DNA of 64,000 nt from Melioribacteraceae bacterium (lineage in GTDB: Bacteria > Bacteroidota > Ignavibacteria > Ignavibacteriales > Melioribacteraceae). Under the pieces are notes generated by a model. It had not been told where the DNA came from. It ran no database searches and saw only the letters and a list, made by a program, of their open reading frames with translations. Location: the NCBI GenBank assembly GCA_026417375.1, contig JAOADJ010000026.1:1-64000 (forward strand). Reading direction: 5' to 3'. This document shows positions 1-64,000 of this stretch, piece after piece. The position numbers were made by a program, and so were the translations under genes. How positions within the stretch are numbered: position 1 is the first letter of the stretch; the number at the start of each line of letters is the position of its first letter.

Positions 1-306
1 TTAGAAGAAAACTTTGAAAGATTACAAGGTGAAACAACTGCAGCGGGATCAAAATTAAATATTATTGAATTACCAATGCCTGCACCACTTTATTTTGAAG
101 ATTTAAGATTACCAGCAAGTTACGCTAACTTCTATATTTCAAATAATGCTGTATTAGTACCAACATTTAACGATCCAAATGACAGAATAGCACTTGGAAT
201 TATTTCAGAATTTTTCCCAACCAGAAAAATTATTGGAATACACTCTGTTGATTTAGTTTGGGGATTGGGAACAATCCATTGTTTAACACACGAAGAACCA
301 TTATGA
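1..306 (+). CDS. Agmatine deiminase / peptidylarginine deiminase-family protein, C-terminal fragment
   Basis: The reading frame is open from the first base, so the gene begins outside the window and only about 101 C-terminal residues are seen. The end, with GLGTIHCLTHEEP, matches the C-terminal active-site strand of the agmatine deiminase family, where the Cys in the G-x-IHC motif is the catalytic nucleophile. The preceding NNAVLVPTFNDPND segment and the downstream IGIHSVDLVWG also fit the pentein fold. Family members hydrolyse agmatine to N-carbamoylputrescine, but substrate cannot be fixed from this fragment. It is the only plus-strand gene here and its stop overlaps the stop of the convergent receiver gene by 6 bp (TTATGA). 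It marks the edge of the flagellar locus. Confidence 0.85.
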   Translation, partial: LEENFERLQGETTAAGSKLNIIELPMPAPLYFEDLRLPASYANFYISNNAVLVPTFNDPNDRIALGIISEFFPTRKIIGIHSVDLVWGLGTIHCLTHEEPL

Positions 307-681
307 AACTTTAAATAATGCTTCTTCAATGTATTTCATTAATATTTTTTGGTCAACAGGTTTTGTTAAAAATTTATCAGCTCCTGCGGCTTCAGCATTT
401 TTTCTTTCGGCAGTTGTATTAAATGCTGTTAACACAAAAATCGGTACACTTTTGTAAATCGAACTACTTTTCAACTCTTTTGTTAATTGAATACCATCTT
501 TTGAATCACGTAACGAAATGTCCATTAAAATTAAATCGAACTTAACAGAATTAATAATGTTATAAAAAGCATTAACGCTACCAACAGTATAAACATCAAA
601 TTTTTTTGAAAGGAAGAAACGAAGGAAATCTTGTGCTAATTCCTCATCGTCCACAACTAGAACCTTTTTTTTGTCATCCAT
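301..681 (-). CDS. Single-domain response regulator (CheY-like receiver)
   Basis: A 126-residue stand-alone receiver domain. The acidic pocket is D11/D12, the phospho-acceptor is D54 (LILMDIS), with T85 (VLTAF) and K107 (LTKPVD) completing the active site. There is no output domain, so it probably signals by protein contact, like CheY, or passes phosphate within a relay. It is the last minus-strand gene of the flagellar locus, 234 bp downstream of flgM, and I found no σ28 or σ54 signal directly before it. It is closer in style to the receivers at 19446 and 18803 (long KPVD/KPIVD tails) than to the chemotaxis CheY at 62872. Its kinase cannot be named. Confidence 0.85.
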   Translation of the reverse strand: MDDKKKVLVVDDEELAQDFLRFFLSKKFDVYTVGSVNAFYNIINSVKFDLILMDISLRDSKDGIQLTKELKSSSIYKSVPIFVLTAFNTTAERKNAEAAGADKFLTKPVDQKILMKYIEEALFKVS

Positions 682-915
682 GACTGGTTTTTCCTGAAAT
701 AATGAGAAAACTTAATTTGTTAATTTTTAACAACTTGTTAAACACACTTAAAATTTTGATTTATATCTCCAAACACTATACCAAAAAAAATAAGGCGAAA
801 TTGATTTGAAAATAATTTTATATGCAATTAAAAATGAAAAGTTGTGAGAACATTGTATCAAAACAAGTCAGTTATTAAACAATGATCCCACAAGTAAATT
901 GAAGTGAATTAAAAT

Positions 916-1164
916 TTATTTTTTAATTTCAGACAAAATTTTATCTGCTACTTTACTTAAAACTTCATCAGATTTATAGAAACCTGAATTAATTTTGTTT
1001 CTAATTTCTTCAATTTTTTGTTTATCGAGATCCACTTTTGCCAAATCTCGTGCTTCGGTTGAAATTTCAATTGTATCACGCTTTTTGGTAGTGTTTTCAC
1101 CAACTTTTTGATTCTTTGTAGGTTTTACAAAGAATGAACCATTTGTTACCCCTTTAATTTCCAC
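916..1164 (-). CDS. flgM: FlgM, anti-σ28 factor
   Basis: An 82-residue protein with the typical FlgM layout: a disordered polar N-terminal half, then DTIEISTEARDLAK and a C-terminal helix pair (KIEEIRNKINSGFYKSDE, VADKILSEI) that in the family binds σ28. FlgM holds FliA inactive until the hook is finished and is then exported through the flagellar channel. It follows the FliT-like gene by 4 bp. A σ28-type promoter inside that upstream gene (1263-1289) lies about 100 bp before this start, which would give the classic autogenous loop. Identification rests on the C-terminal motif and the context; sequence is short, so similarity is modest. Confidence 0.85.
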   Translation of the reverse strand: MEIKGVTNGSFFVKPTKNQKVGENTTKKRDTIEISTEARDLAKVDLDKQKIEEIRNKINSGFYKSDEVLSKVADKILSEIKK

Positions 1165-1168
1165 AATA

Positions 1169-1501
1169 TCACCTTTTATATACTGTTAATTTTTTCTTAC
1201 TTAATGTTGCTGAAAGTTCAGCTTCCATCTTTTTTTCTTGTTCTGAAAATATTTCAACTATATTATCGAACTTTCTTTCAATTTGTTTAGCCCAATTGAA
1301 CATTTCCGGATCATAATTTTTTACTTTTTCATAACCATAATTTTTCAACATTTCATCTCTTATTTTTTTTATTTCACTCACATCCTGAACTAAAGCCGGA
1401 AAAATATCATCAAAATTTTCGAATGTTAATTTATCAATATTCAGATAAACTTTTTTCAAAAGTTGATTTGATAATTCTATTTTTTTTTCTAATGATTCCA
1501 T
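1169..1501 (-). CDS. Small helical protein, probable FliT-type export chaperone
   Basis: A 110-residue, highly charged, apparently all-helical protein with no membrane segment. It sits directly after fliD, sharing one base with the fliD stop (TAATG), and before flgM. This position and size are those of FliT, the chaperone of the filament cap FliD, which keeps the cap subunit soluble and delivers it to the export gate. I cannot see a diagnostic motif, so the call is by position and character, not by clear homology. The central part of the gene contains a σ28-like promoter reading towards flgM, so part of its codon choice may serve a second purpose. Confidence 0.5.
   Translation of the reverse strand: MESLEKKIELSNQLLKKVYLNIDKLTFENFDDIFPALVQDVSEIKKIRDEMLKNYGYEKVKNYDPEMFNWAKQIERKFDNIVEIFSEQEKKMEAELSATLSKKKLTVYKR
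1263..1289 (-). promoter_or_regulatory. σ28-type signal for flgM inside the FliT-like gene
   Basis: Minus strand TAAA (1289-1286), 15 nt, then TTCGATAA (1270-1263), the same -10 as flagellin. It lies about 100 bp before the flgM start and on codons for KFDN. Confidence 0.6.
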
Positions 1502-3297
1502 TATATGTTATTATTAAAAGTTGATAAATAACTTGAAAAACTGTTTTGTAAGTTTAAAACAGAAACCAACTGCATTTGCATTTTTACATAATTGTTTCGT
1601 AATGCTTCAGCTTGTTTATCAATTAATGTTTGTGAATTTGTAATTCTATCATTTATGGAAGTAATTGAGCTACTCAAAGTGTTTCTGCTTGCCTGAATAT
1701 AACCTGTAGAACCTAAATAACCTGTTAAACTATTGTAAAGAGATGTTGCAATTCCATTTGATGAATTAAATAATGCAGCAACTTGTTCAGGTTTATCTTT
1801 TATAGATGATTCTAATAATGATGAATTTGAAATTGAAAGTCCGGAATCAATATTAAATGTAATACCGATTTTTGAAAGAGAATTTATTTTATCTGCATCA
1901 ATATTATCAACTGTTTTGTAAGCAATGTTGTTCAACAAATTTCGTAATGAAGTTGCAGTTACATCACCTGCTAAATTTCCTCTTGTAGTTTTTGTATTTG
2001 ATAAATTTGTTTTTAAATATGAATAAAGATCGTTGAACTTTGTAACAAAATCCTCAATTTTAGATTTCGCTACAGAAGTATCTTTGCTAACTGTAACAGC
2101 AACAGTTGAATCTGTATTTTGCATTGCAGATTTAAGTGAAAAAGTAACACCAGAAATTAAATCCGAAATAGTATTACTGTTTCTTTCAACCTGAATTCCA
2201 TTAAATTCAAATTTTGCATTTAGTTGAGATGTAGAGTAAACAAATCCAGGAGTATCAGTGCCATTGTTATTTTGTACAAAAGAAGTTCTTGAGCTTCCTA
2301 AATTTAGTCCGATTGATGAAAGAGCAAGACTTCCGGTTTCATCAGATAAAGAGGTTATTCTGTAATCATAACCGGAATTTTTTGTTGTAATTGACAATTG
2401 AGATAATCCGGAAGCAGGTGAAAAGGATGATGCATTAAAAAATCCTGAAGCACCAACTTCTTTTTCACCATTTGATGAAATATTTAGATTAGAAATTAAA
2501 TTTCCTGTAACATCATTTCCGACTGAAATATATTTAGAAGTATCATTAAGTGTAATTTTTAGTTTAATATTATTTTCACCATCATTTACTTTTTCTGCAT
2601 TAACACCCGATAAATTATTAATTTGAGAAATTACACTGCTTAATACTTCATCATAAGTTCCGGCTGAATATGAAATAGTTGTATTGTTTCCATTTAAATT
2701 AAGAGTAAAAGATCCGGCAGAAATAGAATCATTTTTATTAACAGAATTTGAGGTGATAATTGCTTTGTTTGAATTAATTGCATTCTGAATTTTTGTTATA
2801 ACCGTTTGATTTGATATAGAACCATTAACAAAATCTGAATTATCAAAAGTTACATTTATTTTACTTTTTAATGTACCACCACTTCCATCACCACTAGTAA
2901 TTACAAAAGTATGAGTACCTGCTTCTGTAATTAATGATGAAGAAGAATTTGATGTTTTATCTTCGGAAAGAACTAAATCGTTTTTAGCTAATTGATTAAC
3001 ACGAATTGAATTAACACTTTCATTTGCAGAACTGTTTGCACTAACTTCAACAAAATTTGAATTGGAAGAAGTTGCCTTCATTGCTGAAAACACAGAAGAA
3101 GTATCACTGTTTTTTAATGATGATACAACTGAAAAAAAAGAAGATAATTTTGAAGATATAACAGAATATGCATTATCAATCGCCTGATAATAAGATTTTT
3201 TGGTTGAAAGAGGAGAAAGTTTTTTTTGGTATTGAGTGGTTTTATAAGTATTAACTAAATTATTAATACCACTCGTTGTTAAAAGATCATAAGGCAT
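1501..3297 (-). CDS. fliD: FliD, flagellar filament cap (hook-associated protein 2)
   Basis: 598 residues, longer than the roughly 470 of the enterobacterial protein. The N-terminus (DLLTTSGINNLVNTY, then a helical stretch with SKLSSFFSVVSSLKNSD) and the C-terminal coiled coil (SITSINDRITNSQTLIDKQ) match FliD_N and FliD_C. The middle is a Ser/Asn/Thr-rich variable region. FliD forms the cap that folds flagellin at the filament tip. It is flanked by fliS 5 bp upstream and a FliT-like chaperone overlapping its stop, the usual export-chaperone block. The extra length is in the exposed central domains, where species differ most. Confidence 0.95.
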   Translation of the reverse strand: MPYDLLTTSGINNLVNTYKTTQYQKKLSPLSTKKSYYQAIDNAYSVISSKLSSFFSVVSSLKNSDTSSVFSAMKATSSNSNFVEVSANSSANESVNSIRVNQLAKNDLVLSEDKTSNSSSSLITEAGTHTFVITSGDGSGGTLKSKINVTFDNSDFVNGSISNQTVITKIQNAINSNKAIITSNSVNKNDSISAGSFTLNLNGNNTTISYSAGTYDEVLSSVISQINNLSGVNAEKVNDGENNIKLKITLNDTSKYISVGNDVTGNLISNLNISSNGEKEVGASGFFNASSFSPASGLSQLSITTKNSGYDYRITSLSDETGSLALSSIGLNLGSSRTSFVQNNNGTDTPGFVYSTSQLNAKFEFNGIQVERNSNTISDLISGVTFSLKSAMQNTDSTVAVTVSKDTSVAKSKIEDFVTKFNDLYSYLKTNLSNTKTTRGNLAGDVTATSLRNLLNNIAYKTVDNIDADKINSLSKIGITFNIDSGLSISNSSLLESSIKDKPEQVAALFNSSNGIATSLYNSLTGYLGSTGYIQASRNTLSSSITSINDRITNSQTLIDKQAEALRNNYVKMQMQLVSVLNLQNSFSSYLSTFNNNI

Positions 3298-3302
3298 AAC
3301 AG

Positions 3303-3638
3303 CTACCTATTAGTTAAAGCTTGTTTCCATGTATCTCTTAATTCTGTTAATATTTTTTGAGCTTCTTCAAAATTATTTTTTCTGGTCTGTTCCTGGCAAT
3401 ATTGATACAATCTAAACAATCCGATCGAAATATCACGAGCACCTTCAAGATCGAAATTCAAAGAATTAATCAGCACTTGAATTGCTTCATTAGTTTTAAT
3501 CATATTTTTCTTTTGGCAATTCAAAATAGCAAAATCATAAACTTTAAGAATTAACTGAGCAGGAGAAGCTTGATTTATATCGTTATTTAAGTATTGATTT
3601 ATTCTTCTATTATAGGCAAATGATGTTGCAGCTTGCAT
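3303..3638 (-). CDS. fliS: FliS, flagellin export chaperone
   Basis: 111 residues; the N-terminal RRINQYLNNDINQASPAQLILKVYDFAI matches the FliS signature in which Tyr and the SP.(QL)I..LYD segment begin the four-helix bundle. FliS binds the C-terminal helix of flagellin in the cytoplasm and prevents premature assembly; in systems with FliW it also competes for flagellin. The gene lies just downstream of flagellin but beyond a strong terminator (3665-3707), so it is probably expressed from read-through or from an unrecognised promoter. I found no σ28 signal in the 81-bp gap. Confidence 0.93.
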   Translation of the reverse strand: MQAATSFAYNRRINQYLNNDINQASPAQLILKVYDFAILNCQKKNMIKTNEAIQVLINSLNFDLEGARDISIGLFRLYQYCQEQTRKNNFEEAQKILTELRDTWKQALTNR

Positions 3639-3664
3639 TTTAGTCCCATTTTAATTTTGTCAAA

Positions 3665-3707
3665 GAGAAAAAAGAACTTGAGAGCCCATCCAAAGATGGA
3701 CTCTCAA
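3665..3707 (-). terminator. Rho-independent terminator after flagellin
   Basis: On the minus strand a 13-bp stem with one G-U pair (arms at 3695-3707 and 3678-3690, 4-nt loop at 3691-3694) is followed by a T-rich run. It starts 13 bp after the flagellin stop. Such a stem both ends the abundant flagellin mRNA and protects its 3' end. Confidence 0.9.
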
Positions 3708-3719
3708 TATCATTATCAA

Positions 3720-4550
3720 TTAACGGAATAAAGATAAGAGTTGTTGTGGCGCTGTATTCATTTGAGAAAGCATTGCTGTTGCAACCTGACCACTTATTTG
3801 ACCTTTTGTTGCATTCAATTGTTCAGCTGCCATATCTGCATCAAAGATCCCGGAGATGGTTGCTGTGTTATTAGCAATTGCAGAAACTAAATATTCTTCT
3901 CTTGAATTAACTGTTTGTGTTTGATTACCAATATAGCCAAGAGCATCTCTTACTTTACCAACTGCTGCATCAAGTTTTGTATTGAAATCTGTAAATGTAC
4001 TTGTAGCTGTAGCTCCTTTTAATTCATCAGTAGAAGCTTTAATTGTAGAAAGTGACATTTTGCTATCGATATCAATTGCAAAAGAAGCACCACCGATATC
4101 AAATGTTTTGCTTCCAACAGAAGCACTCATTGAACCAGCACTTGTTAATAAGTATGTTCCATTGATGTTTGTAGAAGTTAATACAGATTCAATTTCATTT
4201 GCTAAAGTAACGATATCATTAGCAAGACTTGCTTTGTCTTTTAATGGATCTTGAGTATCAACTATTTTAGCAGCGATTTGATTGAATTTGTCATTAACTT
4301 GTTGTAAAGCAGATTCTGCAGTTGCTAAGTAGTTTTTAGCAGAAGCTATATTGTTTAATTGTGCTTTTTGCTTCAATGTTTGAGCTTCCAATCTTTTACC
4401 AACGTTATAACCAGATGTATCATCTGCAACGCTGTTAATTCTTTTTGTGGTTGCCAAACGAAGCTGTGCTTTTTGTGTTTCTGCATTAACTTTTGCTAAT
4501 GCGTTGTAAGCTTGTAAAGCGCCTAAATTTGTGTTAACTGAGAATGACAT
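3720..4550 (-). CDS. fliC: Flagellin
   Basis: 276 residues, a minimal flagellin made of the conserved N-terminal (residues 1-135) and C-terminal (about 190-276) D0/D1 helices with only a short middle and no large D2/D3 domains. The start MSFSVNTNLGALQAYNAL and end NTAPQQLLSLFR are diagnostic. It is the filament subunit, exported by the type III gate with FliS help. A perfect AAGGAGG lies before the ATG, and a σ28-type promoter is at 4649-4675. The leader carries a hairpin and an ACAAGGA motif that look like CsrA sites. Two glycosyltransferases end just upstream, suggesting a glycosylated filament (inference). Confidence 0.97.
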   Translation of the reverse strand: MSFSVNTNLGALQAYNALAKVNAETQKAQLRLATTKRINSVADDTSGYNVGKRLEAQTLKQKAQLNNIASAKNYLATAESALQQVNDKFNQIAAKIVDTQDPLKDKASLANDIVTLANEIESVLTSTNINGTYLLTSAGSMSASVGSKTFDIGGASFAIDIDSKMSLSTIKASTDELKGATATSTFTDFNTKLDAAVGKVRDALGYIGNQTQTVNSREEYLVSAIANNTATISGIFDADMAAEQLNATKGQISGQVATAMLSQMNTAPQQLLSLFR

Positions 4551-4554
4551 AACT

Positions 4555-4597
4555 ACCTCCTTGTTTTGTTTTTGTTTTACTAGGCTTCCTTGCCTAG
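4555..4597 (-). promoter_or_regulatory. Two candidate CsrA sites in the flagellin leader
   Basis: On the minus strand the leader contains CTAGGC-AAGGAA-GCCTAG, a perfect 6-bp stem whose hexaloop shows AAGGA (4580-4597), and, 15 nt downstream, ACAAGGAGGT covering the Shine-Dalgarno (4555-4564). CsrA binds A(N)GGA exposed in hairpin loops and represses by bridging to the ribosome site. The same two-site layout is known from the Bacillus hag leader. fliW and csrA are encoded at 22225-22846. Confidence 0.75.
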
Positions 4598-4648
4598 CGT
4601 TGTTGTTATTATTTTTTTGTTACTTAAGAGATTTATTTCTCAGTTATA

Positions 4649-4675
4649 TTATCGAAGTGCTTTTTGAAAAGTTTA
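4649..4675 (-). promoter_or_regulatory. σ28-type promoter of flagellin
   Basis: Minus-strand TAAACTTT (4675-4668) and TTCGATAA (4656-4649) are separated by 11 nt, matching the FliA consensus TAAAGTTT-N11-GCCGATAA in spacing and in 13 of 16 bases. It lies between the stop of the upstream glycosyltransferase and flagellin and predicts a leader of roughly 90 nt. Confidence 0.85.
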
Positions 4676-4695
4676 GTTTTTTTGTGAAGAATATT

Positions 4696-6222
4696 CTACA
4701 ATGGTACAGTTGTAAGCATTAATAATTTTCTTTTTAATGTTCTTACTCTTGTCATTACTTCAGGTATGTTTGAAAAATTTTTTTCTAGTTTTGCAATTAC
4801 CGGTTTTATTTTTTCCTGTGAACCTTGTTTTAAATAATATGTAATTAAATAAAAATAAATTGATGGATCTTTCTGATCATCAACTATTACATTTTCTAAT
4901 ATTTTTATTGCTTCATCTAATCTCCCGAATTCATCTAATAATTTTGCAAGTAGTTTTTTTACTTCAACACTTTCCGGAAATTTTTTAATTAACTTTTCAA
5001 CTAATAATAATATTTGTTGCTTATATGGATTATTTCCAAACATAAAAATGAAAAAGCCAATGTTGTTTTGGTTAATCATCTTTATTAACGTTTCACCTTC
5101 TTCTATTGTAAATGATGAATTAAGAAATACTTTTTGCATTGCTGCTGCACGTAAAGAATTTTTTCCATCATGAGAAGTATAAAGCTGATAAAGTTCTTTC
5201 TGATAAAACTGATAGTTTGGAGTATTTCTGTTTTGTAGTGCTAATGTTATTCCATAAAATATAACTTCTTCAGGATCTAAATGTATAATTTGATTTTGAT
5301 TAAATTCTTTTAACAGTTGATCCTGATTTAATAAATATGCTCTCTTGCATTTTTCTTCTGCTAATGTTAATTCATTTTTACGTAAGGAAATTTTTGAAGC
5401 CAAGTAATATGAAAATGGTTGACGCTCATCTAACTTTAATGACAATAAAATATTTCTTTCTGCTTCCTGAACTTTATGATTTTGATGATTTATAAATGCC
5501 ATTTGTGTAAAACATATTGCTCTTAAATTTCTTTCTAACTTTACATTCTCAGCGGCAATTCTCAGATAGTTTAACGCATTATCAACATCATTTATAATTT
5601 GATAAGTTAAACCAAGCTGATAAGCTATATAAGGTGATTTGTTAATTGAAAATTCTTGTAGTAATAAAGTCAAATTTCTTTCAGCTTTTTTCTTTTTTTC
5701 TTCAAGTGTAATATCATAACCAATATGAACAATTATTATGTTAGCATTAATTAAATCAATTTTGTTTTCAAGCAATGAATTTGAAATTTGTTCGTGAACT
5801 TTTCCTTCAAATTTAATTCCTTCATTATTAGGAAATAACCTTGGATAACGATTTGAATTATCGTGTCCATATGTTGAATCTATATTTCTTACAATGCAGT
5901 TGTAAGCTGTTTTTTGTTTTTGATTGGTTAATCTTTTTAATTCGCTTACTGAAGATGCATCTAATCTTTCATCAGCATCGAGATATAAAATCCAATTACC
6001 AGTCGCTTGTGAAATAGAAAAATTTCTTGCTGCAGAAAAATCATTTATCCAATCAAAATGAAAAACTTTTGCGTTATAATTTTTTGCAATATCAATTGTG
6101 TTATCTGTTGAGCCTGTATCAACTATAATAATTTCGTCAACAATATTTTTAACTGATTCCAAACATTCTGATAAATACTTTTCTTCATTTTTAACAATCA
6201 TGCATAGTGAAATCTTAGTCAT
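4696..6222 (-). CDS. Family 2 glycosyltransferase with C-terminal TPR repeats
   Basis: 508 residues. Residues 1 to about 230 are a GT2 (GT-A) domain: ISLCMIVKNEEKYL at the start, VDTGSTDNT for nucleotide binding and LYLDADE as the metal-binding DxD region. The rest is helical with TPR-like pairs. TPR-fused GT2 enzymes often modify proteins, with the repeats holding the acceptor. It overlaps the giant glycosyltransferase upstream by 8 bp and its stop is only 21 bp from the flagellin -35 box, so flagellin is the obvious candidate acceptor. The sugar donor cannot be told from sequence. Confidence 0.85.
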   Translation of the reverse strand: MTKISLCMIVKNEEKYLSECLESVKNIVDEIIIVDTGSTDNTIDIAKNYNAKVFHFDWINDFSAARNFSISQATGNWILYLDADERLDASSVSELKRLTNQKQKTAYNCIVRNIDSTYGHDNSNRYPRLFPNNEGIKFEGKVHEQISNSLLENKIDLINANIIIVHIGYDITLEEKKKKAERNLTLLLQEFSINKSPYIAYQLGLTYQIINDVDNALNYLRIAAENVKLERNLRAICFTQMAFINHQNHKVQEAERNILLSLKLDERQPFSYYLASKISLRKNELTLAEEKCKRAYLLNQDQLLKEFNQNQIIHLDPEEVIFYGITLALQNRNTPNYQFYQKELYQLYTSHDGKNSLRAAAMQKVFLNSSFTIEEGETLIKMINQNNIGFFIFMFGNNPYKQQILLLVEKLIKKFPESVEVKKLLAKLLDEFGRLDEAIKILENVIVDDQKDPSIYFYLITYYLKQGSQEKIKPVIAKLEKNFSNIPEVMTRVRTLKRKLLMLTTVPL

Positions 6223-9200
6223 TTTTCAACTCCATTAAACTATTATGGTTTGTTTCAAAACCAAGTATTTCATTTACAATTTTTAGTGCATCTATTGCTT
6301 TTTCATTTGATTCGTCGTTTTTAATTGCCCATTCAAACATAGTTTTTGCGGCTTCATAGTTTTCTAAATTCATAAATATTTGTGCTAATCCATAACAAGC
6401 TGAAGATGAATTTGGATTTGATTGTAATTCCTGTTCAAAAAAGTATTGAGCTTCTTGTAAATTTACCTTAGCGAGAAATATATTTCCTGCAATGTTAAAT
6501 AATTCATCTTGTTTAATTATTACTTTATTTTCTTCTTTATAATTTTCAATCGCCTTTAAAACTGTCTCTTCTGCAAATTCTAATTCGTTATCTGCAATAT
6601 GCATTCTTGTTCTTTCAAAATATTGCTGGAATAAATTTTTATTTATCGGATAAAATATTTGATGAGTTTTAATAGTTTTATTTTCAAGCCATATTTCTTC
6701 CGGTGTTACATTCCATTTAGCAACAAATTTCTGTCTGTTTATATCAAGACGTCTCTGATATTCTGCACTACCATTAGCTTTAAATGATTTTGAACCAAAA
6801 TGATGAATGAAAACATCTTTTGCTATTACAGTTTTGAAACCAGCTAATTGAGCTCTTAAACAAAAATCATCATCTTCATAATTACCGGGGGAAAATCTTT
6901 CATCAAGTCCGCCGATTTTTTCAATTACTTCTTTTTTAATTAAAGTGCATAAAAATGCAATTCGTGGAAATTGTAAAACCTGACCTTTATTCTTCTCTTT
7001 AACTTTTTCAGTATACACATACATCTCTTCAATGGTATCATAATTAGCATCATTATCTTTCTGCAAGCCACTTACTTCATTGCTGATAGGACCAACTAAA
7101 CCAATATCTGTGTTAGATTCAGCAATTTCTAACATTCTTTCAATTGCATTATTAGTAATTATAATATCATTATTTACTATTAAAATGTATTTACCTGATG
7201 AAGCAATTATCCCTTGATTTACAGCATTTGGAAAACCTAGGTTAACTTTGTTTTGAATAATTTTTACATAAGGATATTTCTCTTTAATAGTTTTAGTTGA
7301 ATCATCTGTTGAAGCATTATCTATTATAATAATTTCATTTTTGATTTTAACATTATTAGATATGCTTTCTAATAATTCTAAAGTATATTTTTTTTGATTG
7401 TAAATTGGAATAACAATTGAAATTATTAAGTTCGAACTACCTTCGATTACGTTTTCATAATTATCAAGAAAATCTTGTTGATCTTTTCTCAATTTATCAA
7501 GATCAACTGTTGTTGAATTGATTAGTTTTTGTTTTTTTATTTCATCGAATTTATAATTAAGAATTCTTTCCCAGTTTTCAATAAACTTTAATAATGAATT
7601 TAATGCTGAATATTCAATAGCTGTTTCAAAACCATTTTTAATAATATTTTTTACATCAATCTTATTATTTAAAATATCAATAATATATTGCATAAAAGAA
7701 TTGTGATCGCCAAAGTCAACTAATAAAGAATTAACATTGTGAATACAAAAACTTTCAGCTCCCATATTTTTAGTAACGATTGTTGGAACACCACAAGCCA
7801 TTGCTTCCAAAACAGGTAATGTAAATCCTTCGTACCAGGAAGTGCTAACCAATAAATTAACTTCATTTATTAGTTCAGCCATTTTATCTTGAGTTAATCC
7901 ACTTATAAAATGAAATTTTACATTTTTAATTTCTTTATCAAGATTCATTCCGCCAATTTTACTTCCACCCCAGATAACATACACATTCAATACATCAAAA
8001 TGATTAGATGAACTTTGCAGTTTATCTAATGTTTCAAGTAAAAAGTTAAAACCTTTTAATTTGTCAAAAGGATTGCCGACAAATAATATTGAGTTTTTCT
8101 TTTTTATTGATTTCAAAATCGGTTTAAATATTTTTAGATCAATACCATTGGGAATATAGTAACTTGTTCTTCCCCATTTTTCATTAAATAAATTAATTAA
8201 ATGGTTTGAAACTAAAATGTTATTTACTGGTAAAGAATGTAAAGTGGTATAGAAAAATTTATCTGCTCTAAGCTCTTCATAATATCTTCCTATATGATAA
8301 CCTTCATATCCCTGGCATAAATGATAAATTCTTTCTGGATCAAATTTCATTAATAATTTAGGGACATCATAAACACTGAAAACCACAACTACATCGCTAT
8401 CAATTTTACTGATATCATAATGATCTTTTACTCTAATAAACTTTGCGGGTAATTTTATCCAGGTTGGTTCTTCGTTATCTGAATAGACAGTTACATCACA
8501 ACCTAAATTATACAATGTTTGAATGTAGTGATAAGCAACTTTAACTCCTCCACCAATAATATTTGTGTATCTCATTATAAAAGTAATCTTAGGTTTTCTA
8601 TTTTTTATTTGAACTGGTCCTAAAGATTTCTTTGAAATTTTACTTTCGAAATAATTTTTTAATACACTTTCATCGAATTGATTTAGTTCTAAGCAAGATT
8701 TACATAAAATTAATTCCTGGTTTGGTGCTGTCATTAAATCAGAAATTATTTTAACCCTATTTTTTCTTTTACAATTAGTACATTCAAATTCAATTTTATA
8801 ATGAACGTCATAAGGAATAATTTCATAATTAAGTCGTGATATTTTTTGATATGGTAATTTTTCTATTTTATTATTAAGAAATGAATCAATTTTATCCTTG
8901 AAAAATTTATCAGATATTGAATTGTAAATTAATTTAAATTCTTCATCATTTTGATTAAGCTTTACTTTTGAGAACCAATAATAAAATTTAATTTTATCAG
9001 GAAAAGTGGTTATGTGACTTTTTCGTTTGAATGATTTTAGAAATTTCAAATGTTCATTTTGTTGTAAAACTAATTCATAAAATTTTTCAATTGCTTGTTC
9101 ATAATATAGATTCGGGAAATCACTCAAATATTTAAAGGCACTCAACGCAGAATCATAATTTTTTTTACTTAATTCATCTAATCCAAAGTTGAATATTTTT

Positions 9201-10843
9201 TTTGAAAAATAATTTTCAGTTGATCTATCATATTTTAGAATATCAGCAAAATCGTTACGCAGTGAAAATGTTATTGGTTTTAAATTTTTTGATTTTTCAA
9301 ACAACTTTTTTATAAATACTGAATATTCTTTTGCAGTCGCATTTGATTGATTAGAACTAAGCAATCCGAATAACGAAGTTAATATTTTATTCCTAGAGCT
9401 AATTTCCAGAGTCTTTAATCCATCTTCAAACCATTTAAGGAATTTTTGATTAACCAAAAGATGATTGATATGACAATAAGGATCGGAAATCATATCATTA
9501 AAATGAATAACAAATTTTTCAATATCTTCATCGTTATTGAAATCGAGGTTCTTGTAGAAATCGCGAAATGTATAATTAGATAAATAATAATCTACAAAGT
9601 AATAACCATCATATCTGCAATCTATATTAAAATCTGTGAAGCCTTGATTTTGATGAATTCTACGTTTTGTAATTTTTTCCTTGATGTAAAAAAACTTATA
9701 GCCTTTTGCTGCCAATCTAAACCAAAATTCAGTATCTTGAGCGTGCTTGTATTGGGTATTAAAACCCCCTAATTCTCTCATTATTGTTAATGGAATCATA
9801 ACAGTACAACCATCAACCATATCATACTTTAGTTGTTGGGGGAATTCAAGTCCATCATAAAAAGGTTTCTTTGATTCAAGTTCTTTTACATTATCATTAG
9901 CATCAATCAAGTCAAACGCACCAAATACAAGCCCATAACTCTCATCTAAATTTTTATATGTTTTTATTTGAAGTTCTAGTTTTTGTGGATTAAATAAATC
10001 ATCGCTACTTAACCAACAGAAATAATTACCATTAGCTTTATCAATTCCATAATTTAAAGCTGATGATATTCCTTCATTTTCTTTATGAAAACCTTTTATT
10101 CTATTATCTTTTTGTGAGTATTGTTGAATAACTTCCCAGGTGTTATCTGTTGACCCATCATCAACTACAATTGCTTCCCATAATGGATAAGTCTGCTCTA
10201 TTATACTATCAAGTGTTTTAGGTAACCACTCTGCCTGATTATAAGAAGGGACAACAACTGAAACCAATGGATAATTAGACCATATAGCTACAGCAAGATC
10301 TTTATCTTTATGATCCCAATCATACCAATCTCTCCAAATCTGATACAAAGAAAATTTTGCATTAATAATTTTATTTTCATCCCAATCTGTTCTGTGAGTT
10401 TGCCAATATTCACCATTTAAATTCCAATGATCTTCATTTTGTGGATGAGCACCAATTGGTATCTGAGCAAACAGAATTCCAGTACAATGTTTTTTGGCTT
10501 CTTCAATTAATTTAAATCCTTCATCTTCATTTAGATGCTCTACAACATCAATCATTAAGATCAAATCATATTGTTCATTAACTTTACTAAAAAATGAAAG
10601 AGCATCTTCATTAAAATACTTTACCCAAGGAGTTCTTTCTTTAGATTTTTCAATATATGGTAAATGTGGTTCAACAGCGGTTACGTCTTGTTTCGCATTT
10701 GTGTAAACTAAATAATCTCCTATCCCACATCCTATATCAAGAATTTTATGTGAATTTTCTATTAAGCCTGATACCATTTTCTGAAAGTTTTTCTTATTAA
10801 GGTGATCACTAAAGCTTAATAGTTTATCAAATACATCATTCAT
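6215..10843 (-). CDS. Multi-domain methyltransferase / triple glycosyltransferase fusion
   Basis: 1542 residues in one intact frame. Order: SAM methyltransferase (about 25-180, motif ILDIGCGIGDY); GT2 domain (about 192-420, SVVVPSYNQAEWL, VVDDGSTDNT, SSDD at 279-282); helical linker; a zinc-ribbon-like pair CTNC (about 688) and CKSC (about 716); GT4 domain (about 750-1100, GGGVKVAYHY and the donor-site YEGFTLPVLEAMACGVP); second GT2 (about 1139-1400, VIPIYNQKKY, IDNASTDDST); C-terminal TPR (about 1440-1520). It could build and methylate a short glycan on one polypeptide. It lies after the sugar-nucleotide genes and before flagellin, suggesting filament glycosylation. Surface polysaccharide synthesis is the alternative. 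Confidence 0.85.
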   Translation of the reverse strand: MNDVFDKLLSFSDHLNKKNFQKMVSGLIENSHKILDIGCGIGDYLVYTNAKQDVTAVEPHLPYIEKSKERTPWVKYFNEDALSFFSKVNEQYDLILMIDVVEHLNEDEGFKLIEEAKKHCTGILFAQIPIGAHPQNEDHWNLNGEYWQTHRTDWDENKIINAKFSLYQIWRDWYDWDHKDKDLAVAIWSNYPLVSVVVPSYNQAEWLPKTLDSIIEQTYPLWEAIVVDDGSTDNTWEVIQQYSQKDNRIKGFHKENEGISSALNYGIDKANGNYFCWLSSDDLFNPQKLELQIKTYKNLDESYGLVFGAFDLIDANDNVKELESKKPFYDGLEFPQQLKYDMVDGCTVMIPLTIMRELGGFNTQYKHAQDTEFWFRLAAKGYKFFYIKEKITKRRIHQNQGFTDFNIDCRYDGYYFVDYYLSNYTFRDFYKNLDFNNDEDIEKFVIHFNDMISDPYCHINHLLVNQKFLKWFEDGLKTLEISSRNKILTSLFGLLSSNQSNATAKEYSVFIKKLFEKSKNLKPITFSLRNDFADILKYDRSTENYFSKKIFNFGLDELSKKNYDSALSAFKYLSDFPNLYYEQAIEKFYELVLQQNEHLKFLKSFKRKSHITTFPDKIKFYYWFSKVKLNQNDEEFKLIYNSISDKFFKDKIDSFLNNKIEKLPYQKISRLNYEIIPYDVHYKIEFECTNCKRKNRVKIISDLMTAPNQELILCKSCLELNQFDESVLKNYFESKISKKSLGPVQIKNRKPKITFIMRYTNIIGGGVKVAYHYIQTLYNLGCDVTVYSDNEEPTWIKLPAKFIRVKDHYDISKIDSDVVVVFSVYDVPKLLMKFDPERIYHLCQGYEGYHIGRYYEELRADKFFYTTLHSLPVNNILVSNHLINLFNEKWGRTSYYIPNGIDLKIFKPILKSIKKKNSILFVGNPFDKLKGFNFLLETLDKLQSSSNHFDVLNVYVIWGGSKIGGMNLDKEIKNVKFHFISGLTQDKMAELINEVNLLVSTSWYEGFTLPVLEAMACGVPTIVTKNMGAESFCIHNVNSLLVDFGDHNSFMQYIIDILNNKIDVKNIIKNGFETAIEYSALNSLLKFIENWERILNYKFDEIKKQKLINSTTVDLDKLRKDQQDFLDNYENVIEGSSNLIISIVIPIYNQKKYTLELLESISNNVKIKNEIIIIDNASTDDSTKTIKEKYPYVKIIQNKVNLGFPNAVNQGIIASSGKYILIVNNDIIITNNAIERMLEIAESNTDIGLVGPISNEVSGLQKDNDANYDTIEEMYVYTEKVKEKNKGQVLQFPRIAFLCTLIKKEVIEKIGGLDERFSPGNYEDDDFCLRAQLAGFKTVIAKDVFIHHFGSKSFKANGSAEYQRRLDINRQKFVAKWNVTPEEIWLENKTIKTHQIFYPINKNLFQQYFERTRMHIADNELEFAEETVLKAIENYKEENKVIIKQDELFNIAGNIFLAKVNLQEAQYFFEQELQSNPNSSSACYGLAQIFMNLENYEAAKTMFEWAIKNDESNEKAIDALKIVNEILGFETNHNSLMELKND

Positions 10844-10918
10844 TTATTTTTCCTTGAGTAATAATTTTATCTTATTGTTATTTAACAATTGCATCGCTTT
10901 TCTTATTTAATAATTTTT

Positions 10919-11746
10919 TTATAACCGATTAATTTTTACTTCAAAAAAATTTTTCATTTCTGAAATCTGTTCTTCTAATTTTTTAGTGCATACATTGTTT
11001 GTTAAATCATACACACTACTTAATGTTCTGTCTATTTTATCTTTGGCTTCTACCTGATTTATTTTCAAATAATTTAGTTGGTAAATGTCATTAAAAAGAT
11101 TTAGTAATTCGAATTTATTTACAGTATTTGGTGAATGAATATGAAATATTCCTTCTTTGTATAAATTATTTTTCAGGATGTTTTCAATTACTTCAGCTAA
11201 ATAGAGAGTTGTAACTCCATTCCACAAATGATTTGTAAAGCCATTAACTTCTTTTCCTTTCTGACTTTTTGCCCATTCTAATAATGATCTGCTGTTATTT
11301 TTTTCTTCACCAATAATTGATGTTCTTAACACCATACAATCTTTATTTTCACCGGCGTTTTTTGTCATTCCATATAAATCATTAGCATCAAATAAATCTA
11401 ATTCATTGTAATTTCCTTTTTTACCTGAATAAACACAATCTGTTGTAATATGAAAACATTTAATGTTTCTTGCTTTAGTCATTAAAGCAATATTTCTCGG
11501 GAAAATTGAATTTACTCTTATTGCTTGTTCAATCGGAAAATTTCCGATTGTTGGTTTAATTAACCCGGCACAGTTAATAACCAAATCAATTCCATCCAAA
11601 AACTTCAGAAAATTTTCGTGCGGTTCAATTCCAATATCAAAATCGTTTCTCGATAATTTAACTACATTATAATTTTTGCTTGCAAAGTATTCTGAAACTG
11701 CATAGCCAAGCATTCCATTTGAACCAATAACTAATACTTTTTCCAT
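10919..11746 (-). CDS. RmlD-like nucleotide-sugar reductase (SDR family)
   Basis: A 275-residue short-chain dehydrogenase-like protein with the N-terminal NAD(P) motif GSNGMLG and TTDCVYSGKKGNYNE, typical of dTDP-4-dehydrorhamnose reductases; the active-site Tyr-x3-Lys is replaced here by YGMTKNAGE, which still fits. It would reduce a 4-keto sugar nucleotide. I start at MEKVLVIGS because GGAGG lies just before it and the ATG overlaps the previous stop (TAATG); an in-frame start 30 bp upstream exists. With the neighbouring epimerase-like cupin and SDR it forms a deoxysugar pathway, probably feeding the glycosyltransferases. The exact sugar is not determined. Confidence 0.8.
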   Translation of the reverse strand: MEKVLVIGSNGMLGYAVSEYFASKNYNVVKLSRNDFDIGIEPHENFLKFLDGIDLVINCAGLIKPTIGNFPIEQAIRVNSIFPRNIALMTKARNIKCFHITTDCVYSGKKGNYNELDLFDANDLYGMTKNAGENKDCMVLRTSIIGEEKNNSRSLLEWAKSQKGKEVNGFTNHLWNGVTTLYLAEVIENILKNNLYKEGIFHIHSPNTVNKFELLNLFNDIYQLNYLKINQVEAKDKIDRTLSSVYDLTNNVCTKKLEEQISEMKNFFEVKINRL

Positions 11747-12201
11747 TATCTTTCCTCCACTTTCCAGGGATCCCAATAATGAGATTCAAATCTGAAATCA
11801 TCTTTCAAACCGACTTCCAATTTTTGATTTGAAAAGACCATTATTAGTGTTTCATCGTTAAGAGACATATGCCCATTTGCATATCCTTCGGGTATATATA
11901 AAATTGATGGTTGAGTATCTGATAATACAAATCTCCAAACTTTTGCATCTTTGGAAGGATTATTCCAATCATCAATTTTAACACAACAAACCAAAGAAGC
12001 ACCTTTAACTGCCAAAACATATTTTGCTTCAACTTTATGTCCGTGCCACGCACGAATAAATCCTTTGTTATGATTTTCTATGAAATAGAAACGTTTAATT
12101 TCTTCATTCATAAAATTAAAGTCGTTAACAAAACCAACGCGACCACGGTCATCAACTGATAATCCACCTTTGATTAGTTGTGGAACTTTTTCATTGCTCA
12201 T
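11746..12201 (-). CDS. RmlC-like cupin, dTDP-4-dehydrorhamnose 3,5-epimerase-related
   Basis: 151 residues with a cupin core: GFIRAWHGHKVEAKYVLAVKG and the later YIPEGYANGHMSL correspond to the RmlC strands that carry the catalytic His and the sugar pocket. The protein is shorter than canonical RmlC (about 180), as in the sugar 3,5-epimerase/3,4-ketoisomerase relatives found in mixed deoxysugar clusters. It overlaps the upstream SDR by 4 bp and the downstream reductase by 1 bp, so the three are translationally coupled and presumably act in sequence on one nucleotide sugar. Confidence 0.75.
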   Translation of the reverse strand: MSNEKVPQLIKGGLSVDDRGRVGFVNDFNFMNEEIKRFYFIENHNKGFIRAWHGHKVEAKYVLAVKGASLVCCVKIDDWNNPSKDAKVWRFVLSDTQPSILYIPEGYANGHMSLNDETLIMVFSNQKLEVGLKDDFRFESHYWDPWKVEER

Positions 12202-13172
12202 GCTGCCTCTACCTCTTTGAATTTTTCATTTAATATTTCAAAGTAATGTTCTTTCAGATATGCCTGATTTGAATATCGTGGACTCTTTAAATCTTTTATT
12301 CTTTTTGTTTCAACAAGATATTTTAATTCTTCAATTCCTTCATCAATTGAATGAACTGATTTGAATCCAAAAGTATCAAATGCTTTTTTTGCAGATACAC
12401 GATAATTTCTTGTATCCTGAAAAGGCATATCGGTTGTTTCAATTAAAAGATCCGGGAAGTGCATTCTAACCTGAAATGCAAGATCACTTATTCTAACATT
12501 TTGACGAGCGAGATTGTAAATACCTTTATGGTCTGTTTCAAGATTCATTAATACTGCTCTTGCAACATCTTTTACGTGAAGAAGTGGTCGAAACTGATCA
12601 CCACCAAAGACACTAATATTACCTTCAAGATATGCACGAACAGTTAAAATATTTACAACAAGATCTAATCTGATTCGTGAGTAAAGATCACCAACACCGA
12701 ACAATGTTCCAAGTCTGAAAATAATTGCATTCTTATGTTTAAGATATTTTTCAGCTTCAAGTTTTGTTTGAGCATAAAGTGAAAGTGGATTTGTCGGAGA
12801 ATTTTCATCCAACTCTTTATCCTGCGCACCATAAACAGAACAAGTTGACATAAAAACAATTCTTCCATCATAATTATCCGCAAGCCAGGCAACAGAATCC
12901 TGATTAATTGCTTTGGTCAAATTTGGATTAATCTGGCAGGCACCATCACCAACAATTGCAGCTAACCAAACAACTGCATCAGCCCATTTAAGTTGTTGAG
13001 ATAATTTTTCTGTATCTCGAACATCGCCAAAGATGAAATCAACAGGTTTACGAAATGAATCTTCATATAAAAGAGCATCGTAAACACGAACATTATAATT
13101 TGATTGCTGAATTAAATCGGTAATTGCACCACCAACATAACCAGCACCACCAACAATTAATATGTTTTTCAT
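12198..13172 (-). CDS. NAD-dependent nucleotide-sugar epimerase/dehydratase (extended SDR)
   Basis: 324 residues. Rossmann motif GGAGYVGG at 8-15, then DVRD and AAIVGD, catalytic Ser/Thr in MSTCSVYG and YAQTK as the Tyr-x3-Lys pair. LYARIR-type and HVKDVARAV segments match the extended SDR substrate domain. Members are 4-epimerases or 4,6-dehydratases of UDP-, dTDP- or CDP-sugars; which one cannot be seen. It follows the UDP-GlcNAc 2-epimerase gene by 1 bp and overlaps the cupin by 4 bp. Confidence 0.85.
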   Translation of the reverse strand: MKNILIVGGAGYVGGAITDLIQQSNYNVRVYDALLYEDSFRKPVDFIFGDVRDTEKLSQQLKWADAVVWLAAIVGDGACQINPNLTKAINQDSVAWLADNYDGRIVFMSTCSVYGAQDKELDENSPTNPLSLYAQTKLEAEKYLKHKNAIIFRLGTLFGVGDLYSRIRLDLVVNILTVRAYLEGNISVFGGDQFRPLLHVKDVARAVLMNLETDHKGIYNLARQNVRISDLAFQVRMHFPDLLIETTDMPFQDTRNYRVSAKKAFDTFGFKSVHSIDEGIEELKYLVETKRIKDLKSPRYSNQAYLKEHYFEILNEKFKEVEAA

Positions 13173-13173
13173 A

Positions 13174-14247
13174 TTAAAGTTCCTTCTTTAGTATTTTAAT
13201 AATTCTTTCCGAAGTTTTGCCATCACCAAGCCATTTAATTTTTTCTTTTGAAATTTTATATGTTTCAAAAAATCTTATTGTATCATTTACCATTTTTTCT
13301 ATTGCATTACTTTCTCCAATTAATATGCTATTTCCATTTTCAACTGATTCCGGTCTTTCTGTAAAATTTCTTGGAACAACAACCGGAACTCCTAACAAAG
13401 GACATTCTTCCTGACTTGTTCCGGAATCAGAAACAACACCATAAGCATTATATTGAAGATTCAGATAGTCCAAAAATCCATAAGGACCAACTAGCTTAAT
13501 GTTCTTTTTGTCTTTTAGTAAATTGTATTTATTAATTAGTTGTAATGCACGATTAAATTTTACAAGTCTAACTTCTAATTTTGTTTTTTCTCCAAGCTCA
13601 TTTAAGAAATTAAGAATGTGATTATACTGCTCGGGGGATTTTAAATTTTCATTTCGATGAATATCAGCAACAATAAAATCTTTGCTTCTTTTTCCTTTTG
13701 GAAGGAATTTTTTAACTACTTCTACAATTGTATTTCCAACAACAAAAATTTGATCAGGATTTTTATTTTCTGCAATTAATCTTTCTTTATATAAAGGAGT
13801 ATAAACGAAAACCAAGTCCGATACATAATCACAAATTACTCTGTTGACTTCTTCCGGCATTCTTCTATCGTAGGATCTCATTCCCCCTTCAATGTGACCA
13901 ATCTTATAACCTTCTTTAAATAATGGCGCACTTACCAAAGCAGAGTTTGAATCACCGAGAAATAAAATTATATCAGGATTAATTTTTTTCTTCTTCAATA
14001 AATAAATAACTTCTTTTGACAGATAAGAAAGTTGTTCATAGTGGTTTGAACTGTTTTTTCCAGTGGCAAGTGTAAAATCCGGTTTTCTGATTTTAAGCTG
14101 ATTGAAGAATATTTTGCTTAACTCATCATCATAATGTTGACCTGTGTGAATCATTATATGATCAAAGTTTTCATCCAGTTTTGTAAAAACGTCACTCATT
14201 CTAATGAAATCAGGTCGGATACCAGTTATGGTTACAATTTTTTTCAA
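13174..14247 (-). CDS. wecB: UDP-N-acetylglucosamine 2-epimerase-like enzyme
   Basis: 357 residues, the usual length for non-hydrolysing UDP-GlcNAc 2-epimerases. TGIRPDFIRM at the start, MIHTGQHYDDELS, HIEGGMRSYDRRMPEEVNR and VVSDSGTSQEECPLLGVPVV are family signatures, including the active-site Asp, Glu and His residues. It would supply a ManNAc- or epimerised amino-sugar nucleotide. The start is a TTG with AGGA about 9 nt before it; no in-frame ATG fits. It is first in its operon, 17 nt after the predicted start of transcription of a σ54-type promoter at 14276-14291. Symbol by family only; a 6-deoxy variant (WbjD/FnlC type) is also possible. Confidence 0.82.
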   Translation of the reverse strand: MKKIVTITGIRPDFIRMSDVFTKLDENFDHIMIHTGQHYDDELSKIFFNQLKIRKPDFTLATGKNSSNHYEQLSYLSKEVIYLLKKKKINPDIILFLGDSNSALVSAPLFKEGYKIGHIEGGMRSYDRRMPEEVNRVICDYVSDLVFVYTPLYKERLIAENKNPDQIFVVGNTIVEVVKKFLPKGKRSKDFIVADIHRNENLKSPEQYNHILNFLNELGEKTKLEVRLVKFNRALQLINKYNLLKDKKNIKLVGPYGFLDYLNLQYNAYGVVSDSGTSQEECPLLGVPVVVPRNFTERPESVENGNSILIGESNAIEKMVNDTIRFFETYKISKEKIKWLGDGKTSERIIKILKKEL

Positions 14248-14275
14248 TATGAATTTTCCTTTTTTTATGCTTTAT

Positions 14276-14291
14276 TGCAAATATCATTCCA
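14276..14291 (-). promoter_or_regulatory. σ54-type promoter of the sugar operon
   Basis: Minus strand TGG-AATGATATT-TGCA: GG (-24) and GC (-12) are ten bases apart and the -12 box is a full TTGCA. The C after TGG is replaced by A. Predicted transcript start is about 17 nt before the TTG start codon. Confidence 0.7.
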
Positions 14292-14348
14292 CCATAATGT
14301 TCAGATATTTTTCATTTATTAAATGATTTTTTAATTGATTTGCAGATT

Positions 14349-14370
14349 ATTGCAGGATATTAGCCACTTG
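14349..14370 (-). promoter_or_regulatory. Candidate activator (enhancer) site, copy C
   Basis: Minus strand begins CAAGTGGCTAAT and ends GCAAT, one intact half of the palindrome TGGCTAATATTAGCCA shared with 36345, 45588 and 58879. Its centre is 68.5 bp upstream of the -24 element at 14291. Confidence 0.6.
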
Positions 14371-14398
14371 GAGAATATTAAAGAGAGATGGGTTTTTC

Positions 14399-16237
14399 TT
14401 ATTGATTTAATATGTTCACAATTGGATTTGTTTCTTCTTCAATTTTTTTATTTGCTTTTTCATAAAGTTCTTTTTCAGCTGCAGCTTTTTGTTCTTTTAC
14501 TTCAGCAACTCTTTTTCTATGTAATTCTAAACTACTGTTGATACTTTCAATCATAATTTTTTCTCTATGTTGATTCATATCTTTAGCATCGGCAATTGCT
14601 TTTTCTTTTTCTATTTTCAAATGATTGAGTTTCTTCTGAAGTTTTGAAGCAACATCATACTTTTCAATTGCTACACCTGCAGCCATAAGTAATGAAACAA
14701 CTAAACCAATTAGAAAACTAATTGCGCCCCATTTTGAACCGGAAATTAAAACAGCAACAAATATTGAATTGAATTCGTTTACATTTTCAACAACTTTGTT
14801 TGAATAACCAGTAACACCACCAATAAAGAAAACAACAAAAGCAATAAAAATATTGTAAGTTAAATTATTTGCTAATGCAGCCCGGGGATTATATTTATCA
14901 TTATCTGGCAGTTCATTTATTCGTTGTTCAATTTCTTTAGCTTCTAAATCATAGAAATCAGAAATTTTTTGAATTGTTTCTTTTAAAGTTTCGTGAGATT
15001 TCTTTTTAAAAGTTTCTAATTCTTCTAATAAATGTTTTTCTGCGCTTAAATTATCATTTATAACCAAATCGTATGTATTTAAACTTGATTTTACTTCGTT
15101 GTAATACTTTGTTTTTACATTATTAACAATTTTATCTACAATTTGTTTTACTTTATTTTGAAATTCCGGATATGCAGCGTGAAGTAGTGTTGAATTTGAT
15201 GTTGCATAAAGCGACATTATTTTATCCATAAATTCAAAAGATTTTTTTATTTCGTCATCATAATATTCATCCATTTTCTTTAGTTTGATTTTTTCTAGTT
15301 TTTCTTTGCAGTTTTCAAACACGGAATTATCACTTACTCTAAAATCTTTTAATAAGATTTGAATTGCATCCGTTACTTTAGAAAAACCTTTTTCATGAAA
15401 AATATTATATATAAAAGCATTTCTGAAAAAATAATTAAACATTCCGAGATTATTGAACTTCAAAGCAATGGCTAATCTTTTAATATCATAATTAAAAACT
15501 TCTTTAAGATAATACATCCCTACTTCTTCGTTGCCTAATGAAATTTCTGATAATGCCGAATAAATTCTTGCGGAACATCCTTGTGGTTTTATTTCTAAAG
15601 CTTCTTTGAATATTTCATTTGCTTTGATAAAGTTATTTTCTTTTAAATGGACAAACCCTATGTATAATTTCAAAAGATAATTTAATTCATGTTTAGTACT
15701 ATCGTTAAGTCTTAATGTTTTAATTAAGCTCATAGTTGTGTCAAATAACTCTAAAGCTTTTTCTGAATTATAAAAAGTAGGTTGATAGGTTAAAATCAAT
15801 CCTTTAAGAATCAGTTTAAAGAAATTATGTTTGTTAATATCACGTTCAATAAAATTAATTGTTGTAGTAGAATAATATTCCTTTTCACTTTTTAATTTTG
15901 AAGTTGCCCAACGTGAATAATTTTCTTTGATTTGTTTATGAAGTTCACTAAAAGCCAACCCTTTGAAGTTAAACTTCATAAATTCTTCAACCTGATTAAG
16001 TAGTGAAGATTCATAAATCCAAAAAAGCGGGGCGTCGTTAAATGAAATAAAAATTTCTTTAAGTTCTGATGGTAATTCGAGAGAAAAAAATCTTACACTT
16101 TCTTTTATTGTGTTTATTTGATCTGTTTGAGAATCAATACTTATTTGAAAATTTTCTTTGGCAACTTTATAAAACTTTGCAATCTGAGCTTCGTTACTAA
16201 TTGTAGTATTACCATATTTTTCATTAACCAAATTCAT
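14399..16237 (-). CDS. Unrecognised helical/TPR-like protein with two membrane segments
   Basis: 612 residues, not recognised. Residues 1 to about 330 are helical with TPR-like character (for example FVHLKENNFIKANEIFKEALEIKPQ). A long charged segment follows, then two hydrophobic segments at roughly 480-505 and 520-550 (YNIFIAFVVFFIGGVTGY and GAISFLIGLVVSLLMAAGV) and a coiled-coil tail. Topology is probably a cytoplasmic N-terminal domain and cytoplasmic coiled-coil with a membrane hairpin. It is the last gene of a three-gene unit headed by a σ28-like signal and containing a PAS kinase, so a late flagellar or sensory role is a guess. Confidence 0.6.
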   Translation of the reverse strand: MNLVNEKYGNTTISNEAQIAKFYKVAKENFQISIDSQTDQINTIKESVRFFSLELPSELKEIFISFNDAPLFWIYESSLLNQVEEFMKFNFKGLAFSELHKQIKENYSRWATSKLKSEKEYYSTTTINFIERDINKHNFFKLILKGLILTYQPTFYNSEKALELFDTTMSLIKTLRLNDSTKHELNYLLKLYIGFVHLKENNFIKANEIFKEALEIKPQGCSARIYSALSEISLGNEEVGMYYLKEVFNYDIKRLAIALKFNNLGMFNYFFRNAFIYNIFHEKGFSKVTDAIQILLKDFRVSDNSVFENCKEKLEKIKLKKMDEYYDDEIKKSFEFMDKIMSLYATSNSTLLHAAYPEFQNKVKQIVDKIVNNVKTKYYNEVKSSLNTYDLVINDNLSAEKHLLEELETFKKKSHETLKETIQKISDFYDLEAKEIEQRINELPDNDKYNPRAALANNLTYNIFIAFVVFFIGGVTGYSNKVVENVNEFNSIFVAVLISGSKWGAISFLIGLVVSLLMAAGVAIEKYDVASKLQKKLNHLKIEKEKAIADAKDMNQHREKIMIESINSSLELHRKRVAEVKEQKAAAEKELYEKANKKIEEETNPIVNILNQ

Positions 16238-16249
16238 AAAACCAGCTCA

Positions 16250-18100
16250 TTAATTTGAAAGTGGAAAACTTAAAGTTATTCTTGTTCCTTTGTTTTTCTC
16301 ACTTCTGATATCAAATTTACCATCCATAAGTAAAGTGAGCTTATAAGCAATGGTTAATCCTAAACCAGCTCCTTCAAATGGACGTGTATAACCTTCTATT
16401 TCCTGTGTAAATGGTTTTAATAATCTTTCAATTTGGTTTTTTTCAATTCCAACGCCGCTATCTTCAATTATTATTTCAATAAATTTGTTATAAGATTTTG
16501 TTCCTACAAATACATAACCTTGTTCTGTATATTTAATTGCATTTTCAATTAATGATAAAATTATCTTTTCAAATTTCACCCAATCAACTTCAATAATACA
16601 ATCGTCATCTGAAAGTTCAAGAATGAATTCAATATTCTTTTTCTGAAATTCTTCTTCAAATCTTTTAGCGATATTTCTAATTATATGATTACAATTTAAA
16701 TCAACTTTTTCGAGTTCTATTTCACCACTTTCTATTTGTGAAACTTCAATTATGTTTGTAAATAGATTTAATGCTCTTCCTAAAACTTCTTTCATTGAAT
16801 CCATTAATTCACGCAGTAATTCAATATCTCCGGATTCAATACTTTCCTCAATGATTTCCGAGAAACCTACAACTGCATTAAATGGTGTTCTTATTTCATG
16901 GGACATATTAGCAAGGAAATCGGATTTCATTTTGTTTAACTGCATTTCCTTGTGATATGCTTTCTTTAATTGTTCCCGGTATCGTACTTCTTCGGTTATA
17001 TCTTTAAGAGTAATTATGAAATAATTTAAATTGTTTCCTGTTTCAGGAACACTTGTAACTTTGCAATTAAATTCATGCCCATCAAAATGTTTATATATAA
17101 ACTCATGATATGAATTATTCTTAGATGATAAATAATAAATAGCCTGATAAATTTCCTTCGATAAATTTTGAGGAATAAAGTCATCAATTTTTAATGAATA
17201 GATTTTGTTTTTATCAAGACCAAACTTTTTACAAAAATTATCATTCGCATTTTCAAACAGAGCAAAGTTACCTACTCTTTCAACTATTAATAATAAATCA
17301 CTAATGTTATCTATTATTAATTTTTGTTTCTTTTCTGATCGTTCGATAGCAATTGTTTGATTTATATGCTCGGTTAAATTATTTGCAAAAAGAATGTAAT
17401 TGGGTTTTGAATATTCATTTTCATAAACAGGATTTAAATTAAACTCCCAATACTCAGCTGGCACTTTTTTATGTAAGCAAATTAATTTTTTCCAGGATAA
17501 AGAATTTGATAAAGAATTTTTTAATTCATCTAATTCAGAAAGATTTAAATAATCATTCAATACCTGATCGAGTTGTTTGTTGTAAATGTTTTCTAAATCC
17601 CGATTTAAAACTATTTCGAAAGTTTTAGACACATAAGTAATTTTTTTATCGTTGTCTAAAATCATTAAAGGAAAGTTGCCTTGATCTAATGCATTATGCA
17701 GAGAATTAATTTTATTTTCTAATTTATTTCTTTGCTCAAGTGATTCAATCGATAAAACAAAATATTGATTATGCTTAATAAAAACTCTTTCTATCCGCAC
17801 AAAATAATTTTTAATAAAGGTATCATTTTCAAAAGATAATGTTATATCAACAGAAATATTTTTATAATGACTTTCATTAAAACCTTTAACAAGATAGACA
17901 AATTCCGGATTGGAATTCATTTGAGAAATTGAATCGCCATTTTTAAGTCCAAAATTTTGTTTAAATGCTTCATTGCTGTAAACAATTTTTAGTTCTACAT
18001 CAACAATAGCTAATGGACTATTATTCGGTAACTCAATATAGTTACTGAAATCTGGCTCAGAATCAATTAAAATTGCCCGCTGATTTTTTAGATTATTCAT
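16250..18100 (-). CDS. PAS-domain sensor histidine kinase
   Basis: 616 residues, soluble with no transmembrane segment. Three PAS-like modules (about 25-125, 135-245 and 255-375), a HisKA domain with the H-box NMSHEIRTPFNAVVG near residue 400, and an HATPase domain with IENAIKYTEQG (N box), EDSGVGI and GAGLGLTIAYKL. All catalytic motifs are intact. There is no receiver domain in this protein; the nearby receivers at 18803 and 19446 are possible partners. It is 2 bp after the upstream unknown gene and so in its operon. Confidence 0.92.
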   Translation of the reverse strand: MNNLKNQRAILIDSEPDFSNYIELPNNSPLAIVDVELKIVYSNEAFKQNFGLKNGDSISQMNSNPEFVYLVKGFNESHYKNISVDITLSFENDTFIKNYFVRIERVFIKHNQYFVLSIESLEQRNKLENKINSLHNALDQGNFPLMILDNDKKITYVSKTFEIVLNRDLENIYNKQLDQVLNDYLNLSELDELKNSLSNSLSWKKLICLHKKVPAEYWEFNLNPVYENEYSKPNYILFANNLTEHINQTIAIERSEKKQKLIIDNISDLLLIVERVGNFALFENANDNFCKKFGLDKNKIYSLKIDDFIPQNLSKEIYQAIYYLSSKNNSYHEFIYKHFDGHEFNCKVTSVPETGNNLNYFIITLKDITEEVRYREQLKKAYHKEMQLNKMKSDFLANMSHEIRTPFNAVVGFSEIIEESIESGDIELLRELMDSMKEVLGRALNLFTNIIEVSQIESGEIELEKVDLNCNHIIRNIAKRFEEEFQKKNIEFILELSDDDCIIEVDWVKFEKIILSLIENAIKYTEQGYVFVGTKSYNKFIEIIIEDSGVGIEKNQIERLLKPFTQEIEGYTRPFEGAGLGLTIAYKLTLLMDGKFDIRSEKNKGTRITLSFPLSN

Positions 18101-18102
18101 AA

Positions 18103-18756
18103 TTAAATTTTAATTATCTGAACTTTCCGTAGCACTATTTTATCGTCAACGGGTTCAGCGTTAGAAATTACCCTTAACTTAATTGATAAATACTTTTCAA
18201 TAAAATGAAAGAGATTTTCATTTATAGCATCAAATTCCTTTTTAAGATTTTTTTCTTTGGCTTTAAATAATTTTATTACTTCAAAATTGTCTTCATTTAG
18301 TTCATAAACTTTTTCTTTAAGGTCAATTAAATCATTTATAAAAGAGTTAAAATAATAGAGTTCAACATCTTTAGGCTCTTTCAATAATTCACTATTTAAA
18401 GGTGGGGTTTCTAAATTTATATTAACTTCAATTCTATTTGAAACATTTTCAAAGTTTTTTCTCACATAATATTCAACATGATTACTCAAAGCTAATTCCG
18501 GAAAACCTACATTAGCAGTAAATTCAAATCCATCAAATTCAAAGATCACAACAAGGTTTTCTTTTACTTTATTTATTTTTTTTAATTTCCAATTGATAGA
18601 ATTAAGGTAAGAAACCGCCGGGGATAAAGAAATAGAATCACTAATTGAATTATTCAATGTGTGTAAAAACTGCGAAGTTCGGTTATATTTTCCCATTTTT
18701 GAAGTAGCATTTTTATAATCCGAACCAGCTGAAATATTTGTAATTCTTTCAAGCAT
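18103..18756 (-). CDS. Unrecognised 217-residue protein under an apparent σ28 signal
   Basis: Not recognised. The N-terminus is polar and resembles a flagellar-type unfolded start (MLERITNISAGSDYKN, SQFLHTLNNSISDSISLSPA), the middle looks like a small β-rich domain (LVVIFEFDGFEFTANVGFPE) and the C-terminal third is a charged helix pair. No signal peptide or membrane segment. GGAGG lies 7 nt before the ATG. A σ28-type signal at 18775-18801 is so close that the predicted 5' leader is only about a dozen bases. It heads the unit with the PAS kinase and TPR protein. Co-expression with late flagellar genes is the only functional clue. Confidence 0.65.
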   Translation of the reverse strand: MLERITNISAGSDYKNATSKMGKYNRTSQFLHTLNNSISDSISLSPAVSYLNSINWKLKKINKVKENLVVIFEFDGFEFTANVGFPELALSNHVEYYVRKNFENVSNRIEVNINLETPPLNSELLKEPKDVELYYFNSFINDLIDLKEKVYELNEDNFEVIKLFKAKEKNLKKEFDAINENLFHFIEKYLSIKLRVISNAEPVDDKIVLRKVQIIKI

Positions 18757-18774
18757 AGCCTTTCCTCCACTATA

Positions 18775-18801
18775 TTATCGAAGGAAAGGCAAAAAACTTA
18801 A
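18775..18801 (-). promoter_or_regulatory. σ28-type promoter signal with very short leader
   Basis: Minus strand TTAAGTTT and TTCGATAA separated by 11 nt (-10 at 18782-18775). The -10 box is identical to the flagellin promoter; the -35 differs at one base from TAAAGTTT. The ATG is 18 bp beyond the box, so the Shine-Dalgarno would lie at the very 5' end of the RNA. Confidence 0.6.
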
Positions 18802-18802
18802 A

Positions 18803-19456
18803 TCAATTTGTGCGAATCATTTTTTGATCCGAAGTATAATCTTCGGTTTCTGCGGTTTTTAGGTTTATTAATTCTTCTACAAATTTTCTAATTCTTTCAA
18901 CAGATTCATTTATTGTAGAAAAATCTTCTGACAGTTTTTCTTTTTCAGAGGGTAATATTTCATTTTCAATATTTTTTAATGAAAGGAGTAAACTACTTAA
19001 AGGATTGTTAATTTTATGACCAATAGTGGCAGCCATTTCTAAAACTGCTTTGGAATGCTCAATATTTTTTAATTCATTTTGAAGATTATAAATTCTAATT
19101 CCGGAACGAATACGAGCTAATAGTTCCTGATTTTCAACGGGTTTAACTAAAAAATCATCTGCACCAACATCTAAACCCATAATTCTATCTCTTAAAGAAG
19201 AACGTGCTGTTAAAATTATAAAGTATGTAAGCTTAAACTTTGGATCTCCCTTTAATATGTTACACAACGAAAGCCCATCCATAACAGGCATTGTCCAATC
19301 TGCTACAATAACTTTCGGAGAAAATGTTTTTAAAACTTCTAAAGCTTCTTCTCCATTTACTGCAGTTACAACTTCATAATTATTTCTTGAAAGGAGTTTT
19401 TCAAGAATAAAGCGTGTATCTTTTTCATCTTCTACAATTAAAATTTTATCTTTCAT
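18803..19456 (-). CDS. Receiver plus histidine-phosphotransfer (DHp) protein lacking an ATPase domain
   Basis: 217 residues from the ATG chosen here (a TTG start 9 bp upstream is possible). Residues 1-120 are a receiver with D53, T84 and K105. Residues 130-205 are a HisKA-like helical hairpin with an intact H-box, ATIGHKINNPLSS (H147). The protein then ends: there is no HATPase (N, G1, G2 boxes absent). It cannot autophosphorylate alone and may act as a phosphotransfer or scaffold protein, with the ATPase supplied in trans. It overlaps the preceding receiver gene by 11 bp. Confidence 0.8.
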   Translation of the reverse strand: MKDKILIVEDEKDTRFILEKLLSRNNYEVVTAVNGEEALEVLKTFSPKVIVADWTMPVMDGLSLCNILKGDPKFKLTYFIILTARSSLRDRIMGLDVGADDFLVKPVENQELLARIRSGIRIYNLQNELKNIEHSKAVLEMAATIGHKINNPLSSLLLSLKNIENEILPSEKEKLSEDFSTINESVERIRKFVEELINLKTAETEDYTSDQKMIRTN

Positions 19457-19853
19457 TTTGAACAAACACCAGTTTATTTATTTTTTCAATTAATTGATTA
19501 TAATCTACAATAGGTTTTACTAAAATATCATTCGCTAAACTATCAGCAAGAAATTCATCTTTCATCATTTGGTTTGAATATGCTGTTACCAATAAAATAG
19601 GAACTTTTATACTTGGATAGTTAATTTTAATATGTCTTGAAAGTTTAATACCATCAACTTTTGTATTGTTTAGATATGTATTTCTTAAATTAATATCCAT
19701 AATAACTAATTTAATTTCACCTTTTTCGATTTCTTCAATAATTTTATTTCCATCTTCAAGAATTAATACTTCACCACCAAGCTTTTTAAAGAACAATCGA
19801 TAAAAATCTTGCAAAAACGTATCATCTTCCACAATTAGAATTTTACCCAGCAT
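19446..19853 (-). CDS. Single-domain response regulator
   Basis: 135-residue receiver: acidic pocket at VEDD (8-11), phospho-acceptor Asp in LVIMDINL, Thr in LLVTAYS and Lys in LVKPIVD. There is an insertion after the acceptor loop (LRNTYLNNTKVDG) compared with a typical CheY. No output domain. It lies 8 bp after motB2 and overlaps the receiver-DHp gene, so the two are likely made together as a small relay. Confidence 0.85.
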   Translation of the reverse strand: MLGKILIVEDDTFLQDFYRLFFKKLGGEVLILEDGNKIIEEIEKGEIKLVIMDINLRNTYLNNTKVDGIKLSRHIKINYPSIKVPILLVTAYSNQMMKDEFLADSLANDILVKPIVDYNQLIEKINKLVFVQNER

Positions 19854-19861
19854 TATATGCT

Positions 19862-20644
19862 CTATTTCTCATTAAATTTAACAGTAATACTAATTCTTCT
19901 GTTTTTAAAACTATATGGATCTTCCGGAACACGAAGTCTAGTATCAGCATAACCACGAACTTCATCAATTTGCTTTTCAGATAAACCACCATAAACCAAA
20001 GCACGTTTTGCAGAAAGGGCTCTTTCGGAGCTTAATTCAAAATTTGTAAAACCAGTACCAATGTTACTAAATTGTCTTGAATCAGTATGTCCTTCTACAA
20101 CAATTTTATTAGGAAGTTTTGAAATTTCCTGACCAATTTTTCCAATTAATTTTTGTGCTGTTGGTTTTAGCGAAGATGTTCCTAATTCAAAAAATATATC
20201 ATTAGCATCGTCTGTTAATTCTATTTTTAATCCATCTTTTACCATTTCAATTTTTACTTGTTCTGATAAACCTTTTAAGTCTGTATCGTTAGATAAAGAA
20301 GTCATAAGTTCTTCCTGCATTTTTTGAAACTGTTGTTTTTGTAGTTCAATAATCTGTTCTTCTTCATTAACAACAATTCTATTATCAGGCACTTGAGAAG
20401 GACCCATTCCTTTTCCCTCAATCAAACTTTTACTTTTAGTAGAAAATCCTACGGGGTCTTTAAAGTAACCTGCAACAGCTTCTTTTACTTCCTGACTTTG
20501 TGAAAGTATCCAAAGCACAATAAACAAAGCCATCATAGCAGTTACGAAATCTGCATAAGCAACTTTCCATGCACCACCATGATGCCCACCGTGCCCTTTC
20601 TTAACTTTTTTAACAATGATTGGAGATTCGTTTCCGCCTTCCAT
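19862..20644 (-). CDS. motB: MotB-type stator protein, second set
   Basis: 260 residues. GAWKVAYADFVTAMMALFIVLWILS is the single transmembrane helix with the ion-carrying Asp at D32. The C-terminal OmpA/MotB peptidoglycan-binding domain has VVEGHTDSR and LSSERALSAKRAL. The helix sequence resembles the proton-type MotB of enterobacteria rather than PomB/MotS. A Gly/His-rich cytoplasmic start (GHGGHHGG) precedes the helix. It overlaps motA2 by 1 bp. It anchors the stator to the wall and conducts ions to drive the rotor. Confidence 0.93.
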   Translation of the reverse strand: MEGGNESPIIVKKVKKGHGGHHGGAWKVAYADFVTAMMALFIVLWILSQSQEVKEAVAGYFKDPVGFSTKSKSLIEGKGMGPSQVPDNRIVVNEEEQIIELQKQQFQKMQEELMTSLSNDTDLKGLSEQVKIEMVKDGLKIELTDDANDIFFELGTSSLKPTAQKLIGKIGQEISKLPNKIVVEGHTDSRQFSNIGTGFTNFELSSERALSAKRALVYGGLSEKQIDEVRGYADTRLRVPEDPYSFKNRRISITVKFNEK

Positions 20645-21498
20645 TATTTCTTACCTCTTAATGCACCTTCAAGTTCTTGGAATGTTGGTCTTTGATCTAA
20701 GAATATAGATCTACGAGCAATTTCAGCTGCAACAAATGGAGGATTTCCTTTTGCATATGCTAAAATGTATGCTTTAATAACATTTAAATCTTGTACTTTT
20801 TCTTCCAAAGTGTGAGCTATATTAGCAGCAAGAGGATTAACAAAACCATAAGCTAAAAGTACACCGAGGAATGTACCCACTAAAGCAGCAGCAACGTGAT
20901 GACCAACCGCTTCAGCACCATCATTGATTGAACCCATTGTAACAATAATACCAAGTACTGCAGCAACAATTCCTAATCCGGGAAGTGAATCACCAATTCT
21001 GCCTAAACCTTCAGCAACTGGTTTGTTTTCTTTTTCATAGGTTTCAATTTCTGCATCCATTAAACTTTCAAGTTCATGTGGCGGAACAGAGCCAGCAAGC
21101 ATAACTTTCATAGTATCGCAGAAAAAACTTTTTCTGTAACTATCGTGAATAAATGCTTTTGCTTTGTTTAGAATATCACTTTTATCTGGTGCTTCAATAT
21201 GTTTTTCAATTGCTAATAAACCTTCCCGTTGTGCAATTAAAAATAAATCTGAGAATGCTTTTAACATTTGAACATAATCTTCTTTTGTTGTTCCATGGCT
21301 TCCAAAAGATTTTGTAATGGCTCCGAATATTTTTTTAATTAATGACAAAGGAGAAGCAATTAATAAGCTACCAATTGCAGCTCCACCAATTGTAACAAAT
21401 TCAGATATCTGAATAAGTGTTACTAAATTACCACCAGCTATCGAGAAGCCAGCTACTACAGATACTAAAACTACTACTATACCAATAATAACAAACAT
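20644..21498 (-). CDS. motA: MotA-type stator protein, second set
   Basis: 284 residues with four hydrophobic helices; the TM3-TM4 region LPGLGIVAAVLGIIVTMGSI and GTFLGVLLAYGFVNPLA matches the E. coli-type MotA. The long cytoplasmic loop carries the rotor-contact charges. It forms the MotA5MotB2 stator with the downstream motB. It lies after the receiver-HPT gene by 10 bp. A different MotA/MotB pair is at 22853-24303, so this motor has two stator types. Confidence 0.93.
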   Translation of the reverse strand: MFVIIGIVVVLVSVVAGFSIAGGNLVTLIQISEFVTIGGAAIGSLLIASPLSLIKKIFGAITKSFGSHGTTKEDYVQMLKAFSDLFLIAQREGLLAIEKHIEAPDKSDILNKAKAFIHDSYRKSFFCDTMKVMLAGSVPPHELESLMDAEIETYEKENKPVAEGLGRIGDSLPGLGIVAAVLGIIVTMGSINDGAEAVGHHVAAALVGTFLGVLLAYGFVNPLAANIAHTLEEKVQDLNVIKAYILAYAKGNPPFVAAEIARRSIFLDQRPTFQELEGALRGKK

Positions 21499-21508
21499 AG
21501 TTTTTTCC

Positions 21509-22222
21509 TTAATTCAATAAATTTTGTTCTATTTGAGTTAATGTTGATAATAAATTCTGACTTTTAGAATTAATTTCTTCCCAAGAATAACTTGGATGAA
21601 GTAGTACATTTTCAAATTCTTTGCAAAGTTCAGAAACTTGTTGAAATCCGGCAGTTCCGGCTGAACCTTTTAATTCGTGAACAATTAGTTTTAAAAGCTC
21701 CTTGTTTTTATTTTGAATTGATTCTTTAATAGATTGTTTTTTCTGTATCAATGAAGTTGCAAAATATTTTTTCAATTCTTTATTCAATTTTTCTTTTTCA
21801 GCCTGAGAAAAATTTGCAAGTTTTTTTGTTGCAGTTAAAAAGTCATTTCCAAGCACTTCGTTGATAGCTTTAATTAAAGCTTCTTTAGTTAATGGTTTTG
21901 AAATAATTTTTTCGGCACCAGCTTCCATCGCAGCAAGTACATTGGTTTTATCTGTATGACCACTTATAATAATTATAGGAATACTCTTTAAATCTTCTAA
22001 TACTTTAATAACTTTAAGCAATCTAAGTCCATCAAGGTTTGGCATAAGAAGGTCGAGAAAAATCAATTGTGGTTTTTCTTCAACTGCACATTGCAAACCT
22101 TCAAGACCATCGTTGCAGGTTAAAACTTCAACATCATATTCTGAAAGAAATTTTGCCATTGAAGTTCTTATAATATCTGAATCATCAATTACAAGTATTT
22201 TGGGTTTATCATTGAAATACAT
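21509..22222 (-). CDS. Receiver-HPT hybrid response regulator
   Basis: 237 residues. The N-terminal receiver has D14/D15, acceptor D57 (LIFLDLLMP), Ser/Thr at ISGHT and K109. The C-terminal helical domain (about 140-237) contains VHELKGSAGTAGF, the H-x-x-K-G motif of an HPT module with H182. Such a protein can take phosphate from one partner and hand it to another receiver. It sits between csrA and the second stator pair and close to two other receiver proteins, which suggests a local multi-step relay acting on motility. Confidence 0.85.
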   Translation of the reverse strand: MYFNDKPKILVIDDSDIIRTSMAKFLSEYDVEVLTCNDGLEGLQCAVEEKPQLIFLDLLMPNLDGLRLLKVIKVLEDLKSIPIIIISGHTDKTNVLAAMEAGAEKIISKPLTKEALIKAINEVLGNDFLTATKKLANFSQAEKEKLNKELKKYFATSLIQKKQSIKESIQNKNKELLKLIVHELKGSAGTAGFQQVSELCKEFENVLLHPSYSWEEINSKSQNLLSTLTQIEQNLLN

Positions 22223-22224
22223 AA

Positions 22225-22461
22225 TTATACTTTTTTATTAATTTTATATTTATCTAGGTTAAGACTTGGATTAGTCAATGATTTAGATGCTTCTATCGTA
22301 CTTTCTTTAATTTTTTCATAGACTTCGCCACGCAAAATCTGAATATTTTTTGGTGCTTCGAAACCAATCTTCACTTGATTATCTGAAGTGGTTATGATCT
22401 TGATTGTTATATCAGATCCAATTTTTATTTCTTCGTTTACTTTTCTTGTTAGTACTAGCAT
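22225..22461 (-). CDS. csrA: CsrA, post-transcriptional regulator
   Basis: 78 residues from MLVLTRKVNEEIKIG, the universal CsrA start; I reject an in-frame start 51 bp upstream, which lies inside fliW and adds non-family sequence. LTRK and ILRGEVYEKI contain the RNA-binding arginines. A C-terminal extension of about 18 residues follows the core, as in the FliW-regulated CsrA proteins. It is 4 bp after fliW. CsrA represses translation of mRNAs with GGA motifs; the flagellin leader at 4555-4597 is the likely target. Confidence 0.95.
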   Translation of the reverse strand: MLVLTRKVNEEIKIGSDITIKIITTSDNQVKIGFEAPKNIQILRGEVYEKIKESTIEASKSLTNPSLNLDKYKINKKV

Positions 22462-22465
22462 AATT

Positions 22466-22846
22466 TTACTCTGTAAATAAATTATAATAAACAGGATATT
22501 TATCTGAATCAATTATTTTTTGAAATCCACTTTTTGTGTTTTGATTAATGTAAACAGGTGCTTTTAGGTTAGCAGTAATTTTAAGTGGATCTGGATTTAA
22601 TACAACAATTGCAAATGCTTCATGATTTTCTTCCTGAGGATAATTTTCATCTATTACACGAATTCCAAACATTGGAAAAGCTATGTCTGTATCCTCAATT
22701 GAAGTCAGCCAGTAAAACAGGTTGTCTTCCGGTTTTATGAACAAAAATTTAGTTAAATGTTCAAAACCGAGAAGTCCTTTTTCAAAAACAATTATATTGT
22801 CTTCAGTGAATTCAATTTCACCAAAATGTGTTGTGTTTACTTTCAT
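22466..22846 (-). CDS. fliW: FliW, flagellar assembly factor / CsrA antagonist
   Basis: 126 residues with the family motifs FGEIEFTEDNIIVFEKGLLGFEH and FYWLTSIEDTDIAFPM, and NPDPLKITANLKAP. FliW binds either flagellin or CsrA; when flagellin has been exported FliW is free to sequester CsrA, which releases flagellin translation. It lies 6 bp after motB1 and 4 bp before csrA, the usual pairing. Confidence 0.95.
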   Translation of the reverse strand: MKVNTTHFGEIEFTEDNIIVFEKGLLGFEHLTKFLFIKPEDNLFYWLTSIEDTDIAFPMFGIRVIDENYPQEENHEAFAIVVLNPDPLKITANLKAPVYINQNTKSGFQKIIDSDKYPVYYNLFTE

Positions 22847-22852
22847 ATTAAC

Positions 22853-23668
22853 TCACTTTAGTATTACTAAATCTACTCTTCTATTTTTTGTTCTGGTTTC
22901 AGGTGTATCATTTGGAGCAATGGGACGATATTCTGCATAACCAACAATTGAAACTTTATCTGGATCAACACCTTCATTTTGAATTAAATAATAAGCAGTA
23001 TTTAATGCTCTGTCAACAGATAAATGCCAATTTGATGGATAACGTGAAGTATTAATTGGTGTATTATCTGTATGTCCTTCAATTCTGATATCATTTGGTA
23101 TTGATTTAATAACCGATGCTAATCTATTAAGAACAATTTTTGAGTTTTCATTAAGTACAGCTTGTCCAGGTGGAAACAATATATCATCTAAAATATGAAT
23201 AGTTATTCCTCTTTCATTTTCTTCTAATTGTATTGATGGTGTATAATTATAATTTTCAATCAGTTTGCTTAGTTGATCAATTAATTTGTTTTTAGGACTT
23301 TCAGTTACATTAGAAGAAACATCCATAGAAACATTTTTAATTGATTCTTTGCCAAAAATACTTCCAAGAGCTTGAGCTACGTTTTTATATTTTACCGCAT
23401 CAATATTTGAAATTGTATATAAAATAATAAATAAACCTAAAAGCAAAGTAATTAAGTCAGCGTAAGTAATCAAATACCTATCTTTGTCATTACCTTCTTC
23501 AGTGTGAAAGTTCTCTTCAGAATTTAAGCGGCTAATTTCTCTTGCTGAACTTTTTGTGGAAGCATTCCTATCAATCTTGCTTTCATTATTGAAGGAATTT
23601 CTCCCGCTTGTAAAGTCAGCACCGCTTCCAAAGAGATTTCCATCATATTTTTCTCTTCCAGATGACAT
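22853..23668 (-). CDS. motB: MotB-type stator protein, first set, with long overlap into motA1
   Basis: 271 residues from the only in-frame ATG. The first about 48 residues are polar and are encoded inside the 3' end of motA1 (145-bp overlap). The transmembrane helix YLITYADLITLLLGLFIILY carries the ion-binding D71, and the OmpA/MotB domain has IRIEGHTDNTPIN and WHLSVDRALNTAYYL. The helix looks like the sodium-type MotS/PomB group. Only a weak ribosome site precedes the ATG, so a downstream non-ATG start near the motA stop is possible. Confidence 0.9.
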   Translation of the reverse strand: MSSGREKYDGNLFGSGADFTSGRNSFNNESKIDRNASTKSSAREISRLNSEENFHTEEGNDKDRYLITYADLITLLLGLFIILYTISNIDAVKYKNVAQALGSIFGKESIKNVSMDVSSNVTESPKNKLIDQLSKLIENYNYTPSIQLEENERGITIHILDDILFPPGQAVLNENSKIVLNRLASVIKSIPNDIRIEGHTDNTPINTSRYPSNWHLSVDRALNTAYYLIQNEGVDPDKVSIVGYAEYRPIAPNDTPETRTKNRRVDLVILK

Positions 23669-24303
23669 CTTTTTAATCTATCGCTTATTGGTAACCAAAT
23701 AATGTTTGCACTAAAAACACCCCAAAGTGTTGCAATAAAAGCTGTAGCTATATTTTTTATTAAGTGATTAGGATCTGTTCCGGCATTGGCTAATGTCATT
23801 ATTAATCCCATAACAGTTCCAATTATTCCCATAGTTGGTGCATAGCCCCCCATTTTAGAAAATATTGACATGTTTGAATAATGTCTTTCCTGCATTGCTT
23901 TCATTTCTAATTGTGCTAATAGTTGTAATGATTCTGCATCTGTTCCATCTAAAACAAATTTAACCATTTTCTTAGGGAATAAATCATCAAATTTTACTAA
24001 ATCTTTTTCTATTGAAAGTAATCCTTCTTTTCTTGCTTTCATCGAAAGTTCAACAAAAGTGTTGATCATTTTTTCGATATTATATGTTCTTGGGAAGTAT
24101 GCTAATTTTATTAATTGTGGAATTTGAATAAACTTATCTAATCCAAATCCCATAATTGTTGCTGCAAATGTTCCACCAAAAACAATGAACATTGCTGTGA
24201 AAAGAAAAAGTGCATTAAAGGATCCTCCTTCCAACAGGAAAGATCCAAAAATTGAGAATACACCGATAAACAAACCAATTAATGTTCCAAATTTTTTAAT
24301 CAT
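23524..24303 (-). CDS. motA: MotA-type stator protein, first set (PomA-like)
   Basis: 259 residues with four transmembrane segments. GGYAPTMGIIGTVMGLIMTLANAG in TM3 and AFIATLWGVFSANIIWLPI in TM4 match the PomA/MotP branch, which usually couples to sodium. The cytoplasmic loop has KARKEGLLSIEKD. The C-terminal IPSIMKARLIGMLP is also conserved in that branch, although the same DNA is read as motB in another frame. The ATG overlaps the flgL stop (ATGA). Confidence 0.93.
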   Translation of the reverse strand: MIKKFGTLIGLFIGVFSIFGSFLLEGGSFNALFLFTAMFIVFGGTFAATIMGFGLDKFIQIPQLIKLAYFPRTYNIEKMINTFVELSMKARKEGLLSIEKDLVKFDDLFPKKMVKFVLDGTDAESLQLLAQLEMKAMQERHYSNMSIFSKMGGYAPTMGIIGTVMGLIMTLANAGTDPNHLIKNIATAFIATLWGVFSANIIWLPISDRLKRCHLEEKNMMEISLEAVLTLQAGEIPSIMKARLIGMLPQKVQQEKLAA

Positions 24304-25178
24304 AAGAAATCAAACACCGATTTTGGAAATGCATTTGATAATAATTTATATGAAACTTGTAATAAATAATCTTGTTGTTGTAATTCAACCATAATTTTAG
24401 CCGGGTCAATTTCTTGTACATTTACCAACATTTCGTTGTATTGTGTTTTATATGAGGTTAATAAATCTTGCATATTATTAAACTTATTTAATTTTTCACC
24501 GGCTAATGATTGTACATTTAAAATATTTGTGTATGCGTTATCAAGAGCATCAAGTTGAGATTTTGTTGGAGCGTTTCCATTTTCAAGTTGAGTTATTAAA
24601 TCATTTATAGATTCAAAAAGTCCGCTATCTAAAATCTGATTTCCTGAAATGTTGATAGCTTCTTTTGCATTATTGGAAATTCTAACTTTAATTTCACCGG
24701 AACGATTTAAAGTTGATTTTACTGCTTTACCGTTTGAATCAAGTGTAACAACATCTTCAGAAAAATTTGTGCCGCCGAATAAATACATATCGTTATGTTT
24801 TTCGTTGGTCAATTGTACAATTGCCGATAAAGAGCTTTTAAGAGATTGTGCAATACTTGAATAACTATCTTTATTCAGTGGATTACCAGCACTTGTAGCA
24901 AGCTTCATAACATTTTGAACCTGAGTAGTAATTTGATCGAGTGAATTCAGTGATGCTTGTAAAAATTCAATTCCATTTTTAGTGTTATCTAAAAATGTTT
25001 CTGTTTTTCTAATAATTGAATCGAGCCTGATTGCTTTTAATGAACCGGCAACATCATCACTTATGTTTTCAAATTTACTATTTGTAGTTAGCTGAGTTTG
25101 TAGTTTCAATTTCTTTTCAGCGATTTTCGAATTTGAAAACAAATATTTATCTGCTAATAATCCTTCAGTTACTCTCAT
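24300..25178 (-). CDS. flgL: FlgL, hook-filament junction protein
   Basis: 292 residues. The N-terminal helix region (MRVTEGLLADKYLFS, then KLKLQTQLTTNSKFENISDDVAG) and the C-terminal IDPAKIMVELQQQDYLLQVSYKL match the flagellin-like D0/D1 ends of FlgL. It joins the hook-side FlgK ring to the filament. It follows flgK by 7 bp. Confidence 0.94.
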   Translation of the reverse strand: MRVTEGLLADKYLFSNSKIAEKKLKLQTQLTTNSKFENISDDVAGSLKAIRLDSIIRKTETFLDNTKNGIEFLQASLNSLDQITTQVQNVMKLATSAGNPLNKDSYSSIAQSLKSSLSAIVQLTNEKHNDMYLFGGTNFSEDVVTLDSNGKAVKSTLNRSGEIKVRISNNAKEAINISGNQILDSGLFESINDLITQLENGNAPTKSQLDALDNAYTNILNVQSLAGEKLNKFNNMQDLLTSYKTQYNEMLVNVQEIDPAKIMVELQQQDYLLQVSYKLLSNAFPKSVFDFL

Positions 25179-25185
25179 AATTCAC

Positions 25186-26580
25186 CTAAATCAAATTAAC
25201 TATTGTTTCTAAAATTTCATCTGCAATTTTAATTAGCTTTGCTGATGCTTCGTATGAACGTTGATATTTCATCACGTTTGTCATTTCTTCATCAAGTGAA
25301 ACACCTGAATATGATTGTTTTTGGTTTTTTAAGTTTTGAACAACTAATTCATTCGAAACTATTGAATTATCTGATTTAACTTTTTCTTGTGCAATTGTAT
25401 TAATTATTGAAGTATAATTTTCTGCAAATGTTTGGTTTCCAAGTTCTGGTATTTTTGCTTTAGATAATTCAGCTATTTTAATTGCAATTGAATTATCACC
25501 TTCGTAACCAGCAACAGAGGAAACAGCAATATATCTTGGATCACTAAGTATTGCAGAGTTTATTTTAATTTCACCATCAACAAAAGCATTTACAATTTGA
25601 CCACCTGAATTAAGTTCACCAAAAAAAGGAATATTAGTTTGTGATGAACCACTTATTGGTAAAGTATATCCCTGAATATGAAGTGAGTTTACCTGTTCAA
25701 CAAAATTTTTAGCTAAATTTTCATAGGCAGCTTTGTAAGAATTAATTTTATTTGAGAACAAATCTGTAACTGCATAAAACTCACCGGCATTTACGAAAGC
25801 AAAAGTTTTTGAATCATTTTTAGCAACTAATCTTAATTGACCATCTAACATTTTAACTTCAAATTCGTTAAAGTTAGTTTGGTCTGCACCAAAAATTCCT
25901 CCTACATTAACACTAACCGATCCATTTTCAGTTTTTTGAACAGTGATATTTACAATTTTACTCAACTTATCAATTAATGCATCACGTTGATCTTTTAATT
26001 CGTTTGCTTTTGTTCCTCTTGCTTCGGCATCATAAACTTTTTGATTTAACTGATAAATTTCTTTCAGGTATGAATTAATATTATTTACCTGTACATAAGC
26101 ATCTTGTTGAAGCATGTACTGAATTTCATTAAAACCATCAATAGTATCTTTGAAGCGAGTACTTAATGCCTGAGCTTTTTGGATCACAGTTAATCTTAAT
26201 TGTTGTGAATTTGGATTAGAAGCAAGAGAATCCCAGGAATTAAAAAATTCTGTTATAAAAGTGTTCAACCCATTAGCCGATGGCTCAGAAATTATTGCTT
26301 CAATTTGTTTTAAAACTTCAGAGCGTTTTTCAGAATCAGAATAAGTTGATTGATATTTTCTTAATTGGGAATCAAGGATATCATTTCTGATTCTCATTAC
26401 ATCTTGAATTTTTACGCCAATACCTTTACCTTGTTCACCAACTTCGTTAGCAAATAAAACTTTCTGGCGTGTATATTCAGGATTACCAGCGTTAGAAATA
26501 TTTTGAGCAGCAACATCAATTGCTCTTTGATATGTGCTCATTGTTCTAACTGATATGTCCAGTAATCTTCCAATTCCCAT
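25186..26580 (-). CDS. flgK: FlgK, hook-associated protein 1
   Basis: 464 residues. GIGRLLDISVRTMSTYQRAIDVAAQNISNAGNPEYTRQ at the start and SLDEEMTNVMKYQRSYEASAKLIKIADEILETIVN at the end are the axial-protein signatures. It forms the junction with FlgL. It is shorter than the enterobacterial protein (about 550) because the exposed middle is reduced. Its export chaperone FlgN is encoded just upstream. Confidence 0.96.
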   Translation of the reverse strand: MGIGRLLDISVRTMSTYQRAIDVAAQNISNAGNPEYTRQKVLFANEVGEQGKGIGVKIQDVMRIRNDILDSQLRKYQSTYSDSEKRSEVLKQIEAIISEPSANGLNTFITEFFNSWDSLASNPNSQQLRLTVIQKAQALSTRFKDTIDGFNEIQYMLQQDAYVQVNNINSYLKEIYQLNQKVYDAEARGTKANELKDQRDALIDKLSKIVNITVQKTENGSVSVNVGGIFGADQTNFNEFEVKMLDGQLRLVAKNDSKTFAFVNAGEFYAVTDLFSNKINSYKAAYENLAKNFVEQVNSLHIQGYTLPISGSSQTNIPFFGELNSGGQIVNAFVDGEIKINSAILSDPRYIAVSSVAGYEGDNSIAIKIAELSKAKIPELGNQTFAENYTSIINTIAQEKVKSDNSIVSNELVVQNLKNQKQSYSGVSLDEEMTNVMKYQRSYEASAKLIKIADEILETIVNLI

Positions 26581-26582
26581 TG

Positions 26583-27035
26583 TTATACTCTTTTATTAAC
26601 AATTCCTTTTTTACTTTTTTGTGCAACTATCATCATTGTTTCTTTTATTAAACTACGCGAAAATTCTATTACATCTTTAAGTTGAGAATTTACTGCTTTT
26701 ATTCTTTCTGCTTTATCTTTCAATGTTTTTCTTAATTGTTGTATTTCTTTTAAATCTTTTTCAAAAAGTTTTGGCAAATTATTTATTAACTCTGCAAGTG
26801 AATAATTTTTATTCGATAAATTATTTTCTTTAATAATATCAGCTATTAATTTCATTCTGGTTGCTTCTTCTTTTTCTACTAAGCGTAAATATTTTTGTTC
26901 TTCACTTAAAGCAGTTTCAAACAAGTTGAAATCATTATTAATAATAGCAAGCTTTTGTTGTTCAAGTGAGTTTAAAAGATTATTAAGATTCAAATCCTGG
27001 TTTTTTAACGATTGTATTAATTCTTTTACTTTCAT
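26583..27035 (-). CDS. flgN: FlgN-type export chaperone
   Basis: 150 residues, all helical, with the FlgN pattern: an N-terminal helix (ELIQSLKNQDLNLNNLLNSLEQQKLAIINNDFNLFETALSEEQKY), a central linker and a C-terminal helix (NSQLKDVIEFSRSLI) that in the family binds the FlgK/FlgL C-termini. Position between flgJ (ATGA overlap) and flgK (2 bp) supports the call. Confidence 0.85.
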   Translation of the reverse strand: MKVKELIQSLKNQDLNLNNLLNSLEQQKLAIINNDFNLFETALSEEQKYLRLVEKEEATRMKLIADIIKENNLSNKNYSLAELINNLPKLFEKDLKEIQQLRKTLKDKAERIKAVNSQLKDVIEFSRSLIKETMMIVAQKSKKGIVNKRV

Positions 27036-27850
27036 GATTCATTCTCGCTAAAATGTTCTAAATAACTAAGAACTTTGTTTATGTAAGATTTAGTTTCTGC
27101 AAAAGGAGGAACTCCTTTATATTTTTCCACATTTTGTGGACCAGCATTATAAGCAGCAAGAGCAAGCTTCAAATCTCCACTGTATTGTCGAAGCATTTGG
27201 GCTAAATATTTAGTGCCGCCAAAAATATTTTCTTTGGGATTAAATACATTTTTTACACCCATATCAGCCGCTGTTGAATCAATCAATTGCATTAATCCTT
27301 TTGCTTTAGCACTTGAAACTGCTTTATGATTTCCAGCTGATTCAGCAAGAATTACTGACTTGATTATTGCCTTATCAACTCCAAATGTTTTACTTGCTTC
27401 TTCAATATGTTTTTCGAATTTATCTATTCTTTCGAGTGATGAATTACTAGGTTTAACTTTAGTTGCATCAGCCGGAACAACAACGTTATTTGCTTTAATT
27501 GGATTTATTTTAGATGACAACTTAAATTTTAATTCATCTGGCATATTTTCGCCGGTTATTTTTCGATATAAAATTTCTGCTATACCTAAACTTTTAGTAG
27601 CAGACATTTTTTGAGCAATTTCCTGTTCAAAAATTGTGTCGAACATATCATTGCCATATCCTTCTTCATCGCCAAACAAACCACCCGTTGTTTTATTCAT
27701 GCTTTTTAACATCATAGCTGTTAAAACACTTTCAAATTGTTTTGATGCTTTTGCAATTTTTTCTTTTTGATTTTCATCATAACGCGATTTTATTTCAATC
27801 GGTTTTATAAAGTGTTTATCGTTACTAGCTTTTAATGTTACTTCTTCCAT
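27032..27850 (-). CDS. flgJ: FlgJ with rod-binding and lytic transglycosylase (SLT) domains
   Basis: 272 residues. Residues about 30-95 are the rod-binding domain (ASKQFESVLTAMMLKSMNKTTGG, YGNDMFDTIFEQEIAQKM). Residues about 150-265 are an SLT-type lytic transglycosylase: ILAESAGN with catalytic E170, GLMQLIDSTA and ALAAYNAGPQNVEKY. In enterobacteria the second domain is a β-N-acetylglucosaminidase instead. The protein opens the peptidoglycan for the rod. It lies 12 bp after flgI. Confidence 0.94.
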   Translation of the reverse strand: MEEVTLKASNDKHFIKPIEIKSRYDENQKEKIAKASKQFESVLTAMMLKSMNKTTGGLFGDEEGYGNDMFDTIFEQEIAQKMSATKSLGIAEILYRKITGENMPDELKFKLSSKINPIKANNVVVPADATKVKPSNSSLERIDKFEKHIEEASKTFGVDKAIIKSVILAESAGNHKAVSSAKAKGLMQLIDSTAADMGVKNVFNPKENIFGGTKYLAQMLRQYSGDLKLALAAYNAGPQNVEKYKGVPPFAETKSYINKVLSYLEHFSENES

Positions 27851-27862
27851 ATTAATTCACTT

Positions 27863-28951
27863 TTACATTATTATTAATTCAGCCATTAAAGCACCAGCTT
27901 CTTTCAAAGCCTGGAATATTGAAATAATATCTCTTGGTGATACTTTTAATGAATTTAATGCAGCAGCAACTTCCTGAACATTGCTTGCACCCTGAATTGC
28001 AATTGTTTTTGTTGAATCTTGTTGAGCATAAGGAATTTGATTGTTCATTGCAACAGTATTTCCTCTTGAAAATGCATTTGGCTGAGAGATAATAGGATAA
28101 TTTCTGATTGTAATATTTAAACTTCCATGAGTAATTGTAACCGGAAGTATTTTAACATTTTGCCCTGAAACTACAGTGCCTGTTCTTTCATTTAAGACAA
28201 CTTTAGCAACGTCATCAACTGTAACTGTAAGATTTTCAACTTCGCTTAAAAAAGAGATTATGTTATTCTGGCGATCTTGTGGAACATTAATTTTTACAGA
28301 TGCAGCATCTTCTGCAATTGCAACTTCATTTCCAAATTTTGTATTTAATGCCGTAGCAATATTTTGTGCTGTTGTAAAATCGGGTTCTTTTAAAAATACA
28401 TTTACTTCTGTTGGATCAGGAATATTGTTTTGCATTGAAATTTTTAAAGTTCCGCCACGAGGCACACGACCAGCAAGAGTATGATTTTTAGCTATACGAC
28501 TTCCACTAAATGTATTAATATCATATCCACCAACTGATATTGCACCTTGAGCAAAACCATAAACTTCACCATTTAATCCGGAAAGTGGAGTCATTAATAA
28601 AGTTCCGCCTTGAAGACTTGTTGCATCACCCATTGAAGAAACAACTACATCAAATTCAGCTCCAGCTTTTAGATTTCCATTAAGAGTTGCAGTAACAATA
28701 ACTGCAGCAACATTTTTGGTTTTTAAATCTGTTTGAGGAACTGTAATTCCGAATCTTTGAAGCATACTTGTAACAGATTGAATTGTAAATGCAGAGCGGT
28801 AACTATCTCCAGTTCCAGCTAAACCAACAACTAATCCATAACCAATAATTTGTTCTGAATTTTTTCCACCTATATATGCAATGTCTTTAATTCGTTGAGC
28901 ATTAATAAGACTTAAAGAAAGTAAAAATATTAAAATAACTTTAGCTTTCAT
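27863..28951 (-). CDS. flgI: FlgI, flagellar P-ring protein
   Basis: 362 residues from MKAKVILIFLLSLSLINAQ, a cleavable signal peptide; I prefer this ATG to one 21 bp upstream because GAGG precedes it and it starts 8 nt after the flgH stop. RIKDIAYIGGKNSEQIIGYGLVVGLAGTGDS is the diagnostic N-terminus. It forms the periplasmic bushing in the peptidoglycan layer and implies a diderm envelope. Confidence 0.96.
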   Translation of the reverse strand: MKAKVILIFLLSLSLINAQRIKDIAYIGGKNSEQIIGYGLVVGLAGTGDSYRSAFTIQSVTSMLQRFGITVPQTDLKTKNVAAVIVTATLNGNLKAGAEFDVVVSSMGDATSLQGGTLLMTPLSGLNGEVYGFAQGAISVGGYDINTFSGSRIAKNHTLAGRVPRGGTLKISMQNNIPDPTEVNVFLKEPDFTTAQNIATALNTKFGNEVAIAEDAASVKINVPQDRQNNIISFLSEVENLTVTVDDVAKVVLNERTGTVVSGQNVKILPVTITHGSLNITIRNYPIISQPNAFSRGNTVAMNNQIPYAQQDSTKTIAIQGASNVQEVAAALNSLKVSPRDIISIFQALKEAGALMAELIIM

Positions 28952-28959
28952 TTTAGACC

Positions 28960-29529
28960 TCAGAACAACCAATGAAATAATTTAGTTAACCAGCCGGGTT
29001 TTTGAGCATTATCAATTAAACCACTTCCTTCAAAAGTTATTTCTGCATCCGAAATATTATATGAATAAACTGAATTGTCGGGTAAAATATCAATAGGGCG
29101 GACAACACCTTTAATATTTACAATTTGATCTTCACCATTAATTGAAATTTTTTTACTACCACGAATAACTAAATTTCCATTTGCCAGAACAGTATCAACA
29201 ACTGCGCTTATTTTAGTTCTGATCATTCCATTTGTTCTTGTTGAACCACTACCTTTGAAATCATTTGAAGTACCAAGACCTGCTTCAGATTTTGGTATTG
29301 TAGTTTTATTAACAGTTCCACTTGCTGAAAAGCCAATATCACTTGTTCTTCCACTTGAAGTTTCAGAGCTGTTTGATGCTTGTGTAGATTCAACTACAAT
29401 AATTGTAACTGCATCACCGGGCATAGTTGCTTTGTTATCTGAGAAAAGTGAATATTGAGAATTTTTTCTCATGCTCTGCCCGAATAATAATGCGTTTAAT
29501 AAAACCACGATTAATAAAACTTTTTTCAT
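28960..29529 (-). CDS. flgH: FlgH, flagellar L-ring protein without lipobox
   Basis: 189 residues. A signal peptide (MKKVLLIVVLLNALLFGQS) is followed by SLFSDNKATMPGDAVTIIVVE, the FlgH core motif, and NLVIRGSKKISINGEDQ. It forms the outer-membrane ring. Enterobacterial FlgH is a lipoprotein with a Cys after the signal; this one has no cysteine at all, so it cannot be lipidated in that way. It directly follows flgA. Confidence 0.92.
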   Translation of the reverse strand: MKKVLLIVVLLNALLFGQSMRKNSQYSLFSDNKATMPGDAVTIIVVESTQASNSSETSSGRTSDIGFSASGTVNKTTIPKSEAGLGTSNDFKGSGSTRTNGMIRTKISAVVDTVLANGNLVIRGSKKISINGEDQIVNIKGVVRPIDILPDNSVYSYNISDAEITFEGSGLIDNAQKPGWLTKLFHWLF

Positions 29530-30174
29530 TTAGTTCACCACTACTAAGTTTTGTTTGTCTATTACTTTAGCTTTGAAAATTTTATTCAAAGCCTGAACAG
29601 AAATTACATCACCTAAATATCCTTCTTCTCTTGTTGTTGCTTCAACTGTTACATTTACAACAGAATTGCCAGCGTGTAGAATAACTTTATCTCCTTTATT
29701 TACAAGTGGAATTTTTTTAAGATGTTCATACATTAAAACTAATCCTTCTTTCAAATTAATTTTTGTTTTGTATTCACCTAAATTTTCTTCAGTTGAAAAT
29801 ATTTTTCCGTTAAATTGAGTTATGTCCACAAGTTTTTTTTCAAGAAAATCTTTGTTTAATAATTGTTCAGAATTAATTGTTCTTTTTGTTACAAAACATT
29901 TTTTGTAAAGTTTTAATTTTATTGTTAACACAGATGATTTAACTTCATTTTTTGATATTAATATTTTAACCGGAACGTAACCGAAGTTATTCAAGATTTT
30001 AAATTCTTTAGTTTCATCAATTGTTATTTTAACAGTATTAACTGGATTTTTAACAATTTCAAATTCGTAACTATCATAGTTATTAAGTTTTGAATCCAAA
30101 TATTTTTTTAGTTCTGTTTCAAAATTTGATGTATTGACTAAAACAAATAACAATATGTTAATTAAGCTTAACAT
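29530..30174 (-). CDS. flgA: FlgA, P-ring assembly chaperone
   Basis: 214 residues with a hydrophobic start (MLSLINILLFVLVNTS), a variable N-terminal half and a C-terminal SAF-type domain: FLEKKLVDITQFNGKIF, INLKEGLVLMYEHLKKIPLVNKGDKV and GYLGDVISVQALNK. FlgA helps the P ring form in the periplasm. It is placed between flgG and flgH, 2 bp after flgG and directly abutting flgH. Confidence 0.9.
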   Translation of the reverse strand: MLSLINILLFVLVNTSNFETELKKYLDSKLNNYDSYEFEIVKNPVNTVKITIDETKEFKILNNFGYVPVKILISKNEVKSSVLTIKLKLYKKCFVTKRTINSEQLLNKDFLEKKLVDITQFNGKIFSTEENLGEYKTKINLKEGLVLMYEHLKKIPLVNKGDKVILHAGNSVVNVTVEATTREEGYLGDVISVQALNKIFKAKVIDKQNLVVVN

Positions 30175-30176
30175 TC

Positions 30177-30977
30177 TTATCCACGTTTTAAGTTATTAGC
30201 CATTGTCATCATTTCTTCAACTGTTTTTACAGTTTTTGAATTTATTTCATATGCTCGTTGTGCAGCAATCATAGCAATCATTTCTTCAACAATATCAACA
30301 TTCGAAGCTTCGAGATAGCCTTGATTAATTGTACCGAAACCTTGATCACCAGGTGTTCCAATAATTGGCTGACCACTTGCCGGGGTTTCAATATAAAGAT
30401 TATCACCGATTGCCATTAATCCAGCGTTATTCATAAATCTTGCTAATTCAATTGTGCCAAGCACCGTATTACCACCACCGACAAGATTTGCAACAACACT
30501 TCCATCTTTACCTATTTGCAAACTTTCAATGTCTTGTGGTAAAATAAATCCGGGTTCAAGTTGAAAACCTGTAGATGTTACAATTTTACCATCAGCATTT
30601 AGTTTGAAAGAGCCATCACGCGTATAAGCAAATGTTCCATCAGTTTTTTTAACCTGGAAGAAACCATCTCCGTGAATTGCAAGATCAAGTTGATTATTTG
30701 TTTGTGTTATATCGCCTTGAATAAAAATTTTAGAAGCAGCAGCGGGTTTAACACCATTACCAATTTGAATTTTAGAAGTTGTTGTTTGTTCAACACCCGG
30801 AGTTTCGGAAGTTAATGGATTAATATTTACTTCCTGATACATTAAATCCTGAAAGTCAGCTTTATTCTTTTTAAATCCGGTTGTATTAATATTTGCAATA
30901 TTGTTAGATACAACTTCTATATTAAGTTGTTGAGCATACATTCCAGAAGCGGCTGTTCTTAAAGCTCTTGTTGACAT
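30177..30977 (-). CDS. flgG: FlgG, distal rod protein
   Basis: 266 residues, standard length (about 260). MSTRALRTAASGMYAQQLNIEVVSNNIANINTTGFKK and the C-terminal SNVDIVEEMIAMIAAQRAYEINSKTVKTVEEMM are diagnostic. It builds the distal rod that crosses the periplasm. AAGGAG lies 6-7 nt before the ATG. It follows flgF by 18 bp. Confidence 0.97.
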   Translation of the reverse strand: MSTRALRTAASGMYAQQLNIEVVSNNIANINTTGFKKNKADFQDLMYQEVNINPLTSETPGVEQTTTSKIQIGNGVKPAAASKIFIQGDITQTNNQLDLAIHGDGFFQVKKTDGTFAYTRDGSFKLNADGKIVTSTGFQLEPGFILPQDIESLQIGKDGSVVANLVGGGNTVLGTIELARFMNNAGLMAIGDNLYIETPASGQPIIGTPGDQGFGTINQGYLEASNVDIVEEMIAMIAAQRAYEINSKTVKTVEEMMTMANNLKRG

Positions 30978-30995
30978 TTTTAACTCCTTATACTT

Positions 30996-31706
30996 TTAAA
31001 CTTTTCCCATCTCATTTGCTTGACCTAAAGAAGTATCGAGTGCTGCAATTACTTTTTGAGCGGTTTCATATTCTTTATTTAATTGAATCATTGCTTCCAT
31101 TTCAAGAATTGGATTTGTATTGGCTGATTCCAAAAATCCTTGAGAAATTGAATAAGTATCATCGGGTGCATCTTTAAAACCATTTTCATCGGGTAAAAAA
31201 TTTGAAGAGCCACTGCGTACTAATTCATTTTCATTTTCAACCTGAACAATTCTCAAAGAGTCAATTGGTTTATCCCCTACTTTTATTTCTCCTGAACGGG
31301 AGACAACTATTTTAGGATCTTTTGATAACAAAGTTTCCGAAATTGATATTTCGCCATTTTTGCCAAGTACTTTTTTATTATCATAGTTTACCAAAAAACC
31401 TTCTTCGTCAAGTTTAAATCTTCCATCGCGAGTAAGTTCAACATTTCCATCTTCACCTTTTATTAAAAAGAATCCTTTTCCTGATATTGCAAGATCTAAT
31501 TGATTTGAAGTTTGTAAAATTTCTCCTTGTTGCTGACTTGTAATTTTTCTAACAAATACATCTCCATATTCATTAATAATTTCGGAAAAAGGAATTTCTC
31601 TTTTAAATCCGGTAGTATTCAAGTTTGCTAAATTGTTTGCAATTACATCAATATTTTTAATACGATGATCTAAACTTCTTCCAGCTGTATAAATTCCTTT
31701 TATCAT
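30996..31706 (-). CDS. flgF: FlgF, proximal rod protein
   Basis: 236 residues with MIKGIYTAGRSLDHRIKNIDVIANNLANLNTTGFKRE and the C-terminal ANTNPILEMEAMIQLNKEYETAQKVIAAL. It is a paralogue of FlgG with a shorter middle. It overlaps the upstream membrane protein by 4 bp (ATGA). Confidence 0.93.
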   Translation of the reverse strand: MIKGIYTAGRSLDHRIKNIDVIANNLANLNTTGFKREIPFSEIINEYGDVFVRKITSQQQGEILQTSNQLDLAISGKGFFLIKGEDGNVELTRDGRFKLDEEGFLVNYDNKKVLGKNGEISISETLLSKDPKIVVSRSGEIKVGDKPIDSLRIVQVENENELVRSGSSNFLPDENGFKDAPDDTYSISQGFLESANTNPILEMEAMIQLNKEYETAQKVIAALDTSLGQANEMGKV

Positions 31707-32305
31707 AAGGACCTCTGAACTTTATTAACTTCTAATAATTTTAATCTTGCTGCAAGTAATAATTCACCTTTGGAAATGTTTAATTGTTTAGCATTCAATG
31801 CTATTTCTTTTTCGTTTTGTTGCAATGCTATTGGATTGTCTTTCAGCTTAATTCTGATTTGTCTTTTCTTGTTATTTACAACAGAACCACTGATTTTTTC
31901 TTCTCTTAACAAAGCTATTTTATTTTTATAGTTTCTTATTGATTTTCTTTTAAGTTGAATGAAACTTCTTCTTATAATGATTGATAAAATTATAACTAAA
32001 GACAAAACCATGAATAATTTATATTGAATAGGAAGATTTGAATAAAAGTTTGATACAAAACTTACATTTGCATTATTGGTTCTACTTTCAGATAAAATTT
32101 TTTCATTTAATAATTTCTCATCTTTAATTTGAGCATTAACAGATTCATCATATATAAATGATTTCTTTTTCTTTGCTTCTTCAATTTGATTTTGCACAAT
32201 TGCTTTTATATCAATTGAATCATTTGATGCGTAGTTTAATGAATCTACATTTTGTGAATATAAATTTGTTATAGAGATTAATATTATAAACAAAATGTTT
32301 TTCAT
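31703..32305 (-). CDS. Unrecognised membrane protein in the rod-gene operon
   Basis: 200 residues, not recognised. Signal-like start (MKNILFIILISITNLYS), a polar stretch of about 75 residues, one transmembrane helix (YKLFMVLSLVIILSIIIRRSF, about 95-115) and a basic cytoplasmic tail that ends in a helix rich in Ala/Leu (NAKQLNISKGELLLAARLKLLE). It overlaps both neighbours by 4 bp, so it is tightly coupled to flgF and the degenerate kinase. A role at the basal body or envelope is inferred from position only. Confidence 0.65.
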   Translation of the reverse strand: MKNILFIILISITNLYSQNVDSLNYASNDSIDIKAIVQNQIEEAKKKKSFIYDESVNAQIKDEKLLNEKILSESRTNNANVSFVSNFYSNLPIQYKLFMVLSLVIILSIIIRRSFIQLKRKSIRNYKNKIALLREEKISGSVVNNKKRQIRIKLKDNPIALQQNEKEIALNAKQLNISKGELLLAARLKLLEVNKVQRSL

Positions 32306-33600
32306 AATGCTAATTTCCTTTTTAATGGAAATATTAAATGTATTATAGTTCCTTTTAGCGGTAATGATGAGAATTCAGCAACTCCTTCATTTTTCTTCAT
32401 CAAATCATTAATTAAGTTAATTGTAACATTAGTTTTACCATCGTTTTCAATTGTTTCGGTAGTAAATACTGAAAGAACAACTTTATCTTTAATCAGTTTT
32501 GTTTGAATTATAAAACCACCGCCACTTTTTGAAACAGATTTAAGGAGTGAGAAGATACTTGTTAACATTTGTTTAATTTCATTTGAATCTGCAAGTATTG
32601 GAGGAAGATTTTCTTCTAAATCTAATTCACAATCGAGTCCAAGATTTTGAAGGGTCATGTTAATTATGTTTCTGAACTCTTTAACAATTTTATTTATATA
32701 GCATGGTTGAATACCATTTGTTTTGGGTTTATTTAAACTTGCAAATTTTGTTAAACGATTCGTAAGCTCGTTTACTTTTCCAACTTGTTTTTTAATTTTT
32801 TCTGTAATTTCTTTATCAACATTTTGATAATCATTTTCGATTAATTCTGATAAAGAAAGAATTACCTGTAATGGTTCGCCTATTTCTTCTAAAATTCCTT
32901 CAGCCAAATTTCCAATTGCATAGGTATCAAAATCATTTTGAATTTTTGATTGATAAACTTGTAATTCCTGATATAGTTTATTTATAGAATTTTTTTGTCT
33001 TAAGGAAATAATAATCGGAACAACAATACCAAGAACAATTTGAATTGCTTTATTTTCTAATGAATCATCTTTGATTTTACCTAAAGTTGAATAAACAGAA
33101 AGTACACCAAAATTTGAACGTGCATCAAAAACTGGAAATATTATTTGATTTATTTTACTTCCATTAATTGTGTATGAATTTAAATCGGGAATAATAGTAG
33201 CTTTTTTAGTTTCAAATATCCAATCAAGTATTCCATCTTTATAAGCTTTGTTAACAGAGTTGATATGAATAGGACTTGCTTCTTTGTTAATTGGAATTAA
33301 ATGCCTGAACCCATCATTAAATAAAAATAATTCTACTTCTTTAGAGTTAATTATTCTTTTAACAAAGTCTTTTGTAATTGAATGAATTTCGGATAAATTT
33401 TTTGCATTCTGAACTTTTCTTTGAAACGAATCAATATTTTGAACAAAGAAACTGTATTTCTCTAAAATTTGATTATTAGTTCTGTGGTCATCAAAACTAA
33501 TTAATTTTAAATCACCTTTAGCTTCAGAGTTCTTACTAAAATATTGAAGCGTTTTGTGAAACGATTCAAATCTTTGTGTATTTTCTTTTATTAGTCTCAT
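32302..33600 (-). CDS. GAF-type histidine-kinase homologue with degenerate catalytic motifs
   Basis: 432 residues. Residues about 65-195 look like a GAF domain. Residues 230-290 follow the HisKA pattern, but the H-box reads NLAEGILEEIGEPLQ: the phospho-accepting His is E238. The ATPase region (about 335-428) lacks a convincing N box (MLTSIFSLLKSVSKSGG) and G1 box; only KGTIIHLIFPL at the end remains typical. It is probably a catalytically dead sensor. It sits between two HDOD genes and the rod genes, each overlapping by 4 bp. Confidence 0.75.
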   Translation of the reverse strand: MRLIKENTQRFESFHKTLQYFSKNSEAKGDLKLISFDDHRTNNQILEKYSFFVQNIDSFQRKVQNAKNLSEIHSITKDFVKRIINSKEVELFLFNDGFRHLIPINKEASPIHINSVNKAYKDGILDWIFETKKATIIPDLNSYTINGSKINQIIFPVFDARSNFGVLSVYSTLGKIKDDSLENKAIQIVLGIVVPIIISLRQKNSINKLYQELQVYQSKIQNDFDTYAIGNLAEGILEEIGEPLQVILSLSELIENDYQNVDKEITEKIKKQVGKVNELTNRLTKFASLNKPKTNGIQPCYINKIVKEFRNIINMTLQNLGLDCELDLEENLPPILADSNEIKQMLTSIFSLLKSVSKSGGGFIIQTKLIKDKVVLSVFTTETIENDGKTNVTINLINDLMKKNEGVAEFSSLPLKGTIIHLIFPLKRKLAL

Positions 33601-34478
33601 ACTAAATACTTTAATGATTCCATTTGTTGTTTTAAAGGTTCACGATAATTTTCAATGAATTGTGAAAGCTCAGTTAAATCCTTTACATGAAGAATTGATA
33701 AAATATTATTATTTAATGCGGTTTTGTCATCAAGTTTTAATTCACCCATTTTCAACATATCAGTCATATAATCAGCAAGGTGAACTACCGACGTTAATGT
33801 TGGAACCATTTGTGCTTTTTCAGGTTGATGGTGATATTTAACAATTTCAGTAATTGTTTCTGGAATGTTCCATGTTTTTAACAAAATTTCACCAACATCT
33901 CCATGAGTCAAACCAAGGACCTGAAGTTCAGCTTCTCCATAAGGTGTTCCGGATTTAACTAAATCATGAATTGCAACAAAATCTGAATGCATAAATCTAT
34001 GAACCACAGAAATTCCAAGATCGTGCAATAAACCTGCAATAAATGCTTCACTATGTTTTTCAAGTCCAATATCCATAGCAAGTTTTTTTGCAATTGTTGC
34101 TGTTAAATAAGAATGCATCCAGAAAGTTTTTTGATCAAGATATTGATCACTTTTGTTTTTCATAGATTCCATCAATGAAAGTGCTGAAACAATATTTCTA
34201 ATTTCATCATAACCTAAAATCATTATAGCAAATTCTATAGATGAAACTCTTTTAGTTAATCCATAAAAAGGAGAATTAGCAATTGTCAATATTTTCAAAA
34301 CAACACTTTGATCTTTTGAAATTGCTTTTGCTAATGAGTGTGGACTAGTGTTAATGTCATTTAACAATTGAAGAACTTCTTGTAATATTCTTGGAATAGG
34401 AGCAAGAGTGTTTACTTTTTTAAGTATTAACTCTGTTCTTTCCTTTTTTTGATTTAAATCGGTTATTATTGCTGTCAT
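33597..34478 (-). CDS. HDOD-domain protein, copy 2
   Basis: 293 residues, mostly one HDOD domain (PRILQEVLQLLNDINTSPHSLAKAISKDQSVVLKILTIANSPFYGL, FIAGLLHDLGISVV, YHHQPEKA). HDOD domains resemble HD phosphohydrolases but often lack activity and act in signal transduction. It is a tandem paralogue of the next gene upstream, with the same layout throughout. It follows that gene by 6 bp and overlaps the degenerate kinase by 4 bp. Confidence 0.88.
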   Translation of the reverse strand: MTAIITDLNQKKERTELILKKVNTLAPIPRILQEVLQLLNDINTSPHSLAKAISKDQSVVLKILTIANSPFYGLTKRVSSIEFAIMILGYDEIRNIVSALSLMESMKNKSDQYLDQKTFWMHSYLTATIAKKLAMDIGLEKHSEAFIAGLLHDLGISVVHRFMHSDFVAIHDLVKSGTPYGEAELQVLGLTHGDVGEILLKTWNIPETITEIVKYHHQPEKAQMVPTLTSVVHLADYMTDMLKMGELKLDDKTALNNNILSILHVKDLTELSQFIENYREPLKQQMESLKYLV

Positions 34479-34484
34479 AACAAC

Positions 34485-35369
34485 TCACATTATTTTGTTT
34501 TCAATTAATGATTCTAAATTATTTTTGAAAAGGGGTTCATAAGACTGTATAAAACCTTCAAGGTAATCCATACTTCCGAAGCCAAGAATGTCAATTACAT
34601 TTTCATCAAATTCATAATTATTGTCCCACTCAAAAGCACCTATTTGTAATTTTTGAGTCATATAATCTGCAAGGTGAATTAATGATGAAAGAACTTTACC
34701 ATTTTCAGCTAAAGAAGGTTTGTGATGATACAAAACAGCTTCAATAATGTATGGAGGAAAATTCCACTTTTCCAACAAAAACTCTGCAATATCCTGATGT
34801 GTAAATTCTAAAACCTGTTCTTCTGCAAATATGTGTTTTACTTGTTGTTCATTTGCAATGGAATAAATTTTATTAAAATCATTATTCATATATCTGTTTA
34901 GAACAGCTAAACCTAAATCGTGTAAAAGTCCGGCAGTGAAAACTTCTCCTGATTTTGGATAACGCAAATCATCAGCAATTCTTTTAGCTGCGGTTGCTGT
35001 AATTAATGAATGTAACCAATAATTTGTATGATTCCAGGTTGATGTATTTCTGTTCTTAAAAGCATCAACTAAAGAAAGTGCAACTAATATATTTTTAATA
35101 TGTTCAAAGCCAATTATTACAACTGCAAATTCAATGGTAGAAACTCTTCTTGGTAAACCATAAAGAGGTGAATTTGCAACTGCAAGAATTTTAGCAACAA
35201 TTGCCTGATCTTTTGAAATTACTTTACAAAGATCATTTGCACTTGTTCTTTCGTTATCTAAAAGAGCAGAAACTTCTGTAATAATTTGTGGAACTGATGG
35301 TAGTGTTCCGATTGATGAGAGTTGTTTTTTAATTCTCTCTTTTGCTTCCTGATTTTTTATTTCAAGCAT
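34485..35369 (-). CDS. HDOD-domain protein, copy 1
   Basis: 294 residues with PSVPQIITEVSALLDNERTSANDLCKVISKDQAIVAKILAVANSPLYGLPRRVSTIEFAV, FTAGLLHDLGLAVLNRYM and YHHKPSLAENG. The HD-like pair (HDLG) is kept. Its start overlaps the fliA stop by 8 bp. Placement next to σ28 is seen in several flagellar operons; the function there is not established, and a link to second-messenger or motility control is inference. Confidence 0.88.
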   Translation of the reverse strand: MLEIKNQEAKERIKKQLSSIGTLPSVPQIITEVSALLDNERTSANDLCKVISKDQAIVAKILAVANSPLYGLPRRVSTIEFAVVIIGFEHIKNILVALSLVDAFKNRNTSTWNHTNYWLHSLITATAAKRIADDLRYPKSGEVFTAGLLHDLGLAVLNRYMNNDFNKIYSIANEQQVKHIFAEEQVLEFTHQDIAEFLLEKWNFPPYIIEAVLYHHKPSLAENGKVLSSLIHLADYMTQKLQIGAFEWDNNYEFDENVIDILGFGSMDYLEGFIQSYEPLFKNNLESLIENKIM

Positions 35370-35994
35370 TATAGTTAGCCAATTTTTGTTTTAAAGTTTC
35401 TAATACGCGTGAATGTATTTGTGATACTCTGGAAACAGTTATGTTCAATACCTGAGCAATTTCTTTGTAATTCAAATCTTCGTAATAATATAAGCTTAGT
35501 ACTGTTTTTTCTTTTTCATTTAATTCTTTTATTAGTTCTAAAAGTCTTTCTTTTAAATCTTTTTTCTCAAGAACAGCATCTGGCTTTTCTTCATCATTTG
35601 GAAGCATTTCATATAATTGCATTCCATCATCGTCGCCAATAGAGTGATTCATAGATAAATTGGATGTAGGAAAAATTGTACTTGCTTCCCCTTCTAAAAC
35701 TGGTTCTAATTTTTCTGTGTATTTGCGAAGCTCATCATAAATTTTTCCACGAATTCTTTGAATTGCATAAGTCTCGAACTTTGTTCCATAGTCCGGATCA
35801 AATCGATCTATTGCTTCGCTTAAACCTTCGATTCCGAATTGAAAATAATCACGTCTATCTAGTAATCCATTGTTTAATAAGTTTGTTCTATGAATTACAT
35901 AGTGTACAAGATTTACATAATTCAAAATGATTTGTTTTTTCAGTTCAGGAGAAGGATTATTTTTGTACGAAGCCCAAAGATTTGAATTATTCAT
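35362..35994 (-). CDS. fliA: FliA, flagellar σ28 factor
   Basis: 210 residues, somewhat shorter than the 235-260 usual for FliA. Region 2 is clear (YVNLVHYVIHRTN, DYFQFGIEGLSEAIDRFDPDYGTKFETYAIQRIRGKIYDELR) and region 4 has the helix-turn-helix YKEIAQVLNITVSRVSQIHSRVLETLK. The region-3 linker is short and acidic. It directs late flagellar promoters such as that of flagellin and is held by FlgM. It overlaps the small membrane gene upstream by 8 bp and the HDOD gene downstream by 8 bp. Confidence 0.95.
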   Translation of the reverse strand: MNNSNLWASYKNNPSPELKKQIILNYVNLVHYVIHRTNLLNNGLLDRRDYFQFGIEGLSEAIDRFDPDYGTKFETYAIQRIRGKIYDELRKYTEKLEPVLEGEASTIFPTSNLSMNHSIGDDDGMQLYEMLPNDEEKPDAVLEKKDLKERLLELIKELNEKEKTVLSLYYYEDLNYKEIAQVLNITVSRVSQIHSRVLETLKQKLANYNA

Positions 35995-36223
35995 TTTCCT
36001 TGTTTCCTGCTATTTGTTCTGACATTCCTTCTATTTTGTTAAGGGAATTTTTGTTTATAGCTTTTATAATTCCAATAACAATTAAGCTTAACATTGTTGT
36101 TAATAGGATAAAAATTGCGAATGAATTAAGTAGAATTTTCTCTATTGGTAATCCCTTTTGTGTGAAAAAAATTATTGAGAAGAAAAACACTAAAAGACCG
36201 AATTGTAAAACTATCTTGTTCAT
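35987..36223 (-). CDS. Small two-helix membrane protein before fliA
   Basis: 78 residues, not recognised. Two hydrophobic helices (about 5-22 and 32-52) and a polar C-terminal tail (NKNSLNKIEGMSEQIAGNKENE). GGAATGAA precedes the ATG. It is first in the fliA operon, directly behind the σ54-type promoter at 36250-36265, and overlaps fliA by 8 bp. Real translation is likely because of this coupling. Function unknown. Confidence 0.65.
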   Translation of the reverse strand: MNKIVLQFGLLVFFFSIIFFTQKGLPIEKILLNSFAIFILLTTMLSLIVIGIIKAINKNSLNKIEGMSEQIAGNKENE

Positions 36224-36249
36224 TTCATTCCAATTTTTGCATATAATAA

Positions 36250-36265
36250 TGCAAACCTTATACCA
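36250..36265 (-). promoter_or_regulatory. σ54-type promoter of the fliA operon
   Basis: Minus strand TGGTATAAGGTTTGCA: GG and GC ten bases apart and a perfect TTGCA -12 box. Predicted start of transcription is about 15 nt before the ATG of the small membrane protein. Confidence 0.75.
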
Positions 36266-36327
36266 TATTGATTTTTGGTCTAAATGTTAAATTTTAGTTG
36301 AATTTCAATGATTTTTTGAGGTTTTAT

Positions 36328-37170
36328 TTATTGGGAAAAATTTGATTGGTTATTATTAGCCACTTGAACGATTTCGGTAAATCTTTTGGTTATGGCAATA
36401 ATTTCTTTGGAAATATTTGAATCAAAATAATTTTCTAAAAGTAATTCCTGATTCAAAATTGATTTATGAGCAAGGATATCGAAAGAAACTGAACCAATAT
36501 ATTTCGGTTCTTCCTGTAAAAAATGTTTAGAAGCAATTAATAAATTGTTAAATGAATTTTCACCTTCTTCTTTTTGAGAACATTTATTAACAACAACCAA
36601 TTTTAAAGATGATGAATTTTCAGCTTTTAACATTTTTGTTAAAACGTATGCATCCATTATTGCAGTTGGTTCGGGTGTTGTAACAATAATTATAAAATCT
36701 GAGTTTATTAATTGCCTGATTGTTAATTCATTTGCGCCCGCAGATGAATCAATTATTATATAATCATAATTATCTGCAACTTTATTCAATGAAACAAAAA
36801 AATAATCAATAATTTCTTTATGGATCTTAGGATAAAATTCTTTTCCTGAATCACCATAAATTAAATGTAAATTTTTTGTATATGGTTGAATTAATTCTTC
36901 GATTGATTTTTTCTGTTCAAAAAATTCTGATAAAGAGTTTTTTGTAGATTGATTTAATACAATGTTTAGGTTTGATAAATTAAAATCAAAATCTATTAAC
37001 AATATTTTTTTTTCAAGTTTAGAAAGTGCAAAAGCAAAATTTGAAGCAAAAAATGTTTTACCAGTTCCTCCTTTTCCAGAAGCAACAGAAATAACTTTTG
37101 CATTTAATTTTTTTGAACCTTTTTTTTCAAGTTGCAAAAGTTCAATTAATCTTGTTGCCTGAGTGTTCAT
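36328..37170 (-). CDS. flhG: FlhG (MinD-like ATPase, flagellar number control)
   Basis: 280 residues. Deviant Walker A SGKGGTGKT (31-39), IIIDSSAG as the Walker B/switch region and VTTPEPTAIMDAYVLTKML are typical of FlhG/FleN/YlxH. With FlhF it sets the number and place of flagella; in some species it also binds the σ54 activator. It overlaps flhF by 4 bp. Its last codons contain the activator-like site used by the next operon. Confidence 0.93.
   Translation of the reverse strand: MNTQATRLIELLQLEKKGSKKLNAKVISVASGKGGTGKTFFASNFAFALSKLEKKILLIDFDFNLSNLNIVLNQSTKNSLSEFFEQKKSIEELIQPYTKNLHLIYGDSGKEFYPKIHKEIIDYFFVSLNKVADNYDYIIIDSSAGANELTIRQLINSDFIIIVTTPEPTAIMDAYVLTKMLKAENSSSLKLVVVNKCSQKEEGENSFNNLLIASKHFLQEEPKYIGSVSFDILAHKSILNQELLLENYFDSNISKEIIAITKRFTEIVQVANNNQSNFSQ
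36345..36366 (-). promoter_or_regulatory. Candidate activator (enhancer) site, copy D
   Basis: Minus strand starts CAAGTGGCTAAT, a 12-mer identical to copy C (14349-14370), and ends ACCAAT. It lies inside the last codons of flhG, centred 90.5 bp upstream of the -24 element at 36265. Confidence 0.6.
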
Positions 37171-38267
37171 TTATAAAGTTTACCACTGTAAATTAAATTT
37201 GCAAGAAAAGATTGATTCACACTTAGAATATCATCCGGAATTACTTGTCCATTTGTAAGAAACATTACTGGCACATTATGATTAACCGAAATATTTAAAA
37301 TATTACCATAAGCAACGGCTTCATCAACTTTTGAAAAAATAACTGAACTATAATTTAATGGTTTAAATTTTTCCGCAACATCATTTAAGGATTTTGACGA
37401 ACTAGTTGAATTTAAAACCAAAATTGTTTCATCAACATTAGCTGCATCTAAAAATTTTTTTATTGAATCTAAACTTTCTTTCGCTTTTTGATTTCTTCCG
37501 ACTGTGTCAATAAATATTAAATCTTTGTTCTTAAATTTTTTTATAAGATTTGGCATTTCTTCCGGTTGATATGCAACAGCCATTTCAATATCACTTATTT
37601 CTGAAAAAATTCTTAATTGGTCAATTGCACCAAGTCTGTAAGTATCAATTGAAATCAAACCAACTTTTAATTTGTGAATAATTTTTGAAACAACTGCTAA
37701 CTTTGCAATACAAGTTGTTTTGCCTACTCCAGTTGGACCAATTAAAGCAATTTTTGTCAATTTATTTTTTTGAACTTTGAAGTTAGTTGTTTTAATCATC
37801 GATGCTATGCTTGAAATTAAATAGTTCTCAAGATTTGAAGACTCAATAAAATTTGCAGAATCATTTAAATGTTTCGATAATGATTTTAATATACTTTTAC
37901 TAACTTCATTTTCTTCCAGTTTATCTAAAATTTCTTCTATTTCTTTTTCAAGTTTATTTGTTGTTGAAGGAACTGATTTTTTCTTTTCTTCCTGTTTTTG
38001 TTGTTTTGGTTCTTCGTAAATTTTTCTTGAAAGATTTTCAAGCTCTAATTTATAATCATCAATTGTCGTTTTAGCTTGTTCTTTAGTTAATTTTTCTTTT
38101 AAAGGTTGATCAATTCCAGCTGTTATTTCATACATTTTTTTCATTCCAAATCTTTTATCCCCTTCAATTACTCTTGTACCAAGAATAATTGCTTCACCAC
38201 CAAGTTCATCTTTCATTTGTTGTGTTGCTTCTTTTAAAGTTGGTGCTACATACTTTTTAATTTGCAT
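37167..38267 (-). CDS. flhF: FlhF, SRP-like GTPase
   Basis: 366 residues. N-terminal basic B domain (MQIKKYVAPTLKEATQQMKDELG), a Lys/Glu-rich linker, then the NG domain with GPTGVGKTT (177-185), DTYRLGAIDQL and FIDTVGR (252-258). It places the first flagellar parts at the pole in polar flagellates. It overlaps flhA by 11 bp. Confidence 0.95.
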   Translation of the reverse strand: MQIKKYVAPTLKEATQQMKDELGGEAIILGTRVIEGDKRFGMKKMYEITAGIDQPLKEKLTKEQAKTTIDDYKLELENLSRKIYEEPKQQKQEEKKKSVPSTTNKLEKEIEEILDKLEENEVSKSILKSLSKHLNDSANFIESSNLENYLISSIASMIKTTNFKVQKNKLTKIALIGPTGVGKTTCIAKLAVVSKIIHKLKVGLISIDTYRLGAIDQLRIFSEISDIEMAVAYQPEEMPNLIKKFKNKDLIFIDTVGRNQKAKESLDSIKKFLDAANVDETILVLNSTSSSKSLNDVAEKFKPLNYSSVIFSKVDEAVAYGNILNISVNHNVPVMFLTNGQVIPDDILSVNQSFLANLIYSGKLYK

Positions 38268-40320
38268 TTTGAACCTCTATTTTTCCAACAAATTCCAATT
38301 CTACATTAGCTGGTAATTCTGAATAAGAAAGAATTACTAATTCAGGGAAACTGCTATTGATTAATCTGTAAAAATATGGTCGTATAGTTGCTGAAGTAAT
38401 AATAATTGGCTGATACCCTAACAAATTAAATTTATCAATTGCATTTCGAAGTTGAGTGTTTAATTCTCTTAAAACATTTGGATGTAACCCAAGAGTTACA
38501 ATATTATCTTTTTGTGCCTGAAGTGATTTAGTAATTGCCATTTCAAGGTTTTCACTTAAAGCAGCAGCGTGAATAATTCCATTATGATCTTTATATAAAT
38601 TAGCTATTGTCTCACCTATTGTATGTCTAACATATTCAGTTAATACATCAATGTTTTTGGTTGTTTTTGAATAATCAATTAATGATTCACAAATTTGAAC
38701 AAAATCTTTAATTGGAATTCCTTCTCTTAAAAGATTTTGCAACACTTTTTGAATTGTACCTAAACTTAATATATCCGGATTTATTTCATCAACAACAGCT
38801 GGATACTCTTTCTTTAAATTTTCTAACAATTGTTTTACATCCTGGCGTGTTAAAATTTTATCAAAGTTCTTTTTCAAAACTTCCTGAAGATGAGTTGTCA
38901 TTACAGAGATAGAATCAACAACCGTGAAGCCAAGCATTTCTGCTTTTTCTTTGTCTTCAAATGTAATCCAAAAACCGGGCATTCCAAATGCAGGATCAGT
39001 TGTTGGTAATCCATTTATTTGTTGATCTGTCATATTGGGATTTGGATTCATTGCAAGCATTCTATCCGGATAAATTTCATAACTAGCAATAATATTTCCT
39101 TTAATTTTAATTATGTATTCATTTGGTGAAAGTTGAAGATTATCTCTAACACGAACAGGTGGAATTAAAACACCAAATTCTAATGCAATAAGTTTTCTTG
39201 TTGAAGCAATTTTCTGGAATAAATTTCCTCCTTGTTTTTCATCAACCAAGCTAATTAATCCATATCCAATTTCAACTTCAATTGGATCAACTTGTAAATA
39301 TTGTTCAACTTTTTCTTCAGGTTGTTCCGGATTTTCTGTTTCTTCTGCAACAGATGTTTCAGTTGGTGGTAAAATTTGTTTATTCTTTTTAACAAAATAA
39401 GAAACTGCACCAAGCGCCAAACTTAAAAAGATAAAAGGAAAAGTTGGCATACCCGGAATAAATGCGAACATAAATGAAGCACCGGAAACTGTTCCCAAAA
39501 CTCTTGGATTTGAAAACAATTGAGTTCTCATTTGCATGTCTAATGCGGTTCCCGAAGCACTTCTTGTTACAACTAAACCAGCTGCTGTTGAAATTAATAA
39601 TGCAGGAATTTGTGATACTAAACCATCACCAATTGTTAAAATTGTATAATTCTGAAGTGCATCTGTAAAAGTCATTCCCTTTTGTGCAACACCAATTATA
39701 AATCCACCTAAAATATTTATTCCATTAATTACTAAACCTGCGATTGCATCTCCTTTAACAAATTTACTTGCACCATCCATTGCACCATAAAATTCTGCTT
39801 CGCGTGAAATTAGTTCTCTTCTTTTTCTTGCTTCAGATTCATTGATTAATCCTGTATTTAAATCTGCATCAATAGCCATTTGTTTACCGGGCATAGCATC
39901 AAGTGTAAAACGTGCAGCAACTTCAGAAATTCTTCCAGAACCTTTAACAATTACAATAAATTGAATTACAACTAAAATTATAAATACAATAAATCCTACT
40001 ACATAATTACCACCAACTACGAATGTACCAAATGCTTCTATTACATGACCTGCATATCCTTCAATTAAAATTAACCGGGTTGAGCTTATGTTAAGTCCAA
40101 GTCTGAATAGTGTTGTTACTAAAAGTAACCCGGGAAATACAGAAATATCCAAAGGGGAATTGATATAAAGAGAAACAATTAAAACCAATACTGATAATGT
40201 AATGTTTAATGCTAAAAGAAAGTCTAACATTGTTGCTGGTAATGGTATTAACATTAAACCAAGCATCAATATTAAACCGGCAGCTAAAATTACGTCGCTA
40301 TTTCTTCCGAATGTTTTCAT
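38257..40320 (-). CDS. flhA: FlhA, export gate component
   Basis: 687 residues, standard length. Eight predicted membrane helices in the first about 330 residues, with VTTLFRLGLNISSTRLIL and the FHIPEP-region KGDAIAGLVINGINILGGF and GDGLVSQIPALLISTAAGLVVTR; then a cytoplasmic domain that docks chaperone-substrate complexes. It is the central type III export gate protein together with FlhB. Confidence 0.97.
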   Translation of the reverse strand: MKTFGRNSDVILAAGLILMLGLMLIPLPATMLDFLLALNITLSVLVLIVSLYINSPLDISVFPGLLLVTTLFRLGLNISSTRLILIEGYAGHVIEAFGTFVVGGNYVVGFIVFIILVVIQFIVIVKGSGRISEVAARFTLDAMPGKQMAIDADLNTGLINESEARKRRELISREAEFYGAMDGASKFVKGDAIAGLVINGINILGGFIIGVAQKGMTFTDALQNYTILTIGDGLVSQIPALLISTAAGLVVTRSASGTALDMQMRTQLFSNPRVLGTVSGASFMFAFIPGMPTFPFIFLSLALGAVSYFVKKNKQILPPTETSVAEETENPEQPEEKVEQYLQVDPIEVEIGYGLISLVDEKQGGNLFQKIASTRKLIALEFGVLIPPVRVRDNLQLSPNEYIIKIKGNIIASYEIYPDRMLAMNPNPNMTDQQINGLPTTDPAFGMPGFWITFEDKEKAEMLGFTVVDSISVMTTHLQEVLKKNFDKILTRQDVKQLLENLKKEYPAVVDEINPDILSLGTIQKVLQNLLREGIPIKDFVQICESLIDYSKTTKNIDVLTEYVRHTIGETIANLYKDHNGIIHAAALSENLEMAITKSLQAQKDNIVTLGLHPNVLRELNTQLRNAIDKFNLLGYQPIIITSATIRPYFYRLINSSFPELVILSYSELPANVELEFVGKIEVQNAN

Positions 40321-40323
40321 TTT

Positions 40324-41409
40324 TTATACAATACTTTTTCTTTTTCTAATTCTTTTCATTTGATAAATGTAAGCTAAAATTTGTGCAACAGCTTTAAATA
40401 ATTTTGCCGGTATTTCATCACCAATATCACAAGCTTTATAAAGTGCACGAGCAAGTTGAACATCTTCGTGCAAAGGCACATTATTTTCTTTTGCTATTTT
40501 CTTAATTCTTTGAGCTAATTCATCCATTCCTTTTGCAATTACTTTTGGTGCTCCATCTTTTGTCATATCATATTTTAATGCAACAGCAAAGTGAGTTGGG
40601 TTTGTAATAATTACATCTGCTTTCGGAACATCTTTCATCATTCTTTTACTTGAAATCTTATACATTTCTTTTCTTATTCTTTGCTTGATAATCGGGTCAC
40701 CTTCTGTTTGTTTAATTTCTTCTTTAACTTCTTCTTTTGTCATCATCATATCTTTTTTGAATTTGAAACGTTGAAATATCATATCAGCAGATGCAATTAC
40801 ACCAAATAACAATACAATTTTCCAAATCAATGAAATTGCTGAATCCATCATAAATGTAACTGTATCTTCAATTGTTAACTGAACTAATTCCATTGATTTT
40901 TCAATTAAATCTGAAAGTATGTAATAGGTAAAAATTGAAATTACAGCAAGTTTAGCTAGTGATTTAAGCGTTTCAACAAATGATCTGGTTGAGAATAAAA
41001 GATTTTTAGCATTTTTAATAAAATTAAATTTAGAAAGTTTTGGTTGAAAAACTTCAGGTGAGAACTTAAATCCAATTTGTGCAACGTTACTTATAAAAGA
41101 AAAAACCAAAATTGCTAATAATACGGGTGCTGTAATCATAAAAAAGAATAAAGTCCATTTAATAAAATATTCCTGCACCATATTTGAATTTATCTTTAAA
41201 GTGTTCAACTGAGAAAAAGTATCATTAGCTAATGCAAAGAATTTATCACCAAAATATCCTTTTGTTAAATAAATCATAATCAATCCACTGCCGAAAACAG
41301 CAAGTGAATTAATTTCCATACTTTTTGCAACTTGACCTTTTCTTCTGGCGTCAGTCAGTTTTTTAGGCGTCGGTTGTTCGGTCTTTTCTTGGCCATCTAC
41401 TTCTGCCAT
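40324..41409 (-). CDS. flhB: FlhB, export switch protein
   Basis: 361 residues from the ATG one base after the fliR stop; a GTG 9 bp upstream is also in frame. EKTEQPTPKKLTDARRKGQVAKS is the typical start, four membrane helices follow, and the autocleavage motif NPTH is at 270-273. FlhB switches export from rod-hook to filament substrates in response to FliK. Confidence 0.96.
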   Translation of the reverse strand: MAEVDGQEKTEQPTPKKLTDARRKGQVAKSMEINSLAVFGSGLIMIYLTKGYFGDKFFALANDTFSQLNTLKINSNMVQEYFIKWTLFFFMITAPVLLAILVFSFISNVAQIGFKFSPEVFQPKLSKFNFIKNAKNLLFSTRSFVETLKSLAKLAVISIFTYYILSDLIEKSMELVQLTIEDTVTFMMDSAISLIWKIVLLFGVIASADMIFQRFKFKKDMMMTKEEVKEEIKQTEGDPIIKQRIRKEMYKISSKRMMKDVPKADVIITNPTHFAVALKYDMTKDGAPKVIAKGMDELAQRIKKIAKENNVPLHEDVQLARALYKACDIGDEIPAKLFKAVAQILAYIYQMKRIRKRKSIV

Positions 41410-41410
41410 A

Positions 41411-42187
41411 TTACACACTCATCGTTTTTAAAATTTCTGTTAATTGATTTTCATAATTATTTAATAAGTACTTTATTGTCATTACATAAAGTGGAACCAG
41501 TGCTGCAAGTAACGCAAAACCTAATCCTAATTTTAATGGTTGTGAAATAAAAAACACCTGAACCTGTGGTAATACTCTTGCAATTATTCCTTCGGCAATA
41601 TGAATTAAAAAATAAGAGACTAAAATTGGTGCTGCTATTTTTAATGCAATAGTAAAAACAGAACCTGCCATATAAATAATTAAATCAACTAATGGTTTAT
41701 TGAGAACATATTTTCCAATTGGAATTACTCCAAATGATGAAACAACAGCAGTTATTAAATGGTGATGTCCATTGATAATAATGAATATCATAATACTTGC
41801 ATAAAAAAGAACTTCACCAACAACATTGTTACTTAATTCCTGCATTGGATTTAAAACTTCTGCAAACATCAATCCCATATCATAACCAATTATATGACTT
41901 GCATAAGAAATACCATAAAAAATAAAATTCAATGAATAGCCCATTATTAAACCAATTAAAATTTCTTTTATACCTAATACAAAAATTGTAATCAGGTTTA
42001 CATCAATTGTAATTTTACCTTTATCAATTGTAAGGAAAACAATATAAGCTATAACAAAGGACAAAAATATTTTTGCAATAGCTGGTACAGCTTGATTTCC
42101 CAAAACAGGAACAGTAAAAATCATTGCTGATATTCTTAGAAATACAAATAATAAAACCAAAAAATCGCCTATTAATATCTCTGTCAT
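41411..42187 (-). CDS. fliR: FliR, export gate component
   Basis: 258 residues, strongly hydrophobic with about six membrane segments; FLRISAMIFTVPVLGNQAVPAIAKI and NPMQELSNNVVGEVLFYASIMIFI are family motifs. It forms the export gate with FliP and FliQ. It overlaps fliQ by 4 bp. Confidence 0.95.
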   Translation of the reverse strand: MTEILIGDFLVLLFVFLRISAMIFTVPVLGNQAVPAIAKIFLSFVIAYIVFLTIDKGKITIDVNLITIFVLGIKEILIGLIMGYSLNFIFYGISYASHIIGYDMGLMFAEVLNPMQELSNNVVGEVLFYASIMIFIIINGHHHLITAVVSSFGVIPIGKYVLNKPLVDLIIYMAGSVFTIALKIAAPILVSYFLIHIAEGIIARVLPQVQVFFISQPLKLGLGFALLAALVPLYVMTIKYLLNNYENQLTEILKTMSV

Positions 42188-42453
42188 TTTAGTACTGTTT
42201 GAAACATTGTGAACATTTTAATAGTAATCGAAACCAACTTGTCTATAATCCATGGTAAAAGAAAAATTATTACGACAATAGTAGCTACCAGTTTTGGTAC
42301 AAATGTTAATGTCATTTCCTGAATTGATGTAGCAGCTTGAAAAATTGAAACAAATACACCAACAATTAAAGAAACACCAAGAATTGGGAGTAATATCATA
42401 AAAGTTGTGAAGAAAACATCTTTTAATATTTCTATTACTAATTCTTCAGTCAT
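42184..42453 (-). CDS. fliQ: FliQ, export gate component
   Basis: 89 residues with two membrane helices (TFMILLPILGVSLIVGVFVSIFQAATSIQE and ATIVVIIFLLPWIIDKL). The IQEMTLTFVPKL link is characteristic. It overlaps both fliR and fliP. Confidence 0.95.
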   Translation of the reverse strand: MTEELVIEILKDVFFTTFMILLPILGVSLIVGVFVSIFQAATSIQEMTLTFVPKLVATIVVIIFLLPWIIDKLVSITIKMFTMFQTVLK

Positions 42454-43217
42454 TAGTTAAAACTCCTTATTAAGGAACTTACAATTAAATTCCAACCATC
42501 AACTAAAATGAACAACAAAATTTTAAATGGAAGAGAGATCATCATTGGAGGCATCATCATCATACCCATCGACATCAAAATACTTGAAACAATCATGTCA
42601 ACCATTATAAAAGGGATGAATAGGAAAAAGCCCATAATAAAGCCGGCACGCATTTCACTTAAAACGAAAGCTGGAATTAAAATATAAGTAGAAACTTCAT
42701 CTCTGTTTTTGGGTTTAGCTTGATTTGATAGAGAAAGAAAAAGTTCAAGATCTTCTTCACGGACATTTTTAAACATAAATTGTCTTATTGGTTCAATACC
42801 TTTATCATAAGCTTGTTGCATAGTTAGTTTATTATCAATTAAAGGTTTGAGAGCTTCATCATTAACTTTTGTCCAGGTCGGAGCCATAATAAAAAATGTA
42901 ATGAAGAGCGCCACCCCAGCCAGGAGTTGTGAAGGAGGCATTTGCTGCGTTCCTAAAGCGCTCTTCAAAAAATGAAATACAATAATTATTCTTAAATATG
43001 ATGTTGTCATTATTACTATTGAAGGTGCCAATGATAATACTGTCATCAATAGCAATATTTGAAGTGTTACTGATACATCACTTCCATTTTGTGCGGTGCC
43101 AACATCTAAATTTATTTTAGGAAAAGGAATTGTATTCGTAGTTTGTTGTGCTAATAGATTTGAGCTAATAATTAATAACAATACAAATATGAGTAATGAA
43201 ATTTTTTTTGCATTCAT
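42453..43217 (-). CDS. fliP: FliP, export gate component
   Basis: 254 residues with a cleavable signal (MNAKKISLLIFVLLLIISSNLLAQ). MTSYLRIIIVFHFLKSALGTQQMPPSQLLAGVALFITFFIMAP is the defining segment, and YILIPAFVLSEMRAGFIMGF follows. It is the most conserved part of the FliPQR gate and overlaps fliO by 4 bp. Confidence 0.96.
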   Translation of the reverse strand: MNAKKISLLIFVLLLIISSNLLAQQTTNTIPFPKINLDVGTAQNGSDVSVTLQILLLMTVLSLAPSIVIMTTSYLRIIIVFHFLKSALGTQQMPPSQLLAGVALFITFFIMAPTWTKVNDEALKPLIDNKLTMQQAYDKGIEPIRQFMFKNVREEDLELFLSLSNQAKPKNRDEVSTYILIPAFVLSEMRAGFIMGFFLFIPFIMVDMIVSSILMSMGMMMMPPMMISLPFKILLFILVDGWNLIVSSLIRSFN

Positions 43218-43555
43218 TTCATCCCCAGATTTTGCTTTAACATGTCTACAAAGTTTGGTTTCAATTCTTTGTTATCAAATTCATTTTCAAAATTTTCATC
43301 GTAATCAAATTCTTTAATTAACGTAATGTTATTTTCACTGATACCAAGAAGAAATACTTTATCTTTAACTCTTACAAGTGATAAATATTTTTTAGGAATA
43401 ATCATTTGGTTGTGAAGAATATCGACATGTAGATTTTGAAATTTTTTGCCCGATAAAGAAAATGAGTATTTTCTAACTAAAATTAATACTCCAAACAATA
43501 ATAAAATTATTGTAATAAGTGGGAATAATGATTTTATGATATCTAAAAATGACAT
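43214..43555 (-). CDS. fliO: FliO, gate assembly protein
   Basis: 113 residues with one N-terminal membrane helix (LFPLITIILLLFGVLILVRKY) and a small soluble domain containing RVKDKVFLLGISENNITLI, a β-strand pattern typical of FliO. It assists FliP oligomerisation. Position between fliN and fliP is standard. Confidence 0.88.
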   Translation of the reverse strand: MSFLDIIKSLFPLITIILLLFGVLILVRKYSFSLSGKKFQNLHVDILHNQMIIPKKYLSLVRVKDKVFLLGISENNITLIKEFDYDENFENEFDNKELKPNFVDMLKQNLGMK

Positions 43556-43935
43556 TATATAATATCCTTCATTCTATTAGCTGGGTCAACAAGATTAGTT
43601 ATTCTAATTCCAAAATGTTTATCAATAACAACAACTTCACCTTCAGCAATTTTTTTGTTGTTTACAAAAACATCAACAGGTTCACTTGCAAGTTTATCTA
43701 ATTCAATTACATAACCACGTTCAAGTTCAAGTATGTCTTTTATTTGCATTTGAGTTCTGCCGAGTTCTATATAAATATTCATTGGCAAATCTTTGAGAAA
43801 GTGCAGCTTATCATTATATACGCCTGTAGTTTGAACACTTGAGTCATCAAACTCTTCAAACTGAGCCATTGCACTAAGAGTTTTTTCTAATGATTCATTT
43901 TCATTCATGTTTAATTCATTGTTATCCATTTGCAA
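43555..43935 (-). CDS. fliN: FliN, C-ring switch protein
   Basis: 126 residues. The SpoA domain covers about 45-125: LPMNIYIELGRTQMQIKDILELERGYVIELDKLASEPVDVFVNNKKIAEGEVVVI. It forms the base of the switch with FliM. The N-terminal part is short and lacks a CheC-type phosphatase domain, so this is FliN and not FliY. Confidence 0.96.
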   Translation of the reverse strand: MQMDNNELNMNENESLEKTLSAMAQFEEFDDSSVQTTGVYNDKLHFLKDLPMNIYIELGRTQMQIKDILELERGYVIELDKLASEPVDVFVNNKKIAEGEVVVIDKHFGIRITNLVDPANRMKDII

Positions 43936-43947
43936 CCTCTAAAAGAT

Positions 43948-44925
43948 TTATTTTTCTTCTAATAATTTTTTTGTGACTTTAATTGCTTTTTTATTATTTG
44001 AAACTCCAATTCTACCTAAAAACAAAATATGTTTACCTGTTCTCACTTTTTGATCGTCGCTTAATTTAGTATCAAGTCTAATAATGTCACCCTTTTCCAT
44101 TTCCATAATTTCTTTGACAGAAAGTTTTGTGGTTCCAAGTTCAACACGAATTGGAAGTGCAACTGCTGATAAGTTCTGGGAAACTACTTCGCGTGCTGTT
44201 TTTCCGTAATGTTTTACTGCACGAATTGATGAAAGCTTTTGTGATGATAATCTTGCAAGAATATTATCAAAAGCAAAAGTAGCAAAACAAATATTCATTA
44301 AATATGATTGTTCACCAATCAATATTTCAAAAGAAATTAACAAAACAGATTCACTTTGAGATGTTATTTGTGCAAAATCTATATCAGGTTCAAAACGTTC
44401 AACTTCAAATTCCATGTTATCAATTGTTTGCCATGCTTTCTTTAAATCCTGCATTACTCTTTCAACTACAACATTTAATACTTTTTGTTCTATTGGAGTA
44501 ATAATTTTAGTTTGTTTTGTTCCTAAGCCATTTCCACCAAGTAATTTATCAACAAGAGAAAGAGCTAAATCGTTATTTAACTCTAAAATTCCTTTTACAT
44601 CTGTATCTCTAATTTGAAATGTGAATAGACATGCCGGATTTGCAACAGATAAAACATATTCAGAATAATAAATTTGATCTACTGAAGTAACATTTATATT
44701 TACAACTGTTTGAAGCTTTGTAACTAAAAATGAACTGAAGCTTTCAGCGAAATTTTCAAAAATACTTCTTAATACACGTAATTGATTTTTCGAAATGCGA
44801 TTAGGCAATCTGAAATCGTAGAGAATTGCTTCTTTCTCATTCGAAGTTTCAATTTTTTGTTCTGTGCCACTTTTTATATTATTAAGCAGCGCATCTATTT
44901 CTTGTTGTGAAAGTATTTCTGCCAT
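43948..44925 (-). CDS. fliM: FliM, C-ring switch protein
   Basis: 325 residues. The N-terminal AEILSQQEIDALL (residues 2-14) is the CheY-P binding peptide; the middle domain (about 50-220) resembles CheC and the C-terminal SpoA domain (about 245-320) has PIRVELGTTKLSVKEIMEMEKGDIIRLD. It links chemotaxis signals to motor direction. It follows fliL by 2 bp. Confidence 0.97.
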   Translation of the reverse strand: MAEILSQQEIDALLNNIKSGTEQKIETSNEKEAILYDFRLPNRISKNQLRVLRSIFENFAESFSSFLVTKLQTVVNINVTSVDQIYYSEYVLSVANPACLFTFQIRDTDVKGILELNNDLALSLVDKLLGGNGLGTKQTKIITPIEQKVLNVVVERVMQDLKKAWQTIDNMEFEVERFEPDIDFAQITSQSESVLLISFEILIGEQSYLMNICFATFAFDNILARLSSQKLSSIRAVKHYGKTAREVVSQNLSAVALPIRVELGTTKLSVKEIMEMEKGDIIRLDTKLSDDQKVRTGKHILFLGRIGVSNNKKAIKVTKKLLEEK

Positions 44926-44927
44926 AG

Positions 44928-45488
44928 TTATTGTAAAATATATTTACTGAAATAAATTGTGTTAACTTTTACTTTGGGCATTAGTTGTTGAACTTTACTT
45001 GTTATTTCCATTCTTAACGTATCTCTGTAAGCCATGTTTGCTAATTGTGTAAGATTTTTACTGCTCATAACAGATATGATCGCATCTTTCAATAAAACAT
45101 CTTTTGCTTTTAATTCATCATGATTTTCCTGTGATGCTACATCAAAACCTAAAGAAGAAAGCAATAATCTTTTACCATCAGTATTTGCCGGATTGATTAT
45201 TAAATCATCAACCACATAAATAAATTTTCCGAATTCAACTTTTTTGTTATCACTTTTTCCTTCTCCTTCTGAATGTTCACTTGTTGCTTCTTCAGATACT
45301 TCTTCTGTTTTTGCTTTTTCTGTTGATGTGCTTTGTTGCATCTTACTTAAAAGAAAATTTGCAGTGATGAAATAAACTGCAACAAGTTGTATTACAAAAA
45401 GTGGAATTCCTATTAACAAAATTTTAATGTTAAAACCAGATTTTTTTCCACCGGAACTTTCAACTTGTTTTTCTTGATCTTCTGCCAT
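44928..45488 (-). CDS. fliL: FliL, stator-associated basal body protein
   Basis: 186 residues: Lys/Gly-rich start, one membrane helix (ILLIGIPLFVIQLVAVYFITANF), an acidic Glu/Ser-rich linker and a periplasmic domain (VDDLIINPANTDGKRLLLSSLGFDV, LRMEITSKVQQL) typical of FliL. It supports stator recruitment under load. It is the first gene of its operon, about 50 bp behind the TGGCAT element. Confidence 0.93.
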   Translation of the reverse strand: MAEDQEKQVESSGGKKSGFNIKILLIGIPLFVIQLVAVYFITANFLLSKMQQSTSTEKAKTEEVSEEATSEHSEGEGKSDNKKVEFGKFIYVVDDLIINPANTDGKRLLLSSLGFDVASQENHDELKAKDVLLKDAIISVMSSKNLTQLANMAYRDTLRMEITSKVQQLMPKVKVNTIYFSKYILQ

Positions 45489-45523
45489 CTTTTAACTCAC
45501 ATTTATTTACTTGCATACATTTT

Positions 45524-45539
45524 TTCAATTGCTATGCCA
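45524..45539 (-). promoter_or_regulatory. σ54-like promoter element of fliL
   Basis: Minus strand TGGCATAGCAATTGAA. The -24 half is near-perfect; the -12 half is TTGAA where TTGCA is expected, so the normally conserved C is missing. Supported mainly by the identical arrangement upstream of flgB. Confidence 0.5.
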
Positions 45540-45587
45540 TTAAAAAACTATTATAAATGTAATTTTTAATTAAGTTTTAGAAAGAGG

Positions 45588-45609
45588 TTTGGCTAATATT
45601 ATGCAGTTG
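45588..45609 (-). promoter_or_regulatory. Candidate activator (enhancer) site, copy B
   Basis: Minus strand CAACTGCATAAT followed by ATTAGCCAAA; matches copy A (58879-58900) at 19 of 22 positions. Its lower end is separated from ATGGCAT by exactly 47 bp, as in copy A. Confidence 0.65.
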
Positions 45610-45728
45610 TTTAGAAGTATTTATTAATTGGAGAATTAATAATTTATTTGAAGAAATTATAAAGGAAATTAAAATGCGTTTTTGAAGTATTGCTAAGATA
45701 TTTTTATATAAAATTGTTTATAAAATCA

Positions 45729-45759
45729 TTGTCGGTCCTGAAGAAATCAAGACCGACAA
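45729..45759 (-). terminator. Hairpin after flgE, probable terminator
   Basis: A perfect 9-bp inverted repeat TTGTCGGTC / GACCGACAA with a 13-nt loop, 46 bp after the flgE stop. On the minus strand it is followed by ATGATTTTAT, a weak T-run, so termination may be partial. Confidence 0.6.
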
Positions 45760-45804
45760 TTAAAAAATATTGAGACAGCTTTTTAGAGAACTATTAGTAA
45801 AATA

Positions 45805-47484
45805 TTATCTGATTAAGTTTGTTATTTCTTGTAATAAATTATCAGCGGTTGTAATAACACGGGCATTAGCCTGAAAACCTCTTTGAGAAACAATCATTCT
45901 TGTAAATTCTTCACTCAAGTCAACGTTACTTTGTTCTAATGCACCGGATTGAACAGTAGTATTTGTATCTTCACCTAAACTACCAATTCTTGGTTCACCA
46001 CTATTAGCATAAGCCAAGTACATATTATCACCAACACTTATTAAACCATTTAAGTTGTTGAAAGTAGCGACCATTATTTGAGCTAAATTTTTTGAACTTC
46101 CATTTGAGAAGATACCAACTATATTTCCATATTGGTCAATGTTCAAATTAGTTAAAGAAGCTGATGGAGAACCATCCTGAGATAAAGCACTAATTACAGA
46201 GCTAGCAGAGGTTTGTGTAACACCACCAAAACCACTTCCAAAATCTAATGAAATGTTTACAGGAGCTGCACCACCTTTTGGACTAAATGAAAATGTTGGA
46301 TTATTTGGAGATATTTTGGCAGGATCTAAAGTACCATCCGGATTAAATTCAATTGTTCCGATTGCACTTGCAACTTTTCCATCTGCTGTACTTGTTCCGG
46401 GAACAGAAACTGTCCATGTCCAAATGTTGTCATCAATCTTTGTCATTTTTAATGTAGCTTGATGAGCTGTTCCTAAAGAATCATAAACAGTTACAGAACC
46501 ACTTACAATATTTGGAATTTTATTATTATCTGCAGATGCACTTAATGTAGTTGTGCTTGAATTTTGAGTTACAATTGTTGAATCGAATGTAAAATCAATG
46601 TTTGAAGATGCAACATTAACGCGATTATTAACGCCATCAAATTTAGCTTTTGAAGCTGCATCTAAAACAAAATTTCCTGTTCCATCATCTTCAAATTTTA
46701 ATGCAGTAATTGTTCCGCTGACTGGAGTTGGTAAATCGTTGCCATCAGCATCTTTTAATGACCAATTTAAAGTATAAACATTATCAGCTGTTTTTTCCCA
46801 GTTAGTAACAAATCTAAAAGATTCACCATATTCATTGTAAACTGAAACTGTGTAATCATTTGTTTTATCGCCAACAGCAAGAGAAGAAGAATTAATATTA
46901 CCACGTTGAACAACTTGTAAAGTTCTGGTTAAATCGCTGTTGCTTTTTAGATTACCGCCCCATTTAATTAAAGTAGTTGAAACTGCAGGTAATTTCAAAT
47001 TAGTATCAATTACAATATCTTCAAGATTATTGCCAGGAGGAATAACACCATCAGAATTAGCAACTTTACCTTGAACTACTGCACCATTTTGTGGACTAAC
47101 TAATTTCCCAGCAGCATCAAAAACAAAAGCACCAGCACGTGAAAAGAATTTTTGTCCATTGTTTTTAAGAACAAACATTCCTTGTCCCTGAAGTGCTAAA
47201 TCAGTTGTAATTCCTGTTCTTTCAAAAGTGCCTTGATTCCAATTGCGGTCGATTGAGTTTACTTTCATACCAAGACCAACTTGATATGAGTTTGTTCCAC
47301 CAGTTTCATCAGTTGGATTTGTACCAGCTTTAACAAATTGATTAAATGTGTCGCTAAAGGTTACGCGTGAACCTTTGAAACCTATTGTGTTAACGTTAGA
47401 AATGTTATTACCAATTACGTCCATCATTGTTTGATGATTACGTAAACCAGAAACGCCAGCGAAAAGAGATGTTAAAAGTGCCAT
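45805..47484 (-). CDS. flgE: FlgE, flagellar hook protein
   Basis: 559 residues, longer than the about 400 of Salmonella. MALLTSLFAGVSGLRNHQTMMDVIGNNISNVNTIGFKG and the C-terminal QSNVDLSEEFTRMIVSQRGFQANARVITTADNLLQEI are hook signatures; NSYQVGLGMKVNSI and GQGMFVLKN fit FlgE rather than FlgG. Extra length is in the middle domains exposed on the hook surface. AGGAGG lies 5 nt before the ATG, and the 96-bp leader forms two hairpins. Confidence 0.95.
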   Translation of the reverse strand: MALLTSLFAGVSGLRNHQTMMDVIGNNISNVNTIGFKGSRVTFSDTFNQFVKAGTNPTDETGGTNSYQVGLGMKVNSIDRNWNQGTFERTGITTDLALQGQGMFVLKNNGQKFFSRAGAFVFDAAGKLVSPQNGAVVQGKVANSDGVIPPGNNLEDIVIDTNLKLPAVSTTLIKWGGNLKSNSDLTRTLQVVQRGNINSSSLAVGDKTNDYTVSVYNEYGESFRFVTNWEKTADNVYTLNWSLKDADGNDLPTPVSGTITALKFEDDGTGNFVLDAASKAKFDGVNNRVNVASSNIDFTFDSTIVTQNSSTTTLSASADNNKIPNIVSGSVTVYDSLGTAHQATLKMTKIDDNIWTWTVSVPGTSTADGKVASAIGTIEFNPDGTLDPAKISPNNPTFSFSPKGGAAPVNISLDFGSGFGGVTQTSASSVISALSQDGSPSASLTNLNIDQYGNIVGIFSNGSSKNLAQIMVATFNNLNGLISVGDNMYLAYANSGEPRIGSLGEDTNTTVQSGALEQSNVDLSEEFTRMIVSQRGFQANARVITTADNLLQEITNLIR

Positions 47485-47502
47485 TTGATCCTCCTTGGTT
47501 TT

Positions 47503-47558
47503 GATTTAGCTTCAGTCAGTCGGCTAAATCCTGGAGCGCCCTTGGAAGGTCCCGCTCC
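47503..47558 (-). promoter_or_regulatory. Two-hairpin leader of flgE
   Basis: Upstream of the flgE ribosome site are two inverted repeats: GGAGCG/CGCTCC (47553-47558 with 47533-47538, 14-nt loop) and GATTTAGC/GCTAAATC (47523-47530 with 47503-47510, 12-nt loop). Neither is followed by a T-run, so they are not terminators. The block is G+C-rich compared with its surroundings. A role in mRNA processing, stability or translation is inferred. Confidence 0.55.
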
Positions 47559-47580
47559 GTTGTTTATTATTATTTGTTAA

Positions 47581-47961
47581 TTAAATTGCAAAAACTACGC
47601 TATCTATATTTGTAAAAACATTTTCGTTCGAGTTAGCAACTTCAATTGCAGTTACAACAGTTCTGTTTGGAATATTTACAATGAATGCTGTCTTATCCAT
47701 CAGGACTAATGAATCTTTACTTCCTTTTGCTTCTGCTTTTTCTACTGCATCCTGAATTTTTGAAATTTCATTTTCACTTAGTTGAATGTTTCTTGATTCA
47801 AGACGTTTTAAAGCATGATTAGAAAATTTTACTTTTTCTAATTCTTCCTTAAAGATTGCTTGAAACTGGTTTGCAGCTTCTCTGCCAACTCTTTTTTGAG
47901 TTAATTCTTCATTTCCAACAATTGGTATAAATGGAACCGAGATGCCATTAATTTCAGCCAT
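47581..47961 (-). CDS. Flagellar operon protein (conserved, between flgD and flgE)
   Basis: 126 residues from MAEINGISV; GGAGG lies before this ATG, and I reject a start 15 bp upstream. It matches the conserved flagellar operon protein of unknown function found after flgD in many phyla: FSNHALKRLESRNIQLSE, AKGSKDSLVLMDKTAFIVNIPNRTVVTAIE and VFTNIDSVVFAI. It probably acts in hook assembly. It overlaps the flgD end by 8 bp. Confidence 0.88.
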   Translation of the reverse strand: MAEINGISVPFIPIVGNEELTQKRVGREAANQFQAIFKEELEKVKFSNHALKRLESRNIQLSENEISKIQDAVEKAEAKGSKDSLVLMDKTAFIVNIPNRTVVTAIEVANSNENVFTNIDSVVFAI

Positions 47962-48649
47962 TATTATCTCCTCCATTGTGATTAATAATTTCTAACACAT
48001 CTGAGAATGAATATTCAGCACCATCAACAACTAATACAGCTCCATTTGCCGAGAAACGTATTCCATTTATTAATCCTTGTTTGAAAGCTGTTGTTGTTAA
48101 TTTTTTGTTATTCATATCTAATGCTTCTATTTCAAATGTGTATTTACCATTTGGTAATTTTCCACCACTATTATCGGAGAAATTATAAGAAAGTTTATTC
48201 GTTCCTAAATTTTTTGGTGGATCGTAAATAGTTTTTACTAATGCTCCTTGTTCGTTATAAATTTTTATTGAAACGGAAGCAACATTATTTGGCAAAGTAT
48301 AACCAATAGTAACATTATTTTGTCCAGTGTTCTGAATTGTGTTGCCATCAATTTTAACTTCCTTACCTATTAATGTTGCAGCTAATGTATTATTAATTGA
48401 TTGAGTCAGAATATAATTTGTATCTATGCTTTTACTAACGTTTGCATTAAGATTTGTTAATTGTTCGAGTGAAGTAAATTGAGCTAATTGTGCTGCATAT
48501 TCTGTTCCGTCCATAGGATTTAATGGATCTTGATTTTTTAATTGTGCAATCATCAGTTTGAGGAAATCATCTTTACCTAAAACACCTTTTTTTGTATTTG
48601 TGTTTTGATTTATTGAAGATGTATTTTGATTTGAAATTCCATCAACCAT
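47954..48649 (-). CDS. flgD: FlgD, hook cap / scaffolding protein
   Basis: 231 residues. LGKDDFLKLMIAQLKNQDPLNPMDGTEYAAQLAQFTSLEQL is the FlgD N-terminal signature; the C-terminal part has an FlgD Ig-like domain (IKIYNEQGALVKTI, GKYTFEIEALD). It caps the growing hook. A σ28-like signal lies inside its coding sequence at 48171-48197, reading towards flgE. Confidence 0.95.
   Translation of the reverse strand: MVDGISNQNTSSINQNTNTKKGVLGKDDFLKLMIAQLKNQDPLNPMDGTEYAAQLAQFTSLEQLTNLNANVSKSIDTNYILTQSINNTLAATLIGKEVKIDGNTIQNTGQNNVTIGYTLPNNVASVSIKIYNEQGALVKTIYDPPKNLGTNKLSYNFSDNSGGKLPNGKYTFEIEALDMNNKKLTTTAFKQGLINGIRFSANGAVLVVDGAEYSFSDVLEIINHNGGDNNG
48171..48197 (-). promoter_or_regulatory. σ28-type signal inside flgD
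   Basis: Minus strand TAAACTTT (48197-48190) and TCCGATAA (48178-48171), 11 nt apart. About 210 bp upstream of the flagellar operon protein and 690 bp upstream of flgE. It falls on codons for KLSYNFSDN, so chance is possible. Confidence 0.5.
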
Positions 48650-48659
48650 TTTATTTTCC

Positions 48660-51600
48660 TCATGCTAAAAATTCTAATGTATTGTAACCTAAGTTCTTTT
48701 TAAGTTTAGGTGTATTTGTTTCTTCAACCGATTCTTCTTTGTCTAATTTTGAATTAAATTTTTTCTTTTCGTTGTAAACTTTTTGATTCTGCTTCTGGCT
48801 ATAATCTGCAAGACTTATATTAATGTTACTTAAAACAATTCCATTCGATTGTAAATTGTTTTTTAATTGTTCAATGTTTGATTGAATGAATTGTTTTATT
48901 TGTTCGTTTTCAACTTCAATTTTGGTTGATATAATATTATCAGTTAAATCAATTATTAAATTTACTTTACCTAAATTCTCAGGAGTTAATTGAAAACTTA
49001 TACTTTGTTTTTCCCCTTGTTGTATAAATTTTGAAAATTCATGTATAATTTCTTCCTGCTTCAAAACTCTGGTTGATTCATAAAATGTTTTTGTTTCAAA
49101 TGTTTGTTTTACTTTTTCGAATTCATTACTTGTCAAACCATTCAAATGATTTACTTCATTTTTTTGATGTTCATTATTTGGCTGAGAATGGTTTTTGTTT
49201 TCGTTACTATTTTTTTCTGAAGTTGTGTTTAATTTTTCGCCTGAGTTATGATTTGCAATTTTATCACTATCGTTTGAATAATTTTGAATAGGTTTTTCGT
49301 TTTCTGTCTTTTTTATATCAGTGTTTTTGGAATCAAAAATTATTTCGTTTTTCAGAGTTGTGTTTTCTTGTTCATGTTTAATATTTAGTTTATTAGTGGT
49401 TGTATTTAAAATTTCATTTTCATTTTTGTTAGTTATTGTTTCTAATTTTTTATCATCTTTTAATTCGGTAGAAGTATTATTGTATTCAACTGTATCTTTT
49501 TCAATCTGTATATTCTTTGTGTTTTTAACACTAATGTTAGTTGATACTTTTGCAATAATTTTTTCTTCATCGAGTTTATTTTTGGGTTGGTTTAATTGTT
49601 GAGCAACTTTTTCTTCTTTATCAACAGATTGATTTTGGTTTACAGTTTTTTCATTAGTTGTTTGAAGCAATTCTTTTGATTGCTCATTTGTTGCAGGTTT
49701 ATTAGAGGATGCATTTATTTCATTTTTTGTTTCTTTATTTAGTTCATTATGCAAGTTTTGATTTTTTATTTCATTAATCTTTTGAGTTTCATCTGTTAGT
49801 TTATCGCTTATTTTATTGATTAACTGTTTTGAATCATTAGAAAAAAGTTTTGTGTCAGCGTTGTTTTGTTTGTCTGAAGTTTCATTTTCTTTAATTAATG
49901 AATCTTTTTGATTTACAGAATTATTTGTTTTCCTTATATCTGAAGTTTCTGTAACATATTCTTTTTTAACAACTTCGTTTTGTGATTCAGTTGGTTTTAA
50001 TGTTATTTGATTATTTTTTTCACCAATTTCATTTTCAACAGAGTAGTTTTCTCTATTAACTTCTTCTTTAAATTTTAAATTAAGAAAATCTATTTTTTCA
50101 AATACATTTTTTTGATTTTGGGTTATAATGTTGTTTACATTATTTTCTTTTTGAGCATTGCTTGTATTAACAAAAGTTTGTTTTACATTTTCTTTTATTT
50201 GATTTTCACTTTTATCTGTTAACTCAACTTTATTATTTCCAACTGAAGAATCTGTTTCAACCTTTTTAGTTAAACTATCTTCATTTTTAATTTCAAGTAA
50301 AGACGAAAGATTATGTTTTGAATTATTTTTATTAAGAACTTCTTCATTTTTGTTTGATTTATAAACTTCAGAGATATTTTCTTTAATAACATTTGTTTTA
50401 GAAAATACCACACTCTTAATTTCCTTCGAATTGTTTAAATCTTTAAAAACACTTTTTTCTTCATCAGATAAATCACTTAATAATTCTGTTAAAGAAATAA
50501 ATTTGTTTTGGTTTTGTGATTGAGTAAATAATCCAACTTTATTTTCATCAAGTTGATTATTGTTTGTAGAGTTATTCAACAAATCAATTTCATTTATATT
50601 GTTATCATTATAATTTAATTGTGATAGTTTATTTTTTATTTGTCCAGTTGAATCATAATTTGTTTTAATTTCTTTAAAATTGTTTTTATGGTTATTTATT
50701 TGTAATAATTTATCATAGGTTTCATTTGGTTGTGTAAAACTTAATTGACCTTTTGTTGTTTTGTTTTCATCTAAAAATATAATAGTTGGTTTATTTTCGG
50801 TTTGTTTGTTCGGATAATATTCTGAATCAATTTTGCTTTCACCATTTTCGAATGAAGTTATCTTTATTATTTCTACTTTAAAGAAATTTGTTTCAGTAGT
50901 TAGTTTTTGCTTTGCTTGGGTTAAGTTTGTTATTTCTTTTTCTAAAATATTTTGCTCGTTGTTTGTTAATTCAGTTTTTTCTTGGAATTGTTTATTCTCA
51001 GAATAATTTTTTACTTTTAATAAATTTTTATTCGAATCACTAATTATATTATGACTTGCTTGCAATATTTTAGATGTTTCTTCGCTTAAAATATTTTGTT
51101 CATTTTTTGTTAGCTCAGTTTTATCAAGTTTTTGTTGTTCATCAAATTTATTTTCAACATTCGTAATATTTATTGACTGAGTTTGTTTTTCATCTACATC
51201 AGAAAAAATATTTTTAATCAATTTATCTTTACTAAAAGCACTATCGGTTAGTATTTTGCTAACAAAAAGAATTTCTTCTTTTTCATCTAAATTATTACCT
51301 GAATCAATATTAATTGGATTAATATTGATAGAAATTTTATTTAAATCATTTTTAAATGTTAAAAATATTGGCTTTTGTTCTTCTATTTTGTTTTTTACAA
51401 AATCATTTGTCTTTGACCCGTTTGCAGTTAAAAATGAATTTATTAATGAAATTATTTTATTTTCATTTACGACAAAATGTTGTTTGGATATTTCTGCGTT
51501 GTCAAGTTTAAATTTGTTTTCTTCTACATCTAACTTTTTATCATTAGAAATAATTGAATTAATAAGACTTGATACAAAAGCAAACTCTTCTGATGAAAGG

Positions 51601-51806
51601 TTAAAAACTTTTTCCTGGGATGAAAAAACTTCGTTAGTTGGATTAATAGAAATACTTTGAAGATCATTTAAGTTCTGATTCTGATCCTCAAATACTTTTA
51701 TTAAATCGGAAAAAAAGAAATTAGCGTCGATGCTTTTTTTTCCATTAATTGCCAAGTTCGAATCCGTTCTACTCAGCCTATCAAAAAAGAAAGTACTCAA
51801 ATTCAT
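48660..51806 (-). CDS. fliK: FliK, hook-length control protein, very large
   Basis: 1048 residues against about 400 in Salmonella. Residues 1 to about 900 are low-complexity Asn/Lys/Glu/Ser/Thr sequence with local repeats (for example KTELTKNEQNIL and KTELTNNEQNIL, 48 residues apart). The C-terminal hook domain (about 925-1003) is clear: SISFQLTPENLGKVNLIIDL and FIQSNIEQLKNNLQSNGI. FliK measures the hook and triggers the FlhB switch. Frame is intact. Position between the MotE-like gene and flgD is standard. Confidence 0.9.
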   Translation of the reverse strand: MNLSTFFFDRLSRTDSNLAINGKKSIDANFFFSDLIKVFEDQNQNLNDLQSISINPTNEVFSSQEKVFNLSSEEFAFVSSLINSIISNDKKLDVEENKFKLDNAEISKQHFVVNENKIISLINSFLTANGSKTNDFVKNKIEEQKPIFLTFKNDLNKISININPINIDSGNNLDEKEEILFVSKILTDSAFSKDKLIKNIFSDVDEKQTQSINITNVENKFDEQQKLDKTELTKNEQNILSEETSKILQASHNIISDSNKNLLKVKNYSENKQFQEKTELTNNEQNILEKEITNLTQAKQKLTTETNFFKVEIIKITSFENGESKIDSEYYPNKQTENKPTIIFLDENKTTKGQLSFTQPNETYDKLLQINNHKNNFKEIKTNYDSTGQIKNKLSQLNYNDNNINEIDLLNNSTNNNQLDENKVGLFTQSQNQNKFISLTELLSDLSDEEKSVFKDLNNSKEIKSVVFSKTNVIKENISEVYKSNKNEEVLNKNNSKHNLSSLLEIKNEDSLTKKVETDSSVGNNKVELTDKSENQIKENVKQTFVNTSNAQKENNVNNIITQNQKNVFEKIDFLNLKFKEEVNRENYSVENEIGEKNNQITLKPTESQNEVVKKEYVTETSDIRKTNNSVNQKDSLIKENETSDKQNNADTKLFSNDSKQLINKISDKLTDETQKINEIKNQNLHNELNKETKNEINASSNKPATNEQSKELLQTTNEKTVNQNQSVDKEEKVAQQLNQPKNKLDEEKIIAKVSTNISVKNTKNIQIEKDTVEYNNTSTELKDDKKLETITNKNENEILNTTTNKLNIKHEQENTTLKNEIIFDSKNTDIKKTENEKPIQNYSNDSDKIANHNSGEKLNTTSEKNSNENKNHSQPNNEHQKNEVNHLNGLTSNEFEKVKQTFETKTFYESTRVLKQEEIIHEFSKFIQQGEKQSISFQLTPENLGKVNLIIDLTDNIISTKIEVENEQIKQFIQSNIEQLKNNLQSNGIVLSNINISLADYSQKQNQKVYNEKKKFNSKLDKEESVEETNTPKLKKNLGYNTLEFLA
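50944..51122 (-). repeat. Imperfect internal repeat in fliK
   Basis: Two 35-bp units (51088-51122 and 50944-50978) match at 30 of 35 positions, 144 bp apart, and encode TELT(K/N)NEQNIL. The spacing is a multiple of three, so the repeat changes length without a frameshift. Confidence 0.65.
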
Positions 51807-52351
51807 TAGTTCACACTTATTATTCTGGTTACAACTTCAGGCTTCAACTCAGCAAGAATTTCAGCCGCTTTTTTCTTTTTCATCTTGAGAAGAATATCTC
51901 TGGCAATATTATCGGAATAATTCGAAATAACTTTAGCAGCTTTTTTTGAATCCATTGATTCATAAATTTTAACTGTTTGTTTAACCCATTCATTGTAGAT
52001 AGAATCTTTTTTTGCTTTAGTATTTTCACTCGCTGGTATTCTAAAAGGAACTTCTGTTGAAATATTATTTTGTGCTGTCTGGTTTTGAGGTTTTAAATTA
52101 TCATTTTTTTCTATTTCAGTTTCTTTAGTTTTTAACGAATCTGATATTGTCTTAAGTGAATCTGCTTTTAATGAATCAACCTTCAATGAATCTGCTTTAG
52201 CTAATTCTTTTTTTTGCTGTAATTCATCTACTCTTGGTGAAAAATCAAATGCAAAAATATTTTTGTATTTAGAGTTAAAATAAATCATTCCAGCTGAAAC
52301 TATTGCAAATAGCAATGAAAAAATCAAACCGTAAACAATTTTATCTTTCAT
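51806..52351 (-). CDS. MotE-like / MgtE-N-type protein between fliJ and fliK
   Basis: 181 residues: one N-terminal membrane helix (IVYGLIFSLLFAIVSAGMIYF), a linker with DSLK repeats, and a C-terminal helical domain (about 130-180) with MDSKKAAKVISNYSDNIA and MKKKKAAEILAELKPEVV, the pattern of the MgtE N-terminal domain found in MotE. Proteins of this kind occur between fliJ and fliK in many species and may chaperone or stabilise motor parts. It overlaps fliJ by 4 bp. Confidence 0.75.
   Translation of the reverse strand: MKDKIVYGLIFSLLFAIVSAGMIYFNSKYKNIFAFDFSPRVDELQQKKELAKADSLKVDSLKADSLKTISDSLKTKETEIEKNDNLKPQNQTAQNNISTEVPFRIPASENTKAKKDSIYNEWVKQTVKIYESMDSKKAAKVISNYSDNIARDILLKMKKKKAAEILAELKPEVVTRIISVN
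51909..51935 (-). promoter_or_regulatory. σ28-type signal inside the MotE-like gene
   Basis: Minus strand TAAAGTTA (51935-51928) and TCCGATAA (51916-51909), 11 nt apart, about 100 bp before the fliK start. The -35 matches 7 of 8 consensus bases. It lies on codons for KVISNYSDN. Confidence 0.5.
52155..52199 (-). repeat. Tandem 15-bp repeat encoding DSLKA/DSLKV
   Basis: Three adjacent 15-bp units (52155-52169, 52170-52184, 52185-52199) each encode DSLK plus one residue in the linker of the MotE-like protein; a fourth, degenerate copy follows. Copy number may vary without breaking the frame. Confidence 0.7.
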
Positions 52352-52785
52352 AGTTTATCACCATCATAATTTCTTAATGCAATTTCATTTAAGTTTTTCA
52401 GTTCATTTCTTCTATCTTCAATCATAAAATTTTCTTTGTCGTTTTCTTTTAATATTTCAAAAGATTTAACTTCTTTTTTTCTTTCAATTAGTTCTTTTTG
52501 TTTTTTATCGAGTCGTTTAAATGCGTCAACTATATTGTTTTCAATAAAAATTAATTCTTCTTCTAAATGACTATCATACATTTTTATGCTTTGATAATCG
52601 GAAACTTTTAACATTTGTTCAGTCATTTTATTCTGTAATTTTTTTCTTTCTTGAATTAAATATTCCTTTTGTTTTTTTAATTCTTCAATCTCAAGATTTA
52701 TTTTAGAAATTTCTTCTTTCGTTTTTTTCTCTAAAATTTCCTTCACTCTTAAAATGGGTTCAAATTTGAATTTATATTTTGCCAT
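52348..52785 (-). CDS. fliJ: FliJ, export ATPase stalk protein
   Basis: 145 residues, a single long charged coiled coil (EEISKINLEIEELKKQKEYLIQERKKLQNKM, DAFKRLDKKQKELIERKKEV). FKFEPILRVKEI at the start is typical of FliJ. It inserts in the FliI hexamer and activates the export gate. It lies 8 bp after fliI. Confidence 0.88.
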   Translation of the reverse strand: MAKYKFKFEPILRVKEILEKKTKEEISKINLEIEELKKQKEYLIQERKKLQNKMTEQMLKVSDYQSIKMYDSHLEEELIFIENNIVDAFKRLDKKQKELIERKKEVKSFEILKENDKENFMIEDRRNELKNLNEIALRNYDGDKL

Positions 52786-52793
52786 AACTTACC

Positions 52794-54116
52794 TTAAAGC
52801 AACGGTCCTTCAATTATTTGATTTAACTTATCAACTGATTGATCGTAAAGAGCTTTTTCAAAAATGTCTTGTTTTAAATATGATCTCAGTAAATTTATTT
52901 TAGAAAGAGCATGATCAATTTGAGGATTACTTCCTTTTACATATGCACCTATGTTAATTAAATCTTCAGCTTCTCGATAAGTTACCAAAATTTCATTAAA
53001 TCTCATTGCTCTTTGAAAATGTTCTCTGTCAACAATATCGGGCATAACTCTGCTAACACTTTGTAAAGTATCAATAGCAGGATAGTGATTTTTATTTGCA
53101 AGCTTTCTTGATAAAACAATATGCCCATCAAGAATTGATCTTGCAGCATCGGCAATAGGTTCAGTCATATCATCACCATCAACAAGGACAGTATAAAGAC
53201 CAGTGATTGAACCTTTTTCTGTATTGCCCGCTCGTTCTAATAATTTTGGAAGTAAAGCAAAAACTGAGGGAGTATAACCTTTAGTTGTTGGTGGTTCACC
53301 AATTGTTAATCCAATTTCTCTTTGAGCCATTGCAAATCTTGTAACTGAATCCATCATCAACATAACATCCATTCCCAAATCACGAAAATATTCTGCAATA
53401 GTTGTAGCCACATAAGCTCCTTTCATTCTGATTAAAGGAGATTTATCACTTGTTGCACACACAACAACAGATCTGCTTAATCCTTCTTCTCCAAGATCAC
53501 GTTCAATAAATTCCCGGACTTCACGACCCCGTTCACCAATTAAAGCTATAACATTAACATCCGCACTTGTATTTCGTGCAATCATTCCAAGTGTTACACT
53601 TTTACCAACTCCACTACCCGCAAAAATTCCAACACGTTGCCCTTTTCCTATTGTTAATAATCCATCAATAGCACGAATACCGGTTTGGATAGGTAAAGAA
53701 ATTCTTTTTCTTTCCAGAGGATTTGGTGGTTCTCTGTGTGAATCACGAAATGATGAATAATTTATTTCTCCTTTTCCATCAATTGGATTACCTAATCCAT
53801 CAATTACTCTTCCTAATAATTCTTTTCCTACACCAACAGAAAAACTTCTTCCGCTTGCTTTAATTTCACATGCGGGAGAAATATTGTGAACTTCTCCAAT
53901 TGCAATTGATAATACTTTTCCATTTTTAAAGCCAACAACTTCCGCTTTACAAATTTCATTTCCATTTTGATCGAAGATAGTACATATTTCTCCTAATACT
54001 GCATTCGGACCAACAGATACTATAACTAAACCAATTACATCAATAACTTTTCCATTAACACGAATTGTTTCAGTGTTTTCAATTATTCGTTTATATTTTT
54101 CAATTAAATGTTCCAT
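52794..54116 (-). CDS. fliI: FliI, export ATPase
   Basis: 440 residues, usual length. Walker A GSGVGKS (167-173), GERGREVREFIE, MMDSVTRFAMAQREIGL (Walker B) and LAERAG-type LLERAGNTEKGSITGLYTVLVDGDD are all intact. It is related to the F1 β subunit and unfolds export substrates. It is 5 bp after fliH. Confidence 0.97.
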   Translation of the reverse strand: MEHLIEKYKRIIENTETIRVNGKVIDVIGLVIVSVGPNAVLGEICTIFDQNGNEICKAEVVGFKNGKVLSIAIGEVHNISPACEIKASGRSFSVGVGKELLGRVIDGLGNPIDGKGEINYSSFRDSHREPPNPLERKRISLPIQTGIRAIDGLLTIGKGQRVGIFAGSGVGKSVTLGMIARNTSADVNVIALIGERGREVREFIERDLGEEGLSRSVVVCATSDKSPLIRMKGAYVATTIAEYFRDLGMDVMLMMDSVTRFAMAQREIGLTIGEPPTTKGYTPSVFALLPKLLERAGNTEKGSITGLYTVLVDGDDMTEPIADAARSILDGHIVLSRKLANKNHYPAIDTLQSVSRVMPDIVDREHFQRAMRFNEILVTYREAEDLINIGAYVKGSNPQIDHALSKINLLRSYLKQDIFEKALYDQSVDKLNQIIEGPLL

Positions 54117-54121
54117 AAAAA

Positions 54122-54733
54122 TTACTGAAGACTATCTTCCAATTTTTTTCTTAACTCGTTAAGTTGAGTAGTAATTCTTGCATCAACATTTCCAATTTCA
54201 GTTTCTATAAAACAACCGCCTCTTTCAAGTCTATCGTCGGCTTCTATTTTAATTTTAGTAAATGAACCTGAGTGAATTAAATTTTTGCTGGCTTCGGTTA
54301 ATTCTTCCAAATCTTTTGGATGTAATTTTAATTTCACATTATTTGCACCCACAACTTTATTAATTGCTTCTCTCACATTTTCATTAATAATATTTTCTTT
54401 TTCGATTTCACGACCTACAATTTTTTTTGCAAGTTCGTAAGCTGTTTCAATCACAAGAAATTCAAATCCTTTTTCCAGTTCAATAAGTTGTTCATCATAT
54501 TGAGTTAAAATATTATATACTTCTTCATACTTTCGGAATAATTTATTGGTATAATCTTGTTCAAGCTCGCGTCTAGTTTTTTCCTGTCCATCTTTAAACC
54601 CAAGTTTGTAATAGTCTTCAAGTTGTTTTTTGAAAATATCACCATCTTCATCTTTAAAAGATGTGTTTCCAATTTTAGCTACTTTAACGGAGCTATTATT
54701 TTTTTTAGATGAAAGTTTAATTACATCAGACAT
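54122..54733 (-). CDS. fliH: FliH, export ATPase regulator
   Basis: 203 residues: basic, unstructured start, a coiled-coil middle (YYKLGFKDGQEKTRRELEQDYTNKLF) and a C-terminal domain (VGRE(I)EKENIINENVREAINKV, LHPKDLEEL, GGCFIETEIGNVDARITTQLNEL) as in FliH/V-ATPase E. It holds FliI inactive and links it to the C ring. It overlaps fliG by 8 bp. Confidence 0.92.
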   Translation of the reverse strand: MSDVIKLSSKKNNSSVKVAKIGNTSFKDEDGDIFKKQLEDYYKLGFKDGQEKTRRELEQDYTNKLFRKYEEVYNILTQYDEQLIELEKGFEFLVIETAYELAKKIVGREIEKENIINENVREAINKVVGANNVKLKLHPKDLEELTEASKNLIHSGSFTKIKIEADDRLERGGCFIETEIGNVDARITTQLNELRKKLEDSLQ

Positions 54734-55766
54734 AAACTTCTTCCGGACCGCCTCTCATATTGAGTGAAATTTCACCTTGTTCTTCAAGTGCTTTTATTAC
54801 ATCAATTATTTTAGCCTGAGCATTTTCAACTTCTTTTAGTTTAACCATGCCCATGTATTGTAATTCTTCTTTAAGTAAATCAGCTGCACGTTCGGACATA
54901 TTTTTGAATATTTTTTCTCTGAGTTTTTCGTCTGCAGTTTTAAGAGCAAGTGCAAGATCTTTTCTATCAACTTCGCGTAATATTTTTTGAATGTCTTTAT
55001 CATTTATATTAACAATTTCATCAAAGATGAACATTAATCTTTTTACTTCGTATGAAGTTTCCGGATCAACATCTTCAAGTTTTGTTAAAATTTCTTTTGC
55101 CATTGAAACATTTGCACGATTAAGAATTGCAGCCAAACATTTTGGTCCACCAAGTTTACCGACTGATTGACTCATCGAAGCACCAGCTATTTCATCAACA
55201 ACATGTTCAATTTGTTTAAGTGTTTGAGGAGCAATTTTACCAAGAGTTGCAATTCTAAAAGCAACATCAACGCGTAAATCTTCGGGTAATTCTTTTAGTG
55301 CATTTGCTGTTTGATCAGGTGCAAGTTGAGATAAAATTAAAGCCATTGTTTGTGGATGTTCTTTATTCAAGAAATTAACAAGTTGTGCAGGTTCAGCTTT
55401 TTTAAGAACATCAAAACCTTTAAGAGTTGTCAATCTTTTAATCTTTTCAATTATCTCACTTGCTTTTGCAGGTCCATATGTTTTTTCAAGAACAGCTTGT
55501 GCGTAATCTAAACCACCTTCTAAAACATATTCACGTGCTGTAACCATGTTATAGAAATCATAAATTACACTATCAACTGTTTTTGAAGAAACATTTTTAA
55601 CCTTTGAAATCTCGGCTGTTATCATTTCTACATCAACCGGATCAAGATGTTTAAGAACTGCAGATGCTGCTTCGATATTCAAAGCAACCATTAGCATTGC
55701 GGCTTTCTGCAATCCTGTAACTTCTTCTTTTACATCTTTTGTTAATGCTTTATCGTTAGATTTCAT
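54726..55766 (-). CDS. fliG: FliG, C-ring switch protein
   Basis: 346 residues. LQKAAMLMVALNIEAASAVLKHLDP, EHPQTMALILSQL and the C-terminal torque helix (DKDIQKILREVDRKDLALALKTADEKLREKIFKNMSERA) are diagnostic, with the charged residues that contact MotA. It overlaps fliF by 11 bp. Confidence 0.97.
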   Translation of the reverse strand: MKSNDKALTKDVKEEVTGLQKAAMLMVALNIEAASAVLKHLDPVDVEMITAEISKVKNVSSKTVDSVIYDFYNMVTAREYVLEGGLDYAQAVLEKTYGPAKASEIIEKIKRLTTLKGFDVLKKAEPAQLVNFLNKEHPQTMALILSQLAPDQTANALKELPEDLRVDVAFRIATLGKIAPQTLKQIEHVVDEIAGASMSQSVGKLGGPKCLAAILNRANVSMAKEILTKLEDVDPETSYEVKRLMFIFDEIVNINDKDIQKILREVDRKDLALALKTADEKLREKIFKNMSERAADLLKEELQYMGMVKLKEVENAQAKIIDVIKALEEQGEISLNMRGGPEEVYV

Positions 55767-57369
55767 CTTCGTGCATCCAAGCGTTTATTAGTTTTGCTGC
55801 ATCCATTGGATTTTTAGTTACATAGTTAATAATTCTTTCTTGCTGTTGTTTCTTTACAAGCGCTTCTTCACTTATTTCATCTTCAATATCTCCCATTGGT
55901 ACTAACATAGATTTCTTTTTAGCAGGAATTGATGCATTTGCTTTAGGAAAACCGGGTGTACCAGTTGGTAAAGAACCTGATGACTGATTTGCCATTGCAA
56001 AGTTGCCTGTGTTTACAGTTCCAATTACAATTCTTTCTGTTTTTAATTTTTTCATTAAACTTTTTAATACAAATATTGAAGAAATTATTGCTACAACGAT
56101 GAATATTAAATTTATCATTTCATTTGTATTTGGAATTGAAGCTGTTCCTGCTTCTTCTATTGTGTTATCAATTGTTTTTGTTTCGAATGGAATATTAACA
56201 ATTGAAAACTGGTCATTTCGAATTGGGTCAACACCAACTGCATTCTTAATAATTTCTTCTAATTTTTTAACTTGTTCTGCTGGTCTTGGTTCATATACAA
56301 TTTCAGTTTTATCACCTTTTTTTACTTCTTTTGGAATATCATTAATAACAACAGCAACACTTAATCTTTTAATATTTCCACTTCCTTCAACAACACGTTG
56401 AATAGTTTTGCTTGTTTCATAATTAGTTATTGAGTTTTCGTTTGTTGCAGCTGTTGAATCTGAATTTTGTTTTCCCGTATTGTTCACTTTAACTGTATTT
56501 TCACTTACAACAACCTGAGTTTCCGGATCATATTGTTCCATTGTTTTTTCAACTTGATCGAAATTCAAATCTGCGTTTACCTGAACCATTGCATTTCCAA
56601 AACCAACAACATTATCAAGAATTGATTGTGCTTTTTCTGCTAAATATTTTTCTACTGATTTTTTAATTTCATATTGTTTAGAAGAAGCAAAAGCTAATGG
56701 TCCATCATCACTTTCTGTATTAAGTATTCTTCCCTTTGTATCTATAATAGAAACTTTTGATGCCTGTAATCCTTCAACACTACCAGTTAACAAGTTTACG
56801 ATTGCTTCAATATTTTCTTTTGGTGGAGTTGAATTGTTTCTCAATTTTAAAACTACAGAAGCAGTGGGAAGTTTTTCTTCTTCTTTAAATAAAGATTTTT
56901 GAGGAATAACAATGTGAACACGAGCTGCGAGAACTCCATCTTGTTGTTGTATTGTGCGAGCAAGTTCACCTTCTAAAGCTCGTTTATAATTCAGCTTTTG
57001 CATAAACTCCGACATTCCCATTGTGGATTTATCAAATATTTCATAACCAATAACTCCACTACTAGGAATTCCTTTTGATGCAAGTGCTAATCTTAGTTCA
57101 TAAACTTTTTCTCTTTGTACTTTAATTGTTTGTCCATTATCGTCAAGTTTGTACATTATTTTTTGACCACTAAGATATTCAACTACTTTTGCGGCATCTT
57201 CTTGTGAAAGGTTGGAATAAAGAGTTGAATAAGTTGGTTCGTTAAGAACGAAGATTAACAATGCAAGCAAAGCAAGTGTTGTAACAACACCAATGCCTAG
57301 CATAATTTTTTGTTTGGGATTTAATTTTCCCAAAATTCCTAAAAATGCTTGTAATGGATTTGTATTCAT
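55756..57369 (-). CDS. fliF: FliF, MS-ring protein
   Basis: 537 residues. Two membrane helices (about 20-45 and 420-445), RBM domains with YSNLSQEDAAKVVEYLSGQKIMYKL, GIPSSGVIGYEIFDKSTMGMSEFMQKLNYKRALEGELARTI, and a C-terminal FliG-binding tail (NYVTKNPMDAAKLINAWMHED). It forms the ring on which the rotor is built. Confidence 0.97.
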   Translation of the reverse strand: MNTNPLQAFLGILGKLNPKQKIMLGIGVVTTLALLALLIFVLNEPTYSTLYSNLSQEDAAKVVEYLSGQKIMYKLDDNGQTIKVQREKVYELRLALASKGIPSSGVIGYEIFDKSTMGMSEFMQKLNYKRALEGELARTIQQQDGVLAARVHIVIPQKSLFKEEEKLPTASVVLKLRNNSTPPKENIEAIVNLLTGSVEGLQASKVSIIDTKGRILNTESDDGPLAFASSKQYEIKKSVEKYLAEKAQSILDNVVGFGNAMVQVNADLNFDQVEKTMEQYDPETQVVVSENTVKVNNTGKQNSDSTAATNENSITNYETSKTIQRVVEGSGNIKRLSVAVVINDIPKEVKKGDKTEIVYEPRPAEQVKKLEEIIKNAVGVDPIRNDQFSIVNIPFETKTIDNTIEEAGTASIPNTNEMINLIFIVVAIISSIFVLKSLMKKLKTERIVIGTVNTGNFAMANQSSGSLPTGTPGFPKANASIPAKKKSMLVPMGDIEDEISEEALVKKQQQERIINYVTKNPMDAAKLINAWMHEDEI

Positions 57370-57371
57370 AA

Positions 57372-57662
57372 TTATACTGGCGTCCTTGTTAATTCTTTAA
57401 ACATATCTATTGCTTTGTTTCTTATTTCCATTAATAGTTCAAGATTAGTTTTTGCTTTTTCACCTGCAATCATAACTTCATGAAGTTCAACACCATTGCC
57501 ACTTACAAAATCCTGAATTGCTTTTTGAGATTCCTGTTGTGATTCATTAACTGTTTTTATTAATTCAGTTAAAGCATTACCAAAATTTTCTGTACCAACA
57601 TTTTTATTTTTTTCAGGTTGTAATGGTGATGGAAGTTGAATTCCAAATCCTTCTATTTTCAT
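57372..57662 (-). CDS. fliE: FliE, MS-ring/rod junction protein
   Basis: 96 residues with FGNALTELIKTVNESQQESQKAIQDFVSGNGVELHEVMIAGEKAKTNLELLMEIRNKAIDMFKELTRTPV, the complete FliE domain. It links the MS ring to the rod. It is 2 bp upstream of fliF. Confidence 0.95.
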   Translation of the reverse strand: MKIEGFGIQLPSPLQPEKNKNVGTENFGNALTELIKTVNESQQESQKAIQDFVSGNGVELHEVMIAGEKAKTNLELLMEIRNKAIDMFKELTRTPV

Positions 57663-57664
57663 TT

Positions 57665-57892
57665 TTAACCTCTCTTATCAAAGAGTGAACCTACATGCAA
57701 ACCGGAAACTTTTCCTTTTGCATTGTAGAATTGATAATTCATTACTTCTTCTTTTTTGTTTGGGTATAATTCAGAGAAAAATTTTTTTTCATCATTTGTA
57801 ATTGTTTTGTTTTCAACTTGACGCATTTCGTTATTAACTTGTCTTACATAGTTGGTTGAATAATTACCTATAACATTTGTATTTATTTTCAT
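57665..57892 (-). CDS. Unrecognised small protein between flgC and fliE
   Basis: 75 residues, not recognised. Polar N-terminal half (NYVRQVNNEMRQVENKTITNDE), then FFSELYPNKKEEVMNYQF and GKVSGLHVGSLFDKRG, a Gly/aromatic motif that looks constrained. No signal or membrane segment. It is 1 bp after flgC and 2 bp before fliE, so translation is very likely. The place in the rod block suggests an assembly role at the rod/MS-ring stage (inference). Confidence 0.7.
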   Translation of the reverse strand: MKINTNVIGNYSTNYVRQVNNEMRQVENKTITNDEKKFFSELYPNKKEEVMNYQFYNAKGKVSGLHVGSLFDKRG

Positions 57893-57893
57893 T

Positions 57894-58397
57894 TTATATC
57901 TCCAAAGAATCTTTTGCCATTTGTTTAGCTGAATTTAATGCTTGAAGATTTGCTTCATAAGTTCTTGTTGCAGCAATCATTTCAACCATTTCGTTGATTA
58001 CATTTACATTCGACATTTCTACATAACCATCTTTATTTGCATCTGGATGTTCGGGCATGTAAATAATGTCTCCCGGTTTAATATCAATCATTTCATTCAG
58101 TTTTGCTTTACCCTGATCAGCTTCAATTTTTAATTCTTCCGGCAATTGAATATTTGAAATGTGATTTGGATTTGTTGTGTTTAATCTAATTGTTTTTGAT
58201 TCGATTGAAAGATTTTCTGCAAAGTTATTTTTTTCAACTTCTACTTTTAAATATTTTCTTTTGTATGGTTCACCATTTTCTGTTCTGACGCTATCGGCAT
58301 TTGCAATGTTTTGAGAAATGAGATCCATTTTTTTTCTTTGGATGCTCATTCCTTTTGCACTGAAGTTTAAACCGAATAAACTTCCACCAATTTTCAT
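57894..58397 (-). CDS. flgC: FlgC, proximal rod protein
   Basis: 167 residues; FGLNFSAKGMSIQRKKMDLISQNIANADS and the C-terminal VNVINEMVEMIAATRTYEANLQALNSAKQMA are the FlgC signatures. Overlaps flgB by 4 bp. Confidence 0.96.
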   Translation of the reverse strand: MKIGGSLFGLNFSAKGMSIQRKKMDLISQNIANADSVRTENGEPYKRKYLKVEVEKNNFAENLSIESKTIRLNTTNPNHISNIQLPEELKIEADQGKAKLNEMIDIKPGDIIYMPEHPDANKDGYVEMSNVNVINEMVEMIAATRTYEANLQALNSAKQMAKDSLEI

Positions 58398-58786
58398 CCT
58401 ACACCTCCACCTTTAATTACTTTTTGTAGCGATTTGTAATAATCACCTACTTTACGTGAAGCAAATTTGAAGCGTAATGTATTTTCAGCAAGTTCACTCA
58501 TTTCTCTTTCTATATTTACATTATTAACACCTGATTCCATTTCTTCTGAGTTATCTTCAATGTATTCAAATTTTTTTGATTGATTTGGATTCGTGTTAAT
58601 GTCAAGGTGTTTTTCATTTGTTTTTTTTAGGAGCGAACCTGTTGATTCTTGTAAAATATCTTTGAACACAACATCTTGCCGACGATAATTTTCTGTTCCG
58701 ATGTTGGCAATATTTTTTGCAATTACTCTGTTTTTTTCCGAACAATAATCAAGCAAATTAGTAAGTAATTTTACTGAAGATGGCAT
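58394..58786 (-). CDS. flgB: FlgB, proximal rod protein
   Basis: 130 residues; LLTNLLDYCSEKNRVIAKNIANIGTENYRRQDVVFKD and VNIEREMSELAENTLRFKFASRKVGDYYKSLQKVI are typical. It heads the basal body operon. A σ54-like element (58815-58830) and an activator-like palindrome (58879-58900) lie upstream. Confidence 0.95.
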   Translation of the reverse strand: MPSSVKLLTNLLDYCSEKNRVIAKNIANIGTENYRRQDVVFKDILQESTGSLLKKTNEKHLDINTNPNQSKKFEYIEDNSEEMESGVNNVNIEREMSELAENTLRFKFASRKVGDYYKSLQKVIKGGGVG

Positions 58787-58814
58787 TTTAACCTTTCAAT
58801 TTTGTGAAAATAAA

Positions 58815-58830
58815 TTCCAAATTAATGCCA
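58815..58830 (-). promoter_or_regulatory. σ54-like promoter element of flgB
   Basis: Minus strand TGGCATTAATTTGGAA. The -24 half is near-perfect; the -12 half is TGGAA rather than TTGCA. Like the fliL element it is preceded by a T-run and ATGGCAT. Confidence 0.5.
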
Positions 58831-58878
58831 TTTAAAAAGGCTTAGAAAATTGAATATTTGAAATATTGTGGAGAGTTT

Positions 58879-58900
58879 TTTGGCTAAAATTAGCCAGTTG
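58879..58900 (-). promoter_or_regulatory. Candidate activator (enhancer) site, copy A
   Basis: Minus strand contains TGGCTAATTTTAGCCA, the most symmetric of four related sites: GGCTAA and TTAGCC separated by 2 bp, flanked by CAAC and AAA. Its lower end is exactly 47 bp from ATGGCAT in front of flgB. Confidence 0.65.
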
Positions 58901-58906
58901 ATTAAC

Positions 58907-58938
58907 AAAAAACCCCGACTTGATAAATCGAGGTTTTT
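58907..58938 (-). terminator. Terminator after the chemotaxis operon
   Basis: Stem arms ACCCCGA and TCGAGGT, extended by A-T pairs, with a 9-nt loop. On the minus strand it ends in six T. The A-run on the other side makes it usable in both directions. It closes the chemotaxis unit before the flgB regulatory region. Confidence 0.85.
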
Positions 58939-58965
58939 ATTTGTTTTTAATTTTTATGATTTAAT

Positions 58966-59208
58966 TTAATCTGCATAATCAAGAATAATTGATTTGCTTT
59001 GCCCACATGAGCAAACAAATTTAATTTCTTTGAGGTTATCGTTTGCATCTTTTTTAAGAAGAATACGAACACCATCAAGATCATCTTCACAGGAAATTTT
59101 TGCTTTGCCTGTTATTTCAACATCTTCAGCTTTTAATAAATTTCCCGTTCTTGCTTTATTTTTTGTAAATACATCTTTAAATAATGCATCTTCAAATTGA
59201 GTTGCCAT
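58966..59208 (-). CDS. Unrecognised small protein at the end of the chemotaxis operon
   Basis: 80 residues, not recognised. It has an acidic core with KISCEDDLDGVRILLKK and a C-terminal FVCSCGQSKSIILDY; three cysteines in this pattern could bind a metal or form a small ribbon. It lies 1 bp after cheB and before the terminator, so it belongs to the operon. A chemotaxis link is by position only. Confidence 0.65.
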   Translation of the reverse strand: MATQFEDALFKDVFTKNKARTGNLLKAEDVEITGKAKISCEDDLDGVRILLKKDANDNLKEIKFVCSCGQSKSIILDYAD

Positions 59209-59209
59209 T

Positions 59210-60283
59210 TTACACCACCACTTTGTTAATAACTTCTGGGATTTTTTCTGCAGGAAGAACTACATCTGCCAAACCAGCATCAACTATTGCTTTTGGCATT
59301 CCATATACAACACATGATTCTTCATCCTGTGCAATTGAATATCCATTTAAACTTTTTAATTTTTTAACTGCTTCATACCCATCTTTTCCCATGCCAGTCA
59401 TTATTACTCCAAGTGTATATTTGCCATAAATATCCAAAGCTGATTCCATCATAACATCTACTGATGGACGGTGTAAGGTGTCATTTGGATCCGGAGTAAT
59501 TTTGATTGTTACAGAGTTTGGATTTGTTCCTTTAAATTTCATATGAAAGCCACCGGGTGCAATATATATTGTTCCGTTCTTAACTTGCTCACCATCTTCA
59601 GCTTCTTTTACAGGAAGTTTGCATAACCCATTTAATCTTTCCGCAAGCGATTTTGTAAATTTTGGTGGCATATGTTGAACAATAAAAATCGGAATTGAAA
59701 TTTTTTCTGATAATAATGGTAAAACTTTTTGTAATGTAAATGGTCCACCAGTTGAAATTCCTAATGCAATAGCACGATAACCAATTTTGGGTAATTCTTG
59801 TAAATAAGTTGTTACTCTGGGACGAACAGCTGGTTTCGGGCTAATTGATTTTATTCTATCTAAACGAGCTTTTAATAATTTTGTCCGAGAAATTTCTTTT
59901 ACTTTAGTGATTAAATCATCTTTAATTTTAGTGATATTAACACTTACAAAGGACATTTCTTTGGGAATAAAATCAACAGCTCCATATTCCAAAGCTTTTA
60001 AAGTAGCTTGAGCTCCTTCTGTTGTAAGAGAAGAGACCATTATAACAGAAGTAGGGCATTCAGCCATAATTTTTTTAAGGGCGGTTAAACCATCCATTAT
60101 TGGCATTTCAATATCGAGAGTTATAACATCGGGTCTTAATTTATTCGCAAGTTCAACACCTTCTTGTCCATTTCGTGCAGTTCCAATAACAGTAATACCC
60201 GGATCACTTTCCAACATAATTGAAAGTGATTTACGCATAAAGGCTGAATCATCAACTATTAATACTGAAATTTTGTCTTTCAA
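59210..60283 (-). CDS. cheB: CheB, receptor methylesterase/deamidase
   Basis: 357 residues. Receiver with D57 (PDVITLDIEMP), linker, then the esterase domain with catalytic S177 (GISTGGP), H204 (VQHMPP) and D301 (GMGKDG). It removes methyl groups from chemoreceptors for adaptation, opposing CheR at 63638. Overlaps cheA by 4 bp. Confidence 0.97.
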   Translation of the reverse strand: MKDKISVLIVDDSAFMRKSLSIMLESDPGITVIGTARNGQEGVELANKLRPDVITLDIEMPIMDGLTALKKIMAECPTSVIMVSSLTTEGAQATLKALEYGAVDFIPKEMSFVSVNITKIKDDLITKVKEISRTKLLKARLDRIKSISPKPAVRPRVTTYLQELPKIGYRAIALGISTGGPFTLQKVLPLLSEKISIPIFIVQHMPPKFTKSLAERLNGLCKLPVKEAEDGEQVKNGTIYIAPGGFHMKFKGTNPNSVTIKITPDPNDTLHRPSVDVMMESALDIYGKYTLGVIMTGMGKDGYEAVKKLKSLNGYSIAQDEESCVVYGMPKAIVDAGLADVVLPAEKIPEVINKVVV

Positions 60284-62118
60284 GCGTTTTGTTCCAGTTT
60301 ATTAAATAATTCATGTAAATCGAGAATCATTACAACAGTTCCATCTCCCATAATTGTAGAGCCGGCAATTCCATCAATTTTGCCGAGATAAGAACCAAGC
60401 GATTTAATAACTACTTCTTGCTGACCAATCAGTTCATCTACTTTAATACCATATCTTTTTTCAGCTATTCCAACTTCAACTACATATTGCCAACCATTAT
60501 TGTTATCACGTTTTCCATTCATTCTTCCTTTTAGTAATTCATTAATTGAAACGAGTGGAAGAACTGAATCCCGAACCTGAATAACTTCGCGACCTTTGAT
60601 TGAATAAATTTGTTCAACATCAACACGAAGAACTTCGACCACTGAACCGAGCGGAATAACAAGAGTTTCCTGATTTGATTTAACTATCATTCCCGAAATT
60701 ATAGCTAAAGTAAGAGGAAGTTTAATTTCAATTTTTGTTCCCTGACCTACTTCGGATTCAATATTAATTATTCCGCGAAGTTTGGAAACATTTGTTTTAA
60801 CAACGTCCATTCCAACGCCACGTCCGGAAACATTAGAAACTTTTTCTGCAGTAGAAAATCCCGGCAAGAAAATTAAATTCATTGCTTCTTGTTTTGAAAG
60901 TTCTTTTGCTTTTTCTTTTGTGATTAATCCTTTTGCGATTGCTTTTTCTTTTATTGTCTCTACATTTAATCCTTTACCATCATCTTGAATTGTTATTACA
61001 ATATTATTTCCAAGTTGTTCAGCGGAAAGTATAACAGTTCCTTTTGGATTTTTACCAGCTTTAATTCTAACATCTGGATTTTCTACACCGTGGTCAACTG
61101 CGTTTCTAATTAGATGAACCAAAGGATCATTTATTTCTTCAATTAAATTTTTATCAACTTCAGTATCTTCACCACGAATAATTAATTCAACATCTTTATT
61201 TAAATCTTTACAAAGGTCACGGACTAATCTCGGATAACGATTAAAAATTTTAGCAATTTTAATCATCCTTAACTTCATTGCCACAAGTTGAAGTTCGGTA
61301 GTCATTAAATCAATTTGTTTTGTAACCTCTTCAAAATCTTTTGTGTATTTGTTTCCTTCAAACTCGCGGGAAAATTGTGTGTTTATTTGTGATAATCTGT
61401 TTCTTCCTAAAACTAATTCTGAAACAATATCTAAAAGAGAATCGAGCCGATCAACATCAACGCGGATTGTATTTTCTTTTGTTGCATTTGATGATGCTGC
61501 TTTTTCAATTTTATCTACATTTTTAGTTTCGGTTTTGATTTCTACTATTTGTTCTGATACTTTTTCTTCAACTTTAGTATCAACTAAAACATCTTCGGTT
61601 TTAATTTCAGGTTTTAATTCTTCTTCATTTATTTTTATTGTTTCATCTGAAATTATTTTTGTATTACTTAAAGTTTCTTTAGTTGAGTTTTGAGTAGAAT
61701 CTATGCTTTCTAACAAATTTTGTAAAACATTACAAACATTTTCTATATCAACATCTTCATTTTGTTCAGTTTCAATTTTAACAAGAAGTTCTTTTATTGT
61801 GTCGAAAGCAAGTAAAATTCCATCCATTAAATCAGAATTTAAAGTTGCTTCCCCTTTGCGAAGTTTGTTTAATATATCTTCACATTTATGAGTAACTTCG
61901 GGCAGAGCTTCTAAACCAAGAAAACCTGAAGTTCCTTTAATAGTATGAAATGAACGAAAGATTTGATTAAGAAGATCTTTATCTTCAGGTGTTTTTTCTA
62001 GTTCAAGTAAATCGGTATCGAGTTTTTCTAATATTTCTTTTGTTTCAACTATAAAACTCTCAACTATTTCCTTCATTTCAGGATCAATGAGAGACGGATT
62101 TTTTTCTGCTTTACTCAT
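60280..62118 (-). CDS. cheA: CheA, chemotaxis histidine kinase
   Basis: 612 residues. P1 domain with H58 (RSFHTIKGTSGFLG), a linker of about 70 acidic and polar residues (145-215) with no visible P2 domain, P3 dimerisation helices (220-290), P4 kinase with HLIRNAVDHG (N339), DDGKG (379) and SGRGVGMD (431), and P5 (470-610) for CheW/receptors. Overlaps cheZ by 8 bp. Lack of P2 would make CheY/CheB docking rely on P1/P4, as in some other lineages. Confidence 0.97.
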   Translation of the reverse strand: MSKAEKNPSLIDPEMKEIVESFIVETKEILEKLDTDLLELEKTPEDKDLLNQIFRSFHTIKGTSGFLGLEALPEVTHKCEDILNKLRKGEATLNSDLMDGILLAFDTIKELLVKIETEQNEDVDIENVCNVLQNLLESIDSTQNSTKETLSNTKIISDETIKINEEELKPEIKTEDVLVDTKVEEKVSEQIVEIKTETKNVDKIEKAASSNATKENTIRVDVDRLDSLLDIVSELVLGRNRLSQINTQFSREFEGNKYTKDFEEVTKQIDLMTTELQLVAMKLRMIKIAKIFNRYPRLVRDLCKDLNKDVELIIRGEDTEVDKNLIEEINDPLVHLIRNAVDHGVENPDVRIKAGKNPKGTVILSAEQLGNNIVITIQDDGKGLNVETIKEKAIAKGLITKEKAKELSKQEAMNLIFLPGFSTAEKVSNVSGRGVGMDVVKTNVSKLRGIINIESEVGQGTKIEIKLPLTLAIISGMIVKSNQETLVIPLGSVVEVLRVDVEQIYSIKGREVIQVRDSVLPLVSINELLKGRMNGKRDNNNGWQYVVEVGIAEKRYGIKVDELIGQQEVVIKSLGSYLGKIDGIAGSTIMGDGTVVMILDLHELFNKLEQNA

Positions 62119-62860
62119 TTTTATTCGAAAATAATTTGTCGATTTCTTGTTGTGATGTTAAGCCATTTGTTTCTGCTATTAAAGAATCAGCTAACTTTTG
62201 TGATTCATTATCTTTTACATACCGGGCATTTTCATTAAATGCAATTGTGTCCAATTTATTTTCTGGTTTATCTGGTTCACGTTCTTTACCATTTAAATCG
62301 AGTAATAATCCTGCAAGTTTTTCCTGAATTGAATTGATTAAATGATTTACAGATGCAAGTTGTTGTGAAGTAATATCTTGAACTTGAAGAGCAATAGTTA
62401 TATTCATTATACTTTCTTGTATTTTGTTCGAGCTTGCATCAACCAATTTTAATTCTTCATCAGAAATTAAAGAAAGCAGATCTTTTATTTCTTTATCATC
62501 AGGATATTTTGCCAATAAGGAAGAAGTCAATTCTTTTTGCTTATTTAAATTTTTTTTGACTTCGTTTGTTTTCGAAAAAATAGAATTAAGCTCATTAGAA
62601 ATTCCATCAACCAAATCAAGAATTTCGGTTGTAGCTAATTCAGTAGCACTTGAAACACTATTTAATTGATGACTGGCTTTAGGAATTTTAGAAGTGCTTT
62701 CTGCAATAGATTTATTTACAGATTCCAAAAGTGGAACTGTGTCTTGCATAAAATCTAATATCTTTTGTAAAGTAGGAATTAATTTTTGTCCATAGACAAA
62801 AAATGATTTTAAGTCGCCAAGTTTTTCAAAAAGTTTTTCCATGTTATTTGCAAGCTCCAT
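62111..62860 (-). CDS. cheZ: CheZ-type CheY-P phosphatase
   Basis: 249 residues, helical. The active-site helix ALQVQDITSQQL holds D162 and Q166, equivalent to the catalytic Asp and Gln of CheZ, and the extreme C-terminus LTSQQEIDKLF is a CheY-binding peptide (E. coli: SQDQVDDLL). The long N-terminal coiled coil would dimerise. It speeds CheY-P decay. Placed between cheY and cheA. Confidence 0.85.
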   Translation of the reverse strand: MELANNMEKLFEKLGDLKSFFVYGQKLIPTLQKILDFMQDTVPLLESVNKSIAESTSKIPKASHQLNSVSSATELATTEILDLVDGISNELNSIFSKTNEVKKNLNKQKELTSSLLAKYPDDKEIKDLLSLISDEELKLVDASSNKIQESIMNITIALQVQDITSQQLASVNHLINSIQEKLAGLLLDLNGKEREPDKPENKLDTIAFNENARYVKDNESQKLADSLIAETNGLTSQQEIDKLFSNKNE

Positions 62861-62871
62861 AATTGCCCTCG

Positions 62872-63255
62872 TTAAACATTAACTGATGATACTATTTGTT
62901 CAATTTTTTCTCTTAATACTTGAGGAGTAAATGGTTTTACAACATAATTATTTACTTTAGCATTTAGAGCTTCAACAATATCTTCTTTCATACCGCGGGT
63001 AGTAACCATTAAAATTGGAATATTAGCAGTTTTAGGATTAGCACGAACAGATTTAACTAAATCTAATCCTGAAACATCCGGCATGTTCCAGTCTGTAATA
63101 ATAAAGTTAATTGTTTCATCAGCATTTAATTTGTTAAGCGCATCTCTGCCATCAGATGCTTCAACAAAATTTTCATGACCGATTTGTTTTAGTGAATTCA
63201 GAACAATTCTTCTCATTGTTACTGAATCATCTACAACCAAGAATTTTAATGCCAT
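62872..63255 (-). CDS. cheY: CheY, chemotaxis response regulator
   Basis: 127-residue receiver very close to classical CheY: VVDDSVTMRRIVLNSLKQIG, acceptor D55 in ITDWNMPDVSGLDL, MVTTRG and K107 in VVKPFT. Phospho-CheY binds FliM and changes rotation. It is 11 bp before cheZ, its presumed phosphatase. Confidence 0.96.
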   Translation of the reverse strand: MALKFLVVDDSVTMRRIVLNSLKQIGHENFVEASDGRDALNKLNADETINFIITDWNMPDVSGLDLVKSVRANPKTANIPILMVTTRGMKEDIVEALNAKVNNYVVKPFTPQVLREKIEQIVSSVNV

Positions 63256-63265
63256 AATAATACCT

Positions 63266-63631
63266 CTAGTTTAAATATTTTGAAACTTCGTAAACAACTC
63301 TTTTGGGATCAAATGGTTTAATTAAATATGAATTAGCCCCACATTCTAAACCTCTTTGAATATCTTCAGTTGCGCCTAATGATGACAAGACAATAATTGG
63401 TAAATCTTTATATGCTTCATTTTTTCTTATTGAAGAAATAAGTTCAAAGCCATCAACATTAGGCATGTTTAAATCTGTAATAACAAGATCTACTTTATTT
63501 TTAGGTAACATTTCAATTGCTTCCATTCCATCGGCACAAGAAATTATTTCAAAACCTCTTACAGAAAGTGCAACTGAGACAAATTTTCTTATAGTCGGAG
63601 AATCATCTGCTACAAGAATTACTTTTTTCAT
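63266..63631 (-). CDS. Second CheY-like receiver in the chemotaxis operon
   Basis: 121 residues with D9/D10, acceptor D53 (LVITDLNMPNVDG), Ser at VLSS and K105 (YLIKPFDP). It is less like motor CheY than its neighbour (Ala in VADDSPTIR). It may act as a phosphate sink or regulate another target. It lies 6 bp after cheR and 10 bp before cheY. Confidence 0.9.
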   Translation of the reverse strand: MKKVILVADDSPTIRKFVSVALSVRGFEIISCADGMEAIEMLPKNKVDLVITDLNMPNVDGFELISSIRKNEAYKDLPIIVLSSLGATEDIQRGLECGANSYLIKPFDPKRVVYEVSKYLN

Positions 63632-63637
63632 TTTACA

Positions 63638-64000
63638 TTACTCCTTTTTATACCCAACTGTATTTGGGAAACTAACAAGTTTAAAAGCTTTTGAAATTCC
63701 ATGCAAAGTTTCAGAATAACCTATAAATAAATAACCACCTTTATTTAATGAGTTATATAAATGAGATACCACTTTAATTTTTGAGGCAACGTCAAAATAG
63801 ATTAAAACGTTTGCACAGAAAATTACATCGAAGTTATACATCATTTTCATTGCTGCATCATCATACAAATTCATCACTTTGAATGAAGCCATTTTTTTAA
63901 TTTCAGGGTTTACCTCATAAGTACCACCATTTCCAACTTTGAAATATTTTTTCAAGAAATATGGTGGTGTATTTCTAATTGAATAGTCTCTGTAAATGCC
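63638..64000 (-). CDS. cheR: CheR, receptor methyltransferase, C-terminal part
   Basis: The frame stays open to the window edge, giving about 120 residues beginning GIYRDYSIRNTPPYFL. FDVIFCANVLIYFD and LNKGGYLFIGYSETLHGIS are CheR signatures (SAM-binding half). CheR methylates chemoreceptor glutamates with S-adenosylmethionine. The N-terminal domain lies outside the window. An apparent TTG start at 63955 is internal. Confidence 0.93.
   Translation of the reverse strand, partial: GIYRDYSIRNTPPYFLKKYFKVGNGGTYEVNPEIKKMASFKVMNLYDDAAMKMMYNFDVIFCANVLIYFDVASKIKVVSHLYNSLNKGGYLFIGYSETLHGISKAFKLVSFPNTVGYKKE

Follow-up and report, generated by a model that had tools for sequence, protein, structure and literature searches.

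The flgB and fliL control regions

The question raised by this locus was whether the matching control regions of two flagellar genes, flgB and fliL, represent a selected promoter architecture and, if so, which proteins would read it. Both genes are located in the 64-kb window, meaning the whole stretch of 64,000 nucleotides from a Stygiobacter-like Melioribacteraceae genome (Ignavibacteria) that was analyzed. An earlier note had claimed that a 22-bp site and an ATGGCAT element precede each gene with base-exact identical geometry. We assigned the following features.

58881..58900, minus strand: predicted flgB upstream activator site CAACTGGCTAATTTTAGCCA; perfectly palindromic 16-bp core; compared with relatives
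58815..58830, minus strand: flgB sigma-54-type promoter TGGCATTAATTTGGAA; gap of 50 bp from the end of the site to TGG
58394..58786, minus strand: flgB, 130 aa; NCBIfam FlgB, 92.0 bits (cut-off 59.05)
45590..45609, minus strand: predicted fliL upstream activator site CAACTGCATAATATTAGCCA; assessed by matrix score and mismatch count
45524..45539, minus strand: fliL sigma-54-type promoter TGGCATAGCAATTGAA; gap of 50 bp
44928..45488, minus strand: fliL, 186 aa; NCBIfam matches to FliL models only, under their cut-offs (best 77.0 versus 187)

The 22-mers TTTGGCTAATATTATGCAGTTG (45588-45609) and TTTGGCTAAAATTAGCCAGTTG (58879-58900), read on the plus strand, had three mismatches, which agreed with the claimed 19/22 match. 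Counting by hand gave 47 bp between the site and ATGGCAT at fliL and again at flgB (complement of ATGGCAT on the plus strand, 45534-45540 and 58825-58831, respectively), and the two 47-bp spacers were unlike in sequence, also as claimed. The T-run preceding ATGGCAT was generally not retained in relatives, as judged by eye.

With a weight matrix trained on 57 flgB and fliL sites from other genomes, the window's genome excluded, the two top scores across the window (30.5 and 28.8 bits) fell on this pair of sites, and a site upstream of fliA came third (21.8 bits). Because the two top scores were far over the best score in 20 simulated windows of equal first-order composition (15.8), the flgB and fliL sites are not due to chance. 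Searching the 2.83-Mb genome for TGGCTAANNTTAGCCA with up to two mismatches yielded six sites, four of them on the window's 67.7-kb contig (P ~5e-6, or 0.003 without the two pattern-defining sites); the genome-wide count was not above that of a reversed-pattern control (6 versus 7). One site was located at C53:225098, and one at C27:29510 (two mismatches) was set aside as a presumed chance match in what is apparently coding sequence. A strict search of this genome for TAATATTAGCCA plus a gap and TGGYA recovered fliL alone. We also rejected the perfect palindrome as a definition of the site: the exact 16-bp core was found only at flgB among the window's sites, and sites in relatives kept CA..TG in one half and TTAGCCA in the other.

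Two other items in the analysis gave null results: two RNA-like loci had no Rfam match close to the gathering score, and no Pfam family matched a 60-aa fragment that had been taken for a small heat-shock protein.

Conservation of the two elements across the host family

The earlier note had suggested comparing the upstream regions of relatives, and there both elements and a helically phased spacing were retained, so the outcome that it had named as refuting its claim did not occur. Across the family, flgB, fliL, and fliA share a control region composed of a 20-bp site, CAASTGnnnAATWTTAGCCA, followed by a sigma-54-type promoter, TGGYAY-N5-TTG. The fliL gene itself was present in 42 of 57 family genomes. 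In the window, the fliA region and a further candidate region contained the following features.

36328-37170, minus strand: ParA/MinD-like gene upstream of fliA; its 3' end holds the fliA activator site
36347..36366, minus strand: predicted fliA upstream activator site CAAGTGGCTAATAATAACCA; within the 3' end of the ParA/MinD-like gene
36250..36265, minus strand: fliA sigma-54-type promoter TGGTATAAGGTTTGCA; gap of 81 bp, or 50 bp plus three turns
35987..36223, minus strand: small ORF, 78 aa; between the fliA promoter and fliA
35362..35994, minus strand: fliA-like sigma-70-family factor, 210 aa; Sigma70_r2 and r4 above Pfam cut-offs
14351..14370, minus strand: weak candidate activator site CAAGTGGCTAATATCCTGCA upstream of an epimerase gene; 7.1 bits
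14276..14291, minus strand: epimerase sigma-54-type promoter TGGAATGATATTTGCA; gap of 59 bp, or 50 bp plus one turn
13174..14247, minus strand: UDP-N-acetylglucosamine 2-epimerase-like gene; PF02350, 255.7 bits

We infer the name FliA for the 35362..35994 product from its position in the flagellar cluster. The epimerase-like gene is a probable further target; in relatives its site was stronger (20.9, 23.3, and 28.1 bits), and the orthologous gaps were 58, 59, and 61 bp.

The regions came from a first and a second set. In the first set alone, the site and promoter were found in 18 to 20 genera per gene, and the matrix trained on flgB and fliL gave a score of at least 15.9 to all 30 first-set fliA sites. 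In the second set, 32 of 39 sites scored at least 15.8; the other seven were weak, the lowest being a fliA site of 3.9 bits (G014). The flgB site was absent from one locus, L129. We took the best matrix hit, or the best consensus match, in each region without a score threshold, so a few hits are weak. The gene was found in 43 genomes for flgB, 42 for fliL, and 46 for fliA, and 42, 42, and 45 regions were scored, respectively; one flgB locus was too short (L326, G027) and a fliA fragment (G021) was left out. Two assignments were made by hand: in G042 the top flgB hit was a wrong neighboring site and was replaced (gap 51), and in G046 fliA had promoter matches at gaps of 65 and 81, of which the latter (the orthologous TGGTAC..TTTGCA) was chosen.

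The range searched for promoter matches downstream of the site reached 110 bp for first-set flgB and fliL and was 30-140 bp for first-set fliA and 30-130 bp for the second set. The promoter pattern followed the site in 97 of 99 first-set flgB and fliL and second-set regions. In these same regions (first-set fliA was left out of this control), it was present in 0 of 98 equal stretches upstream of the site and in 1 of 99 on the opposite strand. The relatives are not independent of one another.

Helical phasing of the gap

A promoter match stood at a phased distance after the site in 127 of 129 regions, as in a helically phased enhancer, whose distance changes only by whole turns; this supports the earlier suggestion of selected promoter architecture. 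The gaps in the 127 regions formed four clusters (48-53, 59-62, 69-72, and 79-85 bp), with none between, that fit about 50 + 10.5k bp. Of these gaps, 123 were within 2 bp of phase and 125 within 2.5 bp, with a maximum deviation of 3.5 bp. All 89 first-set gaps were within 2 bp of 50 + 10.5k. The best period for first-set fliA was 10.6 bp (Rayleigh P ~1e-9 over 30 genomes; 4e-5 over 19 genus medians). The second set, which supplied 38 of the 127 regions and was collected after the phase rule was formed, had 36 of 38 gaps within 2.5 bp of phase (P ~1e-5 for 27 fliL and fliA gaps; 0.003 for 15 fliA gaps alone). Of the periods tried on the 55 gaps longer than 54 bp, the best-fitting one was closer to 11.0 than to 10.5. 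On a tree of 30 sequences of the probable activator described below, the turn number changed at least four times at fliA (22 genomes) and at least twice at fliL (21 genomes).

The two exceptions were flgB regions: in G054 the gap was 171 bp, 5 bp out of phase, and in G045 the site was present and a recognized promoter was absent. Two gaps at other candidate targets fit the phase more poorly (63 in G044; 67 in G049, where the gene is unclear).

The claim of base-exact geometry held within the window, where the 47-bp distance occurs twice, but not beyond it: gaps in relatives differed by 1-2 bp, and those of fliL and fliA also shifted by whole helical turns. The flgB and fliL distances were equal in only 9 of the 38 genomes in which both were measured, the window's genome counted, and such equality, taken alone, is weak evidence. 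We thus rejected the view that an exact 47-bp distance is conserved; what is conserved is the helical phase of the site relative to the promoter.

A probable activator

An NtrC-type response regulator is encoded at C17:66167-67555, just outside the window. Its receiver, sigma-54 AAA+, and Fis-type HTH domains were above Pfam cut-offs (PF00072, 91.4 bits; PF00158, 236.3 bits; PF02954, 37.1 bits), and GAFTGA was seen in the translation. It scored under the NCBIfam cut-offs for FlgR (331.6 versus 750), FlbD (348 versus 750), and NtrC proper (TIGR01818, 410.4 versus 558.6).

We propose, with considerable confidence, that the sites are upstream activating sites of a single bacterial enhancer-binding protein, for which the C17 regulator is the likeliest candidate and which would drive the phased sigma-54 promoters. 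Among 57 genomes, its orthologue and FlgB were both present in 41 and both absent in 12 (Fisher P 1e-8). The four discordant genomes were G022 and G033, with the activator and without a FlgB match, and G043 and G052, in which the flgB site is retained but no activator was matched at E 1e-150. The recognition helix was near-identical in 30 orthologues, and a site scoring over 15 lay within about 130 bp 3' of the activator gene at 7 of 30 activator loci.

An unlikely alternative is that the site and promoter work as described but are bound by another enhancer-binding protein or a two-protein heteromer, the neighboring regulator having some other role. The genome encodes 13 further strong sigma-54 activation domains (14 in all), G043 and G052 would fit such a binder, and a hetero-oligomeric flagellar activator is known, FleQ/FleT of Rhodobacter (PMC7277832). 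That the C17 orthologue, the only one compared, and FlgB were concordant in 53 of 57 genomes argues against another binder, as do the near-invariant recognition helix and the sites just 3' of C17-type genes.

The -12 box and sigma-54

The classical sigma-54 -12 element has a C after TTG (GC doublet). The promoters described here have GG at -24, TTG at -12, and fixed spacing, and the -12 C is missing from most of them; we regard them as a lineage variant rather than the classical consensus. In the window, A replaces the consensus C in both TTGAA (fliL) and TGGAA (flgB), as the earlier note had observed, and the flgB half additionally has G in place of the second T; this G was found in 3 of 29 flgB promoters, this genome included. 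The suggested variant -12 box recurred in relatives: the C was present in only 8 of 82 flgB and fliL promoters (6/40 and 2/42, respectively) and in 18 of 45 fliA promoters. Weaker evidence suggests that the variant also occurs at other sigma-54-like sites, assigned as intergenic or coding from open reading frames alone.

The other suggestion, a different sigma factor, appears unlikely: of 28 family genomes searched, 26 had RpoN, and this genome gave a single match, located on C19. Genetics implicates residue E378 of sigma-54 in reading the -12 GC, and all 26 family RpoN proteins read had Ile at that position. A changed sigma-54 is a better account of the variant box than a different sigma factor. 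A family-wide rewritten code is a tentative extension that we consider slightly less probable than its negation: Glu378 of RpoN would have become Ile in the -12-reading helix, the -12 C would no longer be required, promoters would have drifted to TTGA, TTGT, or TTGG with the -24 GG and TTG kept, and the phased activator site would have gained weight through a looser -12 check.

It is very improbable that TGGYAY-N5-TTG is not sigma-54's and that an ordinary repressor or a sigma-70-type activator binds the site. Such a reading could draw on the missing -12 C and on the search patterns, which required TGG and one G in the -12 box, so that the invariance of GG and of the last G of TTG is not independent evidence. 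It is opposed by the near-restriction of the pattern to the stretch after the site, by its phased distance, and by the prevalence of RpoN. That the shared flgB and fliL distance is coincidence or a relic of a recent control-region duplication can be dismissed almost entirely. The gaps are equal in few genomes, so equality in this one may be luck inside a narrow allowed range, but the spacers have unlike sequences and each gene has kept both elements upstream of it family-wide, which refutes this reading as an account of the conservation.

Proposed mechanism and comparison with known systems

In the mechanism that we favor, with the C17 regulator as activator, a dimer would occupy CAASTGnnnAATWTTAGCCA, centered near -84 from the predicted start. 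Once phosphorylated, the activator would form a hexamer that, via a short, stiff DNA bend, opens the sigma-54 polymerase poised at TGGYAY-N5-TTG. With only 50-85 bp of DNA in between, the site would have to face the polymerase, and the gap would therefore be free to vary only by whole helical turns. Predicted targets are flgB, fliL, and the small ORF with fliA, with a HEAT-repeat gene and the nucleotide-sugar epimerase gene as probable additions; FliA would in turn drive late genes.

Known systems offer partial parallels. Vibrio qrr enhancers (LuxO, sigma-54; 61 enhancers, loops of about 80-120 bp, steps of about 11 bp) likewise combine an NtrC-like activator and a sigma-54 promoter with loop lengths clustered by turn; they differ in serving quorum-sensing RNA genes through tandem sites and longer loops, whereas the family studied here has one near-palindrome, flagellar genes, and gaps of 48-85 bp (PMC4740811). 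FlgS/FlgR of Helicobacter and Campylobacter also use an NtrC-type regulator to activate sigma-54-dependent flagellar genes, but FlgR is described as lacking a DNA-binding domain in H. pylori and as not requiring its own in C. jejuni, in contrast to the conserved DNA site found here (PMC3930126). In the Rhodobacter sphaeroides Fla1 system, FleQ/FleT and RpoN2 similarly place flagellar genes and fliA under sigma-54 and an activator, but that species has four copies of RpoN and its activator is hetero-oligomeric (PMC7277832), versus one RpoN match in this genome. RpoN1 and RpoN2 of R. sphaeroides differ in preference at -11, and Bradyrhizobium has two sigma-54 consensus forms at -12; these resemble the present variant as one-base natural shifts of sigma-54 preference near -12, but involve several sigma-54 copies, whereas members of the host family mostly yielded a single RpoN match, in which the E378 position is Ile (PMC3162934). 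FlbD of Caulobacter is a sigma-54 activator of the same superfamily, although the C17 activator scores under its NCBIfam cut-off.

The natural gap series is a substantial evolutionary record of how short sigma-54 enhancers keep their helical phase, beside that of Vibrio qrr. The Ile at the E378 position and the loss of the -12 C bear on what reads the -12 GC. In addition, scans with the standard consensus may overlook sigma-54 promoters in this group. Among the titles and abstract openings listed, none described a flagellar control circuit for Ignavibacteria. The present work proposes a concrete one, composed of a site, a promoter, a probable activator, targets, and a hierarchy via FliA, for a family of free-living bacteria that has been little studied.

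A conserved putative activator site and σ54-type promoter in flagellar control regions

The window spans C17:1-64000, and the genome holding it (2.83 Mb, 58 contigs) encoded a FlgB protein whose closest named relative was that of Stygiobacter electus (90%), which indicated that the source was a Stygiobacter-like member of the Ignavibacteria. The window had a G+C content of 29%, and its minus strand carried a flagellar and chemotaxis cluster. The base-exact geometry that the earlier note had described for flgB and fliL was confirmed: the 22-mers were identical at 19 positions and each was 47 bp from ATGGCAT. Read on the minus strand, each control region consisted of a putative 20-bp activator site (CAASTGnnnAATWTTAGCCA), a gap, and a σ54-type promoter (TGGYAY-N5-TTG).

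Control regions in this genome (gap, bp from the end of the site to TGG)
flgB: gap 50
fliL: gap 50
fliA: gap 81; site within the 3' end of a ParA/MinD-like gene
Epimerase gene: gap 59; weak site (7.1 bits)
HEAT-repeat gene, beyond the activator gene: gap 51; site of 17.2 bits; AGGCAT replaces TGGCAT

With a matrix built from 57 sites in other genomes, the flgB/fliL pair scored 30.5 and 28.8 bits, compared with 21.8 for the fliA site and a maximum of 15.8 among 20 simulated windows. Positions 1, 2, 10, 19, and 20 were invariant in the training sites and positions 5, 6, and 18 almost so, an invariance that was partly built in because the sites were chosen by resemblance to the consensus; positions 3 and 4 of CAASTG were variable. 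Six sites with two or fewer mismatches were found genome-wide, four of them on the window's contig (2.4% of the genome). The genome-wide tally was not in excess of the reversed control (6 versus 7), so location and context were informative, not abundance. One good match elsewhere in this genome (C27:29510-29529) apparently lay within coding sequence and was regarded as chance.

Site-to-promoter gaps in relatives

FlgB was present in 43 of 57 family genomes, FliL in 42 of them, and the product of fliA in 46. Gaps were compared with a phase rule of 50 + 10.5k bp (whole helical turns). The first set (30 flgB, 30 fliL, and 30 fliA regions) yielded 89 gaps, since the flgB region of genome G054 had no promoter in range, and all 89 were within 2 bp of phase. 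In the second set, which was collected after the rule existed (12 flgB, 12 fliL, and 15 fliA regions), 34 of 38 gaps were within 2 bp, 36 within 2.5 bp, and all 38 within 3.5 bp; 7 of the 39 sites scored below 15.8, the lowest at 3.9. The pooled 127 gaps fell at 48 to 53 (n = 72), 59 to 62 (n = 8), 69 to 72 (n = 22), and 79 to 85 bp (n = 25), and intermediate values were absent.

Two of the 129 regions were exceptions. The flgB region of G045 had a site and no recognized promoter. That of G054 had a gap of 171 bp, 5 bp off phase, with an apparent inserted stretch containing inverted repeats between site and promoter; at such a distance, phase would be expected to matter less.

The promoter pattern lay past the site in 59/60 first-set flgB and fliL regions (a figure that includes G042 with its wrong neighboring match) and in 38/39 second-set regions. 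An equal span upstream of the site contained it in 0/59 and 0/39, respectively, and the opposite strand in 1/60 and 0/39. The alignment of relatives that the earlier note had proposed thus supported a selected architecture, but exact distance was not conserved; the helix face is what stayed fixed.

On a tree of 30 activator proteins, the minimum number of turn-number changes was four for fliA (22 labeled genomes), two for fliL (21), and zero for flgB (21), and two members of one genus had fliA gaps of 72 and 81 bp. The fliA phasing gave a P value of ~4e-5 on genus medians and 0.003 in the second set alone. For the 55 gaps longer than 54 bp, a period of ~11.0, which is still a helical repeat, fit slightly better than 10.5. 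Site and promoter were 49 to 51 bp apart in 19/20 named-genome records encoding a FlgB relative (titled Stygiobacter, Ignavibacteria/Ignavibacterium, Melioribacteraceae, Bacteroidetes/Bacteroidota, or Bacterium BMS3Abin03). Neither element was found within 400 bp in the BMS3Abin03 locus, and both were absent from 8/8 records from other phyla.

A candidate activator and further targets

Genes considered in and next to the cluster
C17:66167-67555, just past the window: candidate activator, 463 aa, with receiver, σ54 AAA+ (GAFTGA), and Fis-type helix-turn-helix
Window 16250-18100, minus strand: PAS-domain histidine kinase in the flagellar cluster, candidate partner of the response regulator
Window 14399-16237, minus strand: 612-aa cluster protein; no Pfam match at E 1e-5

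Orthologues of the activator (matches at E ≤1e-150) occurred together with FlgB in 41 of the 57 genomes, and 12 genomes had neither (Fisher P = 1e-8). The four discordant genomes were G043 and G052, with FlgB only, and G022 and G033, with the activator only. The recognition helix was almost invariant across 30 orthologues. The candidate activator reached the cutoff of none of the 17 NCBIfam models that matched it at E ≤1e-80. Co-occurrence and position link this protein to the site, and from the anatomy of the control regions we infer that the promoters would be regulated through it.

No FlgB or FliL match was found in G033 (99% complete), which has the activator and a FliA-like gene whose site is phased (gap 83); this may be a remnant or a different use of the circuit.

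Sites were also found upstream of the epimerase gene in relatives (gaps of 58, 59, and 61 bp in G008, G035, and G006) and upstream of a gene whose protein is similar to the HEAT-repeat protein of this genome (51 bp in G008 and 50 bp in G031). The phase fit was poorer for another G044 gene (gap 63) and for a G049 site with a match at 67, whose gene assignment was doubtful.

The -12 box and RpoN

The σ54 consensus has been published as TGGCACN5-7TTGCT (PMC12316311). The base after TTG was C in 6/29 flgB, 1/30 fliL, and 13/30 fliA promoters of the first set and in 0/11, 1/12, and 5/15 of the second.

The non-flagellar evidence for a -12 change was thinner. TGGCAY-N5-TTG had 19 matches in this genome versus 13 in the control, and 13 of the 19 were judged intergenic (next base A 7, G 4, T 1, C 1). 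TGGCAC-N5-TTG gave 38 matches in a set of six family genomes, of which one had none; the reversed control gave 50, so many may be chance. The next base was A 11, T 8, C 2, and G 2 at the 23 judged intergenic and G 7, A 3, C 3, and T 2 at the 15 coding ones. By our reading, 13 of the 23 (A 7, T 3, G 2, C 1) lay 31 to 56 bp ahead of an open frame, a position expected for a promoter. The two lists overlap and contain a few flgB or fliL promoters. In three genera, such a site (TTGAA, TTGCA, or TTGTT) lay 51 to 56 bp ahead of genes with similar N termini, which we take to be small heat shock proteins. The one in this genome (C4:242-257, minus strand), TGGCACATTCATTGAA, was 51 bp ahead of a gene read as Hsp20-like, whose first 60 aa had no Pfam match; similar sites preceded similar genes in G031 and G008.

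Genetic data implicate E378, with L25, in σ54 recognition of the -12 GC (PMC4496707), and E378 and R383 are termed highly conserved, with crosslinker residues at either position crosslinking to promoter DNA (PMC5505868). By our count in an alignment with chain 5ui8_M, E378 aligned with Ile392 of this genome's RpoN. Ile at this position, with the Arg retained, was found in 26/26 family RpoN loci read; the count excludes L261 and L262, both weak additional matches. The Ile may cause the loss of the -12 C; alternatively, A+T-rich drift alone could account for it.

G018 (99% complete) had phased flagellar promoters and no RpoN match, which may reflect an assembly gap or loss.

A candidate small RNA and a similar locus

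Past an activator gene, a σ54-type site, TGGCACAAGCATTGAA (C6:71193-71208, minus strand), preceded ~100 ORF-free bases that folded well (-29.9 kcal/mol, z -3.7) and had a T-rich end, upstream of genes read as rpmH and rnpA. This stretch is a candidate σ54-driven small RNA. A similar site, TGGCACAATCATTGAA (C35:113803-113818, plus strand), preceded an ORF-free hairpin and T-run; the hairpin (z -2.3; 5/200 shuffles equally good) had no credible Rfam match.

Relation to known systems

NtrC-type activators in σ54 flagellar hierarchies are well known (PMC3930126), and a study of 61 qrr enhancers in Vibrio reported helical quantization of natural σ54 loops (PMC4740811). As far as the papers listed in our literature surveys show, the following are new: the site, the connection between it and an activator that belongs to none of the named families tested, the short-range phased gap series at flagellar promoters, and the association of the -12 change with position E378. 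The family may have an altered σ54 promoter code, in which Ile replaces E378 and the -12 C is no longer demanded; we had given this reading an even chance, and the reversed-control count lowered it to slightly less than even.
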